The position numbers and the translations under genes were made by a program. A stretch of 64,000 nt of DNA, taken from positions 39,084 to 103,083 of the IMG/VR virus record IMGVR_UViG_3300032177_000002. The stretch is one strand, 5' to 3'. This document shows, in pieces, positions 1 through 64,000 of this stretch. This stretch comes from a virus. The notes beneath the pieces were generated by a model. The model was given only the letters and a program-made list of their open reading frames with translations. It searched no databases and had not been told where the DNA came from. Numbering within the stretch: the stretch's first letter is position 1; every line of letters starts with the position of its first letter.

Positions 1-123
1 CCCAAGTTTTAGATTAGCTGCAGAAGCTTTTAACTTCTGGAACATACCTTCAGCTTTACCCATTGATGCTATTGCTGCCGAAGAATCAAACCTTAGTACC
101 GCTGATAATGAAAGGTCGGCCAT
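1..123 (-). CDS. tail tape measure protein, N-terminal fragment (partial)
   Basis: Only the first 41 codons are in the window; the gene runs off the left edge. It begins at ATG 123, four bases after the stop of the small ORF before it. The visible start (MADLSLSAVLRFDSSAA) continues with alternating hydrophobic and charged residues, as in tape measure proteins. Its place after the tube and chaperone genes is the conserved tape-measure position in contractile tails. Such proteins set tail length inside the tube. The call rests mainly on synteny. Confidence 0.6.
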   Translation of the reverse strand, partial: MADLSLSAVLRFDSSAAIASMGKAEGMFQKLKASAANLKLG

Positions 124-126
124 TAC

Positions 127-258
127 TTATTTCCTACGCGCCTGTTTGGCGTCTTCCTTATATTGCTTCCCCAGCCGTTTAATAAACCACGCACGCTCTT
201 TCGGTGTCATTTCGAGTATATCCGAAAACGAGAATCCATGGCCATACCACATAAGCAA
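127..258 (-). CDS. tail assembly chaperone downstream frame (T of a G/GT-type pair) or separate 43-aa ORF
   Basis: This open frame is -1 relative to the chaperone gene before it and overlaps that gene's end if read back from codon ACG near 279. It ends at TAA 127-129, just before the tape measure start. It can be reached by a -1 slip near the sequence CTGAAACG before the upstream TGA, giving a fused long product. Alternatively it starts at TTG 258, eight bases after a strong AAGGAGG. An internal SD can itself stimulate -1 frameshifting, as in dnaX. The product is basic, ending KQARRK. Which mode operates cannot be told from sequence. Confidence 0.55.
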   Translation of the reverse strand: MLMWYGHGFSFSDILEMTPKERAWFIKRLGKQYKEDAKQARRK

Positions 259-272
259 ATGGATCTCCTCCT

Positions 273-1106
273 TCAACGTTTCAGCGCAACCAACGGAACT
301 GAAGAATCGAAGAAAGGGTCAAAAGCCCAATTTAACGCGTCCTTAATCTGTACGCCACAATCAGCTTTAGGGCAATCTATGGATGTTCGCATATCAGGTC
401 CTGCTGACACGATTGCCGCCTGTCTATCTATTCGCAGCATATCCATCTTCCCGATATCATCTATCTCAGAGTCTTTGATAATATACCCAGGTGGAGTGCC
501 ATCTACTTCGGAGACAGACTCCCGCAATTGAGCGTAAGAAAGCCCACCTGTGCTAGAACCACCGGATCCCGCTGCAAACATAGCCTGGTATTTAACTGGT
601 TGTAGCTTTAACTTCTTGCAGGTTTTGCCGTTCTCTAACTTAAAACCATCTTTTAAATCAACCCAAGTTGATAGCTCATCCACTTTCTCAACTACTTTAA
701 CCTCAGTAGTCCATAAGTCAGCTTTTGAAATACCTTTAGTTCCACACCTCTGGCACCGATATGGTACCTCTATCATCTCAGATACATTTAGGATTCTTGA
801 ATACAGATACACATAAAGCACATCCGCAAAATACCAGTTATAAATTTTAAACTCAGAGTCAGCCGTGGAATCCCCAGACTCGGCTAATGGATATGATACA
901 CCACCTGCGCTTTCTACAATAAGTGATAAGAACTTGGCGGCTAGATGCGCCATAGTCCTTCCCTCATTTGCTTCCCTATAGATATTTAGGAACCTATCTA
1001 CTTTGCTTTTGTAAGGACGTAGAACGAATGATTTGTCAAGCTTCCCATCTTTAAGCACTCCTACAGGAAGTTGCATCCCCAATTCTCTTACAATAGTTTT
1101 TCGCAT
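273..1106 (-). CDS. tail assembly chaperone / baseplate-type zinc protein
   Basis: 277 aa, ATG 1106 chosen for GGAAGG seven bases upstream. A CQRCGTKG motif near residue 125 and a CPKADCG motif near residue 255 form a probable four-cysteine metal site. It sits between the tube and tape measure genes, where contractile phages carry tail assembly chaperones (lambda G / P2 E analogues) and where T4-like phages have zinc-containing baseplate hub proteins. The -1 frame overlapping its end supports the chaperone reading. The exact family is not certain. Confidence 0.5.
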   Translation of the reverse strand: MRKTIVRELGMQLPVGVLKDGKLDKSFVLRPYKSKVDRFLNIYREANEGRTMAHLAAKFLSLIVESAGGVSYPLAESGDSTADSEFKIYNWYFADVLYVYLYSRILNVSEMIEVPYRCQRCGTKGISKADLWTTEVKVVEKVDELSTWVDLKDGFKLENGKTCKKLKLQPVKYQAMFAAGSGGSSTGGLSYAQLRESVSEVDGTPPGYIIKDSEIDDIGKMDMLRIDRQAAIVSAGPDMRTSIDCPKADCGVQIKDALNWAFDPFFDSSVPLVALKR

Positions 1107-1174
1107 TATTATACCTTCCAATTATGCCGTCTAAGGCACTTGTGAAGAATGTGGCGGGTCCACGTACTGAAGTA

Positions 1175-1627
1175 CTATCCTGGCACCATATAAAAAGAAT
1201 CAGCTTTCATCGTCCAGGTTATAATTGCCATATCACCGTCGTTATCCAAATCTAAATCAGACTGGCTTCGTTTGCTAAGCCACAAATTATATAACATGAA
1301 CTTTTGACTACGCCCAGGATATTCGTTTAGTATAAGCAACGTTCCAATTTTTAAGTAAAGTGGCAGAGTGTTCACACATTGCTGCCACCAACCCTCCATT
1401 GCAACAACTTCTATTACATGATGCATAGGTTGATCTACTTCGAATTCAACTTGTTTTTCTCTTCCCCCACTTCTAGTTGTTCTATCAGGAAGGTCAACTG
1501 TATCCAATTCCATTTCCAATCCGCTAATACGTGTAAATAACGGTTTTGGAAATGCCAGTGGTACAATCATCAATTCAAACTTATTTACTTGAACCCTGTT
1601 ACTTTGTAGTACACCTTTAATAGACAT
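1175..1627 (-). CDS. tail tube protein (T4 gp19-like)
   Basis: 150 aa with a strong AAGGAG six bases before ATG. It follows the sheath gene by 12 bp, the standard sheath-tube order. The core fits the T4-gp19 tube family: SGLEMELDTVDLPDRTTRSG near the start, a middle strand region, and the C-terminal TWTMKADSFYMVPG. It would polymerise into hexameric rings inside the sheath and carry DNA at injection. Length is typical for the family. Confidence 0.82.
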   Translation of the reverse strand: MSIKGVLQSNRVQVNKFELMIVPLAFPKPLFTRISGLEMELDTVDLPDRTTRSGGREKQVEFEVDQPMHHVIEVVAMEGWWQQCVNTLPLYLKIGTLLILNEYPGRSQKFMLYNLWLSKRSQSDLDLDNDGDMAIITWTMKADSFYMVPG

Positions 1628-1639
1628 TGGTTACTCCTT

Positions 1640-3991
1640 CTATGCAGCCGCCGAAGCTTCAAAAATACCCATTTTTCCAATCGTGATAATAAATCGTTCT
1701 ACCGTATCAGCTAACCGCAAACTTATTTCTACGTTCAAGTCACCTTCTTCCCGCGTTGCATCCGTATTATTTTCATCATCCAACTTTATCTTACACGCGT
1801 CGTCAAATGTTGTCCCTCTAAGCGCACGCTTTTTCCATTCTGCCATAAAAAATGATTGCAATGTAGCTATCAACATCGGTTGCTCTGACGGGTCATTTAT
1901 AGCGAATATCACCCAGTCAAAACTTTCCTGAAGGACATGCTCATAATAGCTCATTAGTTCCCTATGCTGACAGAACTTCCATGCGCTATCCTGAGATGGT
2001 AACCTAGCCCCCCAGATCACAAAGTTCCCTTGTTTCCGCTCAATACGTTGTAGTCCAGCCGGATTAAGTACTTCCCCATTCAATCTAGTATCCCTAGTAG
2101 GGATCTCTATGATCTTAGGCAATGTAGTATAAATACCAGCAGCTACTTTATGATATCCATTATAATCCTTGGCCGTCTTCGACTCCCTACCATGCACCAT
2201 CCCCATTACGGGTACTAATTTTAGCAGCCCTTCTTTTGTTGGGTCTGCTACAGTAGCGTAACTTGGGAAAATTACCTTTTCATAGTTACTTCGTCCCAGA
2301 GTATCGGTGACATAGGCTTTTGCCACAAACTCATCAGTAACAGTGTCCTGAATCTCAACCCTAAACTGATGGTTCTTATCATCAGCATACGCAACTCCAG
2401 CCTTCTGGACCACGGTTGCATCCACTGCCCCACCATACCTCCACACTCCAGGTACACCGAACTTAATTAAGCCGTAAGCCTGATCCTGCGTCTTATTAAA
2501 TGGGGACGTTCCAGAATCAAATACATCAGTAAAATCCGCTGAATCTAACTTGTAGATCCCATCATACCCTCCACTCAGTGTTTGCCGGTACTGCAGCCGT
2601 ACCTTTATGCCTCCTGCTAAAGTTCCACCACAAGTAAGATCCCCACTACCTATGCTTACTTGCGTTTCAGCGTTGTCTGACATCGAGAACCCGCCCTTAG
2701 GGGCTACACTTACGTCCGGTAAAATAATCTTCCCGTTAATTGCCTCATCTGCAACCAATGGCAACACATAGATTGTAAACTTTTCACCAACTACCGGGGT
2801 CACACCGCTTACCGTAAATCCTATTGAATATACATTGTCAGCCACGTAAGCTACGGCATTTGTAGGAATAGCAAACGTATGACTAGTTTGCTTATTAACA
2901 GAAGATAATTTCCAAACTGCGGGAGGACCGGCACTAGTTACTTCCAACACATACGTATCCGGGATTACTTTCGACCCAAAAGTAAATGCGGTAAGCGTAT
3001 TGTCACTCGCCAACGAGGCATCTACTTTTACACATGCTGTGCTCAGTGTAGCCACGCTAGAAGTTATTGCTGTATGGGCAACTACACCAAACCAGTTAGC
3101 GGGTCGTACATCCGCAGTTGCAGCACCCGACCACAAATCCGTCACTACGATGTAATAATTACTTGTGTCTTTGTTAATTACTCCTACGTAATAGTTAGCT
3201 GCTGATGGATCAGATGATAGGTCTGGGTATATTTTCACCAAGGAATCATCTACATATACTTTTAATCCCCATTCGGTGCTTGGTTTAAGTTGACCATCCA
3301 TTACCTCTACCGCCAGCTTCTTTTCACGCCCCCACTCATCCGTATTTTCCAGCACTAGGATAACTTCTTTATCCGTGGATACCCCAAAATCTGTTAGTGC
3401 CTTGCTGTCTGCCGCCAATGTGATTTCGCATCTTGCACTTACGGTTCCTTCTGTGTTCGACACGATACTGTAAGTCTTGGATGCCCCTGTTAGAGTTAAT
3501 TGGCTACCCTTCCATTTGTTTTTCGGTACGAGGAACCCTGTTGGTAGCGTTATTACTGTGTTTGTAATGTCAGTAGGAACAGCTGTAAGATCTACAACTA
3601 CAGTATCCTTCTTTCCTCCCCATTTCCCCACATTATTAGCATCCACCTTAACTACTTTGTTACGCGGTGTTTTCCTATCCCACAAAGTCAAAGTTGATGC
3701 AACACCCGATCCGTCGTCTAGCCTATCCAAGAATAGAACACCTGCTCCATTACCGTGATCCCAAAAATCCTGGCAGACATCAGGCAGCAATGAATCAGGC
3801 GTCAAACCACCTGTTTTTGTAAACAAATCCTTTTTTCCAGACGTGATAATCAAATCGCCAACTTTACCGCGTTCTAGTACGCCCACGTAAGCTGTCGATC
3901 CAAGTATGTGCGCCTGAATAGTTTTATCCGCATCCTTCTCGATAATGACCGTTCCTGCATCCAGGGTCGGTCCAAAACGCTTCTGAGACAT
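1640..3991 (-). CDS. contractile tail sheath protein
   Basis: 783 aa, ATG preceded by GGAG. The C-terminal ~180 residues match the sheath C-terminal domain: PTRDTRLNGEVLNPAGLQ, then a conserved SYYEHVLQESFDWVIF region and a final strand of type VEISLRLADTVERF. The N-terminal part begins with a sheath-like GSTAYVGVLERG. Between them lies a long insert (roughly residues 150-520) rich in Thr, Val and Asp, probably extra surface domains, so the protein is longer than a minimal sheath (about 400-500 aa). It identifies the phage as a myovirus. Confidence 0.92.
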   Translation of the reverse strand: MSQKRFGPTLDAGTVIIEKDADKTIQAHILGSTAYVGVLERGKVGDLIITSGKKDLFTKTGGLTPDSLLPDVCQDFWDHGNGAGVLFLDRLDDGSGVASTLTLWDRKTPRNKVVKVDANNVGKWGGKKDTVVVDLTAVPTDITNTVITLPTGFLVPKNKWKGSQLTLTGASKTYSIVSNTEGTVSARCEITLAADSKALTDFGVSTDKEVILVLENTDEWGREKKLAVEVMDGQLKPSTEWGLKVYVDDSLVKIYPDLSSDPSAANYYVGVINKDTSNYYIVVTDLWSGAATADVRPANWFGVVAHTAITSSVATLSTACVKVDASLASDNTLTAFTFGSKVIPDTYVLEVTSAGPPAVWKLSSVNKQTSHTFAIPTNAVAYVADNVYSIGFTVSGVTPVVGEKFTIYVLPLVADEAINGKIILPDVSVAPKGGFSMSDNAETQVSIGSGDLTCGGTLAGGIKVRLQYRQTLSGGYDGIYKLDSADFTDVFDSGTSPFNKTQDQAYGLIKFGVPGVWRYGGAVDATVVQKAGVAYADDKNHQFRVEIQDTVTDEFVAKAYVTDTLGRSNYEKVIFPSYATVADPTKEGLLKLVPVMGMVHGRESKTAKDYNGYHKVAAGIYTTLPKIIEIPTRDTRLNGEVLNPAGLQRIERKQGNFVIWGARLPSQDSAWKFCQHRELMSYYEHVLQESFDWVIFAINDPSEQPMLIATLQSFFMAEWKKRALRGTTFDDACKIKLDDENNTDATREEGDLNVEISLRLADTVERFIITIGKMGIFEASAAA

Positions 3992-4020
3992 ATTTATTCT
4001 CCTCTTTTACGGGTTACCTG

Positions 4021-5277
4021 TTATTCGGCCCATAGCGGCCCGCCCCTGTTGCTTTGGCCTATAGCAAGGTTAATTCGCTCAATCAAATGATAATGATCTT
4101 CAGGTAATAACCAGAAATACACATTATCTAATCGTATATTCAACGACGATTCATGCCTATCATTCATGTTTGGTCTGGGAGAGAATGCCATCGGGGATAC
4201 CAGCCTCATAGAAATGTATTGGCAAAGATCTCTCCATAACAACATAGGCGTATTTGCTATATAATGTAATGCCTTATCCATCATGGATAACAAAGTCCTG
4301 TTATTGCCTGCTAACAATACTACATTAAACTGTAGTGTAAGTCTAAACGGCAACTTACGCACGGTAGCCGTGTTATCCGTAATATTTTTTATTTCCTGAT
4401 AAGCCACGTTCTGCACGCTTCGCACGCTTATAGTATCTATAACTATGGATGGTATCCTCTCCACTTCTATATAATCTTGTGATCCCCAGTTTATGTAAAT
4501 TTCTGGTTCTATAGTGAAGTGAATCCATAACGAAGTGCCTCGGGCCACGTCTACCTTAAGTTTTAAATCACGTGCGGTTAGATCCACGGTATCCAGCATA
4601 TTATTCAAATGAAGAGGATCAATCTTATGGTTATACACTCCATCTACAGATACTATCCTAAACATAGTCTCTAAATCAGACAAGCTTACATTGTATCCAC
4701 CAGGCGCGTCTAAAGCAAAATCAATTTGGGATCTTAAGTTATCTTTTAATGATGTTCCAACACTATCAGCTATAAGTGAATATAAATATTCAATATCGCA
4801 GTCCATAAGTAAATCTATATTACTAAGATACGGTGTATAAGCAGAATCAGAAGTTGCTAAATTTACCACCACCGCTATAGCCCTACTTCCCGCAGGAAAA
4901 GTTGCTATATGATCATTCATTTCAGATACTGTATTCCAATTAGACGTTCCAGCAGTTGCCCAAACAGTTCCGTTCCAATACTTGTTAGTTGTTCCGTCAT
5001 TCAATTTGAATTTTACAGAAGTACCATCTGGTTGTATTAACGGATCTGCACAAAAGTTTAGCCAACCCCTTACTGCCTGCGGTGTTGCAACCCACGTTTT
5101 AACCCATAGGTCTACATCCGTCGGGTATACAAGCTCATTTGTTACGTAATCCCTGCTCTGCGCGATTAACTCGATCCTGTTCGTTGATGGATTCAATCGT
5201 ACTTTTGTATTGTCGCTAAATGTTAATCTGCTTCTGTTACTTTCTTCGAATACGAATGGGTAAACAAGTTTCTGCAT
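4021..5277 (-). CDS. virion protein between connector and sheath genes, unknown family
   Basis: 418 aa from ATG 5277, which overlaps the TAA of the gene before it (TAATG); the open frame extends 14 codons further but the overlap and a GGGGGA support this start. No family recognised. It has no membrane segment, is mostly beta-like, and repeats Asn/Thr/Asp-rich stretches. Its position between the HK97 gp10-like gene and the sheath suggests a neck, tail terminator or sheath-capping role; this is inference from order. Confidence 0.6.
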   Translation of the reverse strand: MQKLVYPFVFEESNRSRLTFSDNTKVRLNPSTNRIELIAQSRDYVTNELVYPTDVDLWVKTWVATPQAVRGWLNFCADPLIQPDGTSVKFKLNDGTTNKYWNGTVWATAGTSNWNTVSEMNDHIATFPAGSRAIAVVVNLATSDSAYTPYLSNIDLLMDCDIEYLYSLIADSVGTSLKDNLRSQIDFALDAPGGYNVSLSDLETMFRIVSVDGVYNHKIDPLHLNNMLDTVDLTARDLKLKVDVARGTSLWIHFTIEPEIYINWGSQDYIEVERIPSIVIDTISVRSVQNVAYQEIKNITDNTATVRKLPFRLTLQFNVVLLAGNNRTLLSMMDKALHYIANTPMLLWRDLCQYISMRLVSPMAFSPRPNMNDRHESSLNIRLDNVYFWLLPEDHYHLIERINLAIGQSNRGGPLWAE

Positions 5278-5822
5278 TATTTTCCCCCACGCAATGCGGA
5301 TAGTACTGCCGCTTCCCAATTCTTCCTATATTCTAGCTGCATATTATGCGTTAATGCGGATTCCATAAATGGCCTAGGTGGTATTACTATAACAGTCGTT
5401 GTTTTCTTAAGCGGTTTAACTTTAGGGTTCTTGCTAGCTAGCCAGTGAAAATACCTACGCATCTTATCTGTAACAGGTACCTTTGCGCCGAAATGCAAAA
5501 TAACAGCTATATTTCGCGTGTGAGGCCCTTTTCTAAGTACTCCTATTTCTCCTACATTCCATGCTAACGTCCTGCCTATAAGAGACCCGACTAGTGCCCC
5601 AGTATCAACAAGTGGCCTGCTACTTCCTTTAATTGCGACAGTTAGCCACGAATTTTTAAGGAATTTGTTGCTGTAAATATCCTTTTTTACCTGATCCGCA
5701 CCAGAAATAACATTTAGACCTGTTGCTTTTTTTACATGATATCTAAGTCTGCGCTTAAAATTCTTTTTTGAAAGAAGTTCCTCTAACTTGTCAAATCCTG
5801 TTATTTCTAAATCAATTTTCAT
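5277..5822 (-). CDS. HK97 gp10-like head-tail joining protein
   Basis: 181 aa, basic. It begins with MKIDLEITGFDKLEELL, has VDTGALVGSL in the middle and IPPRPFMESAL near the C-terminus; this order of motifs is typical of the HK97 gp10/phage virion morphogenesis group. These proteins sit between the connector and tail tube genes and help complete heads or join tails. The gene lies exactly there, one base from its upstream neighbour. Confidence 0.72.
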   Translation of the reverse strand: MKIDLEITGFDKLEELLSKKNFKRRLRYHVKKATGLNVISGADQVKKDIYSNKFLKNSWLTVAIKGSSRPLVDTGALVGSLIGRTLAWNVGEIGVLRKGPHTRNIAVILHFGAKVPVTDKMRRYFHWLASKNPKVKPLKKTTTVIVIPPRPFMESALTHNMQLEYRKNWEAAVLSALRGGK

Positions 5823-6239
5823 TTACCGTTGCCTGGATGGGCTTCGATCAGCAAAGTAAGACCTTACTAAAGTTGGGCCTCGCTGATCAGGGTAATGCCC
5901 CATCCACCTAAATGAAACTATATATAAATCAACATCCAGCGCGACTACTCCCTCTCCTATTTTTATTATCCTATCACCTATGTTTAACGTCACATGCGCT
6001 ACTGCTAAGTCAGAAGTCAAAAATAATAGATATCCATCAGACGATGCTTCTACTGTCATATCGGACGACTGCTGCGTCCTGTCTAACCCCCATTGTACCT
6101 GCGCCCGAAGCTTTATCGACGTCTCTCTTCTTACTTGTCCTACTGGCTCATGAAGAATAGGATCCATTACTGCCGTATTTACCTTATCAGACTTACGAAG
6201 GTAAACAGGTATTGGATGAATAAGTGTAGGTATCGGCAT
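5823..6239 (-). CDS. probable head closure (stopper) protein
   Basis: 138 aa. It follows the adaptor-like gene by 3 bp and precedes the gp10-like gene without a gap. Composition and length fit small beta-barrel head-closure proteins, but no diagnostic motif is seen. Assigned by position in a classic adaptor - stopper - gp10 series. Confidence 0.5.
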   Translation of the reverse strand: MPIPTLIHPIPVYLRKSDKVNTAVMDPILHEPVGQVRRETSIKLRAQVQWGLDRTQQSSDMTVEASSDGYLLFLTSDLAVAHVTLNIGDRIIKIGEGVVALDVDLYIVSFRWMGHYPDQRGPTLVRSYFADRSPSRQR

Positions 6240-6242
6240 TCA

Positions 6243-6977
6243 TCACCAAGCAGAAACGTACATCGGATAATAAGTCTCTGGCATTAAATCTAATGCTGTT
6301 ATTCCTTGCGGTGAATCAACTATCCATGGTCTCCTGTAAATACCCAGTACATCCATTATTCTTCTAGGTACCATCTCGTATGCTGACTGCGATGATGCGC
6401 TGTAATCATACTCCATAGAATGCCCGTCCGTAGTCTCCTTGCTCACGTGCCCATACTTGCTAGACGACTCAAAGTAACTATCCAAATCTAAACAAACCAA
6501 CTCGATAATAGCAGCCTTAATAGGTACCGGAGTAATATAGGTTCCAGGCGTAAGACCATCATCCACGAATCCCCATTTTGCTGTAATATACTGGTTTAAC
6601 CCGTTCGCAAATACTCCTGGGATTGTCCTAAAAATTGCAGAAGTACCAGTAGGAGTAAGCATAATTTTTGGGTTACGCCTATCATCCTGCATCGGTGTCC
6701 TGCCAGTATATGCCGTAAATTCCGTGCTTGCTAACGGGGCATCTTGCGAATTAGTTCGCACGGAAGAAACCTCTATTAAGGGCAAATTGAAATGCATTAT
6801 CCTAGAATTATTACCGTTAAATACAAGTTCTCCAGGCTCCATAACACGAAACACGTTTCCGGTTATTTGCTCAACTATTTTCTCCCATTTAGCTATCCTG
6901 GCTTCTATCCTAACAGCAGAGGCTGACGCTGGTGCGCCTTCAGCTTTTATATCTGCTATAGTGGCATAATTACCCAT
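6243..6977 (-). CDS. head-tail adaptor (connector) protein
   Basis: 244 aa, ATG preceded by AGGA at nine bases. The N-terminus (YATIADIKAEGAP, then ARIAKWEKIVEQITG) resembles the helical start of gp6/gp15-type connector proteins, which often open with a statement like Y.T..D.K and continue with helices that cap the portal ring. It is the first gene of the adaptor - stopper - gp10 series. At 244 aa it is longer than usual (about 100-170), with a beta-rich insert in the middle. Confidence 0.6.
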   Translation of the reverse strand: MGNYATIADIKAEGAPASASAVRIEARIAKWEKIVEQITGNVFRVMEPGELVFNGNNSRIMHFNLPLIEVSSVRTNSQDAPLASTEFTAYTGRTPMQDDRRNPKIMLTPTGTSAIFRTIPGVFANGLNQYITAKWGFVDDGLTPGTYITPVPIKAAIIELVCLDLDSYFESSSKYGHVSKETTDGHSMEYDYSASSQSAYEMVPRRIMDVLGIYRRPWIVDSPQGITALDLMPETYYPMYVSAW

Positions 6978-6980
6978 CTG

Positions 6981-7397
6981 TTATGTCCTACCTGCCCCCG
7001 GTACTCCCGGCATGGTTTCTGCACCGGCGATAAAAATCTCCACCTGTGTCGGGTTATTTGCAACCGTATTTATGCGAAGGAATAAAAAGGCTCCATTTAC
7101 GGTCGCGTCGAATGCGTCACCACTAGATAACGCAGCAGTATTAGCTCCTGCAACAGCTAAATGCTGCCCACTGTCGTACTTCAAAAGTTCAAGTGGCTGA
7201 AGAACTATTGTAGGAGAAGCTCCACCTGTTAGTTTAACAAACCCTTTAACAGTCTTGTATCCAGCACAATCCACGGTACTTCTAGGATTGCTTGCTAGCA
7301 GAACTACCAAATCGGTAGCATCAGCCGCTACCGGTGCCCCATAAATACCTCTATGAATTATATAAAACGGCTTACTTTTTAATTGCGCGTTGTTCAT
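6981..7397 (-). CDS. small virion protein, unknown
   Basis: 138 aa with AGGAG upstream of ATG. Rich in Ala, Val, Thr and Gly and predicted beta, ending AETMPGVPGAGRT. It contains short strands separated by loops as in head decoration or fibre-base proteins. No family recognised; virion role inferred from the surrounding structural genes. Confidence 0.55.
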   Translation of the reverse strand: MNNAQLKSKPFYIIHRGIYGAPVAADATDLVVLLASNPRSTVDCAGYKTVKGFVKLTGGASPTIVLQPLELLKYDSGQHLAVAGANTAALSSGDAFDATVNGAFLFLRINTVANNPTQVEIFIAGAETMPGVPGAGRT

Positions 7398-7407
7398 TCA
7401 TTTTCTC

Positions 7408-7812
7408 CTACGTTGTTGCCCTGGTTATGTTCGGCAAGAATTCTATAATGCCCCAAGCCACAGTTATTATTTTTGTCTCACCATCCATCAACGCTTTTAC
7501 CTGCAAATCATAACCCCATTGCCCCTCCAAATCCGATGTTTTATCTTTTGTAAATTTTACTACGAACTCACCGTAAGTCGCATTCGTGATCTCGATCTCG
7601 GTTGGTACTGCACTACTTAGCTGCAATTTTGCTTCCGCATCCGTCTTTATTGATACCTCCTTTATCGTCATCCAAATCTTACTGCCGGTTAGGTTTAACG
7701 GTGCATCTCCGATAGTAACATAGAACTTGTAATAGTAGTCATCACCAGCATGAAGTGTTCTGTAACTCAAAGATCTTAAGTACTCTGCAGTAATATCCAG
7801 TTCGTTACTCAC
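7408..7812 (-). CDS. Ig-like/BppU-type virion protein, hypothetical
   Basis: 134 aa, GTG start 7812 after GGAAGGA. Segments DDYYYKFYVTIGDAPLNLTG, SKIWMTIKEVS and a terminal GIIEFLPNITRATT resemble the N-terminal domain found in phage baseplate upper or fibre-attachment proteins (BppU-like). Its start overlaps the end of the 78-aa gene before it. Function inferred only from this resemblance and from position. Confidence 0.5.
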   Translation of the reverse strand: MSNELDITAEYLRSLSYRTLHAGDDYYYKFYVTIGDAPLNLTGSKIWMTIKEVSIKTDAEAKLQLSSAVPTEIEITNATYGEFVVKFTKDKTSDLEGQWGYDLQVKALMDGETKIITVAWGIIEFLPNITRATT

Positions 7813-8045
7813 GACAGTATCCTTCCAGTGTATTTTTTGACATCTATTGCTACTTCTGCATCCCTACCCATACTTATCGATGTTTCCCCATCTATACCTA
7901 ACATCAAAGCAGCATACGCGTCACTAGGTACTTCCATAATCCAAAGTGGCTGAGAACCTTCGTCCCCTATAGACATAAATTTCGGGCGTCTACCAGATAA
8001 ATGGATCCCTTGTGATGATCTATCACCGTATACTGCTATGAACAT
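7809..8045 (-). CDS. hypothetical protein in virion operon
   Basis: 78 aa; ends inside the start of the next gene by 4 bp (GTGA-type overlap) and follows the 227-aa gene by 3 bp, so it is translationally coupled. No recognised family, no membrane segment. Confidence 0.55.
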   Translation of the reverse strand: MFIAVYGDRSSQGIHLSGRRPKFMSIGDEGSQPLWIMEVPSDAYAALMLGIDGETSISMGRDAEVAIDVKKYTGRILS

Positions 8046-8048
8046 CTT

Positions 8049-8732
8049 TTATCCAACAGTGAATATGCCCTTACCACTTGATATTATACCAACCCCAGTA
8101 ACTGTGACCTGTGATATAGAATAATACGACTTATTAGTTACTAAAACTGTAGCTTTTTCTATTTTACAGAATCCATTAGTGTCTGGTGATAAATCAGATA
8201 TCTCAAATAATTGAACTCCTGCGTCAGAATACCATGTTACAGAAACCGAAACCGGAGTCCTAAGTAAAGTGTTACCGTATTCTATCCATACTAGACCAGT
8301 TAATAAGCCATTAAATGTATCGTAGCTATACGACTGCATAACGGTATATGATCCACTTCCAATCTTGTCTACCCATTGCCCTACTCTAATTTCACCAGCT
8401 TGTGGAACATTAGATGCCCCATTTACGCCATCCTGCAAAACAATTACTTGGTACGCGTCATTACCTTCTGCGTTTACTATAGTAGATGTATCAAAATCTA
8501 ATCTATACTCGCCCGGAGAGTACGTCGGGTTCACCTCACCCATCATTTTTAAAAGTGCTCCTACGTTAGCCGGCTCTTTAAATTCCATATCATTCCAGTC
8601 AAGGTACTTTCCGTCAGATATTCTCCATATTTTAGCCTTTATGTTCGTTCTATACGTCAACGGCTGGCCAAATTGATCCAGCAGCATTGCTACTATCGGC
8701 TCTGTGCTTCCTGTTTCAATACGTTCACTCAT
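8049..8732 (-). CDS. fibre/appendage protein with shared C-terminal module
   Basis: 227 aa. Residues 1-100 look like a beta-sandwich (EPIVAMLLDQFGQPLT...). Residues ~130-227 are clearly homologous to the last ~95 residues of the 682-aa protein at 12724-14772: both contain VMQSYSY/VLQSYSY, GLVWVE-type and VTVTWYS segments and end GKGIFTVG. The shared tail is likely an attachment or folding domain. The two genes were probably made by duplication and N-terminal swapping. Confidence 0.65.
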   Translation of the reverse strand: MSERIETGSTEPIVAMLLDQFGQPLTYRTNIKAKIWRISDGKYLDWNDMEFKEPANVGALLKMMGEVNPTYSPGEYRLDFDTSTIVNAEGNDAYQVIVLQDGVNGASNVPQAGEIRVGQWVDKIGSGSYTVMQSYSYDTFNGLLTGLVWIEYGNTLLRTPVSVSVTWYSDAGVQLFEISDLSPDTNGFCKIEKATVLVTNKSYYSISQVTVTGVGIISSGKGIFTVG

Positions 8733-8737
8733 TGATA

Positions 8738-8812
8738 CTAATTCACTTTTATCTGAAAAGTAATGGCTGCGTAAGAATTATATATAAATTGCGGTATAGT
8801 CACTGTATTCAC
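8738..8812 (-). CDS. possible 24-aa small ORF
   Basis: GTG 8812 is preceded by AGGTGGA at a good distance and the frame runs 24 codons to TAG 8738, five bases before the next ATG. The peptide starts VNTVTIPQFIYNS. A similar arrangement, a short ORF directly before the paralogous appendage gene, occurs at 14763-14984. It may be a real tiny gene or only a translational lead-in. Confidence 0.3.
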   Translation of the reverse strand: MNTVTIPQFIYNSYAAITFQIKVN

Positions 8813-8848
8813 TAATCTCCACCTAAAAATCTACTTTTTATAGCCGTA

Positions 8849-9847
8849 TTAAAGATACTCATCGACCCAACTTTTTACTCCATATATAATCCAATTTAGA
8901 TCTAAGGCACCAGATGATCTATACCGTTTTCGCCAAATATTTTTAGTACTCCCTAGAGGCGCGTAAAATATTATAATGCCTTTTGCATTACCAGAATTAA
9001 CTGCGCCTGATAGATACAATCCCTGATAGGTACTTGTACCATTTATGCTCCAAAAAATTTGCCAATAACAATTCTCTTGTTTTAAATCTAAATAACTACT
9101 CCATTGCATTGATGACGCAGTAGCAGGAACATAACTAGTTAAAGAAAGTTCTGTAAGGCTAGCCTCTGGCTCTATATAGCCTGCTCCACCACCATCGTAG
9201 ACTATTCCCTCAGATACGATCACGTAAAAGAACTCATTCCCGCGTTGATGGACTGTCTTTAAATTACTACTGCTATTATTCCTAATAGCACCTATATATT
9301 TCCAAAGCGGCCATCCAGTAGGCCCAGTTGGCGGAGCAGTAACTGAGCAAATAGCACCCAATTCTCCTGCAGCTACAGCAGGGACTAGATAACAATAATA
9401 CCATTTATCAGAAGCTTCACTTCCAGTATCTATACCACCTCTGCCACTAACCGCTAAATTTATAGTCAATGGGCTCGTAATAGTATAAATCAATCCACCC
9501 TGAAGAATTGCTTTTAGTGTAGAACTGGCCCCAGGTTTAGATTTCACATTAACTGTACTGGCACTACTATACTCTAAAATGGGTATATTTTCTGTCGCTA
9601 TAGACACAAGATCACTAAGCGTATAAGGTCCGCAAGTAGCATCTTGCAATTTAAGATTATCACCATCCCTCCAAACCAATACTGATTCATCGGCCGACCC
9701 AGTTGCTGGTTGAAAATAAAATCCTCTACCAGATAAAGCATCTTCTGTTTCATTCATGCCTACAGGTTGAATGTCTTCTTCAGTGCCTCCCTTAGCGGAG
9801 CTTTCCCATTTAACAGCTTGTACTCTATCTATATTTGGTGGTGGCAT
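8849..9847 (-). CDS. virion fibre or decoration protein, unknown
   Basis: 332 aa, ATG 9847 with only AAGGT close upstream. Rich in Ser, Gly, Thr and Tyr, beta-like throughout, with a phage-fibre type pattern: an N-terminal PPPNIDRVQAVKWES, a middle strand region and a C-terminal WRKRYRSSGALDLNW segment resembling receptor-binding domains. No family recognised. Confidence 0.55.
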   Translation of the reverse strand: MPPPNIDRVQAVKWESSAKGGTEEDIQPVGMNETEDALSGRGFYFQPATGSADESVLVWRDGDNLKLQDATCGPYTLSDLVSIATENIPILEYSSASTVNVKSKPGASSTLKAILQGGLIYTITSPLTINLAVSGRGGIDTGSEASDKWYYCYLVPAVAAGELGAICSVTAPPTGPTGWPLWKYIGAIRNNSSSNLKTVHQRGNEFFYVIVSEGIVYDGGGAGYIEPEASLTELSLTSYVPATASSMQWSSYLDLKQENCYWQIFWSINGTSTYQGLYLSGAVNSGNAKGIIIFYAPLGSTKNIWRKRYRSSGALDLNWIIYGVKSWVDEYL

Positions 9848-9922
9848 ACCTTAGCATACCAAATATTAGGGGTAATGAGAAGAAGACGAGCGGGTTACAA
9901 CTACGCGGATACTTTCGGGATA

Positions 9923-11590
9923 CTATGCCTTTTGTCCGAAATCATGGATCAAAACAAACAAATCGTTTGTATTCACGGCAAAACCAACCATTACGATTCG
10001 CTTCCCACTACCTGGGATAGTAGTTGTAAGTCCACCACCATCCTTAAGATAATACTTTGTACCAGCAACCCCAGCAGTAGCCAGTATACCAGCGCACATA
10101 CCAACCGTAACTACTTCAGTGTTACCTCCAGGAGTCCCCTGTGCAGTTCTTGCCAAACCAATAACGTAACTTTTAGCTACTGTCCCAGCGTCTGCGAGGT
10201 CCGCTTTATTATTAGTAGAACTCTGGTACAGCGGATCTCCAAGCGCGCACGTAACACCAGACGCAAGTGCCATCGTATTTTCTACTTTAGGAGCCTCAGA
10301 AGCAGGAGAAGAAGCATGTGTGTGAAGTGCATCTGCATTTGAGCTTGTTCCTGCAGTTAATGTATCAAGATTAGCTGCAGATACGTTACCAGTACCAGCA
10401 TCGTCGTAGTGAGTCGCCGTTCCACTAATCGTAAAATCAGCAGGCACACCAAGCGCCGATAAGCCACCAGATGCCAATTGCAACGTAGCGCCATCCAGAT
10501 CGATCTGCAAACCTGTGGCAGTTTTCTCGATACCACCAGCACCAGCGCCATTGCTTACGACAGCAACTTCAAGAGTTTTATTAGGCGACGTTCCTACCAA
10601 CGCTAAGCTGGGATTAGTAGCGGATAGATCCACATTTGTGTATCCACCAGTGGTGTTAATACCATCACCCTTGTTTAACTGGATATCATTTCCTGATTTT
10701 TTTACACCTGTGCTAGCGGTAATAATCCCAGCAGCAGAGAACTGCACAAACGCCAATGCATTCGTGCCAATTACATCCGTTGGTGAATCCGTAGTGCATA
10801 CCCACCCTGTATCTTTATAAAGAGTACCCTGATCAATAAAGCAAAATGAACCAGTAGCATGCATAGCAGCCGCAAAGTCCGTAGGCCTGGTCCATGCCGT
10901 GTCTAAACCACCAGCAAGACTCGTAGCACCAAATGTATCCGCAGGATTAGTAAGCGCATAAGTTGGCGTAGTACAAATCGTTTTAACACGAATTAGTTTG
11001 TTCCCACCAGTCAAAGCACCAATCAATGTTTCTACAGCAGAAGCAGTAGTTATTCCATCTTTGTATTTTAAAGTAAAAACGCCCGCTGCCTGGGTTAATT
11101 CCGCATCACCTGCCGTGGTTTCAGTTTGAAATGTGTAAGCATTTCCTGCAACGCCACCAGCAATAGACTCAATAACTGTATTCCAAGTTGCTGCGCCAGG
11201 TACAGATAGATCCAAAGATGCACGAGCACCTTTAGCTACCCAAATACCATTTTCTATTCCATCAGTCTGCGCAGTAAGTAATACCCTATCCAAATTTGCC
11301 AGTTCAACCCCCTCAATGTCTGGCAACCCGGCTAGGGTTACATTAGTGGTTATTTTTACTGCCTTACAAACTTCTTTTGGTTTGAGCCCTTGGGCTACGG
11401 CATCTACGTAAGCCTGGTTTACGCCGTCAGTCGTAGCAGTAGGATTTGTTGGAACGTTAGTAATACGGTAAGTCTGCATATTGATTCCGCTAGATCCTAC
11501 AGTCACTCCAGCGAAAGTTGCAGTATCCGTGGTGGCCATTTCTTGCGAAAAGCCTGCATCCGACATAAAAAGTGGTTTACGCTCTGCCAT
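9923..11590 (-). CDS. tail or head fibre protein
   Basis: 555 aa, strong AAGGG before ATG. The N-terminal part (GINMQTYRITNVPTNP then GVNQAYVDAVAQG) matches the start of many phage fibres, which describe a base shaft followed by repeated beta-prism units. DALHTHASS and a terminal small beta domain follow (residues ~440-555), resembling head-fibre C-terminal folds. Very rich in Ala, Gly and Thr. Confidence 0.7.
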   Translation of the reverse strand: MAERKPLFMSDAGFSQEMATTDTATFAGVTVGSSGINMQTYRITNVPTNPTATTDGVNQAYVDAVAQGLKPKEVCKAVKITTNVTLAGLPDIEGVELANLDRVLLTAQTDGIENGIWVAKGARASLDLSVPGAATWNTVIESIAGGVAGNAYTFQTETTAGDAELTQAAGVFTLKYKDGITTASAVETLIGALTGGNKLIRVKTICTTPTYALTNPADTFGATSLAGGLDTAWTRPTDFAAAMHATGSFCFIDQGTLYKDTGWVCTTDSPTDVIGTNALAFVQFSAAGIITASTGVKKSGNDIQLNKGDGINTTGGYTNVDLSATNPSLALVGTSPNKTLEVAVVSNGAGAGGIEKTATGLQIDLDGATLQLASGGLSALGVPADFTISGTATHYDDAGTGNVSAANLDTLTAGTSSNADALHTHASSPASEAPKVENTMALASGVTCALGDPLYQSSTNNKADLADAGTVAKSYVIGLARTAQGTPGGNTEVVTVGMCAGILATAGVAGTKYYLKDGGGLTTTIPGSGKRIVMVGFAVNTNDLFVLIHDFGQKA

Positions 11591-11635
11591 GATTTACCCT
11601 TATACTTCCTTTAGTTACGACACTTTAACCAGTGT

Positions 11636-12115
11636 CTATGCCCTTAAATCCCGAAGCACACCCGTGTCGGGGTCATAAGTAAACTTCCCTATATCTAAAT
11701 TATATTTGTTTGCGATAGCGCTAACTTCCGCCTTATACTCTGCATGTTTGTTATTAAATAACGCAATCGTTCCTTTCTTTTCTTCTGCCTTACGATCCTT
11801 GAAGTTCTTTAATGTTTCTTCAAGCCCCCTAATCTGATCCCTTATTTGCATCTCAGATATAGTAACAGATTGATCAATGCCACAAATAATCTGCTGCAAT
11901 TTTTGAACTTCCGCATCCAATTTTCCTAATCGCAACGACTCTATGTTTGTCATGCATAATAGTCCGCCTACAGTATTACTAATCGATGTCTGGCTAGGTA
12001 CGTCTGCTATAGGTACTACATTCTTCTTTTTTGTATACGCCCTTTTTGGCTTAGGAACATCGAGTGAAGTATCTATACTTTCATTTCCTGTATTCATTAC
12101 TTTTTTTCTTGCCAT
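11636..12115 (-). CDS. coiled-coil virion-associated protein
   Basis: 159 aa from ATG 12115 (AAAGGAA upstream); a longer frame would overlap the neighbour. It starts with a basic low-complexity tail (KPKRAYTKKKN), then residues ~60-130 form a clear heptad-like coiled coil (LDAEVQKLQQIICG, GLEETLKNFKDRKAEEKKG). It ends in DPDTGVLRDLRA. Function unknown; location suggests a scaffold or virion linker. Confidence 0.55.
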   Translation of the reverse strand: MARKKVMNTGNESIDTSLDVPKPKRAYTKKKNVVPIADVPSQTSISNTVGGLLCMTNIESLRLGKLDAEVQKLQQIICGIDQSVTISEMQIRDQIRGLEETLKNFKDRKAEEKKGTIALFNNKHAEYKAEVSAIANKYNLDIGKFTYDPDTGVLRDLRA

Positions 12116-12132
12116 TTTTTCTATTCCTTTTG

Positions 12133-12714
12133 TTACACGGCTATTATTCGTGTAGGCGTACATGATCTTACTAAAATTGTGTCTGATGCCATTGCGCTAG
12201 CAATAAATTGTATCATTTTCGTGCCTGATATAGGTCTGATTGGTGGCACATTATACAAATAACTATCATCTCCTATAAATAATGGTATACCATAATCTAA
12301 TCCACTGTAAACACCTGTAAGCAAACCACTAAGTACTACTACGCACGTAGATGCAGATGCCTTCGATGCAATAATACCTACTGCTACTGATTCTGTATGG
12401 TTCAAACTTGCTATATTCACTTTAGTTACTTGAAACAGCCCACCTACTTTATTTCCTAGAATTCTGACAGCATGCCCAGGCAAATCAGAGTTAAAGCAGT
12501 AAGCTTTAACTGCACTAGATCCTTGACCAGGCATCCCTGATCCTACTGGTATCGTTCTCATCCTGGCCTCACTTACTATATTATGCGGTAATTTTACGCC
12601 TGGTATATCCCACTCGTATGTAGCAAACAAAAACCTAGCAAAAGTTACCAATGCTATTATAGCTACTAGTACCATGCATTTTTTGCTGCCTATGTGTTTT
12701 ATTACTCCTTGCAC
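12133..12714 (-). CDS. membrane-anchored or lipoprotein-like structural-region protein
   Basis: 193 aa, GTG 12714 after AAGGAAAC. Residues ~13-31 (CMVLVAIIALVTFARFLFA) form one hydrophobic segment, unusual among neighbouring virion genes. The remaining domain has a phage head-fibre feel: PGHAVRILGNKVGGLFQVTK, then GIPLFIGDDSYLYNVPP and a final strand, close in style to small beta proteins attached to capsids (DUF2190-like). The anchor could be a signal anchor or a virion hydrophobic patch. Confidence 0.5.
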   Translation of the reverse strand: MQGVIKHIGSKKCMVLVAIIALVTFARFLFATYEWDIPGVKLPHNIVSEARMRTIPVGSGMPGQGSSAVKAYCFNSDLPGHAVRILGNKVGGLFQVTKVNIASLNHTESVAVGIIASKASASTCVVVLSGLLTGVYSGLDYGIPLFIGDDSYLYNVPPIRPISGTKMIQFIASAMASDTILVRSCTPTRIIAV

Positions 12715-12723
12715 AATGTTTCC

Positions 12724-14772
12724 TTATCCGACAGTGAATATACCTTTTCCGCCAGATACCACACCTATTCCTGGCAACGTTATAACAGCCACGGCATAAT
12801 ATGAAGTATCCATACTTAATGTTATATTACCACTCACCTTAAAAAACCCCTGCGCATCTGGTTCAGAGTCAGTCAAAGATAACAATTCTACCCCATCTAC
12901 AGAATACCATGTCACTGTAACATGCGTCGGGTTATCAATAATCAACCCGGCATGCTCTACCCATACTAGCCCTTTTAATGCGCTGTCATCGTTTCGGTAA
13001 CTATAACTTTGCAGCACCGTGTAATAATTGCTTATTGTTTCTTCAGCATTTGCTAAACGATTACCTGCACTGCCAACCGGGTAAGAACCTGGCAAATCCT
13101 TACCCCATACCGCACTAGCAACATCAGATGCGCTAGAACCTACCCAACTACCACTTCCATGAGTAGCTGACAACCCTTCATCTATCTTTGTAACCGCACT
13201 ACCCGCAACAGTTACCGAGTTAATCGAGTCATCAATTAACCCCATGGCATCCCCCGGAGCCGCCCTAGTTGCTACTTGCGTTCCTGTAGACACATCATAA
13301 TCTGTGAGACCCGTGCTAACTTGTACTAAAACCTCTGCCGGCGTCGCATGAGACTGGACTTCCTCCCCGAAGCTTCCTGCGCCTATATGCGTGGTTTTTA
13401 CCTCGTCCCACACAGCAGACGCAATAGCAGAAGAACTCAATCCTTCCCAGCTTCCAGCACCGTGAATACCAGACAATCCCGTGTTTATTTCTATAACAGC
13501 GTTATCTGCTAACGATGTTGAATTAACTGCGTCCTCTACCAAATCCATGGCGTCTCCCGGAACAGCTCTAGTCGCCACTTGAGCACTGGTAGATACCCCA
13601 TACGTTGTCAGCCCTGAACTTACCTGCGTTAAAACTTCTGCTGGCGTAGCGTGCCCCTGCACTTCTTCTCCAAAACTACCAGATGCAACATGCGATGTTT
13701 TAGTTTCATCCCATACGGCATCCGCAATAATTTCTGCACTAATACCTTCCCAACTACCACTCCCATGATCTGAAGACAAACTAGCTCCGATCTCATCTAC
13801 AGCACTAACTGCTAAAGAACCCGCATTAACAGCATCCGTAACCAAACTCATTGCATCCCCAGGTGCAGCTCGGGTAGCCACCTGGGTACTAGTAGCAGCC
13901 CCATACGTCGCTAAGCCTGATCCCACCTGCGCTAGTACTTCTGACGGTGTGGCGTGAGATTGCACCTCTTCACCGAAACTTCCAGATAATGCATGAGATG
14001 CTTTGTCTTCGTTCCAAACTGCGTCTGCAGTCGCATCAGAATCAAGCCCAACCCAGCTCCCAACCCCATGCGTAACAGCTAAAGCTGAGTCTATAGCTGC
14101 CCTTTCATTTGTAGTCAGTGCCATAGAGTCTCCTGGGACAGCTCTAGACGCAACAGAAGCATCGATCCTTGCACCCTGGAATGGAGTCGCATCACTAAGG
14201 ATCTGCGCCTGAGTAGCTCTGCTACTAACCGTAGCATCCAGGTTGGCTAACAGTGGCGCTTCGCTTGCTCCTATGGATCCTGCTGCTATCTGTGATGCGC
14301 CAATCACATCCGTATCCATAATCTCAACATGTGCTCGTATTCTTCCAGAATTAAGTGTTGCGGGTAATCTCGACTGAAGATCACTAGTTCCATTGTCTAT
14401 GCTAGCAATGTCAGCGGATATAGATGCACCTACAGGACTACCTATTCTGTTATATGTATCCGCTTCTAAGTTGGCTCTAACTTCCAACAGCCCAAAATAA
14501 GGATCACACCAAAATGAGTTAACCGTGTACTTTATATATCCAAGTGTATCTGTATCTGATGCTGATAGTAATACATCATAAACACCAGGCATCCACACAG
14601 CATCTACTTCAAACCAGTCACTTACGCTTAAAGTTTTAACTACAGAAGTACCAGCTTGCTTTTGAATAGAAACAGTCACATCAGAATTAGAAAGGCCTGT
14701 CTTCCCTCTGCCATCCGCAGAAAAAACAAGTCTTACAGGCGCACGAAACGCCACTGATTGCTTTAATTCCAT
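12724..14772 (-). CDS. long repeat-containing fibre/appendage protein
   Basis: 682 aa. Domains: residues 1-100 beta domain (LVFSADGRGKTGLSN); 100-234 helical/linker region; 235-537 three tandem 101-residue repeats, each opening HGxGSWxG and including SGSFGEEVQSHATPAEVL and QVATRAAPGDAM; then a partial fourth HGSGSW; and a C-terminal ~95 residues shared with the 227-aa protein at 8049-8732 (ends GKGIFTVG). The repeats look like a shaft whose length could vary by recombination. No strong SD; its start overlaps the 73-aa gene before it. Confidence 0.7.
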   Translation of the reverse strand: MELKQSVAFRAPVRLVFSADGRGKTGLSNSDVTVSIQKQAGTSVVKTLSVSDWFEVDAVWMPGVYDVLLSASDTDTLGYIKYTVNSFWCDPYFGLLEVRANLEADTYNRIGSPVGASISADIASIDNGTSDLQSRLPATLNSGRIRAHVEIMDTDVIGASQIAAGSIGASEAPLLANLDATVSSRATQAQILSDATPFQGARIDASVASRAVPGDSMALTTNERAAIDSALAVTHGVGSWVGLDSDATADAVWNEDKASHALSGSFGEEVQSHATPSEVLAQVGSGLATYGAATSTQVATRAAPGDAMSLVTDAVNAGSLAVSAVDEIGASLSSDHGSGSWEGISAEIIADAVWDETKTSHVASGSFGEEVQGHATPAEVLTQVSSGLTTYGVSTSAQVATRAVPGDAMDLVEDAVNSTSLADNAVIEINTGLSGIHGAGSWEGLSSSAIASAVWDEVKTTHIGAGSFGEEVQSHATPAEVLVQVSTGLTDYDVSTGTQVATRAAPGDAMGLIDDSINSVTVAGSAVTKIDEGLSATHGSGSWVGSSASDVASAVWGKDLPGSYPVGSAGNRLANAEETISNYYTVLQSYSYRNDDSALKGLVWVEHAGLIIDNPTHVTVTWYSVDGVELLSLTDSEPDAQGFFKVSGNITLSMDTSYYAVAVITLPGIGVVSGGKGIFTVG
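13162..14070 (-). repeat. three in-frame 303-bp tandem repeats
   Basis: Residues 235, 336 and 437 of the 682-aa protein each start the same HGxGSW motif, giving an exact period of 101 codons (303 bp) for three units, with a fourth partial start at residue 538. Units differ at many codons, including synonymous ones, so they are old duplications, not recent slippage. Confidence 0.85.
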
Positions 14773-14984
14773 GTTGTATTAAACTTATTACTAGGTCTCC
14801 ATTCAGAAAATTCTTTCACAACTTTAAATCTCATTTGATGCAGTATCTCAATAATGACTAAAAGTTCTAATGTAACAGGTACATGCACGGAACCAACCAA
14901 CGGAAGCGTTATATCATCTACAGATGGAGACCTCAATCTAGGTGAGTCTACTGTTGTCACTTCTAATACAAATAAACTCGGCAT
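14763..14984 (-). CDS. small protein ahead of the repeat fibre, unknown
   Basis: 73 aa, ATG 14984 after GAGG at nine bases. Ends inside the start of the 682-aa gene, so likely co-translated. Contains a hydrophobic stretch (LVGSVHVPVTLELLVIIEIL) that is more strand-like than a membrane helix. No family recognised. Confidence 0.5.
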   Translation of the reverse strand: MPSLFVLEVTTVDSPRLRSPSVDDITLPLVGSVHVPVTLELLVIIEILHQMRFKVVKEFSEWRPSNKFNTTWN

Positions 14985-15011
14985 AATTCTGTGCCTCTAA
15001 CCAAACTACAG

Positions 15012-15167
15012 TTATTCTGGAACCTCATCAGTACCTGTGTCGTATACATAACCCCTATATATGTCATAACACGTTTGACACAAGTATTCCCCGGATCCGC
15101 TAGGGTAATCATAATACCCCATTGTTACATCTGGTATATCATTGCCACATACACTACACTTCATCAT
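15012..15167 (-). CDS. 51-aa zinc-ribbon protein
   Basis: Two adjacent ATGs at 15167 and 15164 follow GGAG at six bases and overlap the stop of the gene before (TAATGATG). The product starts MMKCSVCGNDIP and carries CxxC at residues 4-7 and CQTC at about 30-33, a compact four-cysteine zinc ribbon, and ends TGTDEVPE. Good SD and coupling argue it is real. The role is unknown; a small metal-binding protein among virion genes is unusual. Confidence 0.65.
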   Translation of the reverse strand: MMKCSVCGNDIPDVTMGYYDYPSGSGEYLCQTCYDIYRGYVYDTGTDEVPE

Positions 15168-16087
15168 TATGTTCTCCGTACCCAGTAAGTAATTATTTTA
15201 TCTATCCCTTTTGATGAAGGAGCAATAGTCGAATTAAAATTAGAAGTCTTATCACATAACAGCATCAAATGAGCGGGTGTTAAAGTCGGGTACATACACC
15301 TATAATAATAATCAACACCACCAATAGTAAGCATACATTCATCATTGCTAACCTCTATACCCTGCTGTCTACTACAAAGCACATAAGGAATACCTAAAGG
15401 ATCCTCAAACGATCCTAGTATTGCTGCAGGATTAGTGACATCTGTACCAGTAATACCACCTCTAAAAAAATATAACTTCGACAATCTAGCCTTGCTATCG
15501 AATCCCCATACCCCCAATCCACCAGACTGCAACCCAATAAAGTATGCCAACGCATCCGTAGCGTAAATAAGCCTTGCATTAACCATACGTACAACACCTG
15601 CAGGCATCAGGTCCAACCCCACCAACCTATTAACGCCATCACATCCCTTAGTCACACAAAAGAATATCGGGAACGTTGAACATCCAGAAATTGCTGAGTC
15701 CGGTTTTACATTTCCAAAAATACAATGGCTATCAACCCATCCATCAAATGTAAAATCCCTAGCTGTGCAGTCTTCTGATCTGTTATCCCAATAAACTGGA
15801 TTACCCTGTCCAGTCCAACCCAATCCCATACCAGTATGTGTAACAAGATCATAAGATGCCCTAACTGCCGGTTCAATTATAGTATACAAGTACCCTGTAG
15901 CACTTATATCACTATAAATCCTAATTGCGCCAAGTTGCGCAATTCTGGCCATACATACATTTACAGAGTCTGCAGGCTTAATCCAATTGTATCCAGTTTC
16001 GCATCTAGTCCATCCATTCGTGATTGCTGTTGACGCTAATGTCGCGCTAAACGCGGATCCAGCACAAGTAAATGTCACGAACGCCAT
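15167..16087 (-). CDS. virion-region protein, Cys-rich, unknown
   Basis: 306 aa with AGGAG six bases before ATG. Many aromatic residues and at least 14 cysteines spread along the chain, without CxxC pairs, which suggests a beta-rich protein. Contains GLGWTGQGNPVYWDNRSED and GGLGVWGFDSKARLSK. Resembles phage receptor-binding or baseplate-associated proteins in style, but no family is recognised. Confidence 0.55.
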   Translation of the reverse strand: MAFVTFTCAGSAFSATLASTAITNGWTRCETGYNWIKPADSVNVCMARIAQLGAIRIYSDISATGYLYTIIEPAVRASYDLVTHTGMGLGWTGQGNPVYWDNRSEDCTARDFTFDGWVDSHCIFGNVKPDSAISGCSTFPIFFCVTKGCDGVNRLVGLDLMPAGVVRMVNARLIYATDALAYFIGLQSGGLGVWGFDSKARLSKLYFFRGGITGTDVTNPAAILGSFEDPLGIPYVLCSRQQGIEVSNDECMLTIGGVDYYYRCMYPTLTPAHLMLLCDKTSNFNSTIAPSSKGIDKIITYWVRRT

Positions 16088-16130
16088 TAGTATCTCCTAA
16101 ATTCTGCTAATCCAGTTTGAGTATCACTAG

Positions 16131-16484
16131 TCATCTACTATAACCTTCTTTCAGTCTAGGCATGTATCTGCATTCACCTGTTCGTATTAAATCAGATCTA
16201 ACAACTGATCCAGAAAAAGTAGACGACACAATAATCCTGGTGTCGTCTACTTGAACAAATATTCGTTCACCTACTGCGCAATTACCATTACTTATTAACT
16301 CTGCCCCAAATGAAGAGTTTCTGAACCCTTTTGGTAACGATAACGAATGCTGAACGCCAGTACGTAGGATCGCCAATGCTGTTACACTCTTAGATACTAT
16401 CAACTGCTGGAGGGATAACGAGTCTGACGGATTTTGCAGATCAAAAGACTTGGTAATTCCGATTTTGGTGTTTGCTACTACCAT
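16131..16484 (-). CDS. hypothetical protein
   Basis: 117 aa, ATG 16484 without a clear SD, 9 bp after the neighbour's stop. Basic, strand-rich. No recognised family. Placed in the run of small genes downstream of the capsid gene. Confidence 0.5.
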   Translation of the reverse strand: MVVANTKIGITKSFDLQNPSDSLSLQQLIVSKSVTALAILRTGVQHSLSLPKGFRNSSFGAELISNGNCAVGERIFVQVDDTRIIVSSTFSGSVVRSDLIRTGECRYMPRLKEGYSR

Positions 16485-16493
16485 GGCACATGG

Positions 16494-16697
16494 TTAACTG
16501 ATTTTTTCCCCCGAATTCTCCACTTGAACTACTACTTTTTTCTTCTGTTCTACCACATGAACAGAAAACCCAGCAGTAGACTTACATCGGTTAATTAGCC
16601 CTGCATCTGTAGAAACTAAAGTAATCCCTTCTCTAAACTTTACACCAGATAAGGTATACGATTTTCCACCATTATACGTAATTTCCGCCTTTACCAT
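16494..16697 (-). CDS. small hypothetical protein next to capsid gene
   Basis: 67 aa from ATG 16697, chosen because AGGAG lies six bases upstream; the frame extends seven codons further without SD. Sequence MVKAEITYNGGKSYTL suggests a small beta domain. Genes of this size next to a capsid gene are often decoration or chaperone-like proteins; not proved here. Confidence 0.5.
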   Translation of the reverse strand: MVKAEITYNGGKSYTLSGVKFREGITLVSTDAGLINRCKSTAGFSVHVVEQKKKVVVQVENSGEKIS

Positions 16698-16743
16698 TTT
16701 ATACTCCTGTTTGTTCACCTAAATTTGCTTATGCTGCTGAATA

Positions 16744-17949
16744 TTATGACGGAACCGCAATATTCTTTACCAAAACAGTAGCATCCGTTTCTTCAATAGC
16801 TGCCCATATTTTAATCGTAACTGCAAACTCCCACACGCCACGAAAAATATTACGATCTTTCTCAATGCGTATATCCCGCCCGATACAGATAATAAGATTT
16901 TGCGGATTCGTTAATAGAATCTGTCCGCCAGTCTTATAGGTAGCCTTAACAGTTGCTCCTGAACCTATAGCGCCACCACCAAGGCGTATCCATGTTCCTG
17001 CGGTAGCATTTACCGAATAATCTACGCCAGAAATGTACGCAGCAGTAGGAACCTTGCCCAAAGTTGTTGGCGTAAGTACCAAATCGGTAATAGGACCGAA
17101 ACTTAAAGCAGTTGCTGTAGTTCCATCTGTATTAGCCACGGAGTTTTCGCAGTGTTGAGGTGCCGAATCCAAAAGGCTCATCGGCACCAACTCAACACCA
17201 AATGCTGGAACATTACCAACCGAAGCAAGCATGTCATCCCCAGATGCTGTAGCCCGAGTGCTTACCTTTTCCCTATAAACTTGCTCATGATCTGGACTCA
17301 AAAAGAACTTCATACTAGCTTTGTTTTTTCGAAATTTGTTAGGCATCGCGTTAAGAGAACGGCTCAAGAGTGACGGAGCCATAGCCTCACCCGCCGCGTC
17401 AACGACATGCCCACTCTCAGCATTCTTTAGGAACCCATTGAACAACGCCAGCAAGCTGTCCTTAACGTACAAACTACCAGATCCGCCCTCGTACAAATCG
17501 CTTTCCAAAGCTGCAGGACCCAACGTATTTCCGTTCCAATACATCTCTTCCATATTATTGGCAGCCCGCGTAGCCATCATCTTGATAACATGCTGCTCAA
17601 TAGAATCCCCTTCGATATTCTCTTCTTTAGTTATGTCAGAAATCTCGAAAGGTACCATAATTTCACGGTGCTCTAGTGTAAGCCTGCTGGCAGTAACACC
17701 ACGCCGAACACCGGGATCTACTGCTTCCTCTTTTGGTACAGCAACACGATTAGCTACATTGATTTTATCAATGTACTTCTGCAATGGCTTAAACTTAATA
17801 ATTCGTGCCATACCCTTAATACCAGTTTCATCAATCACGTAATCGATAAACTGATCTGCCTGTTCCGCATTAAGCATTCCAGCCGCGGCAAGGGCATCGG
17901 TGGTGATCGTTGTTTTTTCGATCAACTCCTTATTTGTCATGCCTCTCAT
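16744..17949 (-). CDS. major capsid protein (HK97 fold)
   Basis: 401 aa, ATG 17949 with AAAAGGA nine bases upstream. Features: N-terminal arm (ELIEKTTITTDALAAAG), an E-loop region around residues 60-110, spine and P-domain motifs (MATRAANNMEEMYWNGN), and the typical C-terminal statement NLIICIGRDIRIEKDRN followed by FRGVWEFAVTIKIWAAIEE. Around residues 270-350 an inserted beta domain (YISGVDYSVNATAGTWIRLG) looks Ig-like. It follows the scaffold-like gene directly. The shell protein of the head. Confidence 0.88.
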   Translation of the reverse strand: MRGMTNKELIEKTTITTDALAAAGMLNAEQADQFIDYVIDETGIKGMARIIKFKPLQKYIDKINVANRVAVPKEEAVDPGVRRGVTASRLTLEHREIMVPFEISDITKEENIEGDSIEQHVIKMMATRAANNMEEMYWNGNTLGPAALESDLYEGGSGSLYVKDSLLALFNGFLKNAESGHVVDAAGEAMAPSLLSRSLNAMPNKFRKNKASMKFFLSPDHEQVYREKVSTRATASGDDMLASVGNVPAFGVELVPMSLLDSAPQHCENSVANTDGTTATALSFGPITDLVLTPTTLGKVPTAAYISGVDYSVNATAGTWIRLGGGAIGSGATVKATYKTGGQILLTNPQNLIICIGRDIRIEKDRNIFRGVWEFAVTIKIWAAIEETDATVLVKNIAVPS

Positions 17950-17995
17950 ATCTAATCATCCTTTTCTTTTCGGCGAGGCGGTTGACCGCCCTTAC

Positions 17996-19147
17996 CTATT
18001 GGTTAAAAATATTAGCCCACATGCTAACTTGTTTCTCTACAAGTGCCGGCTGATCTGCATCGGCACCGGCAGGTCTAGTCCCCTCTAAACTATCAAGGCG
18101 CTTATTGACATTAGCTATAGTTTCAGCTAACTCTGCCAGTGCCATTGCCAGTTCTTTCTGTGTATCACCCTCGTCTACTTTAGTACCCTGCTCCTGCGGC
18201 AATAATGGCAAGTCAGCATTGCATTGTTTCTCAACATTTTGTTCCTTATCCTCAATGTTTTTCATTCCAAGTTCCTGTAGTATTTCTTGAAGCATGTCTA
18301 CTGCTTTTTTAAATGATGACAATCGTGCCACCTTCATTTTTCGGCCAACCTTAACCAGCGCCTCTGACCCATTTGTAACACTACTAGCTTTAGCAGTGGC
18401 ATCAGGATCAGCGCATGTATCTTCACGTTTAGCACTTGCTTCTGTACCTTGACTCTCCGCATCATCACTAGCGAATTGACCTATAACTGAATCTAATACA
18501 TCCACCGCGTTTTGAATTTTCGTGGTTACCTGTGGCGGGATCACATTACTAGCTTGATCTAATTTCTTTAACTCATTAGTTGCTTCTGCCAATGATGCAA
18601 CTGCTGCCGTAATACCATCAGCTACATCACTAATTGCCTTTACAGTCGTAGTTTTACTATCTTTAGTACGTTCAAATAACTCAGATAAACTCTTTGAAAT
18701 ACCAGCTATTTCTTCACAAACGCATTTTGGTAAATCACTTGCACCAAATTTTGATTCCTTAGAATCTAATACAATTCGCATCAGCTTGTGCAATGCATTC
18801 TTGGTAACCTCTATAACCTTTTCAACTTTTACTATTGCGACAGGCTCTGTAGTCTCTTCCTCAACCTCTATATCTACGTCTTCCTCCTCCGCCGCAGATA
18901 CAACCGTATCTACTAAGTTACCTGCGTCTTTTTCAACGCCAAAATTTTCCGCGTCTTCACGCGGTATAGCTACTCTTGGCATAGTACTCTCCATCCGTTC
19001 CACTTGTAGCGTTCCGTCATCTCTCTTGATAATAAGGAAGCCACGCTTGTTAGCTGGTCGATCAACAACAGATACCTCGCGCACATCCAACTCGGTAAGA
19101 CGTGCTACTACAGTATCCGTATTATTTTCTTTGTTTTTTTCTTGCAT
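17996..19147 (-). CDS. capsid assembly scaffold-like protein (XkdF C-terminal-like)
   Basis: 383 aa from ATG 19147. It opens with DVREVSVVDRPANKRGFLI, a motif shared with XkdF-type protease/scaffold proteins. The rest is acidic and coiled-coil (EEEDVDIEVEEETTEP; long helices with Ala and Lys/Glu). The C-terminal half (SFKKAVDMLQEILQELG and onwards) is typical scaffold. It lies between the protease and the capsid gene, where scaffolds are encoded. Likely removed on head maturation. Confidence 0.7.
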   Translation of the reverse strand: MQEKNKENNTDTVVARLTELDVREVSVVDRPANKRGFLIIKRDDGTLQVERMESTMPRVAIPREDAENFGVEKDAGNLVDTVVSAAEEEDVDIEVEEETTEPVAIVKVEKVIEVTKNALHKLMRIVLDSKESKFGASDLPKCVCEEIAGISKSLSELFERTKDSKTTTVKAISDVADGITAAVASLAEATNELKKLDQASNVIPPQVTTKIQNAVDVLDSVIGQFASDDAESQGTEASAKREDTCADPDATAKASSVTNGSEALVKVGRKMKVARLSSFKKAVDMLQEILQELGMKNIEDKEQNVEKQCNADLPLLPQEQGTKVDEGDTQKELAMALAELAETIANVNKRLDSLEGTRPAGADADQPALVEKQVSMWANIFNQ

Positions 19148-19168
19148 ATCCACTTACCTGGTATTGTC

Positions 19169-20089
19169 TCAAACTCTGCCCCGCCTTGCAAATCCGCCAA
19201 TAGAAAAACCCGTAAATTCTCCACGCTTTATCTCCTCCCATAACTCACCATCCTTAACGTGATACATCAAAAGCCAACTCCCTTTTTTTACTTCCTGCCC
19301 ATTAACAACAAAATCCGTAGGTGCCAGATAGCTTTCGTATATATCAAGTTTATCGTTTGCTATGCTCTGATGCATTATACCTCGGTCTTGTAGCTCTGCT
19401 AGCCATGCATGAGCCGCATTGGATATCTCGTCCTCAGATACCACATCTCCCTGACTGTCAACCGTTTCTGGCTCCAAAACAATACCAAACACTACCCTTT
19501 TATCTTCTGCCTTATCTATAGGTAATAACCGTACTTGCTTTTCAACATCACGTTTACCCGTATTTTCTTCTTTTAGCTTACCAACTACCCCCTTTACCCC
19601 GTCAGTTATGCTTATTGTTCTAAAACTTTCTTCCACAAACTCCCCAGGGTCCCTCTGCCTAAATCTCCATGAATTTTCTGTATCATCAGGTGCCCCAGGT
19701 TTAATTTTAAAGTTGTGATTTTTAATCCATAATACAGCATCACCTTTCGTTGCAAACTTTACTTTATCTAAAATCAAAGTTTGCATAACCATTTGCTTCC
19801 TTACTTCTGAAAGTCCTAACAGCGATATTTCAGTATCGCTCAACCCTATAGCAAATGCCTTGCAGCAAGTGTCAAAATCCAAGTCCTCACTCACGTTAAT
19901 GCTATGTTCCATACCTCTATTAGACATTTCCTGCAAAACAAGCAAATGATCTCCTACGGTACACTCCTTTTCAATATTCTGTGTATCAGTATAATCTAAG
20001 TGCATGCTTGCATGTATGCCAAGCAATATCGCACTAGGCATTCTATCTATGCTTATTTTGGATAACCCTTTAGTAAAATCAATGCCCAT
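19169..20089 (-). CDS. XkdF-type prohead serine protease
   Basis: 306 aa, GGGAG ten bases before ATG. The C-terminal ~110 residues match the XkdF family: VFGIVLEPETVDSQGDVVSE, HAWLAELQDRGIMHQ, and a final GEFTGFSIGGFARRGRV where His and Ser are the candidate catalytic residues. The N-terminal ~130 residues form an extra helical domain (DHLLVLQEMSNRGMEHS). It would trim scaffold and capsid during head maturation. Its position upstream of the scaffold and capsid genes fits. Confidence 0.8.
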   Translation of the reverse strand: MGIDFTKGLSKISIDRMPSAILLGIHASMHLDYTDTQNIEKECTVGDHLLVLQEMSNRGMEHSINVSEDLDFDTCCKAFAIGLSDTEISLLGLSEVRKQMVMQTLILDKVKFATKGDAVLWIKNHNFKIKPGAPDDTENSWRFRQRDPGEFVEESFRTISITDGVKGVVGKLKEENTGKRDVEKQVRLLPIDKAEDKRVVFGIVLEPETVDSQGDVVSEDEISNAAHAWLAELQDRGIMHQSIANDKLDIYESYLAPTDFVVNGQEVKKGSWLLMYHVKDGELWEEIKRGEFTGFSIGGFARRGRV

Positions 20090-20091
20090 AA

Positions 20092-20349
20092 CTATATGGC
20101 TCCCGTAATTTCTATACTATACCCATCCATACAAATTTTGTGAATAAATGCTGTAAAAAATACTGCATGGCTAGGTCTGTATAATACCAAATCATCTTCG
20201 TGCCGATCACACTCGCAGTCCCACTTTTTATTTAATGTTACACCATCAATCACATAATGCCGTAATTTTACATCGTCAGTTGTTATAGACACATTACCAG
20301 CATCGTATTCGGCAACTACTTTTCCGCACTTATAAATGTTCATGATCAT
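20092..20349 (-). CDS. hypothetical protein
   Basis: 85 aa between the MuF-like gene and the protease, 2 bp from the latter. Contains CECDRHEDDLVLYRPSHAVF with two cysteines. No SD is obvious; coupling by proximity. Function not recognised. Confidence 0.5.
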   Translation of the reverse strand: MIMNIYKCGKVVAEYDAGNVSITTDDVKLRHYVIDGVTLNKKWDCECDRHEDDLVLYRPSHAVFFTAFIHKICMDGYSIEITGAI

Positions 20350-20352
20350 GTA

Positions 20353-21381
20353 TCACATGCTACCACTAGAAATCATAACAGGTTCTGTTCTGCATCTAGG
20401 ATGGAATGGCGGAAGTACAATATTTCTTCCGGCAAGTTTCTTTGCGGCTTCTGGCGATCCGCGTGGAGAATCACCTATAATACTTTTTACGTCCTTTGCC
20501 GATAACCACGGGGCTGCTTCTTTCACTGCATCAGGCGTATCAGCTGCCACTATCGCTTGTATCTGCGCGGTCCCATAAGCAATAGAAAATGTAGTTCCGT
20601 TAAGCTCTCGGCATATCGGACTAGTGCGTTCATCCATAGGGTTTATAAGTTGAAACGTAACTACCCCAGCTTCGGCAAATTGCGTAATACGCGCGATCAC
20701 CCTTGATTGATGGCCAGATACTGATGCTAGCTGCTGAAAGTACAAATCTGGATTTCCTGCATACCTAGCAGGAAGTTCCGGCGCAAACTGGGACATACCA
20801 GGCGACATCCCCAACCCAAACTCCTGTCTTATGGCATCTCGCAATATAGGCCCTGCTTCCCTGTAAGAAAGTCCCTGATTTAGAAGGACATCGTTAGATA
20901 CTTCTCGTATTCTTTGTGATAAATGCTCATCAAAAAACGAGCCAATCCAAAACTTTTGGTGCCCAGCCACTGCATCCACTGCCTTCTGGTCTATTACAGA
21001 AAAATTAAACCCTACTTTTATTTCCTTTGATGCTTCTTCCTTACTAAAAATATATATAGATTTAAGTCTAGTCTTAATTATTCCTGCTTGCTTATCTGTT
21101 AATGGACTTTTTAGTTTATACCCCAGCATTACCAAAAATGAATCTATAGAATCGCTCGTGTAACCACGCGCATCGAGATCAGCAAGCCCCGTATCTAAAG
21201 CAGTTTTAGCTGATAAGGCCCACGCTTCAGACATTTCTTTTGTCATGCGTGCTTCTAATCCAAGTACTAATCTTTTAATATCTATTTTTAGAATGCTGCA
21301 TACTGCCCCTTCAATACTGCATTGAAGCGTTATTAGATCTTCTAAATCTAAGTTAGATAAATCTAAATAATTCCGCGCCAT
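20353..21381 (-). CDS. minor head protein, phage Mu F / SPP1 gp7-like
   Basis: 342 aa. The C-terminal third has the diagnostic MuF motif: MDERTSPICRELNGTTF, then a ~50-residue gap and LPPFHPRCRTEPV. The N-terminal two thirds is helical. Such proteins bind portal and help eject or protect DNA ends. Located next to the portal with one gene between, as in many phages. Confidence 0.85.
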   Translation of the reverse strand: MARNYLDLSNLDLEDLITLQCSIEGAVCSILKIDIKRLVLGLEARMTKEMSEAWALSAKTALDTGLADLDARGYTSDSIDSFLVMLGYKLKSPLTDKQAGIIKTRLKSIYIFSKEEASKEIKVGFNFSVIDQKAVDAVAGHQKFWIGSFFDEHLSQRIREVSNDVLLNQGLSYREAGPILRDAIRQEFGLGMSPGMSQFAPELPARYAGNPDLYFQQLASVSGHQSRVIARITQFAEAGVVTFQLINPMDERTSPICRELNGTTFSIAYGTAQIQAIVAADTPDAVKEAAPWLSAKDVKSIIGDSPRGSPEAAKKLAGRNIVLPPFHPRCRTEPVMISSGSM

Positions 21382-22103
21382 AATAATGCACTTTTATTGC
21401 AATGATACGTAGGTGTCTCAACTCCTACTTGTTTATTTGCGATGTCCTCAATAAGTTTTATGGATCCAGGATCTAGCTTGCAGTCCTCTATCACTAACAT
21501 CAGTGCTGGCATGTTTACTATGCGAATACTATCAATTACGTTTTCACTCTTTGTTGTTACATTTTCCAGCAACTTCTTAGCTTCTGCTTCTAATTTATCT
21601 TTAATAGATTGAGACAAGCTTGATTGAGGTATTCTTGCCAATGCATTTCTCAAATGTGGCAAGTCAATTCCACCATCGGCATTACGAACCGGGAAATGCC
21701 TCAAAGTCCTTGGCACTGTTTTACCGTCTCCATCCTTTGTTCCACCCGGCTCAATATAAAGAAATGCGGAGTCTGGCAAGTCATTAACAAATACCGTAGG
21801 CCATACTGCTTTTTCCCTACGTTCCATCGGCGGTAGCGTAACAAACATTTGACAGACTTCTACTACATCACCAAAAACTACCTCTCCGATATCCGCTTTC
21901 TTCAGTTCAGTACGAAAAAATCTGCCATCACGATCATTTCGTACTATTACATGATCCTTAAACACACCGCACAATACAAACTCTTCACCACCATCAACTT
22001 GTTCTACTATTTCTCTCTGCAGCTCCCTTACATAACTATCAACTCCTCCATAGCAGGTAAACCCGTCATCCAATGCAATCTGAACAAAATACATTTTTGG
22101 CAT
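21363..22103 (-). CDS. portal-adjacent protein with head-maturation-associated domain
   Basis: 246 aa from ATG 22103, one base after the portal stop with AAGGGA near; an upstream extension would overlap the portal. Residues ~115-190 (DSAFLYIEPGGTKDGDGKTV, PRTLRHFPVR, RNALARIPQSSLS) form a block I have seen in phage head-maturation gene clusters; exact role unknown. Overlaps the MuF gene by 19 bp. Confidence 0.55.
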   Translation of the reverse strand: MPKMYFVQIALDDGFTCYGGVDSYVRELQREIVEQVDGGEEFVLCGVFKDHVIVRNDRDGRFFRTELKKADIGEVVFGDVVEVCQMFVTLPPMERREKAVWPTVFVNDLPDSAFLYIEPGGTKDGDGKTVPRTLRHFPVRNADGGIDLPHLRNALARIPQSSLSQSIKDKLEAEAKKLLENVTTKSENVIDSIRIVNMPALMLVIEDCKLDPGSIKLIEDIANKQVGVETPTYHCNKSALLWRGII

Positions 22104-22104
22104 C

Positions 22105-23781
22105 CTATCCCTTATTGTCAACATCGTTATGTAAGAAAAATCTGTCATCTAATTCTTTTTCTACTCTTCTACGCAAATCTAGCAACCCGTCTATCACATG
22201 CCGTGCTGCCACTTTCGGCTCAGCTACCCCGTTACCAGTGGCTGATCCATTCATACCTTGTTGAGCAGCAGCAAACGTTATAGAGAACGGCGTATCCAAC
22301 GGCACACCCTGCGGCATCGGGCCTATGTCATCTCCAAACACTCCTCTCACTATCCTGTCAGCTCTACGAGGCGTCATACCGCCAGACTTCTCTGCTATCC
22401 CCATAAGCCTTATCAATTCGCTATCGTCTGTAACGTTTGGATGATTAGTCTTTAACGTGTGGAATCTTGCACCCCAACGGGATAAAACATGCCGATTAAA
22501 AAGGAAGTCGTCATCTGCTCGCTCAGGAGCAAATACTTGCTCGTCCGCGACAGCCTTACTTGCATCTGCTGTTGCTCTAGTGTAATCCTCTGTTTTTCCG
22601 ACGAACACAGGCGGCAATCTAAATGAGTATCTTATTTTATCCCTATTGTTAGCATCATACTTTTGAAAAAGTTCATCTGTTTTCTGGTATCCTGCCAAAG
22701 GCTCAATTCTAATTTTAAAACTATTTGGACTTTGAATACCACCTTCAGTCGTATCACCTTCCAACAACAAAAACTTACTGAAGTTCATTGCCCCCTGAAC
22801 CTGTTCTTCTGTCCACTCCTTCAACCTAGCTATAGATCCCTCGGTCAGCGCACCGTTTTCTATGATAACGAACATCGACGGAATACCATTACTAGTTAAT
22901 GTATTATAATTAGTCTCTTCAGCAGCCCTACTTCCATAGATAGAAAACAAGTTACCAACATAATGGGGAACTCCATACGGAGTAGTCGGATGATAAATCC
23001 TGAAATGCATTAAAGCAGTCGCACGCTTATCCACGGGCATCGTGTTAGAGTACTTTCCTGTATACTTATCTAAGTACCTAGGATCTCCAGCTTCTTTAAA
23101 CCATAATAGACTTCCGCCATTCGCCATCGGCATAACAAAACGCCGGAACCTATGCCACATAGCAACCTGAGTTACAGAGTAATCCGACGTAGGGTCCACA
23201 CGTGGAACCATTACCTTTACTGGTTCCACGTCCCTCTTAACTAACCTCACCGCATATCCTGGTATGTGACTCATTCCTACTAAGTCACCATTTATACCAT
23301 CTACCAATTCTATGTACCCATTCCCACATGAATGCTGATCGTCCTTTGTATTTTTTCGTATGGTATCAAACGATTCAGTCGGGTGAACCGTTTCCATCAT
23401 CATTAGGAGCCTTGCTTTTTCCTCCTCTATTTGAGCAACAAGACCTTCCCTAACACCGTCTTTCATCTGACGTTCTCGTAGTTGCCAGCCAAACCCGGTG
23501 GTATTTGTTACTATAGCTTGAATGCATTGCCGTAACTCTGTACTTTGATCTTTCAAAGTTGCTAATTTTATTAAAGAGTAAGGAGGCTCTATTATCTGCT
23601 GACCAATAACATTGCAATCCTGGAATACGTCCTTCTCATCCACATTTGACGCTGTACCGCTAGAATTCTCTTGTTTAAATAAAGTTGATCTACCTATAGG
23701 TATCGCCCTAAGTGTTACACTACGTTTACGACCTTCTTTATCTACTGCGTCTAATGCTATTGTGCTCTCACCAGCCTTCAT
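22105..23781 (-). CDS. portal protein (PBSX/SPP1-type)
   Basis: 558 aa with AAGGGG upstream of ATG. Portal features: N-terminal IEPPYSLIKLATLKDQS and LRQCIQAIVTNTTGFGW, central wing (WFKEAGDPRYLDKYTG, HFRIYHPTTPYGVPH), crown/stem region with SRAAEETNYNTLTSNGIPS, and a C-terminal helical stretch. It forms the dodecameric ring for DNA entry and lies downstream of the terminase as expected. Confidence 0.88.
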   Translation of the reverse strand: MKAGESTIALDAVDKEGRKRSVTLRAIPIGRSTLFKQENSSGTASNVDEKDVFQDCNVIGQQIIEPPYSLIKLATLKDQSTELRQCIQAIVTNTTGFGWQLRERQMKDGVREGLVAQIEEEKARLLMMMETVHPTESFDTIRKNTKDDQHSCGNGYIELVDGINGDLVGMSHIPGYAVRLVKRDVEPVKVMVPRVDPTSDYSVTQVAMWHRFRRFVMPMANGGSLLWFKEAGDPRYLDKYTGKYSNTMPVDKRATALMHFRIYHPTTPYGVPHYVGNLFSIYGSRAAEETNYNTLTSNGIPSMFVIIENGALTEGSIARLKEWTEEQVQGAMNFSKFLLLEGDTTEGGIQSPNSFKIRIEPLAGYQKTDELFQKYDANNRDKIRYSFRLPPVFVGKTEDYTRATADASKAVADEQVFAPERADDDFLFNRHVLSRWGARFHTLKTNHPNVTDDSELIRLMGIAEKSGGMTPRRADRIVRGVFGDDIGPMPQGVPLDTPFSITFAAAQQGMNGSATGNGVAEPKVAARHVIDGLLDLRRRVEKELDDRFFLHNDVDNKG

Positions 23782-23782
23782 G

Positions 23783-24034
23783 TTACCCCTTAACGGTAGC
23801 CAAAGCCGTATTCAACTTAGAACGAATCTCATTCACCAGTGTGCGTAACAGAGCCATCTCTGCAGCCGAAGGTGGATCAGTGAAAGCTAAAAGCACGGGT
23901 GCAGCCACAGCAGACCTATTAGTTAGATCATCAGCAATACCCCTCAAAACTGTTGCTAATGAAGGAGTTCCGGCAGCTCCTGATGTTAACTGCGCCCCGC
24001 CCTCACCAAAGTTTGACTTTATAATATTACTCAT
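23783..24034 (-). CDS. small hypothetical protein
   Basis: 83 aa, AAGGGG six bases before ATG, 1 bp before the portal. Helical, Ala-rich (SAAEMALLRTLVNEIRSKL). Could be a small coiled-coil head component; no family recognised. Confidence 0.55.
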   Translation of the reverse strand: MSNIIKSNFGEGGAQLTSGAAGTPSLATVLRGIADDLTNRSAVAAPVLLAFTDPPSAAEMALLRTLVNEIRSKLNTALATVKG

Positions 24035-24057
24035 ATCAATCCCCTTATGCTTTTACG

Positions 24058-24378
24058 TTATCCCCAAGCTTCCCATAACAAGAGCTCAGTAGTTGTATCG
24101 TTAACGTCTGCCAACACTGGTATTTTTATCCCGCAATTTCCATTGCTATCTTTTATTGCCTCAATCCCGCCAGACGCCAGAACAGACCGTGTTCCATCTG
24201 CGATGGTTTTAATATTTTGCCCTGTAGCCAAACCGTCTGCAGACTCAACCTTAATACTATTCGTCAGATTACTAACTACTGCCTTTTTTGGCATGAACCC
24301 AACTACCAGAACATTCAACGTAGCATTCGTTGCTTTTACTTGTCCTGATACGTATTTAGACCCAACAGTACTTGACAT
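24058..24378 (-). CDS. small beta-rich virion-region protein
   Basis: 106 aa from ATG 24378 (AAAGGAG seven bases upstream decides the start; an earlier frame extension has none). Sequence YVSGQVKATNATLNVLVVGF and later GIEAIKDSNGNCGIKIPVLA suggest a small beta sandwich. Between terminase and portal; function unknown. Confidence 0.55.
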   Translation of the reverse strand: MSSTVGSKYVSGQVKATNATLNVLVVGFMPKKAVVSNLTNSIKVESADGLATGQNIKTIADGTRSVLASGGIEAIKDSNGNCGIKIPVLADVNDTTTELLLWEAWG

Positions 24379-24527
24379 CTTAAATCTCCTTTGGTTACCT
24401 AGTTGTAACACGTATTACGATGATATCATGCAAGTTTATACCTTAGCAACACACGGTATTTCCTGCAATCAAGCCATTTGGTTTTCTTAGTTCCATATTT
24501 TTAAGCTCTAATCTCTACGCATCATCC

Positions 24528-25940
24528 CTATATCAACCCAGGCTCATATTCTCTCTTCTTTCTAACTCCACCTAACCCCATGCCCACGGCAATATCAAAT
24601 GCGTCAAACACGTCCTTCGGTCCATGCGGGAATGAGCAAAGACGGCGCATAAACCTATGATGTCCTGGTTTTATATAAATTGGATGCTCAGTAGCAAACA
24701 ATGCTAACTGCTGGGCCCTAGCCACTTTATCCTTTATGGTCCACCTTGGAACTACCGGAACATGCGGAAAGTCTTGTCTTACCTGCTGCGTAAGAACAAT
24801 TTGGTACGCATTAGCTTCTATTCCAACCCTAACCGTCTCAGGATGCTCATTAAATTTTTCCGCAATAAACGATACCTGCCTAGGGAACAGCATCTTTGCC
24901 TCTGTGTAACTTATCAAGTACACAGAGTGCGTAATCTTTTGTACACCTATGGTCACATGCGCAAAAAAATCATTACGTGCTTTCATTCCAGCAGCTAAGT
25001 CTGCAGCTTGCCATTTCGTAAATGGTTCCGGGATACTTTCATAGTACCTGAAATGATCTTCCTTGAATATCCCTCCCAACGCCCTACCACTCCTGCACAT
25101 TAACTGCAGCTCGAATGCAGATAAAGATCCTTTTCGGATCCTGTGCATTCTTTCTGTAGGGAATTTTTCCTCCCATACTGACATGTCAGTCTCTTCGTCA
25201 AGAACACCTAGCACATACGTTTTGTTCTTGTAGTCTTCCTTCTCTAGGTGGCCGTACAAGTCCTCCTCATGCCACCTAGTCCCAATTACCCACATCTTTC
25301 CACCTGGATCTAAGCAATGCAGCAGTGTCTTATAAAAGTAGTTATATACCCTTTGACGCATTCCATCCGTACCACTATTCTCCTCGGTTACCAAGTCATC
25401 AGCTATAATCACATCGAAATGCTTACCAAGCATAGCTGTATCCATACCAACACACGTTATCGTTCCTTCCTTCATACCTATTGCTGTTCTCTTATTCACT
25501 ATTATTTCAGACTCTGCCCATCTGTCAGCCCCGGTCACATAATCGCCAAATACCTGCAATAATGCGTCATTATGCATAAAATGACTTTTTATACTTCTCA
25601 AAAAAGTTTTTGCCTGGCCTTCCGCATCAGACGCGAATAAAATTCGTATATTAGGATTTCTAATGATTAACATTATTGCCCTGGCAATAGTCAAATATGA
25701 CGTTTTTCGGGCACCTCTAAATGCCAAAATCATTGCTTCATCATATGAATCCTGCCAATCCATCATATCTTGATGAAACCACATAGGTAGCTCCCCCCCT
25801 AAAACATATTCGCAAAATATGTCTATTCTCCCATGATCTATAACTAAGCTTCTAATCATGTCGTTTTTTGCTTCTACCGTTTTTTCGTAATTAGAAACAA
25901 TAGTCTGCCTGGGCATCCGTACCCCGCCCTTACTCTTCAT
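24528..25940 (-). CDS. terL: terminase large subunit
   Basis: 470 aa from ATG 25940 with GGAG seven bases before. ATPase: Walker A FRGARKTS near residues 74-81, Walker B HFDVIIADD near 175-182, followed by an EE pair. Nuclease: D in QAADLAAG, then a central region and a C-terminal DVFDAFDIAVG with two acidic residues. It drives packaging through the portal and cuts the concatemer. A probable small subunit is not adjacent; the HTH protein at 44014-44955 is one possible candidate. Confidence 0.93.
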   Translation of the reverse strand: MKSKGGVRMPRQTIVSNYEKTVEAKNDMIRSLVIDHGRIDIFCEYVLGGELPMWFHQDMMDWQDSYDEAMILAFRGARKTSYLTIARAIMLIIRNPNIRILFASDAEGQAKTFLRSIKSHFMHNDALLQVFGDYVTGADRWAESEIIVNKRTAIGMKEGTITCVGMDTAMLGKHFDVIIADDLVTEENSGTDGMRQRVYNYFYKTLLHCLDPGGKMWVIGTRWHEEDLYGHLEKEDYKNKTYVLGVLDEETDMSVWEEKFPTERMHRIRKGSLSAFELQLMCRSGRALGGIFKEDHFRYYESIPEPFTKWQAADLAAGMKARNDFFAHVTIGVQKITHSVYLISYTEAKMLFPRQVSFIAEKFNEHPETVRVGIEANAYQIVLTQQVRQDFPHVPVVPRWTIKDKVARAQQLALFATEHPIYIKPGHHRFMRRLCSFPHGPKDVFDAFDIAVGMGLGGVRKKREYEPGLI

Positions 25941-26024
25941 GAACAATCTCCGGTTATATAATTGGTGCTACTTGGCAAAAAATAGATTGGGTAACCACAA
26001 AGACCTACGTATAGTTATACGCAA

Positions 26025-26132
26025 TCAATCTGCATCAAAGTAATCGTACATTACTTCAACCATCTCATCCGTATATACGTAATACGGTACAACAGCTTGC
26101 CTGTCGTCTTCGCACTCATTTTCATCTTTCAA
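26025..26132 (-). CDS. 35-aa acidic small protein
   Basis: TTG 26132 is preceded by GGAGGG at four bases and follows the HExxH gene by 16 bp. The peptide is very acidic and tyrosine-rich (ENECEDDRQAVVPYYVYTDE ...). The strong SD supports translation. Function unknown; size and charge are typical of phage proteins that bind host targets. Confidence 0.45.
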   Translation of the reverse strand: MKDENECEDDRQAVVPYYVYTDEMVEVMYDYFDAD

Positions 26133-26148
26133 ATTACCCTCCAGTTTA

Positions 26149-26733
26149 TTAGTCCACTATCATAGATTCAAGAAACTCTATTGCTGCTATCGATGACATG
26201 TTCTCTATTCCTCCACACTTAAGCATATCTGCCCGTATATCCAGGATCCTACGCGCCATCTCTACGTCTTCTTCTCCGCATCCATACGCTACCAATTTAT
26301 TGGCCAGTTCTGCAGAATCCAGGATATTTCCTGTTCTCCAGTACTCCATCTCCATATCGCACCCGTATGCCTCCGCCTCATAGGATGCCCTATGCGTAGG
26401 TGACATCATATATCTCCTGCAGAATGTTATCCAACCGTCTCTGCCTCCCTGAATAACGTGCTGATGCTCATGCACGCAAACTTTTATCTGGCTCCACAAA
26501 TCCCATCCAGTGCTTTCATTTCCTACTTCAAACGTAATATAAATACGCTTACCTATTGTTGTTACGAAGCCATGCAGAAATTTTTCCTTTTCTTGTAGAC
26601 CCGGTATTCCTGAAACGCTCAAAATATCCGCAACTGCCGACATCAGTAATGAATCGTCTTTTTGCAGGGTACTACTACCGAACTTCTTCTCCATGCTACC
26701 CCATAAAGACGTTACTATTTTTGATGTAAGCAT
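26149..26733 (-). CDS. HExxH-motif putative zinc metalloprotease
   Basis: 194 aa from ATG 26733, which overlaps the TGA of the gene before (TGATG). Residues 86-96 read CVHEHQHVIQG, giving H88-E89-x-x-H92, followed about 27 residues later by ASYEAEAYGCD, where a glutamate could be the third ligand (gluzincin-like spacing). No signal peptide or membrane segment. It might process phage or host protein; family not recognised. A second, unrelated metalloprotease gene is 2.2 kb away. Confidence 0.55.
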   Translation of the reverse strand: MLTSKIVTSLWGSMEKKFGSSTLQKDDSLLMSAVADILSVSGIPGLQEKEKFLHGFVTTIGKRIYITFEVGNESTGWDLWSQIKVCVHEHQHVIQGGRDGWITFCRRYMMSPTHRASYEAEAYGCDMEMEYWRTGNILDSAELANKLVAYGCGEEDVEMARRILDIRADMLKCGGIENMSSIAAIEFLESMIVD

Positions 26734-27026
26734 CACTTTTTAGACTTTTTTTCCCCCTTTAATTTACTCACAGTTTTTGTTTTCTCTTCTACCTTTTGTT
26801 TTTTGGTTCGTGTCTTTTCAGGCCCGTACTTTGCTTTAGTTCCTGTATTATTCAGTTTAGTCACGCATTGCGCATGCGCACGCAAATTTGTTCCACCGTC
26901 AAGGTATACTTCCCCACTAATAATTGGCTTTTCACAAATTCGGCACATCTCATTCTTTTGAACCCTACACGTCCTGGCCTTATACGTACCCCACTTTATG
27001 TTCTTAGTATCCAATGCTGTTCGCAT
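26733..27026 (-). CDS. zinc-finger protein with basic tail
   Basis: 97 aa from ATG 27026 (AAAGGG at five bases decides the start). CRICEKPIISGEVYLDGG then HAQC near residues 28-55 forms a Cx2C...HxxC zinc site of the PARP-finger or HNH-adjacent kind seen in many phage proteins. The C-terminal 40 residues are Lys-rich (TRTKKQKVEEKTKTVSKLKG), likely nucleic-acid binding. Function unknown. Confidence 0.6.
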   Translation of the reverse strand: MRTALDTKNIKWGTYKARTCRVQKNEMCRICEKPIISGEVYLDGGTNLRAHAQCVTKLNNTGTKAKYGPEKTRTKKQKVEEKTKTVSKLKGEKKSKK

Positions 27027-27079
27027 ATTGTCCCTTTCCTGCATTATTGGCCGTTACGCCAATACGTAATTCGAATGGT

Positions 27080-27196
27080 CTAATCTTCTTCAGACTGCAT
27101 TCTACTTTCCGTCTCAATTCCATCCATCTTACATATTTCAAGCAACTCTTCCAAAAGATCTTGATCTATTACTTTAGTTTCAGCTAATTCACGCAT
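27080..27196 (-). CDS. 38-aa small acidic protein
   Basis: ATG 27196 has GGAG seven bases upstream and starts 11 bp after the neighbour's stop. Product MRELAETKVIDQDLLEELL... is helical and acidic. Strong SD and tight spacing support expression; function unknown. Confidence 0.5.
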   Translation of the reverse strand: MRELAETKVIDQDLLEELLEICKMDGIETESRMQSEED

Positions 27197-27207
27197 AACA
27201 AGCTCCG

Positions 27208-27519
27208 TTATTTCACTTTATGCACGCAAGTCGCACCAAGCTTTGCATTGTCACCACTATCACATACCCATTCCGCCATCTCTGTTACATTTTTATTATC
27301 CCGTATCACGTTACAATCAATCACGCGGTGCCATTCATGGTTACTACCACATATTTCTAAAACAGTACCGTTACACCTGGTATCAAACGCATTTATGCAC
27401 GTAGCACATCCTGAATTCATAATTAGTACCCCATATAAAATGCCAAAAACCACAAAAAAAACAAACAAAGACCAAAAAACCGCCTCGCGTTCACCAAATG
27501 GCTCTTTTAAAAAAAACAT
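27208..27519 (-). CDS. single-pass membrane protein with Cys-rich exposed domain
   Basis: 103 aa. Residues ~13-34 (AVFWSLFVFFVVFGILYGVLIM) form one transmembrane helix; the remaining ~65 residues have eight cysteines (e.g. GCATCINAF, RCNGTVLEICG), suggesting a disulfide-stabilised domain outside the membrane. Could be a superinfection-exclusion or lysis accessory protein; inference only. Confidence 0.55.
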   Translation of the reverse strand: MFFLKEPFGEREAVFWSLFVFFVVFGILYGVLIMNSGCATCINAFDTRCNGTVLEICGSNHEWHRVIDCNVIRDNKNVTEMAEWVCDSGDNAKLGATCVHKVK

Positions 27520-27528
27520 CTTCTTCTC

Positions 27529-27738
27529 CTACTTTACTGCAATCAACTTTTTAAACGCTGATCCGATTTTTGTTTGACTCCCATCAAACGGCTCTACTAC
27601 GGTCACTGACCGCAATATCGTCAAAGCAATCATGTACTTTAGTGACACTGGCGCTTCGCTTTTCAGCTCTAATAAATGTTCGCAAAACTCAACCACATCC
27701 TGCTCTGTGTCCAACAAAAATACCTCCGTGCGATCCAT
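27529..27738 (-). CDS. small protein, probably from a leaderless mRNA
   Basis: 69 aa, no SD before ATG 27738. A promoter-like TTGTGT - 17 bp - ATTATA ends only five bases before the ATG, which predicts a leaderless transcript. Product MDRTEVFLLDTEQDVVEFC... is helical; no family recognised. It is the first gene leftward from a divergent promoter pair shared with the RHH regulator, so is probably under its control. Confidence 0.5.
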   Translation of the reverse strand: MDRTEVFLLDTEQDVVEFCEHLLELKSEAPVSLKYMIALTILRSVTVVEPFDGSQTKIGSAFKKLIAVK

Positions 27739-27743
27739 TTATT

Positions 27744-27772
27744 TATAATAACATATAAGCATAAAAACACAA
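27744..27772 (-). promoter_or_regulatory. leftward sigma70-like promoter, leaderless
   Basis: -35 TTGTGT (27767-27772), 17-bp spacer, -10 ATTATA (27744-27749), then AATAA and ATG 27738. The expected start point falls on the start codon. Confidence 0.5.
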
Positions 27773-27789
27773 TACGTATAAGTGTCATA

Positions 27790-27819
27790 TTGCACGCGCA
27801 TTTGCATCCATGTTATATC
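27790..27819 (+). promoter_or_regulatory. rightward sigma70-like promoter, leaderless
   Basis: -35 TTGCAC (27790-27795), 18-bp spacer, -10 TATATC (27814-27819), then TAAGT and ATG 27825. It predicts a transcript beginning at or next to the start codon of the RHH gene. Only 17 bp separate its -35 from that of the leftward promoter. Confidence 0.5.
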
Positions 27820-27824
27820 TAAGT

Positions 27825-28172
27825 ATGCCATATACAAACATTAAAACAAAAAAGAGTTTACAATTCAAGCTGGGATCACCCATATTAAAACTAATAGACA
27901 AGCATAGATCCATATTGAAACTAAGCAGAAACAAGTGGGTAACAGATGCCATAGTGAGCCTTATAGAAAACGGGGATCCAACACCGTGCAGAATAACAGC
28001 AGAGAGTTTGTTTTTAGATAAAACAGCTGTAATGGTAAGATTAGACCCGCTTATTTCTGCATTAGTCAATGATCACAGTCAAGAACGGCATGTAACTAAA
28101 ACTACCTGGCTAACAGACGCTTGTCTTAGCAAACTAGCCGATCCAAAAGCTAGCCTAATAAATGGTCATTAA
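27825..28172 (+). CDS. tandem ribbon-helix-helix transcriptional regulator
   Basis: 115 aa from ATG 27825, the only start that fits the promoter; no SD. Two RHH-like units are visible: a strand SLQFKLG with helices KLIDKHRSILK and NKWVTDAIVSLIENG (residues ~10-45), and a strand AVMVRLD with helices LISALVNDHS and TKTTWLTDACLSKL (residues ~65-105). One chain would therefore be a pseudo-dimer. RHH proteins of this kind are repressors; its position in a divergent pair suggests autoregulation. It is one of few plus-strand genes. Confidence 0.65.
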   Translation: MPYTNIKTKKSLQFKLGSPILKLIDKHRSILKLSRNKWVTDAIVSLIENGDPTPCRITAESLFLDKTAVMVRLDPLISALVNDHSQERHVTKTTWLTDACLSKLADPKASLINGH

Positions 28173-28864
28173 CCTGATAACCTCTTACAAGCACGCTTAC
28201 CTATAAACCTAGTACCAACATTTACATCGTCCCTCTTACCTACAGGTAGCACCCACGTACTATCTGCCCATACAGTGTACTGTTTTAACTTAGTTTTACT
28301 CAATGAATGCACCATATCTACTGGCAAGTCGTACCTTACTAATTCGTCATAAAGCCCTGCCTGATCTTTATACCTGTAAAATGAAACTTTAGACCACACG
28401 TAAAACTGCACAATAAGATCCTCACCTACCGTCCCAACAGACCTAATACCTGGCCCATCTACAAAGCTTCTTTTGTCCATCTTAAATGGCACTTTCATTA
28501 TTTCTGATAATCTATTCATAGCGTTATAGCATCTAAGGCACACCTTTCTCTTTGCCGGATCATAGCCAAATATTAGTCTTAAATTATCTGCTGACCTGTA
28601 CCTCTTTTGCGCCATCACATTTGATTTACAATAAGCATTCTGATCATGCATCCACGGGTCTAAAGGGAACAAATGTAACTTAAACCCCTTCTTCTCATGA
28701 CCAGTAGCATTCCAGCAATATACTCCACGAGCATCTTTCAGCAGCGTGAATAACTCCTCTAATCCTATACTAATTTCCTGTTTGCTATTCTGGACCACTC
28801 CAAATTTAGGAACACATATAAATCCTTGATCATTATGAATCACTGCATCTTTCCGTTTTTCCAT
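28169..28864 (-). CDS. hypothetical protein with CxxC
   Basis: 231 aa from ATG 28864, chosen for AAGG at seven bases; the frame stays open to 28954 and ATG 28936 is possible. Convergent with the RHH gene (stops overlap). RKVCLRCYNAMNRLSEIM gives a CxxC, and the N-terminal part could be nuclease-like, but no family is recognised. Basic. Confidence 0.5.
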   Translation of the reverse strand: MEKRKDAVIHNDQGFICVPKFGVVQNSKQEISIGLEELFTLLKDARGVYCWNATGHEKKGFKLHLFPLDPWMHDQNAYCKSNVMAQKRYRSADNLRLIFGYDPAKRKVCLRCYNAMNRLSEIMKVPFKMDKRSFVDGPGIRSVGTVGEDLIVQFYVWSKVSFYRYKDQAGLYDELVRYDLPVDMVHSLSKTKLKQYTVWADSTWVLPVGKRDDVNVGTRFIGKRACKRLSG

Positions 28865-28981
28865 GCGCGCTAACCTTATGCCATTTCTGCTACATACCGT
28901 ATACGAATGCTTACCTTTTTCATAAAATCCGTGCATAATTGCAATAACTTGCACACGTATTTAACAAGGAGATTCCAAAAC

Positions 28982-29596
28982 ATGTGGGAACTAATTAAAT
29001 CCAACCCATGGACCACGGGTATAGGCGCGCTTGGTATCATTGCAGCCATAGTAGGTGTCATCATTGGCATTCTAACAAAAGGAAACTGGCCTGATAATGG
29101 GTTACTTGAAGCAAGTAATAATAAAATCAGGTGGCCTATTTACTACCTACCTATACCAATTTTAGTAAAATCCTCTGTTTCAGTTTTATATTTCAATTGC
29201 ATAACAGCAACTGCTTCAGTTATAAACCAACAAATTAACATGACCTTGTTCAAAGTACCAATATGGATATCGCAATCATTGGAGTACACCGTAACAGATC
29301 TTCCACCTCGCCAATGCATCGTCCAAGTTGGCACTGATCCAACCAAAGGAACCACAGAGCATAAATATGACACAAGAACAGGCATTGTATCCGCTGCCAT
29401 CGTTACGCTACCTCCAGAACTTGATTACAATACACCTAAATTAAACTACGTTATACTACACGAATTACTACATGTTCTCGGGCTAGCTCACGACAATGCA
29501 GCAACAGGATCCATTATGGCACCAACCGCTGAAGACATCTCACACGTAATCACACAAAACGACATAAGCTTACTTCGAACCACATACTCCTCCTAA
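28982..29596 (+). CDS. membrane-anchored matrixin-like metalloprotease
   Basis: 204 aa from ATG 28982; AAGGAG lies about ten bases upstream. Residues ~14-32 (IGALGIIAAIVGVIIGILT) are a membrane anchor. Catalytic motif YVILHELLHVLGLAHD gives H160-E161-H164-H170 plus Asp, and SIMAP at 177-181 is the Met-turn: a metzincin (matrixin/M10-like) fold. The catalytic domain likely faces outside the cytoplasm or the vacuole-side of the envelope. It is a lone plus-strand gene divergent from 28864, so possibly expressed at a separate time. A phage-coded matrixin could modify the cell surface. Confidence 0.75.
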   Translation: MWELIKSNPWTTGIGALGIIAAIVGVIIGILTKGNWPDNGLLEASNNKIRWPIYYLPIPILVKSSVSVLYFNCITATASVINQQINMTLFKVPIWISQSLEYTVTDLPPRQCIVQVGTDPTKGTTEHKYDTRTGIVSAAIVTLPPELDYNTPKLNYVILHELLHVLGLAHDNAATGSIMAPTAEDISHVITQNDISLLRTTYSS

Positions 29597-29862
29597 ACTA
29601 CTACTACTACGTAAAACATCTCCACAGTATCCAAGTCCTCGTAAGAAATACTCTTAGCTTCAGTAAACGTCCCGTAAACCCTAACAAACTTCCGCTCAAC
29701 AACATTCCTACCACTCCTTTTTATCGCCTCCTCATAAGCCCTCAGCGAGTCATAACCAGTATCCATGTATAAAGGAACAACCCCAACCTTGAATGAGAAT
29801 AGTCCTAAAGAAAACTTCTCTGTACTAGCTATAAGTACCGTTGCAATTTCCCCCAAAAACAT
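29593..29862 (-). CDS. hypothetical protein
   Basis: 89 aa from ATG 29862, four bases after the upstream stop; a TTG at 29874 is an alternative. It ends with MFYVVVVV. The final four bases overlap the end of the matrixin gene on the other strand. No family recognised. Confidence 0.45.
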   Translation of the reverse strand: MFLGEIATVLIASTEKFSLGLFSFKVGVVPLYMDTGYDSLRAYEEAIKRSGRNVVERKFVRVYGTFTEAKSISYEDLDTVEMFYVVVVV

Positions 29863-29866
29863 CAAT

Positions 29867-30139
29867 CTAACCAAATTGCGTCAACACTGCAGGCGGCTGC
29901 GGGACCGGTGCAGACCACCAGTAACCTCCCCATCCAGTGCTTGACCCACCAAAATGCCTAGACCTAGCTTGATTTTCATCCAAAAATACACCGTTTATTC
30001 TAAAAACATATAAAGGTCTAGAATGCTCCATCCTATCCGTCAATGTCAAAAACAATCCTTCTTGCAATGGTCTGATCTTTGTCCAACATCCATTGGTAAA
30101 AGCTTCACAACTTTCATTAAAATCGTATTCCTGCCTCAT
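29867..30139 (-). CDS. hypothetical protein
   Basis: 90 aa, AGGAG seven bases before ATG. The C-terminal 30 residues are Gly/Trp/Pro-rich (GGSSTGWGGYWWSAPVPQPP), probably disordered or a surface tail. Overlaps the preceding gene by 4 bp, so co-translated. Confidence 0.5.
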   Translation of the reverse strand: MRQEYDFNESCEAFTNGCWTKIRPLQEGLFLTLTDRMEHSRPLYVFRINGVFLDENQARSRHFGGSSTGWGGYWWSAPVPQPPAVLTQFG

Positions 30140-30336
30140 AATCCATCTCCTGCAAGCATAACTGACATTGCTTTCGCCTTCTGCTCCATAATAAGTTTCG
30201 TAAGCTCATCCCGCTCCTTCCCTGAACGGGCTTTCTTTAGCACATCCAATGCGTATTTTTCTGCGGTCTCATAATGAACAGCCGAAAAATAATCTATAAT
30301 AGCTTTTGCTCGTTCTTTCTTAGTTCGCAACGTCAT
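30136..30336 (-). CDS. small helical protein, ARSxxExDEL family
   Basis: 66 aa. LKKARSGKERDELTKLIMEQ is recognisably related to KARSQRERDELEALVQTLYE (38578-38799) and RARSQKEKDELDTLVQRLYE (39365-39583). All three start with a basic MT/K..K..R segment, so the phage has at least three copies of this unknown family. Overlaps both neighbours. Confidence 0.55.
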   Translation of the reverse strand: MTLRTKKERAKAIIDYFSAVHYETAEKYALDVLKKARSGKERDELTKLIMEQKAKAMSVMLAGDGL

Positions 30337-30548
30337 TTAACGGCATCCGATCCTTTCGTACTATTTACAATATATTCCACAGTAGCACAAAATTCTCCGC
30401 ACCAGTCCTGCTCCAACACACTTGGCCAGTATGCACGCGCATAAGCATCCCTATGATCCACATTACACACTATAGGTGGGTACCTTCTGCATTCTGAATG
30501 TCTACCTGCCTCAGCATAATAATAAAATATACAATCATGGCATCTCAC
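30333..30548 (-). CDS. Cys-rich small protein
   Basis: 71 aa. GTG 30548 overlaps the upstream TGA (GTGTGA) and has GAGG at five bases, so it is chosen over longer frames that overlap the neighbour. CHDCIFYYYAEAG, ECRRYPPIVC and WCGEFC give six cysteines in three pairs, probably one or two zinc sites. Confidence 0.55.
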   Translation of the reverse strand: MRCHDCIFYYYAEAGRHSECRRYPPIVCNVDHRDAYARAYWPSVLEQDWCGEFCATVEYIVNSTKGSDAVK

Positions 30549-31420
30549 ACTCGCACCTCTTCCCCACGATAAATAGCAATTAGCTTTCTGGCCTCCCCGC
30601 GTACTGACTCCTTGGCCTCTTCCGGTAAATCCATATATGCTACTTCCGTTCGCTTGATCCACAACTGCATTAACTCGTCCGGTATTGCCAAATCGCCGGG
30701 TATCGACGCATCTGCCACCTTACACCTACGCAATAAATACAACACCCAACCCGACAAAGCCCCGTGAGCATAAGCAGCAAGTTCCTCTATAGGATCTTTG
30801 CATACTTGATCTAGTTTAAGATCTGTCACCTTCTTTAAATGGGATAATAACCTAATCGCTACTTCCACTACTAACCCACTTTTACACGGAGCAGAACATA
30901 ACCCGTCAGGCTGACCTCGTCCTAATTCGTTTGGGAAATTAGACAATATATACTCAGCAAGACTAGCTATCTGTTCGTTACAAGTTAATACTGAACCAAA
31001 ATACGCATTATTAACTTTCTTATTAGTAATACATCCACACCGCGAATCCTGCACTTTAACCCCACTTACATGCCCTGCCACCCCAACCACCAAATCAAAA
31101 TTCATAACTCCTACCTCTAACACTTGGTACGCATTACCTATATCTGACAGTTTCTCCAAAATACGCCTCATCTCGAACATTGCTGTAGAAGGCACTATAT
31201 ATCCCCCACTACTTGCAGCCGTATATGTGCTTAGCCCGGCAGGTACCTCTGTCACCATTATATATAACTTTGCCGCCATATACTTTCGCCGTTGCGTTAC
31301 GCTAACCCCCAACCCTGACGGCAATTCCCCCGCCTTTAATGCGGTACGTATATCCTTTCTAACTAACCCTGCTATTTCTATTATTCCTCGTCCTTCTTTA
31401 TACTTTGATCCTGCGCTCAT
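30545..31420 (-). CDS. LPD29-like domain protein (long paralog)
   Basis: 291 aa, AGGA before ATG. Residues 1-120 are paralogous to the whole protein of the next gene upstream: both have GSKYxxGRxI, IAxLxRKDI, a VxV strand, YIxxxVPxG and KLSxIxNAYxL. This arrangement looks like the LPD29 domain (found in large polyvalent phage and plasmid proteins); the match is from memory and not verified. The C-terminal half has extra cysteines (RCGC, LTC, LCSAPC) and helices. Confidence 0.55.
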   Translation of the reverse strand: MSAGSKYKEGRGIIEIAGLVRKDIRTALKAGELPSGLGVSVTQRRKYMAAKLYIMVTEVPAGLSTYTAASSGGYIVPSTAMFEMRRILEKLSDIGNAYQVLEVGVMNFDLVVGVAGHVSGVKVQDSRCGCITNKKVNNAYFGSVLTCNEQIASLAEYILSNFPNELGRGQPDGLCSAPCKSGLVVEVAIRLLSHLKKVTDLKLDQVCKDPIEELAAYAHGALSGWVLYLLRRCKVADASIPGDLAIPDELMQLWIKRTEVAYMDLPEEAKESVRGEARKLIAIYRGEEVRV

Positions 31421-31815
31421 TTTATTTCCTGTAACATTACTGCTTCTTTATCCTTGATGGCCCGTTCCAATATAGGATCAATACCCACATAGCTATAAAA
31501 ATTTGACTCGCACTCACAATCAATGTTTAATTTATACGCGTTGACTATTGCTGACAATTTATCCAAAACCCCTTGCATCCTAGTAGTTTTCTTCCGAAAC
31601 TCATACGGATTAGTAGTAAATACCCTGAACCCATACGGAACATTAACTAGTTCTATATCGATATAATTTTTTCCAGACTGGCAAACAGATCTTACACGTA
31701 CATCTATTCCTGCCTCTATATACCCAATCTTTTGGGCTTCTTTAATGTCTTTCCGGATAAGGACTGCTATGTCCTTAATTTTTCTTCCATCCTCATACTT
31801 TGATCCTTTAGTCAT
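31417..31815 (-). CDS. LPD29-like domain protein (short paralog)
   Basis: 132 aa, GGAGG before ATG; overlaps the long paralog by 4 bp. IRKDIKEAQKIGYIEAGIDV, NYIDIELVNVPYGF and LDKLSAIVNAYKLN follow the LPD29-like pattern, ending FYSYVGIDP. A tandem duplication with the next gene. Confidence 0.55.
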   Translation of the reverse strand: MTKGSKYEDGRKIKDIAVLIRKDIKEAQKIGYIEAGIDVRVRSVCQSGKNYIDIELVNVPYGFRVFTTNPYEFRKKTTRMQGVLDKLSAIVNAYKLNIDCECESNFYSYVGIDPILERAIKDKEAVMLQEIK

Positions 31816-31827
31816 TGTGTCCTCCGA

Positions 31828-32331
31828 TCATAAATTAGCATAGTAATTTGCTTTACGATCGGTATGCTCCTGCAAATCAAACGCATATGATAACTGCATT
31901 GACCACCAAGAGCATCCTGTTATCGATACCTTAAAATCCACCGCCTCTATAACAGCCTCGTAATCACCTCGTACATACAACACAGGTTTAATCTCGCACC
32001 TAACAGGTACATCGTCCGTCAATTTATCTACAGCTTCCCGCAATTGTTTCATAACCCAGTACTGCTCCGCTGAACATCCAGGGAACGCATCCTCACTACA
32101 ATGTTCTGGGTCTATCTTAACAAATTGTGCGCCTCCATTTGCTAATTCTCCTACATCAATACGGTGCAATCCTAAAACCCCCGCGTCTACCAATACTGAC
32201 CATACACGTTGCTCCACATACCGAGTAGCCTCTACAAAAGCCTCTCCATACGGGAAGCACCCATCTACAAATCTATCCGTAGAGAGCCCTTTTTCCTTTA
32301 TTGCCTTCTTTGCAATCCATTTTATAGACAT
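31828..32331 (-). CDS. hypothetical protein
   Basis: 167 aa, GGAG eight bases upstream of ATG. Mixed alpha/beta, starting MSIKWIAKKAIKEKGL and ending DRKANYYANL. First residues helical and basic. No family recognised; operon position with LPD29-like genes. Confidence 0.5.
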   Translation of the reverse strand: MSIKWIAKKAIKEKGLSTDRFVDGCFPYGEAFVEATRYVEQRVWSVLVDAGVLGLHRIDVGELANGGAQFVKIDPEHCSEDAFPGCSAEQYWVMKQLREAVDKLTDDVPVRCEIKPVLYVRGDYEAVIEAVDFKVSITGCSWWSMQLSYAFDLQEHTDRKANYYANL

Positions 32332-32358
32332 TCCTGTTTCTCCTTTCTTTTTCTTTTC

Positions 32359-32748
32359 CTACTCGTACTTTGCATATTCCCGGAATCTAACGAACCGGAA
32401 AACTGATTCTTTCTTCACACTGCCATCCAATTGTACTATCTCTGCAGACTCCCTATTCGTTGTCGCTGCCAAACAAAGGCAGCCTTTTTTCTGCAATAAA
32501 TTAACCATCGTATGCGTCAATGTGCATTCTCCTTGCACTAAGCAACAGCCATCAGACGCACCTATTTTTCGTAGTGTTTCCTTCAACAAATCAGTTGCTA
32601 ACAGTAATACTTCATATGAGGAAGCCTCCGGTGGAACCATAGGCATATACGCTGCCATGCATACTACTTCTCCAGCTAGTAACCCTGCAGCCCATTTCTG
32701 CTCAAGACTCCACTTGCTAACTGGGTGATTTGTTAAATTAACAAACAT
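32359..32748 (-). CDS. small Rossmann-like protein, possibly ring-nuclease related
   Basis: 129 aa, AAGGAGG before ATG. The pattern VNLTNHPVSKWSLEQ at the N-terminus, VQGECTLTHTMVNLL and CLCLAATTNR in the middle, and FRFVRFREY at the end belongs, as I recall it, to a family some members of which are labelled CRISPR-associated. The strand-GExTLT-helix-xTT(N/E)R layout is Rossmann-like, as in cyclic-oligoadenylate ring nucleases. I cannot verify this and the activity is unproven. Confidence 0.5.
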   Translation of the reverse strand: MFVNLTNHPVSKWSLEQKWAAGLLAGEVVCMAAYMPMVPPEASSYEVLLLATDLLKETLRKIGASDGCCLVQGECTLTHTMVNLLQKKGCLCLAATTNRESAEIVQLDGSVKKESVFRFVRFREYAKYE

Positions 32749-32795
32749 CTATTTCCTCCTTTTGCTTATACTACTACTTCTTCTTCGCCTTCTTT

Positions 32796-32824
32796 TATAT
32801 TAACAACTTATTTTATAATTTCAA
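32796..32824 (-). promoter_or_regulatory. sigma70-like promoter upstream of the ring-nuclease-like gene
   Basis: -35 TTGAAA (32819-32824), 17-bp spacer, -10 AATATA (32796-32801), about 48 bp upstream of ATG 32748. Both boxes are good and lie in an AT-rich gap between genes. Confidence 0.45.
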
Positions 32825-32850
32825 TACTTATTTTTTATTAAAATGAATAC

Positions 32851-33090
32851 CTACTTTAACTCTAAGTGTGCTACATGAGCTACATAGTATGGAGCATATT
32901 GCAAGAAATCATTATATGCATAACTAAGCATCAAAACCAAAAAGTCTCCTGCCTTTAGTCCTCTCACAACATACTCATCAAACGGAACTATCGGCTTCGG
33001 ATCCAAGTGTTCCCAATCCATCACCGTAGCCTCTGGGTAACAGTTGAAGCAACTTTTAAATCTTACTTTGTCACCTGGCCTAAGTACCAT
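32851..33090 (-). CDS. KPGDRV-domain small protein, copy 1
   Basis: 79 aa from ATG 33090 (AAGGAG ten bases upstream). LRPGDKVRFKSCFNCYPEAT, then VMDWEHLDPKPIVPFDEYV, and LQYAPYYVAHVAHLELK. Shares this layout with 34044-34286, 35036-35266 and the C-terminal half of 33496-34032. Probably an SH3-like beta barrel. Function unknown. Confidence 0.6.
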   Translation of the reverse strand: MVLRPGDKVRFKSCFNCYPEATVMDWEHLDPKPIVPFDEYVVRGLKAGDFLVLMLSYAYNDFLQYAPYYVAHVAHLELK

Positions 33091-33094
33091 CTTT

Positions 33095-33262
33095 CTACTT
33101 CTCCTTTGTCGCAACATAGCCCATTTTAGTTTCCATAAATGCCTCCTTAATAATGCTAAGAATTCTTTCTAAACGTTCATACAGCACCGTGGAATCCTCA
33201 TCATACTTAAACCCTTGCAATACCTCCTGTAGCTTCTTCAGTATCTCTGCATCTGTTTTCAT
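33095..33262 (-). CDS. 55-aa helical protein
   Basis: ATG 33262 has AGGAG seven bases upstream; it ends at TAG 33095, five bases before the next ATG, whose SD overlaps its end. Product MKTDAEILKKLQEVLQGFKY... is amphipathic and helical throughout. Function unknown. Confidence 0.55.
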   Translation of the reverse strand: MKTDAEILKKLQEVLQGFKYDEDSTVLYERLERILSIIKEAFMETKMGYVATKEK

Positions 33263-33365
33263 ACTACTGCTCCTGTTCGTTTATTGCCGTCTAAAAGTTA
33301 CTCGCTAACCATTGTAATCTGCATTCATAAGACAACTTATTTTTAAATTCTAGCAATTTCTCAAA

Positions 33366-33512
33366 CTAATCTTCACTTATGCAACCGTAAACCTCATCTA
33401 AACTATTTTCTGTTAATACCTCAACCAATATTAGAACACCAAAAAACATAACTAAAAAAGCGTTAATGATCCTTTTTATTACTTCGGTTTCTTTGTCACC
33501 CGTTGGTTTCAT
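33366..33512 (-). CDS. 48-aa membrane peptide
   Basis: ATG 33512 (AAAGGA at nine bases) is favoured over longer frames lying inside the neighbour. Residues ~11-31 (IINAFLVMFFGVLILVEVL) form one membrane helix flanked by basic and acidic ends. Small membrane peptides like this can be holin-like or modulate host membrane proteins; unknown. Overlaps the end of the preceding gene. Confidence 0.45.
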   Translation of the reverse strand: MKPTGDKETEVIKRIINAFLVMFFGVLILVEVLTENSLDEVYGCISED

Positions 33513-34032
33513 GCTCATATATCCTTTCGCAACGCTGCGTACGTACCATGTAGTATGGGTCCAAATACCATACTTGATCCCTAACACGGTATGAATAATT
33601 ATCATCCACAAGTACTAGCGTATACTCACCACTCTCCAACCGGTCTTCTGCCGTTTCATCGAATACGCACTTCATAGGTATTTCCAAATTCTGCCAATCC
33701 GCCACCGTACCCGTTACTGGTACGATAAAAAATCCACGTGGAACAAATGATACCCTATCACCAGGCTTAAACCCTCTATCTATATTCACGCTCAACTCCT
33801 TTGGATACACGCCATTCTTCTCTTCTTTTATTACATTGATTACCATAGGAGCACACTCATCATATAAGATACTTTTAAATTCCTGCAACTGCTTATACTC
33901 CTCTCTGGTTACCTCATCTTCCACTTCCTCTAGTATGTTCTCTGATAGTACATCCTCCCATATTGGCAGATCCCAATACGTTACAAATATTTTAGCAATC
34001 CTATATTCTGCTTCTACAATTTTACTTGCCAT
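33496..34032 (-). CDS. KPGDRV-domain protein, copy with N-terminal extension
   Basis: 178 aa from ATG 34032. The N-terminal ~90 residues are acidic and helical (EDEVTREEYKQLQEFKS). The C-terminal part begins GFKPGDRVSFVPRGF and contains GTVADWQNLEIPMKCVFDE and DPYYMVRTQRCERIY, the same domain as its three small paralogs. The combination of a partner domain and the KPGDRV domain may show how the family is used. Confidence 0.55.
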   Translation of the reverse strand: MASKIVEAEYRIAKIFVTYWDLPIWEDVLSENILEEVEDEVTREEYKQLQEFKSILYDECAPMVINVIKEEKNGVYPKELSVNIDRGFKPGDRVSFVPRGFFIVPVTGTVADWQNLEIPMKCVFDETAEDRLESGEYTLVLVDDNYSYRVRDQVWYLDPYYMVRTQRCERIYEHETNG

Positions 34033-34043
34033 TACCTCACCTG

Positions 34044-34286
34044 TTATCGTAGTTCCAAAAGCCACGTGTATGCCAAGTAGTATGGACTGTATTTCCATTT
34101 GGGGTTATCGTGATTATCTATCAACACAACCGTGCATTCCCCGCTCTTTAAGTCTGCTATTACGTCTTCAGCAAACGGCACTACCGGAGGTGGGCTCAGC
34201 TTCCCCCAATCCATCACAGTAGCATTCGAGCTATATGCCTCAAAACACGATATAAATCTGACTCTATCTCCCGGTTTAAAGTTCAT
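34044..34286 (-). CDS. KPGDRV-domain small protein, copy after variable gene 1
   Basis: 80 aa. ATG 34286 directly follows the GGAGAAGAAGA that lies just behind the stop of the FGE-like gene at 34300-35019. Reads KPGDRVRFISCFEAYSSNAT, then VMDWGKLSPPPVVPF and YSPYYLAYTWLLELR. Its SD is part of the conserved 49-bp block following both variable regions. Confidence 0.65.
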   Translation of the reverse strand: MNFKPGDRVRFISCFEAYSSNATVMDWGKLSPPPVVPFAEDVIADLKSGECTVVLIDNHDNPKWKYSPYYLAYTWLLELR

Positions 34287-34299
34287 TCTTCTTCTCCCG

Positions 34300-35019
34300 T
34301 TACCCTGAATTCCTGGCCAACCGAAAACCGAGGTTGAAGCTGCGGTCCGCCGGGGCGACGTGGTCGCGGTAAGTCGCACGCAGGTTCCTCGCATTGCTGA
34401 GCCAGGACCCGCCGCGACACGCCTTATACACTCTTGATACGGGGCCTATAGGGTCTATTACCTTCCCTTCTGGGTAATCTCCATACCAATCCGAGCACCA
34501 CTCCCACACGTTCCCATGCATTTGGTATAAACCCCATCCGTTTGGCGGAAACTTCTTAACCTCTACCAGTTCTATTCCACCATAATTAGCTTGCTCTTTT
34601 GATATCACATCCCCAAATGAATACGCGGTCGTAGTTCCTGCTCTGCAGGCATATTCCCACTCGGCTTCTGTAGGGAGCCTCAATCCCATTCCTGCCCTCT
34701 TCAAAAACTCCTTGCAGTCCTCAAATGACACGCTGTCCACGGGCTTATCATTCCCTTCAAATCGTGATGGGTTATTACCTATCACCGCCTCCCATAATTC
34801 TTGTGTGCAAACGGTATCCGCTAACCAAAACGCTTTCGTGAGCTCTACTTCGTGCTGTATTTCGTCCTGGTAACGTCCTGGTTCCTGGCTTGGAGAGCCC
34901 ATCGTAAACGTTCCTGCAGGAATAAAACGGAATCGTTGGACCACCCCATTAAAAGCTAGTTCCGTCCATATCCCATACTCGTCCGTCCCCACGTTTGGCC
35001 ATTCTACGGTTGCTTTCAT
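34300..35019 (-). CDS. FGE-sulfatase/C-type-lectin-fold variable protein 1
   Basis: 239 aa, AGGAG before ATG. FGE-sulfatase (SUMF1-like) features in order: RFIPAGTFTMGSP, ELTKAFWLADTVCTQ, LPTEAEWEYACRAG, NGWGLYQMHGNVWEWCSDWY and CRGGSW near residue 201. After that the C-terminal 33 residues differ from its paralog only at positions typical of a diversity-generating retroelement target. This fold is the commonest DGR display scaffold. Likely a surface-displayed ligand-binding protein rather than an enzyme. Confidence 0.8.
   Translation of the reverse strand: MKATVEWPNVGTDEYGIWTELAFNGVVQRFRFIPAGTFTMGSPSQEPGRYQDEIQHEVELTKAFWLADTVCTQELWEAVIGNNPSRFEGNDKPVDSVSFEDCKEFLKRAGMGLRLPTEAEWEYACRAGTTTAYSFGDVISKEQANYGGIELVEVKKFPPNGWGLYQMHGNVWEWCSDWYGDYPEGKVIDPIGPVSRVYKACRGGSWLSNARNLRATYRDHVAPADRSFNLGFRLARNSG
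34333..34401 (-). other. candidate DGR variable region (VR1)
   Basis: Codons 207-229 of the gene. Compared with the paralog, all eleven differing codons carry substitutions mostly at first and second base with constant third C or T, e.g. CTC/GGC, AGC/GAC, AAT/TAT, CAC/AGC, TTC/AAC. Constant codons between them are identical at every base. This is the pattern left by adenine-specific mutagenesis of AAC/AAT codons in a template. Confidence 0.7.
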
Positions 35020-35035
35020 GTCTCATCTCCTATTT

Positions 35036-35266
35036 TTATTGCATCAATCCGCAATGCTTCGCCCATACTAAAAAATAGGGGCTATGAATCCACATGGAAT
35101 TCTCCCAGTCATCCAGCAATACGACCAATAATCGGTCATTATCTGCTGTTATTGGTTTTGCCGGTAATGGATCTAAATTATTCCGGTCCATTACGGTTCC
35201 TGTTCCTCTACAGCCTTTGAAGAGATCTAAAGATATTATTATCCTATCCCCTGGTTTAAAGTTCAT
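35036..35266 (-). CDS. KPGDRV-domain small protein, divergent copy
   Basis: 76 aa, AAGGAG six bases before ATG. NFKPGDRIIISLDLFKG, then TGTVMDRNNLDPLPAKP and HSPYFLVWAKHCG follow the family layout with a shortened middle. Confidence 0.6.
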   Translation of the reverse strand: MNFKPGDRIIISLDLFKGCRGTGTVMDRNNLDPLPAKPITADNDRLLVVLLDDWENSMWIHSPYFLVWAKHCGLMQ

Positions 35267-35332
35267 CGGGTTCTCCTTGCTTAATTTACAGGTATGTATA
35301 TTGTCATTTTTGGTTTTCTCTAAGATCAGTAT

Positions 35333-35980
35333 TTATACCGGAATTCCCATCCAAACACTACCTAAACTAGAACTATCCCTCATAATACCTATCTTAGAGC
35401 TCCCCACCATGGTCTCTATCTTAGAATTATCCCACATAATCCTTATCTCAGAATTCTCCTCCATAATCCCTATACAAGAACTCCCATACATGGTCCACAC
35501 TGTAGAATTCCATTCTATAGTCCCTATACTCGAATTCCTTCTCATAACCTTTACGATGGAGTTCCCTCGTAGAAATGTTATCTTAGAATTTCCTAGCATA
35601 TATTGAATTCTACAATTCTTAACCTCTCCAATTTCAGCTCCATCAAGAAGGATGAAACATCCATTTTGAAGGGTTTCTCGTTTATCTTGGACAAACATAT
35701 CGGAGATAATAGTCCATAATTTATTTGTTACTATTTCCTCGTTGAACCAGCTCGGAATAGAAGATTCATCAACATCCAATCTCCAATTATTTATATCGTT
35801 TAAATTCTTATTAAAGTCTGTAGGAGTAAACTCGACTCTACAAAATTTTTCTAAATAGAACCCCTTCTCATCGTCTGTTAAATTACATTTTTTTAGTAGT
35901 TCCTCATGTCGATCAGGATATCCGGGATCCCAAATAACATCTAAATTTTTTAACACAATAGCACTCAGAAAGTTACACAT
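35333..35980 (-). CDS. protein with C-terminal nonapeptide-repeat solenoid
   Basis: 215 aa from ATG 35980, directly behind GGAGAAGAAGA of the variable gene 2. The N-terminal ~110 residues are helical (EELLKKCNLTDDEKGFYLEK). From about residue 130 nine 9-residue units of the form NSxIxxMxx follow in a row (NSKITFLRG, NSSIGTIEW, NSEIRIMWD, SSKIGIMRD and others), ending GIPV. Such regular repeats form a beta-solenoid. Similar repeats occur in other phage proteins of unknown role. Confidence 0.65.
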   Translation of the reverse strand: MCNFLSAIVLKNLDVIWDPGYPDRHEELLKKCNLTDDEKGFYLEKFCRVEFTPTDFNKNLNDINNWRLDVDESSIPSWFNEEIVTNKLWTIISDMFVQDKRETLQNGCFILLDGAEIGEVKNCRIQYMLGNSKITFLRGNSIVKVMRRNSSIGTIEWNSTVWTMYGSSCIGIMEENSEIRIMWDNSKIETMVGSSKIGIMRDSSSLGSVWMGIPV

Positions 35981-35993
35981 TCTTCTTCTCCCG

Positions 35994-36713
35994 TTACCCT
36001 GAATTCCTGGCCAACCGAAAACCGAGGTAGTTGTAGCGGGCCGCCGGGGCGAAGCTGTCGCGGTACGCCGCACGCAGGATCCTCGCATAGTCGCCCCAGG
36101 ACCCGCCGCGACACACCTTATACACTCTTGATACGGGGCCTATAGGGTCTATTACCTTCCCTTCTGGGTAATCTCCATACCAATCCGAGCACCACTCCCA
36201 CACGTTCCCATGCATTTGGTATAACCCCCATCCGTTTGGCTGGAACGCCTTAACTTCCACCGTTTTGGTTCCACCGTAGTTAGCTTGCTTTTTGGATATC
36301 GTACCCCCAAACGAATAAGCGGGTTGAGTCCCTGCTCGACAAGCGTATTCCCACTCCGCTTCCGTAGGGAGCCTCAACCCCGTCCCTACCGTTTCTAAAA
36401 ATACTTGGCAATCTTCAAACGCTACACTGTCTACAGGTTTATTTTTTCCTATAAATCGTGATGGATTATTCCCCATCACTGCTTCCCATAGTTCTTGGGT
36501 GCATACGGTATCCGCTAACCAAAACGCCTTCGTTAGTTCCACTTCGTGCTGTATTTCGTCTTCATAATAGCCCGGCTCATCTTTTGGCGAACCCATCAAA
36601 AATGTTCCTGCAGGGATACAACGGAACCGTTGGATCACCCTATTTATAGCTATATCTATCCAATTCCCGTATCTATCCGTCCCTGTGTTCAACCCTTTTA
36701 TGATCTCTTTCAT
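35994..36713 (-). CDS. FGE-sulfatase/C-type-lectin-fold variable protein 2
   Basis: 239 aa, GGGGA before ATG. Near-identical in layout to the protein at 34300-35019: FRCIPAGTFLMGSP, LPTEAEWEYACRAG, HGNVWEWCSDWY, CRGGSW, then a variable C-terminus. DNA identity is very high from about 36100 to 36240 and across the 49-bp block after the variable codons. It is the first gene of the leftward run and has a promoter-like sequence upstream. Confidence 0.8.
   Translation of the reverse strand: MKEIIKGLNTGTDRYGNWIDIAINRVIQRFRCIPAGTFLMGSPKDEPGYYEDEIQHEVELTKAFWLADTVCTQELWEAVMGNNPSRFIGKNKPVDSVAFEDCQVFLETVGTGLRLPTEAEWEYACRAGTQPAYSFGGTISKKQANYGGTKTVEVKAFQPNGWGLYQMHGNVWEWCSDWYGDYPEGKVIDPIGPVSRVYKVCRGGSWGDYARILRAAYRDSFAPAARYNYLGFRLARNSG
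36027..36095 (-). other. candidate DGR variable region (VR2)
   Basis: Equivalent codons 207-229 of the second gene; it differs from VR1 at eleven codons and is identical at all others. The block from 35978 to 36026, including the stop codon and the next gene's SD, is identical to 34284-34332 and is where the initiation-of-mutagenic-homology element would be expected. Confidence 0.7.
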
Positions 36714-36731
36714 GTTTCATCCCCTATTTTT

Positions 36732-36760
36732 ATTATTCATCATTTTTATGACTTGTGCAA
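36732..36760 (-). promoter_or_regulatory. promoter-like sequence upstream of variable gene 2
   Basis: -35 TTGCAC (36755-36760), 17-bp spacer, -10 AATAAT (36732-36737), 19 bp before ATG 36713. Confidence 0.45.
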
Positions 36761-36790
36761 TGTAAGTAATTTGCCTTTTTTCACCTTTTT

Positions 36791-36813
36791 CAAGATCCAA
36801 ACTCTGGATCTTG
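36791..36813. promoter_or_regulatory. inverted repeat CAAGATCCA-n5-TGGATCTTG, possible operator
   Basis: Nine-base perfect arms around AACTC, 30 bp beyond the -35 of the promoter for variable gene 2. A matching element with CAAGTTCCA arms lies at 43498-43520. No T-run follows on either strand, so it is not an ordinary terminator. Confidence 0.45.
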
Positions 36814-37304
36814 GTCTACCTTTCTACCCGGAATCATTCATATACTTACATCCACCTACTCCACGACCCTCCAGAATACATCGTTTTTATACCTTTTAAA
36901 AGAAGACAAAAACACCCCCTGCAAGAAAAAACAAACATCCTCCTCTTAGGCTACCAATTCATCGTCTTGCTACCACCAGCAAAACGATGGTATCAATGCT
37001 TCCTGCAAATCTAGAAAGACAACCTACTAACACCCTTTAAATACGCCATATATAGCTAAGGTAAAACTTTTTACCTTATTTCTCCTGCAGGAATAAAAAG
37101 ACTCCTAATAACTCCCTGTAAAAGGAAACTAACTAGAAATAAGCCCAACTAAGAAAGGAAACTAATCAAACCCTACCCGTATGAGTAAGCTGAATCTGTA
37201 TTGGGAGATCTAATCCTTATGGGTATGGGCTTATTCCTGTCCGTATCCGTAGGTCGAATCTGTATCCATAGAGAGCTGTAAATGGAACCCAATGCCCTAT
37301 TCCC

Positions 37305-37523
37305 GATAGTTATTGGTAGTTATAATTTCTACTCTGTACCAAAAATTAGATACGTATCCTGAGGGACTTGTAAATGGAACTCCATATCCTAATCCTAATA
37401 GTTATAGGTAGTTATAATTTCTACTCTGTACGAAAAATTACAAACGTATCCGTATAGAGCGGTGGTCAATGTAAGTTCAGTTAGTTATAATTTCTACTCT
37501 GTACGAAAAATTACAAACGTATC
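37305..37523 (+). repeat. three direct repeats carrying AATTTCTACTCTGTAC
   Basis: Copies of GTTATAATTTCTACTCTGTA start at 37319, 37411 and 37484, each followed by a nearly constant AAAAATTA and ACGTATCC; copies 2 and 3 are identical over 42 bp. Copies 1 and 2 share further upstream sequence (TGTAAATGGAAC, TAGTTAT(T/A)GGTAG). Distances between copies are 92 and 73 bp. The TAATTT/AAATTA arms allow a small hairpin. Confidence 0.75.
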
Positions 37524-37766
37524 CGGAGGGACCTAACCCCGACCCGCATCCCCCTCGGCTTCAGTATTTTCCTACCCCCCACCCCGTCTACGCATACGTA
37601 CCCCACTTTACCCCATTCCACTGCATTCCACTTCACTCTACCCCACTCTATCTACGCATGTGTACCCCACTTTACTTCACTCTACTTTACTTGTTTAGGG
37701 TACGAAGTATATACGGTAGATGTGGCGTAACTACACTGACGGGGGGGTGTGATCAATGACGGTATA

Positions 37767-37825
37767 CCACTAGATATGGGGGTGGTGGGATAATTATCCC
37801 ACTAGATATGGGGGTGGTGGGATAA
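37767..37825 (+). repeat. two 27-bp G-rich direct repeats with central palindrome
   Basis: CCACTAGATATGGGGGTGG followed by TGGGATAA occurs at 37767-37793 and 37799-37825; between and overlapping them GGGATAATTATCCC is a 14-bp palindrome. G-runs could form quadruplexes. Confidence 0.75.
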
Positions 37826-37940
37826 AAGTCCCACTACCTACCCAAAAATGTTCGTTAGGGTTACGTAGCACGATTTCTAGATTCGTATGCACTATTCTTA
37901 CTTATCCCTTATCCTCTTTATATTCCTGCAATGTAATAAT

Positions 37941-38092
37941 GTTCGGGTTAGTGTTCGTCCTCGGGTTAGGGTTCGGGTTCGTCCTCGGGTTAGGGTTCGT
38001 TCTCGGGTTAGGGTTCGTTCTCGGGTTAGGGTTCGGATTAGTTCTAGGGTTAGGGCTAGGGTTCGGGGTAGGGTTCGGGTTCGTGTTCGGGG
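37941..38092 (+). repeat. telomere-like G-rich hexamer repeats
   Basis: About 150 bp built almost entirely from hexamers of type GTTCGG, GTTAGG, GTTCGT and (C/T)CTCGG; an 18-bp unit GTTCGTCCTCGGGTTAGG and its variant with TTCTCGG recur four times. Runs of GGG come every six bases on the plus strand, so quadruplex formation is possible. A plus-strand open frame through it encodes only alternating Arg-Val and is an artefact. Confidence 0.85.
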
Positions 38093-38182
38093 TAGTAGAT
38101 ATACGGTATTAAAGTTCTTTTGTATACACCTTTAGACTTTTCTCCATATTGTAGTAAATGTACAAAAACCTATAATAGCTTT

Positions 38183-38202
38183 GAATTGAATTGAATTGAA
38201 TT
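38183..38202 (+). repeat. four tandem GAATT pentamers
   Basis: GAATT repeated four times without mismatch, just downstream of the G-rich repeats. Confidence 0.8.
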
Positions 38203-38451
38203 AAGGGTTCGGTCTCCCGTCTCTTGTTCTTGTGAGTTTTCTTTTAGTTTTATTTTATGTTTGGTAGGTTGAGCCAGGATCGGCTTTTGTTTTTGATTGA
38301 TTTGAACATCTTTTTATTTTGTTGGTGGTTGTTGTTTAGTGTTGGTTATTCGGTACTCGTTTGAAGATCAGGCTGGCGATATTGAATCGTGTATCTGTTC
38401 CTGTGCATATTTGAATAGTTGGCGTGGGATTGTTTTTTTGAGGGGCAAGTA

Positions 38452-38474
38452 GGTTACTCCTCGTTCGAGTAACC
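38452..38474. other. perfect hairpin GGTTACTC-n7-GAGTAACC
   Basis: Eight-base arms around CTCGTTC. No T-run on either strand. It lies at the left edge of the hairpin-rich island. Confidence 0.6.
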
Positions 38475-38537
38475 TGTCGGTATCTGGTCCAGCGACAGCA
38501 GGTAATCGGTTAGGATCATCTGCATCACACTAGCGAG

Positions 38538-38561
38538 GATGAGGTCAGCGCTGACCTCATC
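38538..38561. promoter_or_regulatory. 24-bp perfect palindrome
   Basis: GATGAGGTCAGC is followed directly by its reverse complement GCTGACCTCATC, 17 bp behind the stop of the gene at 38578. It lacks a T-run and so is more likely a protein-binding site or recombination site than a terminator. Confidence 0.6.
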
Positions 38562-38577
38562 TTTCCTGATCTCGTTA

Positions 38578-38799
38578 TCATTCATTCTTGAACTCCACAT
38601 ATTCTCGCTCTACCCCCTCTTCAATATGCTCCAGCGCCTGCTCGTACAAAGTTTGGACTAGTGCCTCTAGCTCGTCTCGCTCTCGTTGCGAGCGAGCTTT
38701 AGCGATCACATATTTCGCGCGCGATCGCGCGAAATAGGGATCGTTACGATTGTCAAAGAAACACGCGAACACATGATCCCTACGCTCCTGCTTAGTCAT
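38578..38799 (-). CDS. small helical protein, ARSxxExDEL family, cassette unit 1
   Basis: 73 aa, AAAGGAG before ATG. KARSQRERDELEALVQTLYE is the family core; ends YVEFKNE. Paralog of 39365-39583 and more distantly 30136-30336. The gene contains strong hairpins: a ten-base arm pair (38712-38721 with 38726-38735) around CGAT and an eleven-base pair with one bulge at 38669-38698. Function unknown. Confidence 0.6.
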   Translation of the reverse strand: MTKQERRDHVFACFFDNRNDPYFARSRAKYVIAKARSQRERDELEALVQTLYEQALEHIEEGVEREYVEFKNE

Positions 38800-39001
38800 T
38801 TTTTTTCTCCTTTACTGGCTGGAATACTACTTCATTATCGATATGACCTAGCACCGAGTATCGTCCTAGGTACCACATTCTAAGCTGGCCCCATGACCCG
38901 ACGGAGTCAGCTATTTTCAGGTAGCGTAGTTGGTGCGTTCTGAGGTAGCAGCACGTGGCTACCTTTTTTACCTCATAAGCTAGTGACATTCTTCTATGCA
39001 T
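38792..39001 (-). CDS. small protein, cassette unit 1, intact copy
   Basis: 69 aa, GGAGG six bases before ATG; overlaps the next gene. MHRRMSLAYEVKKVATCCYL ... LRYLKIAD ... GQLRMWYLGRYSVLGH. The paralog at 39651-39785 is closely related but stops early at an in-frame TGA. An internal hairpin AGGTAGC-n8-GCTACCT at 38943-38964 has constant arms and a different loop in the paralog. Confidence 0.6.
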   Translation of the reverse strand: MHRRMSLAYEVKKVATCCYLRTHQLRYLKIADSVGSWGQLRMWYLGRYSVLGHIDNEVVFQPVKEKKND

Positions 39002-39076
39002 CGGTATCCTCCACCAAGGCTTATTTGCCCTTGCTGCGTGGTATTGTTTGTTGTAGATGTTTGGATCTACCCTCAG

Positions 39077-39256
39077 TCATGACTTTCCTCCATTTTCTTG
39101 CGCGAGCGCCATTGAAACGGCGCTCGAGGTCTGCTGCAACATCATTTTTTTGAGCTTCTCGGACCGAATACGGTCCGAGGCTTTCCGCTCGACTATGATC
39201 GAGCGGAAATTTATCTGATTCGTTGCTTGTTTTTGTTGGTTTTGTGTTTGGTTCAT
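39077..39256 (-). CDS. 59-aa basic protein from leaderless promoter, cassette unit 1
   Basis: Reads MNQTQNQQKQATNQINFRSI and continues IVERKASDRIRSEKLKKMML, ending ENGGKS. Paralog of 40620-40802. No SD; ATG 39256 is six bases from the -10 of the repeated 55-bp promoter. A longer frame 39021-39281 on the same strand is only a shadow of it. Three perfect hairpins lie inside: 39103-39126, 39158-39179 and 39182-39209. Helical and basic, possibly nucleic-acid binding. Confidence 0.6.
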   Translation of the reverse strand: MNQTQNQQKQATNQINFRSIIVERKASDRIRSEKLKKMMLQQTSSAVSMALAQENGGKS

Positions 39257-39311
39257 GATCAGATAGTAGCTTGACTAGCATTTAAAATCGGTGCGCTACC
39301 TTACAATTATG
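39257..39311 (-). promoter_or_regulatory. repeated promoter block, copy A
   Basis: Read on the minus strand: CATAATTGTAAGGTAGCGC, then ACCGATTTTAAATG, then GCTACTATCTGATC abutting ATG. Identical to copy B over the full block and partly conserved in copies C and D. -10-like TACTAT lies at 39263-39268. Predicts a leaderless transcript. Confidence 0.65.
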
Positions 39312-39364
39312 ATGATTTATTTTTATTTATTTTTTGGTAGGGATTGAAAATGAGAGAGGGTAGG

Positions 39365-39583
39365 TTACTGGTCCATCGAGCGCACGTATTCCAGCTCTAT
39401 CCCCTCTTCTATCCTCGCTAGTGCTTTCTCGTAAAGGCGCTGGACGAGCGTATCCAACTCATCCTTTTCCTTTTGCGAGCGAGCTCGCTTGAAAACGAAA
39501 TAAGAGCGAAATCTAGCATCGACAGGATCCAGCGCCTCGAATAGCCCGAACACCTTATTCCTACGGTCCTGTTTCGTTTTCAT
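39365..39583 (-). CDS. small helical protein, ARSxxExDEL family, cassette unit 2
   Basis: 72 aa, AAGGAG seven bases before ATG. RARSQKEKDELDTLVQRLYE is the family core. Contains the palindrome AGCGAGCTCGCT (39478-39489) and a long-range ten-base pairing AGGCGCTGGA (39435) with TCCAGCGCCT (39528). Function unknown. Confidence 0.6.
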   Translation of the reverse strand: MKTKQDRRNKVFGLFEALDPVDARFRSYFVFKRARSQKEKDELDTLVQRLYEKALARIEEGIELEYVRSMDQ

Positions 39584-39650
39584 TTTTTGTCTCCTTCACT
39601 GACTGGAATACTACTTCATTTTCAGCGTGACTCAACACCGAGTAATTACC

Positions 39651-39785
39651 TCAGTACCACGTTCTCAGCTGTCCACAACTACTAATTTCATCAGCTATTT
39701 TAAGATAACGAATATCACCACTTTCCAGGTAGCACACCGTCGCTACCTTTTTTATTTCATCACTAAGCATCATCCTCCTATACAT
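39651..39785 (-). CDS. truncated cassette paralog with in-frame TGA
   Basis: 44 aa from ATG 39785 (GGAGG upstream). MYRRMMLSDEIKKVATVCYL ... GQLRTWY then TGA. In the intact copy the same place reads WYLGRYSVLGH, and here, after the TGA, the frame continues GNYSVLSHAENEVVFQSVKE as far as TAG 39561-39563. So this is a gene truncated by one codon, or a readthrough gene. TGA is used as normal stop elsewhere in the window, which favours truncation. Confidence 0.55.
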   Translation of the reverse strand: MYRRMMLSDEIKKVATVCYLESGDIRYLKIADEISSCGQLRTWY

Positions 39786-40623
39786 CGCTATCCTCCTCCA
39801 TACAATCCACCACATAATTATAGTTAAGTATGATCTCACTAAACGCCATAAATGTCCTTAAACTTAACTTTGATACTTTATCCTTTATTTTTTGTTGATC
39901 GAGGGATAACCCCTCAATTTTCTTATCATCTTGATATAATTCATATTTTTTATCTTTAAGCCTCAGCTCCACATTACTATGTAAGTCCACATTCCCACAC
40001 ATATTACCTTTTAGGAGTGTCTCGGTGCACTCCTCGCACATCTCATACCCCCCCTCCGCTATGTCGCTATTGTAATGCATAGGATCATCATCCTCGCAAC
40101 CAACACACAACCCATTATGTATGCAAGACGGACACATAGGATCCAGCATGAATACACCCACGCCTCCATTCCCTTTATATCCCGTGAACTCTGGTAAGTC
40201 TTCGTTGCTATAAGCAACGTCACAAATAGGACAACGCCATGTAAGAGATATCCCCTGATCGTGGGCGCTCTTTACACCTTGTACCCAATAGTGCTCATCA
40301 ATACCCAACGCGTCGTTTATCGGTGCATCGCCTACTAGCGTGCACTCGATATCGCTGATCTTGTGCTGGATTGATCCAGCGTCCAATAGCTGGATTAACC
40401 TGGCAGGGCCCATAGGTGACTCTAGACCACATAGCATCCCACTAAACTTGCCAGTGACATACAATGGGCGTATTGGTGTTACCTTATCGACGGGATCCAC
40501 GTATAAAATATTAGGTTCATAGTAACACCCTGCATAGGGCGCGTTTACCTGAAAAGTAAGGTAAAATCTTACCTTACCTTGATAAAACTTGGTGATACTT
40601 TCACTGGTGTCACTATCTATCAC
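39778..40623 (-). CDS. zinc-ribbon protein in the island
   Basis: 281 aa; start GTG 40623 overlaps the preceding TGA (GTGA) with GGAGG at six bases. Middle region has four CxxC pairs: CPIC, CPSC, CVGC and CEEC (residues ~133-197), a double zinc ribbon. It also carries a long basic/acidic C-terminal tail (KDKKYELYQDDKKIEGLS). It is present only in unit 2, between the two duplicated genes. Function unknown. Confidence 0.55.
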   Translation of the reverse strand: MIDSDTSESITKFYQGKVRFYLTFQVNAPYAGCYYEPNILYVDPVDKVTPIRPLYVTGKFSGMLCGLESPMGPARLIQLLDAGSIQHKISDIECTLVGDAPINDALGIDEHYWVQGVKSAHDQGISLTWRCPICDVAYSNEDLPEFTGYKGNGGVGVFMLDPMCPSCIHNGLCVGCEDDDPMHYNSDIAEGGYEMCEECTETLLKGNMCGNVDLHSNVELRLKDKKYELYQDDKKIEGLSLDQQKIKDKVSKLSLRTFMAFSEIILNYNYVVDCMEEDSDV

Positions 40624-40802
40624 GATTGTCCTCCATTTTTTTCACTGGCGAGCGCCATTGATATAGCGTCCTCTGTCTGAGACAACATCATTTTCTTCAA
40701 CTTCTCGGATCTAACTCGATCCGTGGCTTTACGCTCGACTATGATCGAGCGGAAATTTATCTGATTCGTTTCTTGTTTTTGTTGGTTTTGTGTTTGGTTC
40801 AT
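40620..40802 (-). CDS. 60-aa basic protein from leaderless promoter, cassette unit 2
   Basis: MNQTQNQQKQETNQINFRSI, then IVERKATDRVRSEKLKKMML; paralog of 39077-39256. No SD; ATG abuts promoter block B. One internal hairpin keeps seven of nine base pairs seen in the paralog, with a C-G pair changed to T-A on both arms. Confidence 0.6.
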   Translation of the reverse strand: MNQTQNQQKQETNQINFRSIIVERKATDRVRSEKLKKMMLSQTEDAISMALASEKNGGQS

Positions 40803-40857
40803 GATCAGATAGTAGCTTGACTAGCATTTAAAATCGGTGCGCTACCTTACAATTATG
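40803..40857 (-). promoter_or_regulatory. repeated promoter block, copy B
   Basis: Identical to copy A from CATAATTGTAAGG to CTATCTGATC, abutting ATG 40802. Upstream it has AAAAATAATCATC. Confidence 0.65.
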
Positions 40858-40872
40858 ATGATTATTTTTATC

Positions 40873-40988
40873 TCAATGTCGATTTACATCTACCCACAGG
40901 CGGTATGGCCGATGACATCGAGCTCATCTTACAGGTAGGATACCGCGTTAAACCGCGTACAAGGCGGTTTAAGCTAGGTGGACATTGA
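40873..40988. ncRNA. structured element with three-way-junction fold
   Basis: Complementary arms nest into one fold: TCAATGT (40873) with ACATTGA (40982); CTACC (40890) with GGTGG (40977); GCGGTAT (40900) with ATACCGC (40940), which encloses GATGA/TCATC; and TTAAACCGC (40948) with GCGGTTTAA (40964). It lies in a 227-bp gap, upstream of promoter B on the minus strand. It could be a riboswitch-like or small RNA, or a DNA cruciform site. Strand unknown. Confidence 0.5.
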
Positions 40989-41029
40989 ATGTGGGGGGAT
41001 TTATGAGGTAGTAAGTTGAAGTCGGCTTA

Positions 41030-41302
41030 CTAGGCGTTAGGTGCCGTACTGGCTCCCTCCAAGCCTAGTCGACCACCTAGGCCTACCTGATCCGCCTGCA
41101 ATTGAGCCCACACCAATGGGCCACGGTCCTCGAGCCCTAATGACTCGAGGTGATTGAGTGCGACAGCCAACGTCTTGGCCACCCGCCACAGATGACGGCG
41201 CGCGCCAGCTGCCTTCAAAACAAACTCCCGCCCCACTTCAGATAAGCTGCTAAGTCTTTCCGATAACTGTGCTTTGGTTTCGACAGTTTTAATTTCGTAC
41301 AT
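41030..41302 (-). CDS. island protein, unknown, hairpin-rich coding sequence
   Basis: 90 aa, AGGAG before ATG. MYEIKTVETKAQLSERLSSL and onwards helical, basic in the middle (GARRHLWRVAKTLAVALNHL). Hairpins in the coding DNA: GCCCA-n6-TGGGC (41106-41121), CCTCGAG-n9-CTCGAGG (41128-41150), GCCAA-n4-TTGGC (41166-41179) and palindrome GGCGCGCGCC (41197-41206). Function unknown. Confidence 0.55.
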   Translation of the reverse strand: MYEIKTVETKAQLSERLSSLSEVGREFVLKAAGARRHLWRVAKTLAVALNHLESLGLEDRGPLVWAQLQADQVGLGGRLGLEGASTAPNA

Positions 41303-41350
41303 TGTGTTCTCCTGTTTGTGTGGGCCTAATGTAGGCCCCTGTGTGTTTGG

Positions 41351-41566
41351 TTACTCGAGCTCGATCTCCTCGAGCTCTAACGCTTGATGCATATCAAGCT
41401 GTAACGCGTCTGTTACAGCCTGAAGGGGACGTAGGTGCCCCTCAGTGGATGTCGGCTTAAGTACCGACATTGCTTGGCGTATCGTTAGCCCGACGCCTAC
41501 CGACATATAGGCGTCGAACATGCATTTTACAACTACAATCTTTTTGTTGTATCTATAAGCCCTCAT
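41351..41566 (-). CDS. island protein, unknown, six consecutive coding hairpins
   Basis: 71 aa from ATG 41566 (GGAGG four bases upstream decides the start). MRAYRYNKKIVVVKCMFDAY ... helical C-terminus ending ALELEEIELE. Within 160 nt the coding DNA has six perfect inverted repeats at 41357-41377, 41382-41399, 41398-41419, 41424-41442, 41449-41470 and 41491-41516, with arms of 5-9 bases and loops of 4-9. Function unknown. Confidence 0.6.
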   Translation of the reverse strand: MRAYRYNKKIVVVKCMFDAYMSVGVGLTIRQAMSVLKPTSTEGHLRPLQAVTDALQLDMHQALELEEIELE

Positions 41567-41567
41567 G

Positions 41568-41924
41568 CTACCTCCACTCTGTACGCGGTAAGCGTATGAA
41601 GTGAAAGGTAGCATTGAGGTAAGGAGTGGCCGAAGATATTACATCATCAGAGGGAAGCCGATCCGGCAAGTCTGCTTGACTTAGGGTAAGATAGTCAGCT
41701 TGGTTTGCTTCTAGGAGTCTCTGCTTAAACTCCTCTAAGCTCATACCCTGCAGCAGGCCACAGGCGTTGCCGTGTTGCCACAAATGGGAAATAAAAACTT
41801 TATCTAAGCCAAAGTGACCGGTAGGCGCTTGGGCGGCCACCTTCATCACGGTCTGAGCAAAGGTCTCTAGAGATACAGTCTTGCTTGTCTGCATTCTCGC
41901 CGCTATTTCTTTTATAGTTGCCAT
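41568..41924 (-). CDS. island protein from leaderless promoter
   Basis: 118 aa, no SD, ATG abuts promoter block C. MATIKEIAARMQTSKTVSLE resembles the start of HTH-like proteins, but the rest (GHFGLDKVFISHLWQHG ...) is not recognised. Ends one base before the next ATG. Contains GCCG-n3-CGGC and AGGAGT/ACTCCT inverted repeats. Confidence 0.55.
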   Translation of the reverse strand: MATIKEIAARMQTSKTVSLETFAQTVMKVAAQAPTGHFGLDKVFISHLWQHGNACGLLQGMSLEEFKQRLLEANQADYLTLSQADLPDRLPSDDVISSATPYLNATFHFIRLPRTEWR

Positions 41925-41979
41925 GATCAGATAGTAGCACCGTCAAATATTAAAATCCGTGGGGTAGCTTACAATTATG
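41925..41979 (-). promoter_or_regulatory. repeated promoter block, copy C
   Basis: CATAATTGTAAGCTACCCC, ACGGATTTTAA and GCTACTATCTGATC abutting ATG. The middle differs from A/B; the two ends are conserved. Shares with copy D the upstream stretch CAATGTGTGCAAAAAATAAA. Confidence 0.6.
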
Positions 41980-42060
41980 TCACTTTTTTTTTATTTATTT
42001 TTTGCACACATTGAGCCCTATGCAAGTAGGTGTGATCGATTTACGGGTTCTAATCACAAT

Positions 42061-42588
42061 TCATTTCGACTGCTTAGCAGGTACCAACTCCCCTGTCGCA
42101 ACACTGTACACAGGGTACGGAGCTTCCACATCTTCGAACCAATCGTGCCCGAAACAATACGCCTTATTACACTCATTTGGCTTGTCCAATGGATTCATAA
42201 GATAACACACGCCAGGAGCACGTGGTGAACATAAATGTGCATAGGTGTAATATGGACTCCTCATTACGTATATATCTCCTCTTTCACCACACTCCGCAAA
42301 GTACTCGTTATCTTCGATGTAATACCTAAGAGCCTCGGCATTCTCATCCATCTCGATGTCAAATATCTCTCCACATTCACACTCTACTTCACTATCTATC
42401 TGACCATAGTGTACCTTTCCACATTTACATTCCGTCTCACTCTCATCCCCATACCAAGCCTCACTCCTATCAGCCCATGCCTGCAATACCTCACGTTGTT
42501 GGATAACACCGTATCGAATACCAGTTTGTGGGTTCGTATAAGCTAACCGCAAAAAATCACTCCAATCGATTCCTATATGACTAGTCAT
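42061..42588 (-). CDS. Cys-rich acidic protein, unknown
   Basis: 175 aa from ATG 42588, chosen because AAGGAG lies seven bases upstream; longer frames have no SD. CKCGKVHYGQ, CECGEIF and later HLCSPRAPGVCYL and CNKAYCFGHDW give a zinc-ribbon-like Cys set. Acidic, aromatic-rich. Transcribed from promoter block D through a ~60-nt leader, unlike the leaderless genes. Confidence 0.55.
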   Translation of the reverse strand: MTSHIGIDWSDFLRLAYTNPQTGIRYGVIQQREVLQAWADRSEAWYGDESETECKCGKVHYGQIDSEVECECGEIFDIEMDENAEALRYYIEDNEYFAECGERGDIYVMRSPYYTYAHLCSPRAPGVCYLMNPLDKPNECNKAYCFGHDWFEDVEAPYPVYSVATGELVPAKQSK

Positions 42589-42647
42589 TCTGTTTCTCCT
42601 TATTTCATCGGTACTCATCTTGAGGGCCCGTTCTGTTTTTTGCTTCT

Positions 42648-42702
42648 GATCAGATAATAGCAAGGTTAAAAAATTAAATCGGTGGGGTAGCTTACAATTA
42701 TG
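42648..42702 (-). promoter_or_regulatory. repeated promoter block, copy D
   Basis: CATAATTGTAAGCTACCCC, ACCGATTTAA and GCTATTATCTGATC, here followed by a ~60-nt leader with an SD instead of an immediate ATG. Confidence 0.6.
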
Positions 42703-43127
42703 TCACTTTTTTTTTATTTATTTTTTGCACACATTGCAATAGTATAGAAACCGGAACATCATAAAATGAGTGGACCCACATCCAAAAACTGTAAGTATTA
42801 CAGCAACATGTAAGTATAAATTATATATTAGGTTGTCTTGTGGAAACGTAACCTACAGGAGGAAGCATGATCTGATATAAGAAATAACATACATATAGGT
42901 TTATAGAATACGCGTAATCTATAAGATTATCGATAGGTTACGGTGCTACTACGCCCATATACGCTATGGTTGCATGCATGTGTACGCGTATAATGTACGT
43001 GCGCGGATGTGCGATGTACCACGGATAGGGTTACGTGTAGTATACGTACCACACCTCCTACATTGCCTACAACTCGTACATGTAGCATGAGGTGTGTGGT
43101 CCTGGTGTGGGCTACATCCCCAAAGAT

Positions 43128-43193
43128 ATAGGGCCCTTTTTTCAGCCGATTTTCTGGTAGGCATAGGGCCCTTTTTTCAGCCGATTTCCTGGT
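43128..43193. repeat. tandem 31-bp repeat with GGGCCC and T-run
   Basis: ATAGGGCCCTTTTTTCAGCC then GATTTTCTGGT occurs at 43128-43158 and, with one T/C change, at 43163-43193, separated by four bases. The second copy ends just before the stop of the 93-aa gene. Confidence 0.75.
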
Positions 43194-43194
43194 T

Positions 43195-43476
43195 CTAATC
43201 CCATTTACGATTCCACGAAGCTTTAACCACAAGATGAAACCCTCCACCAACATCCTGAAGCACAGTTCCAGGAACAAACACTAGCATCACGTCTCCTAGT
43301 ACACTAGAATCAAGAATCTCCTGATGCTGCACTATTCTAACAACGCAGCCTACTCCTGGTATTTCCATAGCTTGCGTAAGCATAAGAGGCTCTTCGCAAA
43401 CCATACGCCACGGCGAAAGCGTTACTGTTTTATTGCTAGATTTGTTAACTTCGGTAACATCATGCATTTCGGCCAT
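43195..43476 (-). CDS. hypothetical protein
   Basis: 93 aa. MAEMHDVTEVNKSSNKTVTL ... small beta domain (IPGVGCVVRIVQHQEIL, VMLVFVPGTVLQDVGG). The 5' region holds the second CAAGxTCCA palindrome. No family recognised. Confidence 0.55.
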   Translation of the reverse strand: MAEMHDVTEVNKSSNKTVTLSPWRMVCEEPLMLTQAMEIPGVGCVVRIVQHQEILDSSVLGDVMLVFVPGTVLQDVGGGFHLVVKASWNRKWD

Positions 43477-43497
43477 TTACCTATGCTCTCCGAGTTT

Positions 43498-43520
43498 CAA
43501 GTTCCAGAGTCTGGAACTTG
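43498..43520. promoter_or_regulatory. 23-bp near-perfect palindrome, CAAGTTCCAGA arms
   Basis: Eleven-base arms CAAGTTCCAGA and TCTGGAACTTG around a single G. It lies in the gap between the dUTPase stop and the next ATG. The related element at 36791-36813 has CAAGATCCA arms with matching changes on both sides, so symmetry is conserved rather than exact sequence. A dimeric repressor site is the simplest reading. Confidence 0.5.
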
Positions 43521-43557
43521 ACCAGTTAACTACTTGTAATTGTTGATGTTCATTTTA

Positions 43558-44013
43558 TTAGGTTCCTGTATGACCAAATCCACCGTCATTACGGCAAGTT
43601 ATATCGAGATTACGTACTTCTTCTATAGAAACCGATGGTATTGGCACGATTATTAACTGCGCAATTCGCATCCCTGGCTCGACAGTAAATCTGATTTGGC
43701 TCAAATTTATAAGTCCCACCTTTATTTCCCCCCTATAATCACTGTCAATAGTCCCTGGAGAATTTACCACCGTTATCCCATGCTTACATGCTAATCCAGA
43801 TCTTGACCGTATTTGACCTTCGCACCCTTTAGGTACCCCCACAGCTAATCCTGTAGGAACAATTACAATTCTGGATGGCCAAATAAATAATGGCTCCAAA
43901 ATATCTGCTACCAAATCCATACCAGCAGATCCATCCGTTAAATATTTAGGCAACTCCGCGCTTTCTGTTAACCGTTTAACCTGCAAAAACACATTATTTC
44001 CGCTTACGTGCAT
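43558..44013 (-). CDS. dut: dUTPase
   Basis: 151 aa, AAGGAG ten bases before ATG. All five trimeric dUTPase motifs are present in order: SAGMDLVAD, RSRSGLACKHG, GTIDSDYRGEI, PGMRIAQLII and RNDGGFGHTG. Motif 5 reads GFGHTG instead of the common GFGSTG. It hydrolyses dUTP to dUMP, feeding ThyA and keeping uracil out of DNA; this fits the uracil-DNA-glycosylase domain fused to the polymerase. Confidence 0.95.
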   Translation of the reverse strand: MHVSGNNVFLQVKRLTESAELPKYLTDGSAGMDLVADILEPLFIWPSRIVIVPTGLAVGVPKGCEGQIRSRSGLACKHGITVVNSPGTIDSDYRGEIKVGLINLSQIRFTVEPGMRIAQLIIVPIPSVSIEEVRNLDITCRNDGGFGHTGT

Positions 44014-44955
44014 CTAACTATTTCTCCTTGATGGATGAATTAAAAACTTACCGTCTTTAGTAGTTTTGCCATCCTCGTTGTCATTATTACGATCTGATTG
44101 GGTTATCTCACTAGTCTTTATAGAAACAACTTCTTCATAATACCGGGCACGCGGTTGTTGTTCTTTTGTCACACTAGAACTATGCCGTTCTTCCATTAAC
44201 AGCGCTTCATGCAACTCCATAGCTTCAGGGTCATAATTATATTTCTGTAATTTTTCCTTCTGTTCTGGCGTCATATCCTGCTTATAGATTACTGGACACG
44301 TACCATCTGGTAACGATTCTGCAAGCTCCCGTCTGTATTTCCAGTCAGTTGTGGCTCTAACGATGCCGTACGCGTTGCGAAGGGGCTTTCGAATGATAAC
44401 TGTGTACTTTTCCCTTTTGCTGCGAATACCCTTAGCTTGAGTCGGATCGTCTATCTCATCTAATAATCTAGTAAGTATGGTTATTTCTGACCTAAGCTCC
44501 TTCCGTAAGTCTTTCGGTTCCTGCCGAATGGACTTTGAAGCCTGTTTACGCTGCACCACACCGTACTCTACCCCCTTCTCCAGAATCTTATCGTAAGTAT
44601 CAGACTGAACCCTTAAAGCAGATACAGCGGCACTGTATTGAATAGTGTTCTCATTCTGCAGGAAATTATCTGACAAATTTCGCAGTTTATTTATGATATC
44701 AAACTGGAACACCGCGTATCGGATAAACGTAGTTTGAGGAGATGCCGCGTAATGCCGTATTAACCTGTCAATCGCAGAGTCTATGTCCTTGGTAACATCC
44801 CGCACCATCATCCCTAGCTTTGCGGCTATTTCGTCGTTAGTTTTACCGGCTGCATGGAGCCTTAACACCTCCGTTTGTCTAGATCTAATTACAGAGTCCT
44901 CTTTTCTCTTATGCTCAAACGGCTTAAGCGTAAGCTTTGGCTCATCTTTAGACAT
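44014..44955 (-). CDS. HTH DNA-binding protein, possible small terminase
   Basis: 313 aa from ATG 44955 (no strong SD). Residues ~25-70 read SRQTEVLRLHAAGKTNDEIA AKLG..., a LuxR/sigma-type helix-turn-helix, followed by a helical region, a Lys/Arg-rich segment and a low-complexity acidic/Asn tail (NNDNEDGKTTKDGKF). Small terminases combine an N-terminal HTH with a helical oligomerisation part, so that is one possibility although it is 18 kb from terL. Confidence 0.5.
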   Translation of the reverse strand: MSKDEPKLTLKPFEHKRKEDSVIRSRQTEVLRLHAAGKTNDEIAAKLGMMVRDVTKDIDSAIDRLIRHYAASPQTTFIRYAVFQFDIINKLRNLSDNFLQNENTIQYSAAVSALRVQSDTYDKILEKGVEYGVVQRKQASKSIRQEPKDLRKELRSEITILTRLLDEIDDPTQAKGIRSKREKYTVIIRKPLRNAYGIVRATTDWKYRRELAESLPDGTCPVIYKQDMTPEQKEKLQKYNYDPEAMELHEALLMEERHSSSVTKEQQPRARYYEEVVSIKTSEITQSDRNNDNEDGKTTKDGKFLIHPSRRNS

Positions 44956-44982
44956 AATAATCACTTTTATCAATTAGCAAAA

Positions 44983-45402
44983 TTACGCATCTTTATGGGT
45001 AGATGGGTGCGGAAGGACTCCCCTTATGTACGCCATCCCCCAAAGAATAAACAGGTAGTTTATAGCGTCCATTAACCTATTATCCAAACCTTCACTTTCC
45101 AAGTCTCCAGTATCTATCCAATTGAATATGGAAACCATATGCTTCGAGAACAATACAGCCCACACATCATACGCGCCAATTCTACATCCGGTCAAACTAG
45201 ATATTTTGGAAAAGTATTCATCTATATTCTCCTTCTTCGAATCACTTACCTTGTAATCCCTCCCTTTTTTACATAAAACTGGCAACAAATAATTTTTGAG
45301 TATGTCCTCTACAAACTTTGCCAAATCATCCCTTGTTAACCCTGCAGGCTCCTGTATCACAAGTTCTGCGTACTCAGTAACAGTCTCTTTACATTCATCC
45401 AT
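44983..45402 (-). CDS. DUF1599/NMAD1-like helical protein
   Basis: 139 aa from ATG 45402 (AAGGA seven bases upstream decides the start). KKGRDYKVSDSKKENIDEYF, AYDVWAVLFSKHMVSIFNWI and RLMDAINYLFILWGM fit the helical nucleotide-modification-associated group (DUF1599-like). The match is by pattern memory. Members occur near nucleotide metabolism genes in phages, as here. Confidence 0.5.
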   Translation of the reverse strand: MDECKETVTEYAELVIQEPAGLTRDDLAKFVEDILKNYLLPVLCKKGRDYKVSDSKKENIDEYFSKISSLTGCRIGAYDVWAVLFSKHMVSIFNWIDTGDLESEGLDNRLMDAINYLFILWGMAYIRGVLPHPSTHKDA

Positions 45403-45724
45403 TATGTTGTCCTTCATGTTCTTGTTCTTGAGTTACAATTCCACCAGCCGTTTCATCTATCACGCATCCGCATTTATCTTTCTCTTTCAATCGTTTCACA
45501 AAATCAATACCGATATCCTTTATTTTGTACGCGCGCGTTTTTCCCTTACACCCAACAGCCCACCCTATATCCACCATTCCAAGCACGTAAAGATGCTTCA
45601 TATGGGCGGCTATATTACGTGGAACACTGTTCATAACAACAGCTATATCACTAGCTTTAATATTAGAACTCTCACGCGACAAAAAATACAGAGTAACAAG
45701 TGCTAATAACTGATTATCATTCAT
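45395..45724 (-). CDS. winged-helix DNA-binding protein
   Basis: 109 aa from ATG 45724 (GGATGG upstream; weak). MNDNQLLALVTLYFLSRESS, then KASDIAVVMNSVPRNIAAHM and a KHLYVLGMVDIG wing are a typical winged-helix layout (residues ~1-65). A polar tail with CGCVIDE follows. Probably a transcription regulator. Overlaps both neighbours. Confidence 0.6.
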   Translation of the reverse strand: MNDNQLLALVTLYFLSRESSNIKASDIAVVMNSVPRNIAAHMKHLYVLGMVDIGWAVGCKGKTRAYKIKDIGIDFVKRLKEKDKCGCVIDETAGGIVTQEQEHEGQHNG

Positions 45725-46118
45725 GTTCTTGTACCATCCCAGCATTATTACCAGCACTAAATTTAGTTATCGGCGTTTTATACGTGCGATCATATATTAC
45801 TGTCACTATATTCCTCATTCTGCCTAGCACCCTATCCACTACGCCATCTTTATCTTTCGTTACTTCATATTGCAACATTTCTAGAATAACAGTTTGCCAT
45901 ACTAAACTAACTATTACTTCAGGCAAAGCAAACTTGTATCCGCATTCCCCCCATACAATACATGTATCACGCTTAATACATTCTATAAGTTTTGTCTTCC
46001 ATCTCTTTAAATGCAAAACAGCATTCTTTTTACACAACTCATTGTCGGTTTCATTATTGTCTACAATTTCATTGCTATTCCCCTCTGCTATATTTCCAAC
46101 TCGCTCTTCTATATTCAT
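45717..46118 (-). CDS. hypothetical protein
   Basis: 133 aa from ATG 46118 (AAAGGTG upstream decides the start). Helical with two cysteine-containing segments (CKKNAVLHLKRWKTKLIECI, TCIVWGECGYKF). No family recognised. Confidence 0.5.
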   Translation of the reverse strand: MNIEERVGNIAEGNSNEIVDNNETDNELCKKNAVLHLKRWKTKLIECIKRDTCIVWGECGYKFALPEVIVSLVWQTVILEMLQYEVTKDKDGVVDRVLGRMRNIVTVIYDRTYKTPITKFSAGNNAGMVQEHE

Positions 46119-46123
46119 AATAT

Positions 46124-46333
46124 CTACACCTTTCTGATTATTCTTGTCCAAATATCAAAAAATTTATCGTAAACTTGGCACTCAATACATGTGAGCCCAT
46201 TCCATTTATTTTTGCATGCTACAAATAAACATGCGCTATAACCTGGGCAATTATAACACCGGGTTGCTATCACTTTAGCTGTTACGAATTTTGATTCTGT
46301 AGGATTAGGCATAAAGCCCAGAACTTTTTCCAT
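46124..46333 (-). CDS. Cys-rich small protein
   Basis: 69 aa from ATG 46333 after AGGTGG (short spacing); ATG 46351 and TTG 46360 are alternatives. TRCYNCPGYSACLFVACKNK and TCIECQVYDK give seven cysteines, probably two zinc sites. Basic end WTRIIRKV. Confidence 0.5.
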   Translation of the reverse strand: MEKVLGFMPNPTESKFVTAKVIATRCYNCPGYSACLFVACKNKWNGLTCIECQVYDKFFDIWTRIIRKV

Positions 46334-46356
46334 TGGCCACCTAATAAACATACAGT

Positions 46357-46989
46357 TCAAAACACAGTTTTTATAACCATATCAAGAAACTTATCCCATT
46401 GTGTATCTATAGAATAACCTATACCTTTTAATACTTTAAGTGTCTTTGGTCCAACACATCCATCTATATCTATCGAACTCTTACCAAAAATATAAACTAG
46501 CGCTGCCTGCAAAAATAACGATCTAGATCTAGTCATCTCATCACCTCTAAGCATTTTATTATCTACATGCCAATGGTCCTTATGAGCCCTATTATACCAA
46601 TGATTAAGTACCAAATCAAAATGCTTACGTAACACAGCTTCCGCACCAAGATAGTAACCAGGATCTTTTTCCGCATCACGTGTTATTATATTTTTACCAC
46701 TAGCCCACCAAATAGAATCAATATCTATTGCGGTACCTTGCGCATGCCTACCTGCCTTCTCCACATAGCACCCACTAGTTACTAATATTGACGGAGTACA
46801 TCCAAACTTTTTTTCGCATACTTTCCACAAATCTTTAAGACATATCTCCAACTTGTCTTTAAATTCCTTGTTTAATCTTACTTTCCTAGGACCAACACCT
46901 ATAGTTCCATAATGAGCTACTGGATACCTAGCGTAATGTACAGCCGCTCCCGCAATATGGTCAAACTCGACTAAATTTAATTCTGGCAT
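46357..46989 (-). CDS. endolysin, M15/extensin-like peptidase with C-terminal peptidoglycan-binding domain
   Basis: 210 aa, GGAGGTGATTAA before ATG. Catalytic features: SGCYVEKAGRHAQGTAIDID, giving H82 and D89, and HKDHWHVD with H139/H141; this matches the extensin-like/VanY (M15) zinc peptidase fold that cuts peptidoglycan cross-bridges. C-terminal SSIDIDGCVGPKTLKVLKGI is a peptidoglycan-binding repeat. No signal peptide, so it needs a holin, not clearly identified here. Confidence 0.85.
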   Translation of the reverse strand: MPELNLVEFDHIAGAAVHYARYPVAHYGTIGVGPRKVRLNKEFKDKLEICLKDLWKVCEKKFGCTPSILVTSGCYVEKAGRHAQGTAIDIDSIWWASGKNIITRDAEKDPGYYLGAEAVLRKHFDLVLNHWYNRAHKDHWHVDNKMLRGDEMTRSRSLFLQAALVYIFGKSSIDIDGCVGPKTLKVLKGIGYSIDTQWDKFLDMVIKTVF

Positions 46990-47256
46990 TTAATCACCTC
47001 CATCACACGCAACAACCTTCTGTTCTGCAATTTCCAATATTATACGGTACCCATACTTTGCCGCTATTGCCTCTAAAATTGTTCTGATCGCATAAGCAGT
47101 TTTCCCTTTTTTTCCTATAATTTTCCCCATATCATAAGCTGCAGTTCGTACTGTAAGCACAACTGTATTCCCTCCATCAGATACAGTTTTAGACACAGTA
47201 ATATTATCCGGCGCATCAACAAGTTCTTCTACTATATTTTTCAACAAGTCCTGCAT
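46990..47256 (-). CDS. KH-domain RNA-binding protein (KhpA-like)
   Basis: 88 aa, AAGGAG before ATG; its last codons carry the SD of the endolysin gene. VRTAAYDMGKIIGKKGKTAY followed by AIRTILEAIAAKYGY is a single type-II KH domain with the GxxG loop (GKKG). Host KhpA with KhpB binds RNA and affects cell-wall growth and translation in Gram-positive bacteria. Its coupling with the endolysin gene is unusual. Confidence 0.8.
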   Translation of the reverse strand: MQDLLKNIVEELVDAPDNITVSKTVSDGGNTVVLTVRTAAYDMGKIIGKKGKTAYAIRTILEAIAAKYGYRIILEIAEQKVVACDGGD

Positions 47257-47323
47257 ACTAAGTCTCCTTTAGTAATCATAATATCACACAAGCATCAGAA
47301 AATGCATATACGTGCATTGCCAT

Positions 47324-48025
47324 CTACAAACTAACCATGTGCATTCCTTTGCCAAACTCTACGTTGTTTGTTATAAGATCCCGTGTGGTCAAAGCTTCTG
47401 GCTCCGATTTTGTAACACGAATCATTACCCTTCTCATCCCTTCACTTGCGGTTTCTACTGATTTTTTTCCACTCTTAAAGGCCATTTCTTCATTTAACAA
47501 CGCAGCTATTAGTACAGCATCGGCCACATCCTCTGCCGATTCACCTAAGTCATTAAGATCCAAGTCGAACAATACAGACGCTGCGTCAACCATTACGTCC
47601 TTCCCGGCAGCACCTGATCCTGTCCATGCTAATTTCACAGTTGCAGGACTATAAATTCGGAAAGGTATACCCTGTTTGAATAAATAATTCTTAACAATTC
47701 CACTAAGTTCATATAAACTGCTTGCACCTCTACTGTTTTTTGCGTACGCTGGCCCTTCCATAGATACCGTCAAATTACTATAATCATGCATCAACCCCAT
47801 CATGTTCCACATAATCCAATAACTTATTGCATTCATTCTGTGTTGCCTACACGATTCTGAATTGTTCTTTAATTTGTAGTAACACAACACATTCTTATTT
47901 TTATTATAAAGGTACTTTTTGTCCGTCCAACCGAAGTAATTTCTCAATCCACCGTTTACCAGTATCGCCATACCAGTACCACGCAACGATAAGTCAAGAC
48001 CTACTATAACTGCATCCTCTCTCAT
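47324..48025 (-). CDS. RuvC-like Holliday junction resolvase
   Basis: 233 aa, GGGGG before ATG. RNase H-fold acidic residues: GLDLSLRGTGMAI, MEGPAYAKNS, and SAEDVADAVLIAALL in the usual order (D...E...D..D). Related phage resolvases (Bacillus and Lactococcus types) look like this. It probably cuts branched replication intermediates before packaging. Confidence 0.75.
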   Translation of the reverse strand: MREDAVIVGLDLSLRGTGMAILVNGGLRNYFGWTDKKYLYNKNKNVLCYYKLKNNSESCRQHRMNAISYWIMWNMMGLMHDYSNLTVSMEGPAYAKNSRGASSLYELSGIVKNYLFKQGIPFRIYSPATVKLAWTGSGAAGKDVMVDAASVLFDLDLNDLGESAEDVADAVLIAALLNEEMAFKSGKKSVETASEGMRRVMIRVTKSEPEALTTRDLITNNVEFGKGMHMVSL

Positions 48026-50247
48026 TTTATAGCCCCCAACCTAGCCCTGGCTTGTTTAGCGAACTTCTCATCTATTTCGCAACCAACGCATTCTAGTTCT
48101 AGTTCCGCGCATGCTACGAGCGTCGTACCCGTCCCAGCAAACGGGTCAAAAATACGGCATTTAGACACAGTATGCCTATCCAGCAACTTTTTCATGAGCC
48201 AAACTGGTTTCTGGGCAGGATGATCCAGCCTCTCGTTACCTCCGCATACGGGACCTTCAAAGTAATTGTGCGCCTCCTTAGTACCAGCATTTACCCATGG
48301 CTTAAATGCATATTTATCTCCCTTTGTCGCCCAAAATAATGCTTCACAACTTGGCATGTAAGCCGCTCGATGCACAGGAGCTGGATTGCTATTAAGAACA
48401 AACATCCCATTATCAACTGCGAACAAATGAGAGTCGCTATCCACTGATACATGCCACACGCACTTCCCAGGAACAACTTTTACGCTTTTTACCTTTACTG
48501 AAGAAAATCCCTCTCTACTACACATATTACTCCTGTTAAATTTGACTACGTAGCATTTCGTATTTTCATCTATAGTAACAATTACTCCTTTTACACCAGC
48601 AACCTTCAATAACCAATATATATCGTACAGCAACTCTTTATTACTAATGCTTAATTCTAATTCTTCTTTTCCGCCTTCTCTTATTGCTACTAAATGATCA
48701 CACACCTCATCTAGTATTCCTCGTATAAATTCATATCCTCTAAAATATACGTCAGGTTCTAGCATCATGTTAATATTGGTTTCTAAATCGAATGCATAAC
48801 TAACAGCGCTACTACGTATTATGTCTAGCATATCTTTTTTGTTGCTATGCATACCTGCTATTAAATGCGTACCTACTGATCTACCTTCAGTATAGGTACC
48901 TTCTTGCATTAAATTAGTGCCAATACTAATTTTATCTGCAACTAGAATACTATCATTAGATGTGATATCCATTGCTTCTTTTAAATGAAGCGTATTATCT
49001 GCATTCATAACAATAGGCAACTTATGATCCTGCGTGACTACTACCGAATTACCATCCTCTAAAGTAATTTGTATAAGATTTGATCTGTACCCTACATTTT
49101 CAGTACCGACAACATTAGCTAAACACGTGATGCCTTTGTTAATACTTACTACTTTATCTCCTCTCCTTAATTCCTTTGGTGTAAACCTATGAATACCATA
49201 ATCATCAACAACTGGTATGCGGGTATCTTCACTTATACATTTATGCCACACCATAGATCCCCGGTAAACCAAGTCAGACTTCTCACACATAACCTTGCAT
49301 GCACCAAGCATTTCCAATGATGTAAATGCCACTATCGATCCACCTTCGTCCAATAATTGCGCGACATCCGAAATCCACACAGTATCAAGCTTGTCCCAAT
49401 CAACTATGCCATCATCATTTATGCAAGACCGATCATTATGCGCAATTGTAGATCTTTCCAACCCGTATGGAGGGTCAGTTAGTACAAGGTCGAAAAGTTC
49501 TCCATTCTCTTTCATTATACTAATTATTTCTTTATAATCAGTATCATAAAGTACGCATGACACTGAAACGTCAAACCCGCTTCCGTTCTCTTTAGGCTCT
49601 TCTTTTTTACGTTTCTCTGCCCTATTTTCCGCTACCTCTTCTAGCTTAGCCAACTTTTTTTGCTTCTTAATTTTTGACAGAGCTTTCGATGCTTCAACAT
49701 TCCTCTTCTTTACAGTATTCTCATTGGATATCTTATCTTTATCTTCTTCTCCTAACGAAGCTATACTAATAAGATCATAAATGTATGATTTACTAACGCC
49801 TAATACTTTTGAGATATCCCCAACAAAATTTTCAGCACCTGTATCCGTCATATTTCCATGATGCCCTCCCCATTTCACCTCCGGGTGCTGTTTTTCGTAA
49901 ACCTGTTTTAACCTCTTTAAACCCTCTCCAATTTCTAATTTATCAAAATCCTTCCTTTTTATGTTCTCCTCTAACTGCAAAATAAGTGCGGTAGATTCAT
50001 CAGTATCAGGTATAACAACTGCATTAACATTTATCCCCAATTTCCTACACGCCCTAACACGCCTCAACCCAGCCACTATTATTGGTTCCCCTTTTTGGTT
50101 TAACCTGACCAGCACAGGCTGTAACTGCCCTATTCGTTGTATAGATTCCACTAACACATCAATGTCCCCATCTTCCTTCCTTACCCGCCATCCTACTTTT
50201 ATTTTCTTTGGATCAAATACTGTTTGTTTCCCGCTTTGTGTTTCCAT
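48022..50247 (-). CDS. ParB-domain/DNA methyltransferase fusion interrupted by an intein
   Basis: 741 aa, AAGGA before ATG. Residues ~8-120: ParB/Srx-like N-domain (VGWRVRKEDGDIDVLVESIQ, IIVAGLRRVRACRKLG). Residues ~225-336 and 620-741: adenine/cytosine-N4 methyltransferase with TDPPYG (motif IV) before DPFAGTGTT (motif I), the beta-class order. Residues 337-619 are an intein. Such ParB-MTase fusions are common in phages and can protect DNA. After splicing, WHK joins SNPAPVHR. Confidence 0.85.
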   Translation of the reverse strand: METQSGKQTVFDPKKIKVGWRVRKEDGDIDVLVESIQRIGQLQPVLVRLNQKGEPIIVAGLRRVRACRKLGINVNAVVIPDTDESTALILQLEENIKRKDFDKLEIGEGLKRLKQVYEKQHPEVKWGGHHGNMTDTGAENFVGDISKVLGVSKSYIYDLISIASLGEEDKDKISNENTVKKRNVEASKALSKIKKQKKLAKLEEVAENRAEKRKKEEPKENGSGFDVSVSCVLYDTDYKEIISIMKENGELFDLVLTDPPYGLERSTIAHNDRSCINDDGIVDWDKLDTVWISDVAQLLDEGGSIVAFTSLEMLGACKVMCEKSDLVYRGSMVWHKCISEDTRIPVVDDYGIHRFTPKELRRGDKVVSINKGITCLANVVGTENVGYRSNLIQITLEDGNSVVVTQDHKLPIVMNADNTLHLKEAMDITSNDSILVADKISIGTNLMQEGTYTEGRSVGTHLIAGMHSNKKDMLDIIRSSAVSYAFDLETNINMMLEPDVYFRGYEFIRGILDEVCDHLVAIREGGKEELELSISNKELLYDIYWLLKVAGVKGVIVTIDENTKCYVVKFNRSNMCSREGFSSVKVKSVKVVPGKCVWHVSVDSDSHLFAVDNGMFVLNSNPAPVHRAAYMPSCEALFWATKGDKYAFKPWVNAGTKEAHNYFEGPVCGGNERLDHPAQKPVWLMKKLLDRHTVSKCRIFDPFAGTGTTLVACAELELECVGCEIDEKFAKQARARLGAIK
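48391..49239 (-). mobile_element. intein (~283 aa) in ParB-methyltransferase
   Basis: Starts with Cys (CISEDTRIPVVDDYG) and ends MFVLN before a Ser extein residue. Splicing blocks: A block near the start, B-like VVTQDHKLPIV, F-like region WHVSVDSDSHLFAVD. Penultimate residue is Leu instead of the usual His. A degenerate LAGLIDADG-like region (EPDVYFRGYEFIRGILDE) suggests a decayed or minimal homing endonuclease. Confidence 0.85.
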
Positions 50248-50266
50248 TATAGTTTCCTTTTGTGTA

Positions 50267-52072
50267 TTACGCCCAAACTGCTACTGATGATCCACCGACT
50301 TTACTAACTATCAATAAATCATCTACTGCGTTGACTACATCATCATGATGCGATACAACAAACTGCTGCTCTATACCGAACTCAGTTGATAATCTACCAA
50401 TTATCAATTCCATCAATTTCTTTCTATTATTAGAATCCAACATAGCAAATATTTCATCTAGCATAATCATCTTTATCCGAGTACCTGTCATCCCAGCTAC
50501 AAACATGCTGCATGCTAATCTAACTGCAAACGACTGAAGTACCTTTGCACCTCCTGACTCTAAATTAAACGCCCGTTCTGCTACGCCATCAAATACAGTA
50601 ACCACCGGATCATCCTTTCGTTTTCTTGGCCTAGGCAACTTGCATGACGCGCATACATCTGAAAACCACCTCTCTCCCCCGCACCTAGGGCATACAACCT
50701 CAAACCCTACAAGCTCCTTATAGGCACAAAACTTTATTCGTTTAGGATAATCTAAACGTTCTAGGATCCAATTACATTGCTCCTCTACAACATCCAATTC
50801 ATTCTTTATTATTCCTATAGGTATACCGCTTTTGCCACACATAAACTTCAGGAACTGCGTTCTTCTAGCCAATTCCAAATTGGCGGTTACCTTACTCTTT
50901 ATATCCTTCAATTCATTACTAGCCTTAACACGTGATTTAATCTTTTCTTCCGACCTAACCATTACCTCCTGTGCATACTTTGCTTTTCCTCTCCATTCCG
51001 CCAAATATTGTTTTGTTTCAGATAACTCCGCATCTCGTATAGACTCTTCCTCTTTTGTTTCCTTTGTATCTCCGAGTACCTTTAATTTTTTAATAAGTTC
51101 ATTCTTTTCCAGTAATTCAGAATTATACTTAACCTTTAATTTTTCAACTTTCTCCACGATCTTTTTTTGTCTGCATACCGAATTACCCCTTAATGATTCA
51201 CAATACTTTCCAAGCACAGGACACAAACATTCATCAAGATCTGTTATTTCATCCTCTAATTCTTTAATTCTATCCTTAATACTTATAATTGTTTCACCAA
51301 TATTACGTATATCTTTCTTTACACTATCTGCATTAGCTTTAGCAGTATTTATTCTAAGCGCGTATTTGTTATTACTATCTAACAGGTTTTCAATATTTTG
51401 TTCAAAGAATTTTACTTTATTGTTAGTAAAATTCAAAGATGCTTTTACTGCAACAAAGTCTATACTTTTGGTATCCTCTACTTCTTCATTAAGAATACAT
51501 TCTAACCTTTTTTCTTCCTCCAATAAGTACTTAATTTCAATTTGTATTTTCGTATAATCATCGTGTAACTTTAACGCATAACCATCCCATACAGAGAGTG
51601 ATTCTGCCCATCTAGAAAAATATGATCGTTTATCACCAGACAAAAACTGATGAATATCACCCTGCACAAAATAAGATAATGCAATGAAATCATTAAAAGG
51701 GAGTTTTAATCTATGTTCTATCTCTTCGTCTAAGTCAGTAGGCTTTCCTCCACAGCTACCAGCCAATTTAAGAACAGCTTTATTACTCCTGGTTCTTCCG
51801 CGTGTGATCTTTAGTACGTCACCTCCTACATCAACTTCTTCTTCTATAATCATGTCAGCAGTTGATGGTCCAGACGTTATCATGGATACTTCCCTTGTAT
51901 CCCCTTGATTTGGGATCCTCCCATACATTCCATAAGCTATTGCCATAAGAATAGAGGATTTTCCTGCTTCGTTTTGACCAACAATCCCTATCGTTTTTCT
52001 GTTACCGAAATCTAAGTTACACCGCTTTGAGTACCCCAAAAAATTTGATATAGAAAGTGATTTTACAATCAT
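50267..52072 (-). CDS. SbcC/Rad50-like ATPase (T4 gp46-like)
   Basis: 601 aa from ATG 52072 (GGAAG upstream; overlaps the GIY-YIG stop). N-terminal MIVKSLSISNFLGY, Walker A GIVGQNEAGKSS, then a Q-loop YFVQGDIHQFL, long coiled coils (residues ~180-430) with cysteines, a signature-like LESGGAKVLQSFAVRLACSM, and Walker B IKMIMLDEIFAML. A CPRCGG...CASC zinc ribbon sits just before the second lobe. With the SbcD-like partner at 53215 it forms an end-processing complex. Confidence 0.88.
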   Translation of the reverse strand: MIVKSLSISNFLGYSKRCNLDFGNRKTIGIVGQNEAGKSSILMAIAYGMYGRIPNQGDTREVSMITSGPSTADMIIEEEVDVGGDVLKITRGRTRSNKAVLKLAGSCGGKPTDLDEEIEHRLKLPFNDFIALSYFVQGDIHQFLSGDKRSYFSRWAESLSVWDGYALKLHDDYTKIQIEIKYLLEEEKRLECILNEEVEDTKSIDFVAVKASLNFTNNKVKFFEQNIENLLDSNNKYALRINTAKANADSVKKDIRNIGETIISIKDRIKELEDEITDLDECLCPVLGKYCESLRGNSVCRQKKIVEKVEKLKVKYNSELLEKNELIKKLKVLGDTKETKEEESIRDAELSETKQYLAEWRGKAKYAQEVMVRSEEKIKSRVKASNELKDIKSKVTANLELARRTQFLKFMCGKSGIPIGIIKNELDVVEEQCNWILERLDYPKRIKFCAYKELVGFEVVCPRCGGERWFSDVCASCKLPRPRKRKDDPVVTVFDGVAERAFNLESGGAKVLQSFAVRLACSMFVAGMTGTRIKMIMLDEIFAMLDSNNRKKLMELIIGRLSTEFGIEQQFVVSHHDDVVNAVDDLLIVSKVGGSSVAVWA

Positions 52073-52332
52073 GGGATCTTCCAAGATGCTACTAACTCTT
52101 CTTTTTCAGCGTGGGATAACGTCTTGATATACGCCTCTTCTTTCTGTGCTTCCCCGCGGGTCCTTCCAGCCTCGTACAATGCACGAAGCTTCAATGGCCT
52201 TCTTCCTCGTGCCCATTTAGACCCATTAGAGCTCGAATTATGCTCTTTTACCCTTCGCTCTGGATCCTTGGATACCCCGGTATAAAAGGACCCATCATTT
52301 CCTTCCGCTATGTAGACGTACCATGCAGTCAT
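52069..52332 (-). CDS. GIY-YIG endonuclease
   Basis: 87 aa. WYVYIAEGNDGSFYTGVSKD followed by PERRVKEHNSS is a full GIY-YIG core with the R and the later E (AQKEEAYIKTL) expected of the URI/YhbQ-like single-domain group. It lies between SbcC and the antirepressor, both overlapped by 4 bp. Could be a homing nuclease relic or a repair nuclease. Confidence 0.82.
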   Translation of the reverse strand: MTAWYVYIAEGNDGSFYTGVSKDPERRVKEHNSSSNGSKWARGRRPLKLRALYEAGRTRGEAQKEEAYIKTLSHAEKEELVASWKIP

Positions 52333-53240
52333 TTTCCTGTCCTACACATAAATTTGACTTTTTCCTCTATTCTCTTAGCTGCTACTGGGCTATACACATA
52401 ACTTGTCACTGTTTTATTGCTGCTTTTTGACTTGTTCAGCACACATTTAGCAAGATCTGGAATTTCACCGCGCAGCCCCAAACTCGTAATAGCCAACCCT
52501 ACCCTCATCGGGGTTACGCCTAACCGCTTAGCTATCTCTGTTTGGGACTCCCATGCATCACCCATAGGCGGCTTCAACCCACTAAAATCGCTTCCTAATG
52601 CCTCCTCTACTGATGCTATTTCATACGACGCAACGACATCCTCAGCAACGTGCTTGATCTTCTTTAACACCTTCACGAGGAACCGAAGCGCTTGACTGCG
52701 CATATGTCTATCCAACCTACTCTCCTTCGCTTCGTCAAGCAGCAACCGCCTCCCAGCCAGTGACTCGCTTATACCTTCTTTCTTTGCTTCGTTGTCCACG
52801 CCGCTAGGCATGTACATCCCTTTCCTAGCAAGTTGCGGCATTACTTCATCTGCTATAAACCTTCGCAGCCTTTTCCCAATAGGTTTTTCTGTTTTTATTG
52901 AAGCTAAATGCACACCAGACTCAAAAAGCAGCATCAAGCTATTTGCGTATTTATACGCTGAATTAGATTCCGTACAGGAATGTCGGTAATCCCCACCTTC
53001 CTTAAAAACTCTTTTTAATTCAGCTAGTTCCTTACCTTTAAGAATCACGAAATCACGCCCTACCTCAAATTCATACTTCCATTCTCGGCTTATGAGATCT
53101 ACAAATCCCTTACCCCCATTGCCGTACTCAAGAACAACTCCCACCTGCCTTGCAATCCAGCATGGTCTTCCTTTGTACATAATCGTTGGTAATGGATTCC
53201 CCTCGAAATCACCGTTAATAAACCTTACTAGTTCCTTCAT
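52329..53240 (-). CDS. BRO-N domain antirepressor-like protein
   Basis: 303 aa. N-terminal ~150 residues: RPCWIARQVGVVLEYGNGGK, FVDLISREW, and ESGVHLASIKTEKPIGKRLR then FIADEVMPQLARKG, the BRO-N/phage antirepressor pattern. C-terminal half is helical with an HTH-like SQTEIAKRLGVTPMRVGLA. May regulate phage genes or counter a repressor. Its end overlaps the GIY-YIG gene. Confidence 0.75.
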   Translation of the reverse strand: MKELVRFINGDFEGNPLPTIMYKGRPCWIARQVGVVLEYGNGGKGFVDLISREWKYEFEVGRDFVILKGKELAELKRVFKEGGDYRHSCTESNSAYKYANSLMLLFESGVHLASIKTEKPIGKRLRRFIADEVMPQLARKGMYMPSGVDNEAKKEGISESLAGRRLLLDEAKESRLDRHMRSQALRFLVKVLKKIKHVAEDVVASYEIASVEEALGSDFSGLKPPMGDAWESQTEIAKRLGVTPMRVGLAITSLGLRGEIPDLAKCVLNKSKSSNKTVTSYVYSPVAAKRIEEKVKFMCRTGK

Positions 53241-54330
53241 GTTCTACCTCTTTCTGCATGTCTTTAAACATCTGCAACAAAACGCTACGTTCTTCTCTGC
53301 TTTTTATTTTTGATTTGATAAATGCTGCGGCTTCCTGCATCGGATCACTTGTTTTTCTTTCTTGTTTGTATTTCTTATCTTCCTTAGATACCTTTATTCT
53401 TGGCATTACAAATACGTGCTTTGCTCCTTTTTCGTAAAGACGACCTTCTACTTCCTTCCAGTCAACAATAGTGGATTCGTCAACAAACGACTTTACTCTT
53501 ACTACCTTGTTAACAAGATCTTTTTTAGAAATAACGCATACTACATCAGAAGTTGTACACCCAACTCTACCAGAACCCCATTGCGTAACGTCAATCTCTA
53601 AAGTCAATAACTCTATAGCTTGTCTAGCCACAAATTTTGATTCAGCGTGATCACTATATCGGTCATGTAGCAGGAATCTCTTACAGTCGTTTTCCTCGTC
53701 AAACGTCATTCTCTCAGCAGATCCCACTATGACCACGTTAGAACCCACTTTCTGCGGCTTATGAATATGTCCTCCTATTACCACACAGGCATCATCAATC
53801 ACCCTGGATGGGACGTAGTGAGCCGCTGCTCTGTATGAATTACCTTCTTCCCCAACCTTCGAACCAATTACATTTAGATGCGTACAGACTGTATCCGTTT
53901 CACATACATGTATGTCCCTATCGTACGCATCCTGAGACTCGTATAACCCCGGTGAAGGAAACGGAAGCATTACTACACCCCTAGATAGCCTGAGTGGCCT
54001 ATCGACTACCCTGACCCGTTTAAACGGCGATACGCGTATACATTCTAAAGCAGATGGAACCTCTACCTTATTCGTAACATCGTGGTTACCTACCATGATA
54101 TACAACGGTATACCAGCTCTCTCGAACTCGTTACACCACTGTAGTACTAATTTTTCCTGCGCAATTGTAGGAGAACATTTGTCAAACAGATCACCAAGAT
54201 GAATTGCGTACCCTACTTTCATCCTTACGCACACATTGAAGAACTCGTACATTGCGCATCGTATACTTTGTGTTAAGTCGAACCCGTACAAAGACCTACC
54301 AATATGCGTGTCACCTATTACTGCTATCAT
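53215..54330 (-). CDS. SbcD/Mre11-like nuclease (T4 gp47-like)
   Basis: 371 aa. Metallophosphoesterase motifs in order: MIAVIGDTHIG, LGDLFDKCSP, VGNHD, THLNVIG and GGHIHKPQKVG. The C-terminal region has a basic helical tail. Partner of the SbcC-like ATPase for resecting DNA ends. Starts at the stop of RecA (TAATG). Separated from sbcC by the two small genes, which is unusual. Confidence 0.9.
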   Translation of the reverse strand: MIAVIGDTHIGRSLYGFDLTQSIRCAMYEFFNVCVRMKVGYAIHLGDLFDKCSPTIAQEKLVLQWCNEFERAGIPLYIMVGNHDVTNKVEVPSALECIRVSPFKRVRVVDRPLRLSRGVVMLPFPSPGLYESQDAYDRDIHVCETDTVCTHLNVIGSKVGEEGNSYRAAAHYVPSRVIDDACVVIGGHIHKPQKVGSNVVIVGSAERMTFDEENDCKRFLLHDRYSDHAESKFVARQAIELLTLEIDVTQWGSGRVGCTTSDVVCVISKKDLVNKVVRVKSFVDESTIVDWKEVEGRLYEKGAKHVFVMPRIKVSKEDKKYKQERKTSDPMQEAAAFIKSKIKSREERSVLLQMFKDMQKEVEHEGTSKVY

Positions 54331-56450
54331 TATTCGTCGCCCTTTGACTTTTTTAATGGCAACAAACCATTTTCAAAATCCAACATTATTAGCGCTGATT
54401 GGTACGGTTTTGCCAACCTATTTTTTACTGCTGTTATTTTTATTTTAAATCCAGCTACGTACGGCTTTCCTGCAGAAGTCCTGGTTACCTTCCCCAGTAA
54501 CTCTAATTTGAGCCTAACAGAGGCATAAAATTTAAGCGCCATACCACCTGGCGGTTTCTTTTTCTCTCCATACATCACATCTGGATTTTCCCGTACCTGA
54601 TTAACACAGAACAATAACGTCTTAGTACGTGGTATTTCCGCGCCCATCTTTCTTAGCGCAGAACTTATCATCATTGCGCGTATCTGCGCAGATCTACCTC
54701 GCTTTAATTCTTCCTCTTCTAATTCCGCTCTAGTTGTCATTCCAGCTATAGAATCGATCATCCCTATTACCACGGTACCTCTTCCAACAGCTTTCATAAC
54801 CTTTGTCCACGAAGAAAATATTCCTTCCACTGTTTCATCGTCTCCAACCACCAATTTAGAAAGATCTATTCCGTATTTTTCAGCTAACCACGCGTCATAA
54901 TTTCCTTCGCAAGGGTACAGTACTCCTGATCCACCAGCCTTTTGGGCTTGCGCGATAAGAGAATACCCTAAACCTGTTTTGCATGTATTATGGAGAACTA
55001 ATCCCTCAGCCACAAATGAATGCGTCATAGGCATTCTAACGTCATAAGTCTTTTCTTTTGCCCATTGGTATACTTCTGTTACCTTAACAAAATCATATTT
55101 ACACAAATCTAATATGTGGTTTACTAACAGATTATTATTCCATTCCACTTTTAACAATGCATCTTTTAAACATACTATTTTTCTTTCCGCGCCACTCACA
55201 GCTATACTACTCATACACTCATAATGATCTTCAGACTTCTCAGTAGAATTAAATAACGACTTTATTATAGGCAACATATTTTCTGGAATAATATTATCAT
55301 CAACAGAAAAAAATCCAGGTACCCACATTTTTATTCTAGTTCCTACTCGTATCATATATCTATTAGTATTACATTCTGATAATCTTAGTCTCCATCCGTC
55401 TATCCCCAATTCTTCCAGCTTAGATTTTATTCCAAACACCTTAAGCATAAGTCTTATTTGATTAAGTACTGTTCTACTCATGCTTTTAACTTGCACTATA
55501 TGGCCGTCATTCTCGCCTACCCTATCTATGTATCCATGCAAGAAGGCCTTTATTGCCATTTTGTTTCCCATTCTAATACGTTTAGGCACACTCTTTTCGC
55601 GTTCCATACACGGCGTTAAATCCCACCTTGCATAAAACCCGCTTAAATCGCCTACAAAATCGAACCGACTAAGTATCCTAAACACATCTTCTAGTATTTC
55701 TTCTTCCGGCCTGACACCAATTTCATCTACCGCCACAGATCTTAATAACTTAGTCGTTACCTCATTATCACTTGAAATAGATATACGTCCAGCATATAGG
55801 ACACCATCGGCTATAAGCATTCCAATAAAATATGCTACATCCGGATCAATATATAACGTCCCAGTAGTCATATTTGGCACTGAGACTAAATAGTCTCCCA
55901 CTTTAATAATCTCAGCTTCCATCCACGATAAAAACCCAGCCGAGTCTAATACTAAGTACTTGTGATTTGACGTCGATCTTATACTAGCTCCATCATCAGT
56001 AGTTATTTTGTAAGTATCTTGTAGTCCGTTAAAAAAAAACGCATCAGTAAGCTCTACTCCCCCATATCTATTCAGTAATGGAGCAGCCCTACGCATCATT
56101 TTTTTTTCATTGCATGATGTACTCAATCCGTACATTGCAAATAACTCATTAACAGTTAATAAACCAAAATCCGTAAATAATAACGTATCCTCTGGTATGC
56201 ACGCCTCACCGCCATAAATTTCTACTATTCTTCCTACAGGCCATCCTCTACCTTTTCTATCCAATACAAGATCTAACTCCGGTACACCAGATGGTATGAA
56301 CGCTTTTGGTTCCCCCATATCACTGTCGCTACCCAAATGAACTGCATCTGAACCAATAGATGCCTTTAGAGCTTCAACTGTTATGGCTATACTCCTACTG
56401 ATTTGGTCTTTTGCTGGTTCTACTACTTTTCTTTTTCTACTTTCGGCCAT
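54330..56450 (-). CDS. recA: RecA-like recombinase interrupted by an intein
   Basis: 706 aa, AGGA before ATG. Extein 1 (residues 1-83) ends VGRIVEIYGGEA, extein 2 (489-706) resumes TCKTGLGYSLIAQAQKAGG. Joined, the P-loop reads GGEATCKTG, the RecA Walker A with Cys at the usual Gly. Other RecA signs: FCVNQVRENPDVMYG (L1/L2 area), GGMALKFYASVRL. Intein occupies 84-488. Spliced product about 301 aa, short for bacterial RecA (~350) but normal for phage forms (UvsX-like role). Confidence 0.9.
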   Translation of the reverse strand: MAESRKRKVVEPAKDQISRSIAITVEALKASIGSDAVHLGSDSDMGEPKAFIPSGVPELDLVLDRKGRGWPVGRIVEIYGGEACIPEDTLLFTDFGLLTVNELFAMYGLSTSCNEKKMMRRAAPLLNRYGGVELTDAFFFNGLQDTYKITTDDGASIRSTSNHKYLVLDSAGFLSWMEAEIIKVGDYLVSVPNMTTGTLYIDPDVAYFIGMLIADGVLYAGRISISSDNEVTTKLLRSVAVDEIGVRPEEEILEDVFRILSRFDFVGDLSGFYARWDLTPCMEREKSVPKRIRMGNKMAIKAFLHGYIDRVGENDGHIVQVKSMSRTVLNQIRLMLKVFGIKSKLEELGIDGWRLRLSECNTNRYMIRVGTRIKMWVPGFFSVDDNIIPENMLPIIKSLFNSTEKSEDHYECMSSIAVSGAERKIVCLKDALLKVEWNNNLLVNHILDLCKYDFVKVTEVYQWAKEKTYDVRMPMTHSFVAEGLVLHNTCKTGLGYSLIAQAQKAGGSGVLYPCEGNYDAWLAEKYGIDLSKLVVGDDETVEGIFSSWTKVMKAVGRGTVVIGMIDSIAGMTTRAELEEEELKRGRSAQIRAMMISSALRKMGAEIPRTKTLLFCVNQVRENPDVMYGEKKKPPGGMALKFYASVRLKLELLGKVTRTSAGKPYVAGFKIKITAVKNRLAKPYQSALIMLDFENGLLPLKKSKGDE
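54987..56201 (-). mobile_element. intein (~405 aa) with DOD homing endonuclease in RecA P-loop
   Basis: Begins CIPEDTLLFTDFGLLT, ends FVAEGLVLHN before a Thr extein residue; standard blocks A, B (TSNHKYLVLDSAGF), F and G are all recognisable. Two LAGLIDADG-type motifs: DVAYFIGMLIADGVLY and MAIKAFLHGYIDRVGE. The insertion in the P-loop blocks ATPase activity until splicing, a known insertion point in RecA proteins. Confidence 0.9.
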
Positions 56451-56496
56451 CTTTTTTCCTGTTTTGTATTATCTGTTTTTTAATCTAAGAATACAA

Positions 56497-56733
56497 TTAT
56501 TCACCTTTTACAAATTTCAGCGCTTTAAAATAATCTAACAAACATTGAATAGAACAAAAGTGCATTTCGCCAGACGGTATATTAACAAATTTAGTATTAG
56601 CCATCCCATCATATTTACGCCCTCCAGTAATAGAAATACTCGACCCACTAATTATAATCCATCCAATATAATTATATACGTTATCAACTTCTTTTTCACA
56701 ACTATCACATGCTACTTTAAATAAACGCGCCAT
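56497..56733 (-). CDS. zinc-finger small protein
   Basis: 78 aa. CDSCEKEVDNVYN at the start and HFCSIQCLLDYF at the end give a CxxC...CxxxC pair, FYVE/MYM-like zinc binding. Located between exonuclease and RecA; overlaps the exonuclease stop by one base. Confidence 0.55.
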   Translation of the reverse strand: MARLFKVACDSCEKEVDNVYNYIGWIIISGSSISITGGRKYDGMANTKFVNIPSGEMHFCSIQCLLDYFKALKFVKGE

Positions 56734-57971
56734 CAGTTTTTGCTCCTACAAGGTACAAGCATCCACTCTGGTGGATCACTTAGATACTCGTCGTATATTT
56801 TTTCAACAAATTCTATATCATTCACTGTCATTTTCTTTCTTTGTACTATGTCTTGTATTCTTTGCACAATAAACTTCGGCTTGTTAGACAACCACTCCTT
56901 CACGTCCGATTTTTTAAACAATTTAATAATTTCCACTGCGTATTTGAATCTAGTCCTAATTAAATGATCATCATTCAATTTACACAAGGCTTTTTTATTA
57001 TTCTCCTTTACTAGTTGAGCAGCAAGTATCACTGGGTTACTTTTTTGTTCATTACCATCTATAACAACTACGTTTCTTTTTATTTTAATTTTACCACCAC
57101 ATTTAGTTCTAACCATCTTTCTAAACGGTGCCAAAAATCCACTCAGCCTAGAAACCAACGATACGAATCCTAAATCCATCATACTTTTTCTAACATTAAC
57201 CTCGTCAATTTCTCTACTTAATCTTCCTGCCTTATACTGTTCTAATATATTATCTTTCTCAACTTTTGATAACAAACATCCTACAGTCATTAGTTCCATA
57301 TTCCTTCTTATGATCTCTTCTGCCTCAAGATATTTCATAGAACCCAAAACCCCAAGTTCCTTGGCAGCAAATAATATACTAGCTAGGGACCCGTACTCCT
57401 TTAACAACCGCTTAGCTCTTACATCTCCTATCCCATCAATCCCTTTTATATTATCTGATGGATCGCCGACCAGTACCTTATACGCAAGGTACTGGTGCGA
57501 CTCCATCTCTAATTCCACTACATTACCCTTAGTCGTAATTATTAAGTGATTCGGGCAATTAGCTAACTGGTATAAATCCTTATCTCCAGTCACAATCCCT
57601 ACTTTCTCCAGAGCTAAAAATTTGGTTATTACAGCAATACAATCATCCGCCTCTACTCCGCACAAAGACACGTGAGTTACTGGCAAACTATCTAAAATAC
57701 TTCTTAGCAAAATCTTTTGCCGGTCCAAGTCTGCCAAAAACTCCTTGTCTTTTTTTCTGTTCTCTTTGTACAGCGGATAAATAGCGCTACGCTTATCATG
57801 CCCACTGTCCCACGCAATAATCATTTCATCAGGTTCATAGATCTCTGCTAAATTAGACAGAGACTTTAACGCTCCAAAAATAATCCCTGTCTTAACACCA
57901 TTATTAGTCAATTCATTAAGCTTATATGCAGATTTATAAAGTATTGCACTTATGTCTATAACTAATCTCAT
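56733..57971 (-). CDS. 5'-3' exonuclease / flap endonuclease
   Basis: 412 aa. MRLVIDISAILYKSAYKL, IIAWDSGHDKR, GVEADDCIAVITKF, GIVTGDKDLYQL, KVLVGDPSDNIKGIDGIGDV and a helix-hairpin-helix follow the FEN/T5-type order. The C-terminal ~120 residues are extra and helical. It supplies the 5' nuclease that the polymerase here lacks, for Okazaki fragments. Confidence 0.88.
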   Translation of the reverse strand: MRLVIDISAILYKSAYKLNELTNNGVKTGIIFGALKSLSNLAEIYEPDEMIIAWDSGHDKRSAIYPLYKENRKKDKEFLADLDRQKILLRSILDSLPVTHVSLCGVEADDCIAVITKFLALEKVGIVTGDKDLYQLANCPNHLIITTKGNVVELEMESHQYLAYKVLVGDPSDNIKGIDGIGDVRAKRLLKEYGSLASILFAAKELGVLGSMKYLEAEEIIRRNMELMTVGCLLSKVEKDNILEQYKAGRLSREIDEVNVRKSMMDLGFVSLVSRLSGFLAPFRKMVRTKCGGKIKIKRNVVVIDGNEQKSNPVILAAQLVKENNKKALCKLNDDHLIRTRFKYAVEIIKLFKKSDVKEWLSNKPKFIVQRIQDIVQRKKMTVNDIEFVEKIYDEYLSDPPEWMLVPCRSKN

Positions 57972-57979
57972 AACTTAAT

Positions 57980-58870
57980 CTATTTTTTTAAGCTTAATGA
58001 TTTCTTTACTTTTAATGGTAATGACTCTAATTCTTGTATGTCTTTTTGACCTTCATCATCCTGTTGTTGGTCTTCCGGCTCACTGCCACTTTGTTCACAG
58101 AACGTAAATTCGTCATCTGCTTCTACGTCCATATCATCGTTATCTTGCTCCTCAACATCTTCCTCTACATCTACTGCATCCTCTTCAATGTCCTCTTCAT
58201 CATCCTCGTCTTCTTCATCAGCAGCACCACGAATAGCTTTACGAAGATCCTTAATTCCGGCTGGCTGCGCAGCCCTTATAGAATCCAAATCATACAATCC
58301 CTCTATTACACTATCAGTTACATATTTGCTTATATCTACTGGCAACCCAAATTTTATAGTATACCTGGTCCTCATGGCCTTACCCTTACGCTTTATCGCT
58401 AAACACACCGCAGCGGTTGGATCCGATATATCTCTATCTTCTTCGGTAATAAACGATATTACCTCCTCAAAAATACTAGGAGATAATGCTAATATTTTTA
58501 CACAAGACGGATCGCATTTTTTGATATCGTCTTTTTTTATAGCATTAAAAAATGCCCTCGATCGCAATTTATTGTTATCAGCAAAATCGGTATCCCCCTT
58601 GCGAATTCTCTTTTTTATTTCTTCGCATAGAATACACTCCTTTTTCACCGCTGCTTTAGGGCATACTCCAACCGTTCCATGTTGCTGCACTTCTTTCCAG
58701 ATTACCCCCTCGTCCGACCACGGTGGCATTATGTAATAGTAATTAAACCCTTCTTTTATCTCATGAAAGTCAGATGTACTCCTATTATCAAGTTCCTCCT
58801 GTTTCTTTTTTACCTTGCTCAAATCCAACTTATTTACTGATTTACTCTTTGGCTCTTTTTTTATTACCAT
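57980..58870 (-). CDS. single-stranded DNA-binding protein (T4 gp32-like)
   Basis: 296 aa, AAAGGA before ATG. Basic N-terminus, then an OB-type core with zinc-style Cys (VCPKAAVKKECILCEE), and GVIWKEVQQHGTVGV. Residues ~210-280 are a highly acidic tail (DEEDEDDEEDIEEDAVDV), as in SSBs that recruit partners. Next to the polymerase and exonuclease. Confidence 0.82.
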   Translation of the reverse strand: MVIKKEPKSKSVNKLDLSKVKKKQEELDNRSTSDFHEIKEGFNYYYIMPPWSDEGVIWKEVQQHGTVGVCPKAAVKKECILCEEIKKRIRKGDTDFADNNKLRSRAFFNAIKKDDIKKCDPSCVKILALSPSIFEEVISFITEEDRDISDPTAAVCLAIKRKGKAMRTRYTIKFGLPVDISKYVTDSVIEGLYDLDSIRAAQPAGIKDLRKAIRGAADEEDEDDEEDIEEDAVDVEEDVEEQDNDDMDVEADDEFTFCEQSGSEPEDQQQDDEGQKDIQELESLPLKVKKSLSLKK

Positions 58871-58871
58871 T

Positions 58872-59357
58872 CTACTGTCCTTTCTTCTTATCCAACGTTT
58901 TTCTTATTATTTTTGTAGCCGATTCCGTCCTAATTTTCATGTCGGTACTATCATATTCTGATCTCCTTGCTGCGCCCAATTGCATAAGCATACTTGCACG
59001 CATCTCAAATGCCTTTACGGCAGCCTTTAACACATCCGCATTATGCTGTGCATCCCTCAAATTAGCAGTAATCCTCTGATGATCTGCATGCGTCCTTACA
59101 AAAGACTTACATTCATTCTCTTTCGCATCATGATGATCCTGCCGGTACTCATCATATAGCTCATAAAAACTTATTTCTACCTGTTCTTCAAGTCCTCTAA
59201 CAACATCCTGCGTTCTAGCAGACAAAAAGGACCACCTTGCAAACAACGATGATTGTCGCGTAAATTCCATTTCCAAGTTGGATGTGATTGCTATTTGCTC
59301 CATCACCTCCAATTCTTTCTCTCCAAATTCATCCGGATTTTTTTCTATCTGTTTCAT
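58872..59357 (-). CDS. helical replication-associated protein
   Basis: 161 aa, AGGAAGG before ATG. Entirely helical/coiled coil (LEVMEQIAITSNLEMEFTRQ, HNADVLKAAVKAFEMRASML). Its place between SSB and polymerase recalls mediators such as UvsY, but there is no direct sequence evidence. Ends one base before the SSB gene. Confidence 0.55.
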   Translation of the reverse strand: MKQIEKNPDEFGEKELEVMEQIAITSNLEMEFTRQSSLFARWSFLSARTQDVVRGLEEQVEISFYELYDEYRQDHHDAKENECKSFVRTHADHQRITANLRDAQHNADVLKAAVKAFEMRASMLMQLGAARRSEYDSTDMKIRTESATKIIRKTLDKKKGQ

Positions 59358-59370
59358 TTTTCCTTCCTAG

Positions 59371-62004
59371 TTACTTTGAACTTTCACCCCAATAATTTTC
59401 TACCTTACAGTCCACTTTAATTGGCATTGCGTACTTATGCTCCTTATCCTTTGGCAGTTCTGTCTCCATCCACTGCTTTATATACTTTATTGACTCCTCT
59501 ACATACTTCTTATTTACATTAAAAATAAGCGCATCATGCAATGACATCACCATTCTTAACGCAGGGATCCTTACTTTCTCAATCCCTATATAACACCTTG
59601 CCGTCGCCTCGCTTAAGAAGTCACTTCCTATACTCTGAATCTTACAGTTCAATGCCTCTCGCTTTATATGGGAAAAGTCTATATCATACCTTGCGGTTTG
59701 TTCCCCCCATTTTGACGTGAACCAATCAACACCGTGCAACCTACGTACTCTATTGTGCGTGTTTGTTATAAGTTCCATTTTGCATAACGCCTCTGATATC
59801 TGCTTCTCTCTAAATTCTGCTATCTTCCAGTATTTTGCGAAATACGCGTTCAATATCACCTGAACTTTTGCTACGCGCTCGACTCTTGGCATAGTTATAG
59901 GGAAAGCTTCTGGATTAGCGTCAGCAATCGCGCCAGAACCCCTACCGTAAGGAACACCAAAATTTACTCCTTTCGCTATAGCTCTTTCATCCTGCCCAAC
60001 CAAAGGTGATATTTTATCCAGTTCCTCTTGTGTTGGCATCCGCATCAACCTTGCTGTCACAGCCATAGATGTATGCAAATCCGCACCAGACAGCAATTCC
60101 TTGATCATTACTGTGTCATTACTTAACCATGCCATTATGCAGAGCTCTAACTTCGCGTAATCTGCTGATACAAGAACATCTCTGCCAGGAACGTCTGGTA
60201 CCAATATAGACCTTATACCGCCCGTCCTAGGTGCGGTTTGCAATGGCGGATCATCAGCAGATAATCGTCCTGTTCTAGTCTTTGTTAAGTTGTAGTTTGT
60301 ATGGATCCTATCGTATTCCTGAACCCATTGAAGGAATCCGCCTTTTGACTTTTTATTTTCTTCCGGTGATACACCATCCAAATAAACAGTTATAAACCTT
60401 TCTAGCTTACGTATTGTCAATACAGCTCTAGATAACGTAGCAGGTCTATCCTTACCCATCATAAGTGATCTAAGAACAAACTTATTTACGGATATTCTTC
60501 CTCCGGCTGTCTTTTTCGACAGATGCGCACCCATCTTTTTTAAAATAGCTCCAAGTTGCTGTGAACTATTATAATTAAATTTTTCTCCTTCCTCCTCTCC
60601 TAAAGTCCTATTTGCAATCCTACGAACTAACTTTACCTTTTTTCTTACATCTTTCCTATACGTATCAGCCAATTCCACTATCCGCTTCGTATCTATATGC
60701 ACTCCACGAAATTCCATATCAGCTATAGGCAAAATTAACCCTTCCTCTACCTTGTACACCTTGTCTAACTCCTTATCTTTTATCATCTTACTAAATAGCT
60801 GTTTCAACCTAAAGCATCCATCAACGTCATAACCGCAATACTTCCATAGAAGTTCGTCTGGCATCTCCCACGTTTTGAACTGCTTGTCAATCTTGTATTG
60901 ATCTGTCAACACGTCATAACGCATCCACCCTAAATACCATTGGCATAAAAATGTCAAATTATTCGGCTTGTTTTCGTCAATCACATAATGTGCTAGCATC
61001 GTATCAAAACCAATATTATATGGCCATATTCCGAGCAGTTTCCTTAAATGCTTGATATCAAACTTTAAATTTTGTCCATATAATACCGATTCCTGCAACG
61101 TTATTGCCAACTCATACAATATTTCTTTCTTTTCCGTTATCGACCAATATTGCAGTTTATTTTTAGCTAAAACAGGAAGAATTACTGCTAATCCTGATTT
61201 AAAACAAAATCCTATGCACATAACCTCAGCATTATGCGGATTAAGCGATGTTGTTTCTAAGTCAATTGCAAACCCGACTTTTCTTCTCAATCCAACTAAA
61301 AATTCTATGGTCTCGTCACGCGTTTTAAGTACTCTCACCTCCGTATCCGGCCATTTTAATGGCTCTTTACCACTTGCTAATTCTTTTGCAAGTAATAAGT
61401 CATAGACCATTAAGTCATCTAGTTCCCATGCCCTCAAACACGCAGCAGGATGATAAGTTGGTATTACATAACATGTATGCTCTAAATAATTGTCGTTATC
61501 TTCTGTATCTACAAACCAAAACGTTTTTCTTTCATAAAATCCTCTTGCTCTATAAACCCCGCTATTCTTTTTTATTGAGGAATCTCCTAACAGCGCATCT
61601 TTTGCAGTAGCCCCCATAGCTACTATTACTTTTGGTTTAAACTCAAGTATAACTTGAAGTAGATACGGCCAACATGCTTCTACTTCTTTCTTAGATGGTT
61701 TCTTATTTTTAGTAGGTCTACATCTTACCGCGTTCTCTATTCTAGATTCCTTCCTTTTCAACCCAGCACGATGCAGAATATAATTTAATTTATATCCTGC
61801 ATCTCCAACGAAAACCCTCCCGCATTCAGCCTCTCCTTCCCCAAGCGCCTCACCAACCAGCATGATCCCAGACTTACCAGTTCCGCTTCCTTCGCAGCAT
61901 ACTGTGCGGGAAAATGCGTGTAGTTTACACCTTTTGCATGTTTGGTTTGCATTTAACATTTTTTTATTAAAGGACGGTACGTTTCCCAGCTGCGGAGAGA
62001 GCAA
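59371..62004 (-). CDS. uracil-DNA glycosylase - DNA polymerase I fusion
   Basis: 877 aa from TTG 62004 (GGAGG nine bases upstream); ATG 61959 is an alternative without SD. Residues ~20-215: family 4-type UDG with Cys pairs for an Fe-S cluster (CKRC, VRC...AC), GEALGEGEAECGRVFVG and TYHPAACLR. ~230-400: 3'-5' exonuclease (FAIDLETTSLNP). ~420-877: family A polymerase with motif A VSADYAKLELC (612), motif B RAIAKGVNFGVPYG (674) and motif C MSLHDALIF (820). Fusion of a UDG-like domain to a PolA is known from some phages (SPO1-like). Main replicative polymerase. Confidence 0.92.
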   Translation of the reverse strand: MLSPQLGNVPSFNKKMLNANQTCKRCKLHAFSRTVCCEGSGTGKSGIMLVGEALGEGEAECGRVFVGDAGYKLNYILHRAGLKRKESRIENAVRCRPTKNKKPSKKEVEACWPYLLQVILEFKPKVIVAMGATAKDALLGDSSIKKNSGVYRARGFYERKTFWFVDTEDNDNYLEHTCYVIPTYHPAACLRAWELDDLMVYDLLLAKELASGKEPLKWPDTEVRVLKTRDETIEFLVGLRRKVGFAIDLETTSLNPHNAEVMCIGFCFKSGLAVILPVLAKNKLQYWSITEKKEILYELAITLQESVLYGQNLKFDIKHLRKLLGIWPYNIGFDTMLAHYVIDENKPNNLTFLCQWYLGWMRYDVLTDQYKIDKQFKTWEMPDELLWKYCGYDVDGCFRLKQLFSKMIKDKELDKVYKVEEGLILPIADMEFRGVHIDTKRIVELADTYRKDVRKKVKLVRRIANRTLGEEEGEKFNYNSSQQLGAILKKMGAHLSKKTAGGRISVNKFVLRSLMMGKDRPATLSRAVLTIRKLERFITVYLDGVSPEENKKSKGGFLQWVQEYDRIHTNYNLTKTRTGRLSADDPPLQTAPRTGGIRSILVPDVPGRDVLVSADYAKLELCIMAWLSNDTVMIKELLSGADLHTSMAVTARLMRMPTQEELDKISPLVGQDERAIAKGVNFGVPYGRGSGAIADANPEAFPITMPRVERVAKVQVILNAYFAKYWKIAEFREKQISEALCKMELITNTHNRVRRLHGVDWFTSKWGEQTARYDIDFSHIKREALNCKIQSIGSDFLSEATARCYIGIEKVRIPALRMVMSLHDALIFNVNKKYVEESIKYIKQWMETELPKDKEHKYAMPIKVDCKVENYWGESSK

Positions 62005-62080
62005 CGATAGTTTCCTCCCACTATAGGATAGGAGGCATATTTATCTCCCTTATGGGACTTATACACTGGGAAACGTACCG
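61975..62080 (-). promoter_or_regulatory. structured leader of the polymerase gene (15-bp inverted repeat)
   Basis: CGGTACGTTTCCCAG (61975-61989) and its exact reverse complement (62066-62080) enclose 76 nt that hold a tiny ORF, the TTG start and its SD. Inside, CCTCC of the tiny ORF can pair with the GGAGG SD. Pairing of these arms would decide whether the SD is exposed. Confidence 0.6.
62021..62038 (-). CDS. 5-codon leader ORF (MPPIL) before the polymerase
   Basis: ATG 62038 has a strong AAGGGAG six bases upstream; the ORF reads MPPIL then TAG 62021. It lies within the structured leader. Ribosomes finishing it would open the hairpin that covers the polymerase SD. Leader peptides acting like this are known for attenuation; the role here is inferred. 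Confidence 0.45.
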   Translation of the reverse strand: MPPIL

Positions 62081-62207
62081 ATAAATTTTCTTCTTTGTCA
62101 TCGTGCTCTAATCATATTTTTAGCATAAGTATAAAAAAAATCAATAGCAAACCGACATCATAATCTATATTTTTTCATTTATAAAAAATACACTGACCAA
62201 CAGCCTT

Positions 62208-62236
62208 TTGTTTTTGGTATTACAATGTAGTAGAAT
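62208..62236 (+). promoter_or_regulatory. sigma70-like promoter for thyA
   Basis: -35 TTGTTT (62208-62213), 17-bp spacer, -10 TAGAAT (62231-62236), 85 bp before the ThyA ATG. The 240-bp gap between the polymerase leader and thyA is otherwise AT-rich and has no gene. Confidence 0.4.
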
Positions 62237-62321
62237 TCCAGTATTTACACACTAAATATTTCAGTGTCTAACATATTCGTACATAAGCAACAAACATTAT
62301 CACAAAGTAAAGGGCCAACGA

Positions 62322-63188
62322 ATGCAAGCATATTTGGATATAGTAAATTACGTGCTACAAAATGGTAAATTTAAAAATAATCGTACAGGTATTGGCACAT
62401 ACACAGTAACCGGATACATGTTCCAACATGATATGCAAATAGGATTCCCTTTACTCACAACAAAACAAGTCGGATTTTGCACCGTCGCATCAGAATTAGA
62501 ATTTTTCATTAAAGGATTAACCGATAAAAGATGGCTTCAAAAACGAAATAATCACATCTGGGATGAATGGGCAACTCCAACAAAAGCTGCCTACGGAAAC
62601 AGTGATATCGATAAATCAATCATGGCAAAAGAAACAGACTTAGGTCCAATCTACGGCTACCAGTGGCGGTACTGGGGTACTAAGTACACCAACAGTACTA
62701 CTAGATACTACGATACTGGTATAGACCAGCTAACATGGGTAGTAGCGGAGCTGAAGCGTAATCCCGAGTCCAGGCGTATGCTGGTATCCGCATGGAATGT
62801 AGACGATATACCTAGTATGGCTCTACCACCATGCCACTACGCATGGCAGGTTACCGTAGTAGATGGGAAGCTGAATCTGTTATGGAATCAACGTTCAGTT
62901 GACACAATGCTAGGGTTACCATTCAACATAGCTAGCTATGGATTATTATTGCACTTACTATCAAAAGAAACTCGCATTCCTGCAGGTAAGCTTGTAGGAT
63001 TTCTTGCGGATACCCACGTGTACGAGAACCACGTAGATGGGGCTAGGGAGCAGTTGTCACGAAACGTAAGACAATTACCTACAATCTCAACTCCTGAATT
63101 TAAATCAATTTTTGACTGGGAGTACAAGCATTCGAAAATACACGACTATAACCCGCATCCACGTATAAAATTTGACGTTGCAGTGTAG
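62322..63188 (+). CDS. thyA: thymidylate synthase
   Basis: 288 aa, AAAGGG before ATG. Complete ThyA: NNRTGIGTYTVTGYMFQHDM, RRMLVSAWNVDDIPSMALPP with CHYAWQ catalytic Cys, WNQRSVDTMLGLPFNIASYG and DTHVYENHVDGAREQLSR. Methylates dUMP from the dUTPase product, using folate recycled by the DHFR gene that follows. Plus-strand, divergent from the polymerase. Confidence 0.95.
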   Translation: MQAYLDIVNYVLQNGKFKNNRTGIGTYTVTGYMFQHDMQIGFPLLTTKQVGFCTVASELEFFIKGLTDKRWLQKRNNHIWDEWATPTKAAYGNSDIDKSIMAKETDLGPIYGYQWRYWGTKYTNSTTRYYDTGIDQLTWVVAELKRNPESRRMLVSAWNVDDIPSMALPPCHYAWQVTVVDGKLNLLWNQRSVDTMLGLPFNIASYGLLLHLLSKETRIPAGKLVGFLADTHVYENHVDGAREQLSRNVRQLPTISTPEFKSIFDWEYKHSKIHDYNPHPRIKFDVAV

Positions 63189-63246
63189 ACTTTTCTTCAA
63201 ATTTCCTAATAAAACATAATAAATCCAATTTAAGACGTCTGTGATA

Positions 63247-63315
63247 CTCAAGAAGGTGCCTTAAATTATTTTAAGCTTCATTATAAGGGTTACCCATTTA
63301 AGGCACCTTCTTGAG
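63247..63315. promoter_or_regulatory. 20-bp perfect inverted repeat between thyA and DHFR
   Basis: CTCAAGAAGGTGCCTTAAAT (63247-63266) and its exact reverse complement (63296-63315) with a 29-nt loop. No T-run follows, so it is more likely a stable RNA hairpin or recombination site than a terminator. Confidence 0.6.
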
Positions 63316-63370
63316 CCGTATACGAATCGTAGAAGGTATCGCAGAACTTTTTTGAGGCTTGAGATCGTTC

Positions 63371-63391
63371 TGGGGCGGAGCCCCATTTTTT
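63371..63391 (+). terminator. intrinsic terminator behind thyA
   Basis: GGGGC-GGA-GCCCC stem-loop followed by ATTTTTTT at 63385-63391. It lies between thyA and DHFR, so DHFR likely depends on readthrough or another promoter. Confidence 0.6.
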
Positions 63392-63401
63392 ACATCCTGC
63401 A

Positions 63402-63442
63402 GTAGTGGTAGTAGTGCAGTACCAAGTATATACTACCACTAC
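63402..63442 (+). promoter_or_regulatory. 12-bp hairpin just upstream of DHFR start
   Basis: GTAGTGGTAGTA (63402-63413) pairs with TACTACCACTAC (63431-63442); loop 17 nt. It ends 15 bases before ATG 63458, close enough to affect ribosome access. No clear SD is present. Confidence 0.45.
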
Positions 63443-63457
63443 AGAGTAAGTATTACC

Positions 63458-63925
63458 ATGATAACGATTATAGCAGCTGTATCCAGCAATTGGTGTATAG
63501 GTCTTGATGGGAAGATACCATGGAGTATCCCTGATGATATGAAACACTTCCGGGATACTACTACTGGTGGAGTTGTAGTTATGGGTAGGAAAACATGGGA
63601 GTTCCTGCCAAGTAAACATAAACCCCTACCTATGCGTACCAACGTAGTACTAACACGTACTAGTGAGTATATACTACCAGTAGGAGTTATACGTGCTGAG
63701 TCTCTACACGAAGTAAGTACTATGTATAAGCATATATTCGTAATAGGTGGTGCTAACGTGTACAAGCAAGCTCTAAGTACTGCTACAAGCATGATACTCA
63801 CTATAGTAAATGCAGTAGTACATGGTGACACGTACTTTCCTGTAGTAGATTGGAATACTTGGGTACTATTATCTGAGCAGCACTATAGTACGTACTCCAT
63901 AAGATCGTATGCGCGCGCATTGTAG
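63458..63925 (+). CDS. folA: dihydrofolate reductase
   Basis: 155 aa from ATG 63458; longer frames run back through the hairpin and terminator and are rejected. MITIIAAVSSNWCIGLDGKI, PWSIPDDMKHFRDTT, VVVMGRKTWEFLP, VVLTRTSEY and FVIGGANVYKQAL are the DHFR landmarks. Restores tetrahydrofolate used by ThyA. The coding sequence is conspicuously rich in TAGTA and GTAC strings compared with genes further left. Confidence 0.93.
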   Translation: MITIIAAVSSNWCIGLDGKIPWSIPDDMKHFRDTTTGGVVVMGRKTWEFLPSKHKPLPMRTNVVLTRTSEYILPVGVIRAESLHEVSTMYKHIFVIGGANVYKQALSTATSMILTIVNAVVHGDTYFPVVDWNTWVLLSEQHYSTYSIRSYARAL

Positions 63926-63932
63926 TACTTAC

Positions 63933-64000
63933 TATACCTATATTAGTATTATATATTAGTACGTTAGTATATACCTATATTAGTATTATATATTAGTACG
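63933..64000 (+). repeat. tandem 31-bp AT-rich repeat at window end
   Basis: TATACCTATATTAGTATTAT followed by ATATTAGTACG occurs at 63933-63963 and again, without a mismatch, at 63970-64000, period 37. It may continue beyond the window. Confidence 0.75.

Follow-up and report, generated by a model that had tools for sequence, protein, structure and literature searches.

Short perfect hairpins crowding the coding DNA of a phage small-gene island fit a DNA copying error better than a conserved RNA structure

Inverted repeats in coding DNA

Perfect inverted repeats are rare in coding genes because the codons of both arms become tied together. The nearest described case is that of the Nematomorpha, whose mitochondria carry perfect inverted repeats within coding genes, put down tentatively to template switching or repeat conversion rather than to function (PMC6649704). 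Inverted repeats in yeast coding genes are homogenised by template switching (PMC8604942), the creation of perfect RNA hairpins in one step by template switching has been documented (PMC8794818), and transcription-associated quasipalindrome mutation has been described in yeast (PMC3820800).

Here we analyse a 64,000-nucleotide stretch (the window; all positions refer to it) of the 103-kb virus record IMGVR_UViG_3300032177_000002, from a poorly known tailed phage, in which ∼3.2 kb of small orphan genes (38400–41600) are crowded with short perfect DNA hairpins, within protein-coding sequence and between genes alike. A preliminary description of this island knew of no described system with such an architecture, which is not quite right given the coding inverted repeats of PMC6649704 and PMC8604942. 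As in the Nematomorpha, the repeats lie in translated genes, and they appear mostly perfect rather than decaying and seem to be gained or lost between relatives with arms changing in concert; there, however, arms reach 284 bp, some midpoints are common between species, four species are concerned and the genes are mitochondrial (PMC6649704), whereas the island has arms of 6–11 bp and loops of 3–10, set head to tail in small orphan genes of one phage genome with no phase bias. Template-switch mutation shares with the island one arm apparently recopied from its partner as a reverse complement, short spacers, multi-base changes attributable to single events and the capacity to mimic compensatory change, but its known cases are scattered single events traced via ancestral reconstruction or reversion assays, while the island is a dense local cluster with no pedigree (PMC8604942, PMC8794818, PMC3820800).

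A cluster of small orphan genes is likewise found in the host-takeover module of SPO1, in its terminal redundancy, and SPO1 is the second most hairpin-rich genome in our sample. Its module has an excess between genes only (intergenic 24 vs 1.7 expected, coding 9 vs 5.9), with several hairpins followed by T runs, in contrast to the island, where hairpins sit inside genes. Hairpin-forming DNA within ORFs is also typical of the Rickettsia palindromic elements, which PMC6649704 mentions; these are 100–150 bp families of one inserted sequence. Insertion of such elements was rejected for the island, as its stems all differ in sequence and the aligned paralogues have no indels at stems.

Organisation of the island

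The island forms a module of small genes in a dsDNA phage, probably early or host-takeover in character, in which one operon was duplicated, and we infer early expression of its genes. Two paralogous operons and a third are each headed by a copy of one promoter-like block, which within the record is confined to the island region. The features are as follows.

38451..38475, no strand, intergenic hairpin (arms 9, loop 7)
38538..38561, no strand, perfect palindrome of 24 nt in the intergenic DNA downstream of g1
38578..38799, minus strand, g1, 73-aa orphan protein, atypical codons; stems 38676–38696 (arm 7), 38711–38736 (11)
38792..39001, minus strand, g2, 69-aa orphan protein; AGGTAGC stem 38943–38964
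39077..39256, minus strand, g3, 59-aa orphan protein; stems 39103–39126 (8), 39158–39179 (9), 39182–39209 (11)
39257..39310, minus strand, promoter-like block copy 1, direct repeat
39365..39583, minus strand, g1', 72-aa protein, paralogous to g1 (55% aa), lacking perfect stems with arms of 6 or more
39651..39785, minus strand, g2', paralogous to g2 but interrupted by an in-frame TGA; AGGTAGC stem 39727–39748
39778..40623, minus strand, orphan protein of 281 aa, Cys-rich and zinc-ribbon-like, encoded between g3' and g2'; four stems, at 40013, 40203, 40374, 40556
40620..40802, minus strand, g3', 60-aa paralogue of g3 (85% aa); stems 40706–40723 (6), 40732–40751 (7)
40803..40856, minus strand, promoter-like block copy 2, direct repeat
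40948..40972, no strand, intergenic hairpin (arms 9, loop 7)
41030..41302, minus strand, g4, 90-aa orphan protein; stems 41063–41082, 41128–41150
41322..41338, no strand, intergenic hairpin (arms 7, loop 3)
41351..41566, minus strand, g5, 71-aa orphan protein; a run of six hairpins in 41357–41516
41568..41924, minus strand, g6, 118-aa protein, hairpin-poor, atypical codon usage; weak plasmid match (E=6e-3)
41925..41978, minus strand, promoter-like block copy 3, direct repeat
42061..42603, minus strand, g7, protein of 180 aa headed by promoter-like block copy 4; island boundary
42648..42701, minus strand, promoter-like block copy 4, direct repeat, heading g7

Every hairpin quoted in the preliminary description is present, including the three of g3 with arms of 8, 9 and 11 and the six within 160 nt of g5. 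The latter are 41357–41377 (arm 8, loop 5), 41382–41399 (7, 4), 41398–41419 (8, 6), 41449–41470 (7, 8), 41491–41516 (9, 8) and a sixth, AGGGG...CCCCT, at about 41425; GGAGGT lies immediately ahead of the g5 ATG. As to the further genes it had named, hairpins do occur in g1, g2 and g4, but for g1' and g6 the statement is weak, the former having no perfect arm of at least 6 and the latter only one. It had overlooked four stems with arms of at least 7 in the 281-aa gene (39778–40623), as well as the intergenic hairpins. An additional stem (41009–41032) overlaps the g4 stop codon, the g2' reading frame is conserved beyond its TGA, and the g3' stem at 40732–40751 retains 10 of the 11 pairs of its g3 counterpart. 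The flanks of the island are repeat-rich at 36.7–38.4 kb and 42.9–43.2 kb, and GC skew is lost at the island without any clear switch beyond that.

To the extent that Pfam, PHROGs, NCBIfam and PADLOC were scanned, the claim that the proteins are unrecognisable stands. Neither single proteins, nor paralogue alignments, nor the promoter-like block led to homologues of the hairpin genes in IMG/VR viral contigs, GTDB genomes, INPHARED phages or plasmids, and searches of these collections turned up no homologous island; the 281-aa protein has no database match, and the matches of g2 lie only at E ≥ 0.1 (Vibrio phage rIIA). Relatives of g7 at 43–44% occur in three other viral contigs, where they have no island around them. 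The predicted g1 structure is a three-helix model (pLDDT 72) for which a fold search returned no significant match; the g5 model is poor. Rfam gave no match with E ≤ 1 across 36500–43500. A diversity-generating retroelement was considered and rejected, the record having no reverse transcriptase. As to the host, carB points to the Acidobacteriota.

Most island genes favour codons avoided elsewhere in the phage. Set against 450 fragments of the phage's other genes, the codon usage of the hairpin-rich genes lies beyond the range or at its very limit, in NNC codons, several of which are 3–10 fold up; GC3 is 0.48–0.61 against 0.36, and for most island genes the GC skew of the mRNA is below that of the phage's other genes. 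The 281-aa gene is borderline, while g7, with normal codon usage and no hairpin excess under synonymous shuffling, marks the boundary of the island. Codon atypicality and hairpins do not coincide exactly, since g1' and g6 combine atypical codons with few hairpins or none.

Hairpin excess and stem properties

Counting perfect arms of at least 7 with loops of 3–10, we find 22 hairpins in 38400–41600 against 1.29 ± 1.09 in dinucleotide shuffles, 11 against 0.28 for arms of at least 8 and 8 against 0.03 for arms of at least 9, whereas the remainder of the record is near background, which bears out the claimed contrast with the rest of the window. Comparison with codon-shuffled sequence had been set beforehand as a check, and the finding survived: in 200 protein-preserving synonymous shuffles of all island genes the mean is 2.3 and the maximum 7, against 17 observed. 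Individually, the genes at 39077 (p=0.002), 41351 (p=0.004), 41030 (p=0.014) and 38578 (p=0.03) are significant, and those at 38792, 39365 and 41568 are not. When 1084 windows covering 1.13 Mb of sequence from phages and bacteria are ranked, the island comes first (p 2.7e-19); the best from any other sampled genome reaches p 1e-7. Short perfect hairpins in this sample exceed the prediction of a composition model 1.8 times, and the terminase gene by itself gives p=0.005 in the synonymous shuffle, so a general surplus lends something to the idea of chance, composition or codon bias with no special process; these shuffle and rank tests nevertheless refute it, barring a misassembled record, and leave it a negligible probability.

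In sequence motif, loop and spacing the stems have nothing in common, and they are independent of reading frame and strand. Coding stems fall equally on the three codon phases (6/8/7), coding (17 vs 0.92 expected) and non-coding DNA (5 vs 0.26) are about equally enriched, and mismatches just outside and just inside stems are 11 G.U and 10 A.C on the mRNA strand. The mRNA strand has 6 stems of at least 8 columns with one internal wobble and the antisense strand has 2, with C.T giving 4; neither this nor the flanking count is a significant G.U preference. The sense-strand folding z-scores of g3 (−4.6) and g5 (−3.4) are matched by similar antisense values. At 7 columns, perfect stems number 22 against 1.05 expected, with no excess of one-mismatch stems (12 vs 15), which are in excess at 8, 9 and 10 columns (11 vs 4.8, 6 vs 1.9 and 6 vs 0.4). 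Intrinsic terminators are ruled out by position, 17 of the 22 stems being in coding DNA, and the similar enrichment of coding and non-coding DNA also argues against a terminator effect; no U runs directly following stems on the mRNA strand were seen by eye. An apparent even-loop bias (20/27) loses significance once stems are made non-overlapping (15/22).

Stem comparison draws on two pairs of paralogues plus a truncated copy, all from one genome. The compensated C-G to T-A change of the preliminary description is real (GGAC/GTCC in g3, GGAT/ATCC in g3'), and the AGGTAGC stem does keep its arms with an altered loop. Both would fit selection on structure as well, but the paralogues also show uncompensated changes, broken pairs and lost stems, and in about half of the comparisons the stem is lost or halved (e.g. 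those at 38711, 38676 and 39103). At 39103–39126 the two copies share the same right arm, GGCGCTCG, and have 4 differences over the 8 sites of the left arm (unpolarised); with the right arm fixed, one template switch could explain all four changes. Weaker, likewise unpolarised, cases of multi-base arm changes matching the complement occur in g1/g1', and non-complement controls of this search match only in A/T runs. A 'ghost' 10-bp stem is split between g1 and g1' (the shifted-alignment null averages 0.2 for arms of at least 8), which is only suggestive because the same 10-mer is present a third time in g1'.

Origin of the hairpins

The preliminary description had offered selection on structure or quasipalindrome correction, and the symmetric features favour the latter, DNA-level half over the former. 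Equal codon phases, similar enrichment of coding and non-coding DNA, strand symmetry, stem turnover and apparent one-arm rewrites together look like the mark of mutation at the DNA level, and our tentative preference, held with less than full conviction and with the atypical codons also in its favour, is for template switching in an early module of foreign or fast-evolving origin. The polymerase, in the course of DNA synthesis, would briefly copy the opposite arm of an imperfect inverted repeat, within or between strands (quasipalindrome correction), so that a single step would turn one arm into an exact reverse complement of its partner; with purifying selection acting on the small proteins, only tolerable events would be retained, and old stems would later be eroded by point mutation. 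The process would have acted in the island genes or their donor and much less elsewhere in the phage. Against it count the confinement to 3 kb, for which template switching gives no reason, the excess of one-mismatch stems at 8–10 columns, the non-significant lean of single-wobble G.U stems to the mRNA strand and the inexact coincidence of atypical codons with hairpins. Transcription-associated quasipalindrome mutation is insufficient as the sole cause because g7, behind the same promoter block, lacks the excess. A bolder version strikes us as very doubtful: the early genes of the island would be hypermutable, with template switching acting locally and continuing to add perfect hairpins to their coding DNA, so that several residues of small host-interaction proteins could change without any retroelement and hairpin richness would be a by-product.

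The persistence of the excess under synonymous shuffling, the sense-strand folding, the compensated pair, the conserved AGGTAGC arms and a slight lean of G.U to the mRNA strand are also what would be seen if early mRNAs were kept densely hairpinned, generically rather than at specific sites, with proposed benefits in stability against host or phage RNases, tuned translation or evasion of RNA-targeting defence. This is the less likely explanation: the strand asymmetry is not significant, untranslated stems downstream of genes are just as perfect, stem loss is frequent among paralogues, g6 and g7 under the same promoter block have no excess, and coding RNA structures under selection do not usually show such near-strict Watson-Crick pairing. 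Somewhat less likely again is that the genes arrived recently, hairpins included, from a donor replicon rich genome-wide in short perfect inverted repeats, to which the process, possibly template switching, would then belong. The codon and skew anomalies, the repeat-rich flanks and the occurrence of g7 relatives in unrelated phages suit such an import, but a donor or homologue is absent from all collections searched, arms copied from G-rich mRNA would by themselves raise NNC codons, and the hairpin-free g7 is headed by the same promoter block, so the module is part of the phage's own regulation. Extruded hairpins serve as early promoters in N4-type phages, and this precedent, with perfect, strand-symmetric stems in coding and non-coding DNA of a repeat-rich neighbourhood, might suggest palindromes acting as binding, extrusion or anti-nuclease sites or as part of a replication origin. 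We consider this highly improbable, as palindromic binding sites would repeat one sequence whereas no motif, loop or spacing is common to the stems, and GC skew makes no clear switch at the island.

A dense string of hairpins in translated phage genes is a measure of how far protein sequence can bend. Were mRNA structure the cause, the island would encode an unusual, generically structured early transcript. If template switching is causal, phage accessory genes could alter several residues at once, and the process would imitate the compensatory changes that are taken as proof of RNA structure.

Hairpin density in the island

The region at 38400–41600 of the window (the island) is packed with short perfect hairpins, which are a real, extreme and local feature. 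Hairpin-dense small genes had been proposed here in the preliminary description, and every hairpin that it listed within the genes at 41351 and 39077 is present. Counting non-overlapping perfect hairpins with arms of at least 7 and loops of 3–10, we found 22 in the island against 1.29 (sd 1.09, maximum 5) in 100 dinucleotide shuffles; with arms of at least 8 there were 11 against 0.28, and with arms of at least 9 eight against 0.03. The codon-shuffle check suggested in that description also bears out the claim, since 200 synonymous shuffles keeping proteins and codon sets gave 2.3 hairpins (maximum 7) against the 17 observed, or 2.2 against 15 without the second paralogue copies. Among 1084 windows, each spanning 3.2 kb and taken from the present record, SPO1, N4, T4, bacterial loci and viral contigs (30 bearing thyA, three bearing polA and three with relatives of g7, the gene at the island boundary), the island ranks first (p 2.7e-19), the top window from any other genome being from SPO1 (p 1e-7). 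Across the remaining record hairpin density is close to background.

The 2494 nt of coding DNA in the island contain 17 hairpins against 0.92 expected (18-fold), and the 707 nt of non-coding DNA five against 0.26 (19-fold). In contrast, the excess in the SPO1 host-takeover region (1–16000) is strong between genes (24 hairpins against 1.7 expected), with no clear excess in coding DNA (9 against 5.9). The similar coding and non-coding excess therefore sets the island apart from terminator-rich early modules.

Operons, codon usage and genomic setting

All island genes lie on the minus strand, and a promoter-like block occurs in four copies, with none found elsewhere in the record.

39257, 40803, 41925 and 42648: promoter-like block, TGATCAGATARTAGC...GTAGCTTACAATTATG in plus-strand reading
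g3 (39077), g2 (38792), g1 (38578), minus strand: operon 1, behind one block
g3' (40620), a 281-aa gene (39778–40623), g2' (39651–39785), g1' (39365), minus strand: operon 2, behind one block
g6 (41568–41924), g5 (41351), g4 (41030), minus strand: operon 3, behind one block
g7 (42061–42603), minus strand: 180 aa, Cys-containing, headed by the fourth block

Operons 1 and 2 are paralogous, with amino-acid identities of 55% for g1/g1' and 85% for g3/g3'. As dN is below dS in both pairs that allowed a dS estimate, g3 (0.12 against 0.54) and g2 (0.27 against 1.19), these genes encode, or encoded until recently, real proteins. Good Shine-Dalgarno sequences precede g2 and g5. An in-frame TGA cuts g2' at the position of a Leu codon in g2, with the frame conserved ~25 codons further, suggesting a young pseudogene or readthrough. 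From gene size, orphan status and the repeated promoter blocks we infer early expression and host takeover. Relatives of g7 (43–44%) occur in three unrelated viral contigs, and a weak match to g6 (29%, E=6e-3) is the C-terminus of Xaut_4854, which a conjugative plasmid carries near IS-type transposase genes.

Relative to 450 fragments (65 codons each) of the phage's own genes, codon usage in g1, g2, g3, g1', g3', g4, g5 and g6 falls at or below the 0.2% tail, CTC, CGC, GTC and CCC being ~6–10 times commoner in the atypical genes than elsewhere, while g7 and g2' score as normal, the 281-aa gene lying at 7%. Because g1' and g6 are atypical though hairpin-poor, this usage is not merely a by-product of the stems. 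The module appears to be imported, or to be evolving under a different regime, and the hairpins may have arrived together with it.

The window covers bases 39084–103083 of an IMG/VR record of 103,083 bases, a tailed phage in which sheath, terminase, portal, PolA, RecA, ThyA and DHFR-like genes are predicted; gene names other than DNA polymerase and terminase were taken from reading of the sequence. No close relative was found, the DNA polymerase relatives being only 22–23% identical and the best terminase relatives below 30%. At the record's left end, carB is 58–74% identical to Acidobacteria and Thermoanaerobaculales, a hint towards the host. There, carA, carB and a pyrF-like gene (record 2961–9819), split by a GC-rich stretch at ~7.4–8.8 kb of the record, may be AMGs, host flank or a join.

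Within the window, two paralogous formylglycine-generating-enzyme-like proteins (34300–35019, 35994–36713) have C-termini (GGSW...LR..YRD...R...GFRLA) like diversity-generating retroelement variable proteins; no reverse transcriptase was found in the record. Paralogous proteins at 35333–36088 and record 9838–10803 (minus strand) end in 9-residue repeat arrays (MWENSKVEA type) encoded by 27-bp minisatellites. Non-coding degenerate tandem repeats at 37170–38100 (73–92 bp units, a 32-bp double unit) include a GGGTTA/GGGTTC hexamer array. From translation, apparent inteins are present in a RecA-like protein (54330–56450, Walker A motif interrupted) and a ParB/methyltransferase-like protein (48022–50247).

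Origin of the stems

Comparison of the paralogues points to high stem turnover. The 11-bp stem of g3 is kept in g3' with one pair broken, and the 9-bp stem retains 6 bp, with one pair compensated and two changes uncompensated. AGGTAGC...GCTACCT is common to g2 and g2' with an altered loop, and the g1 11-bp and 7-bp stems lack counterparts in g1'. In the 8-bp stem of g3 and g3' the right arm is identical and the left differs at 4 of 8 sites, differences for which a single template switch, the polymerase copying the other arm of an imperfect inverted repeat, would account in one event. The compensated g3/g3' pair fits template switching and RNA-structure selection alike; template switching has been shown to be able to produce perfect stems in one step and to mimic compensation (PMC8794818). 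Inverted repeats in yeast genes are likewise homogenised by template switching (PMC8604942), and the coding palindromes of Nematomorpha mitochondria, for which the authors raised a conversion mechanism, are mostly perfect and turn over (PMC6649704), as those of the island appear to be and do.

The main rival is generic selection for structured early mRNA, which seems somewhat less likely. Selected mRNA structure predicts more G.U than A.C on the mRNA strand (A.C being G.U on the other strand), and mismatches bordering the stems comprise 11 G.U and 10 A.C. Among stems of 8 or more columns, those containing a single internal wobble lean towards the sense strand (6 against 2 antisense, not significant), and C.T mismatches give 4. 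Folding z-scores are alike on both strands (g3, −4.6 and −3.3; g5, −3.4 and −3.8), and coding stems are spread over the codon phases (6, 8, 7). Imperfect stems show no excess at 7 columns (12 against 15) and are in excess at 8–10, suggesting that stems exist at every stage: perfect, slightly decayed and lost. Our best reading, put forward tentatively from a single genome that offers two pairs of paralogues and one truncated copy, is that the coding palindromes may have been made by template switching in an imported or fast-evolving module of small genes.
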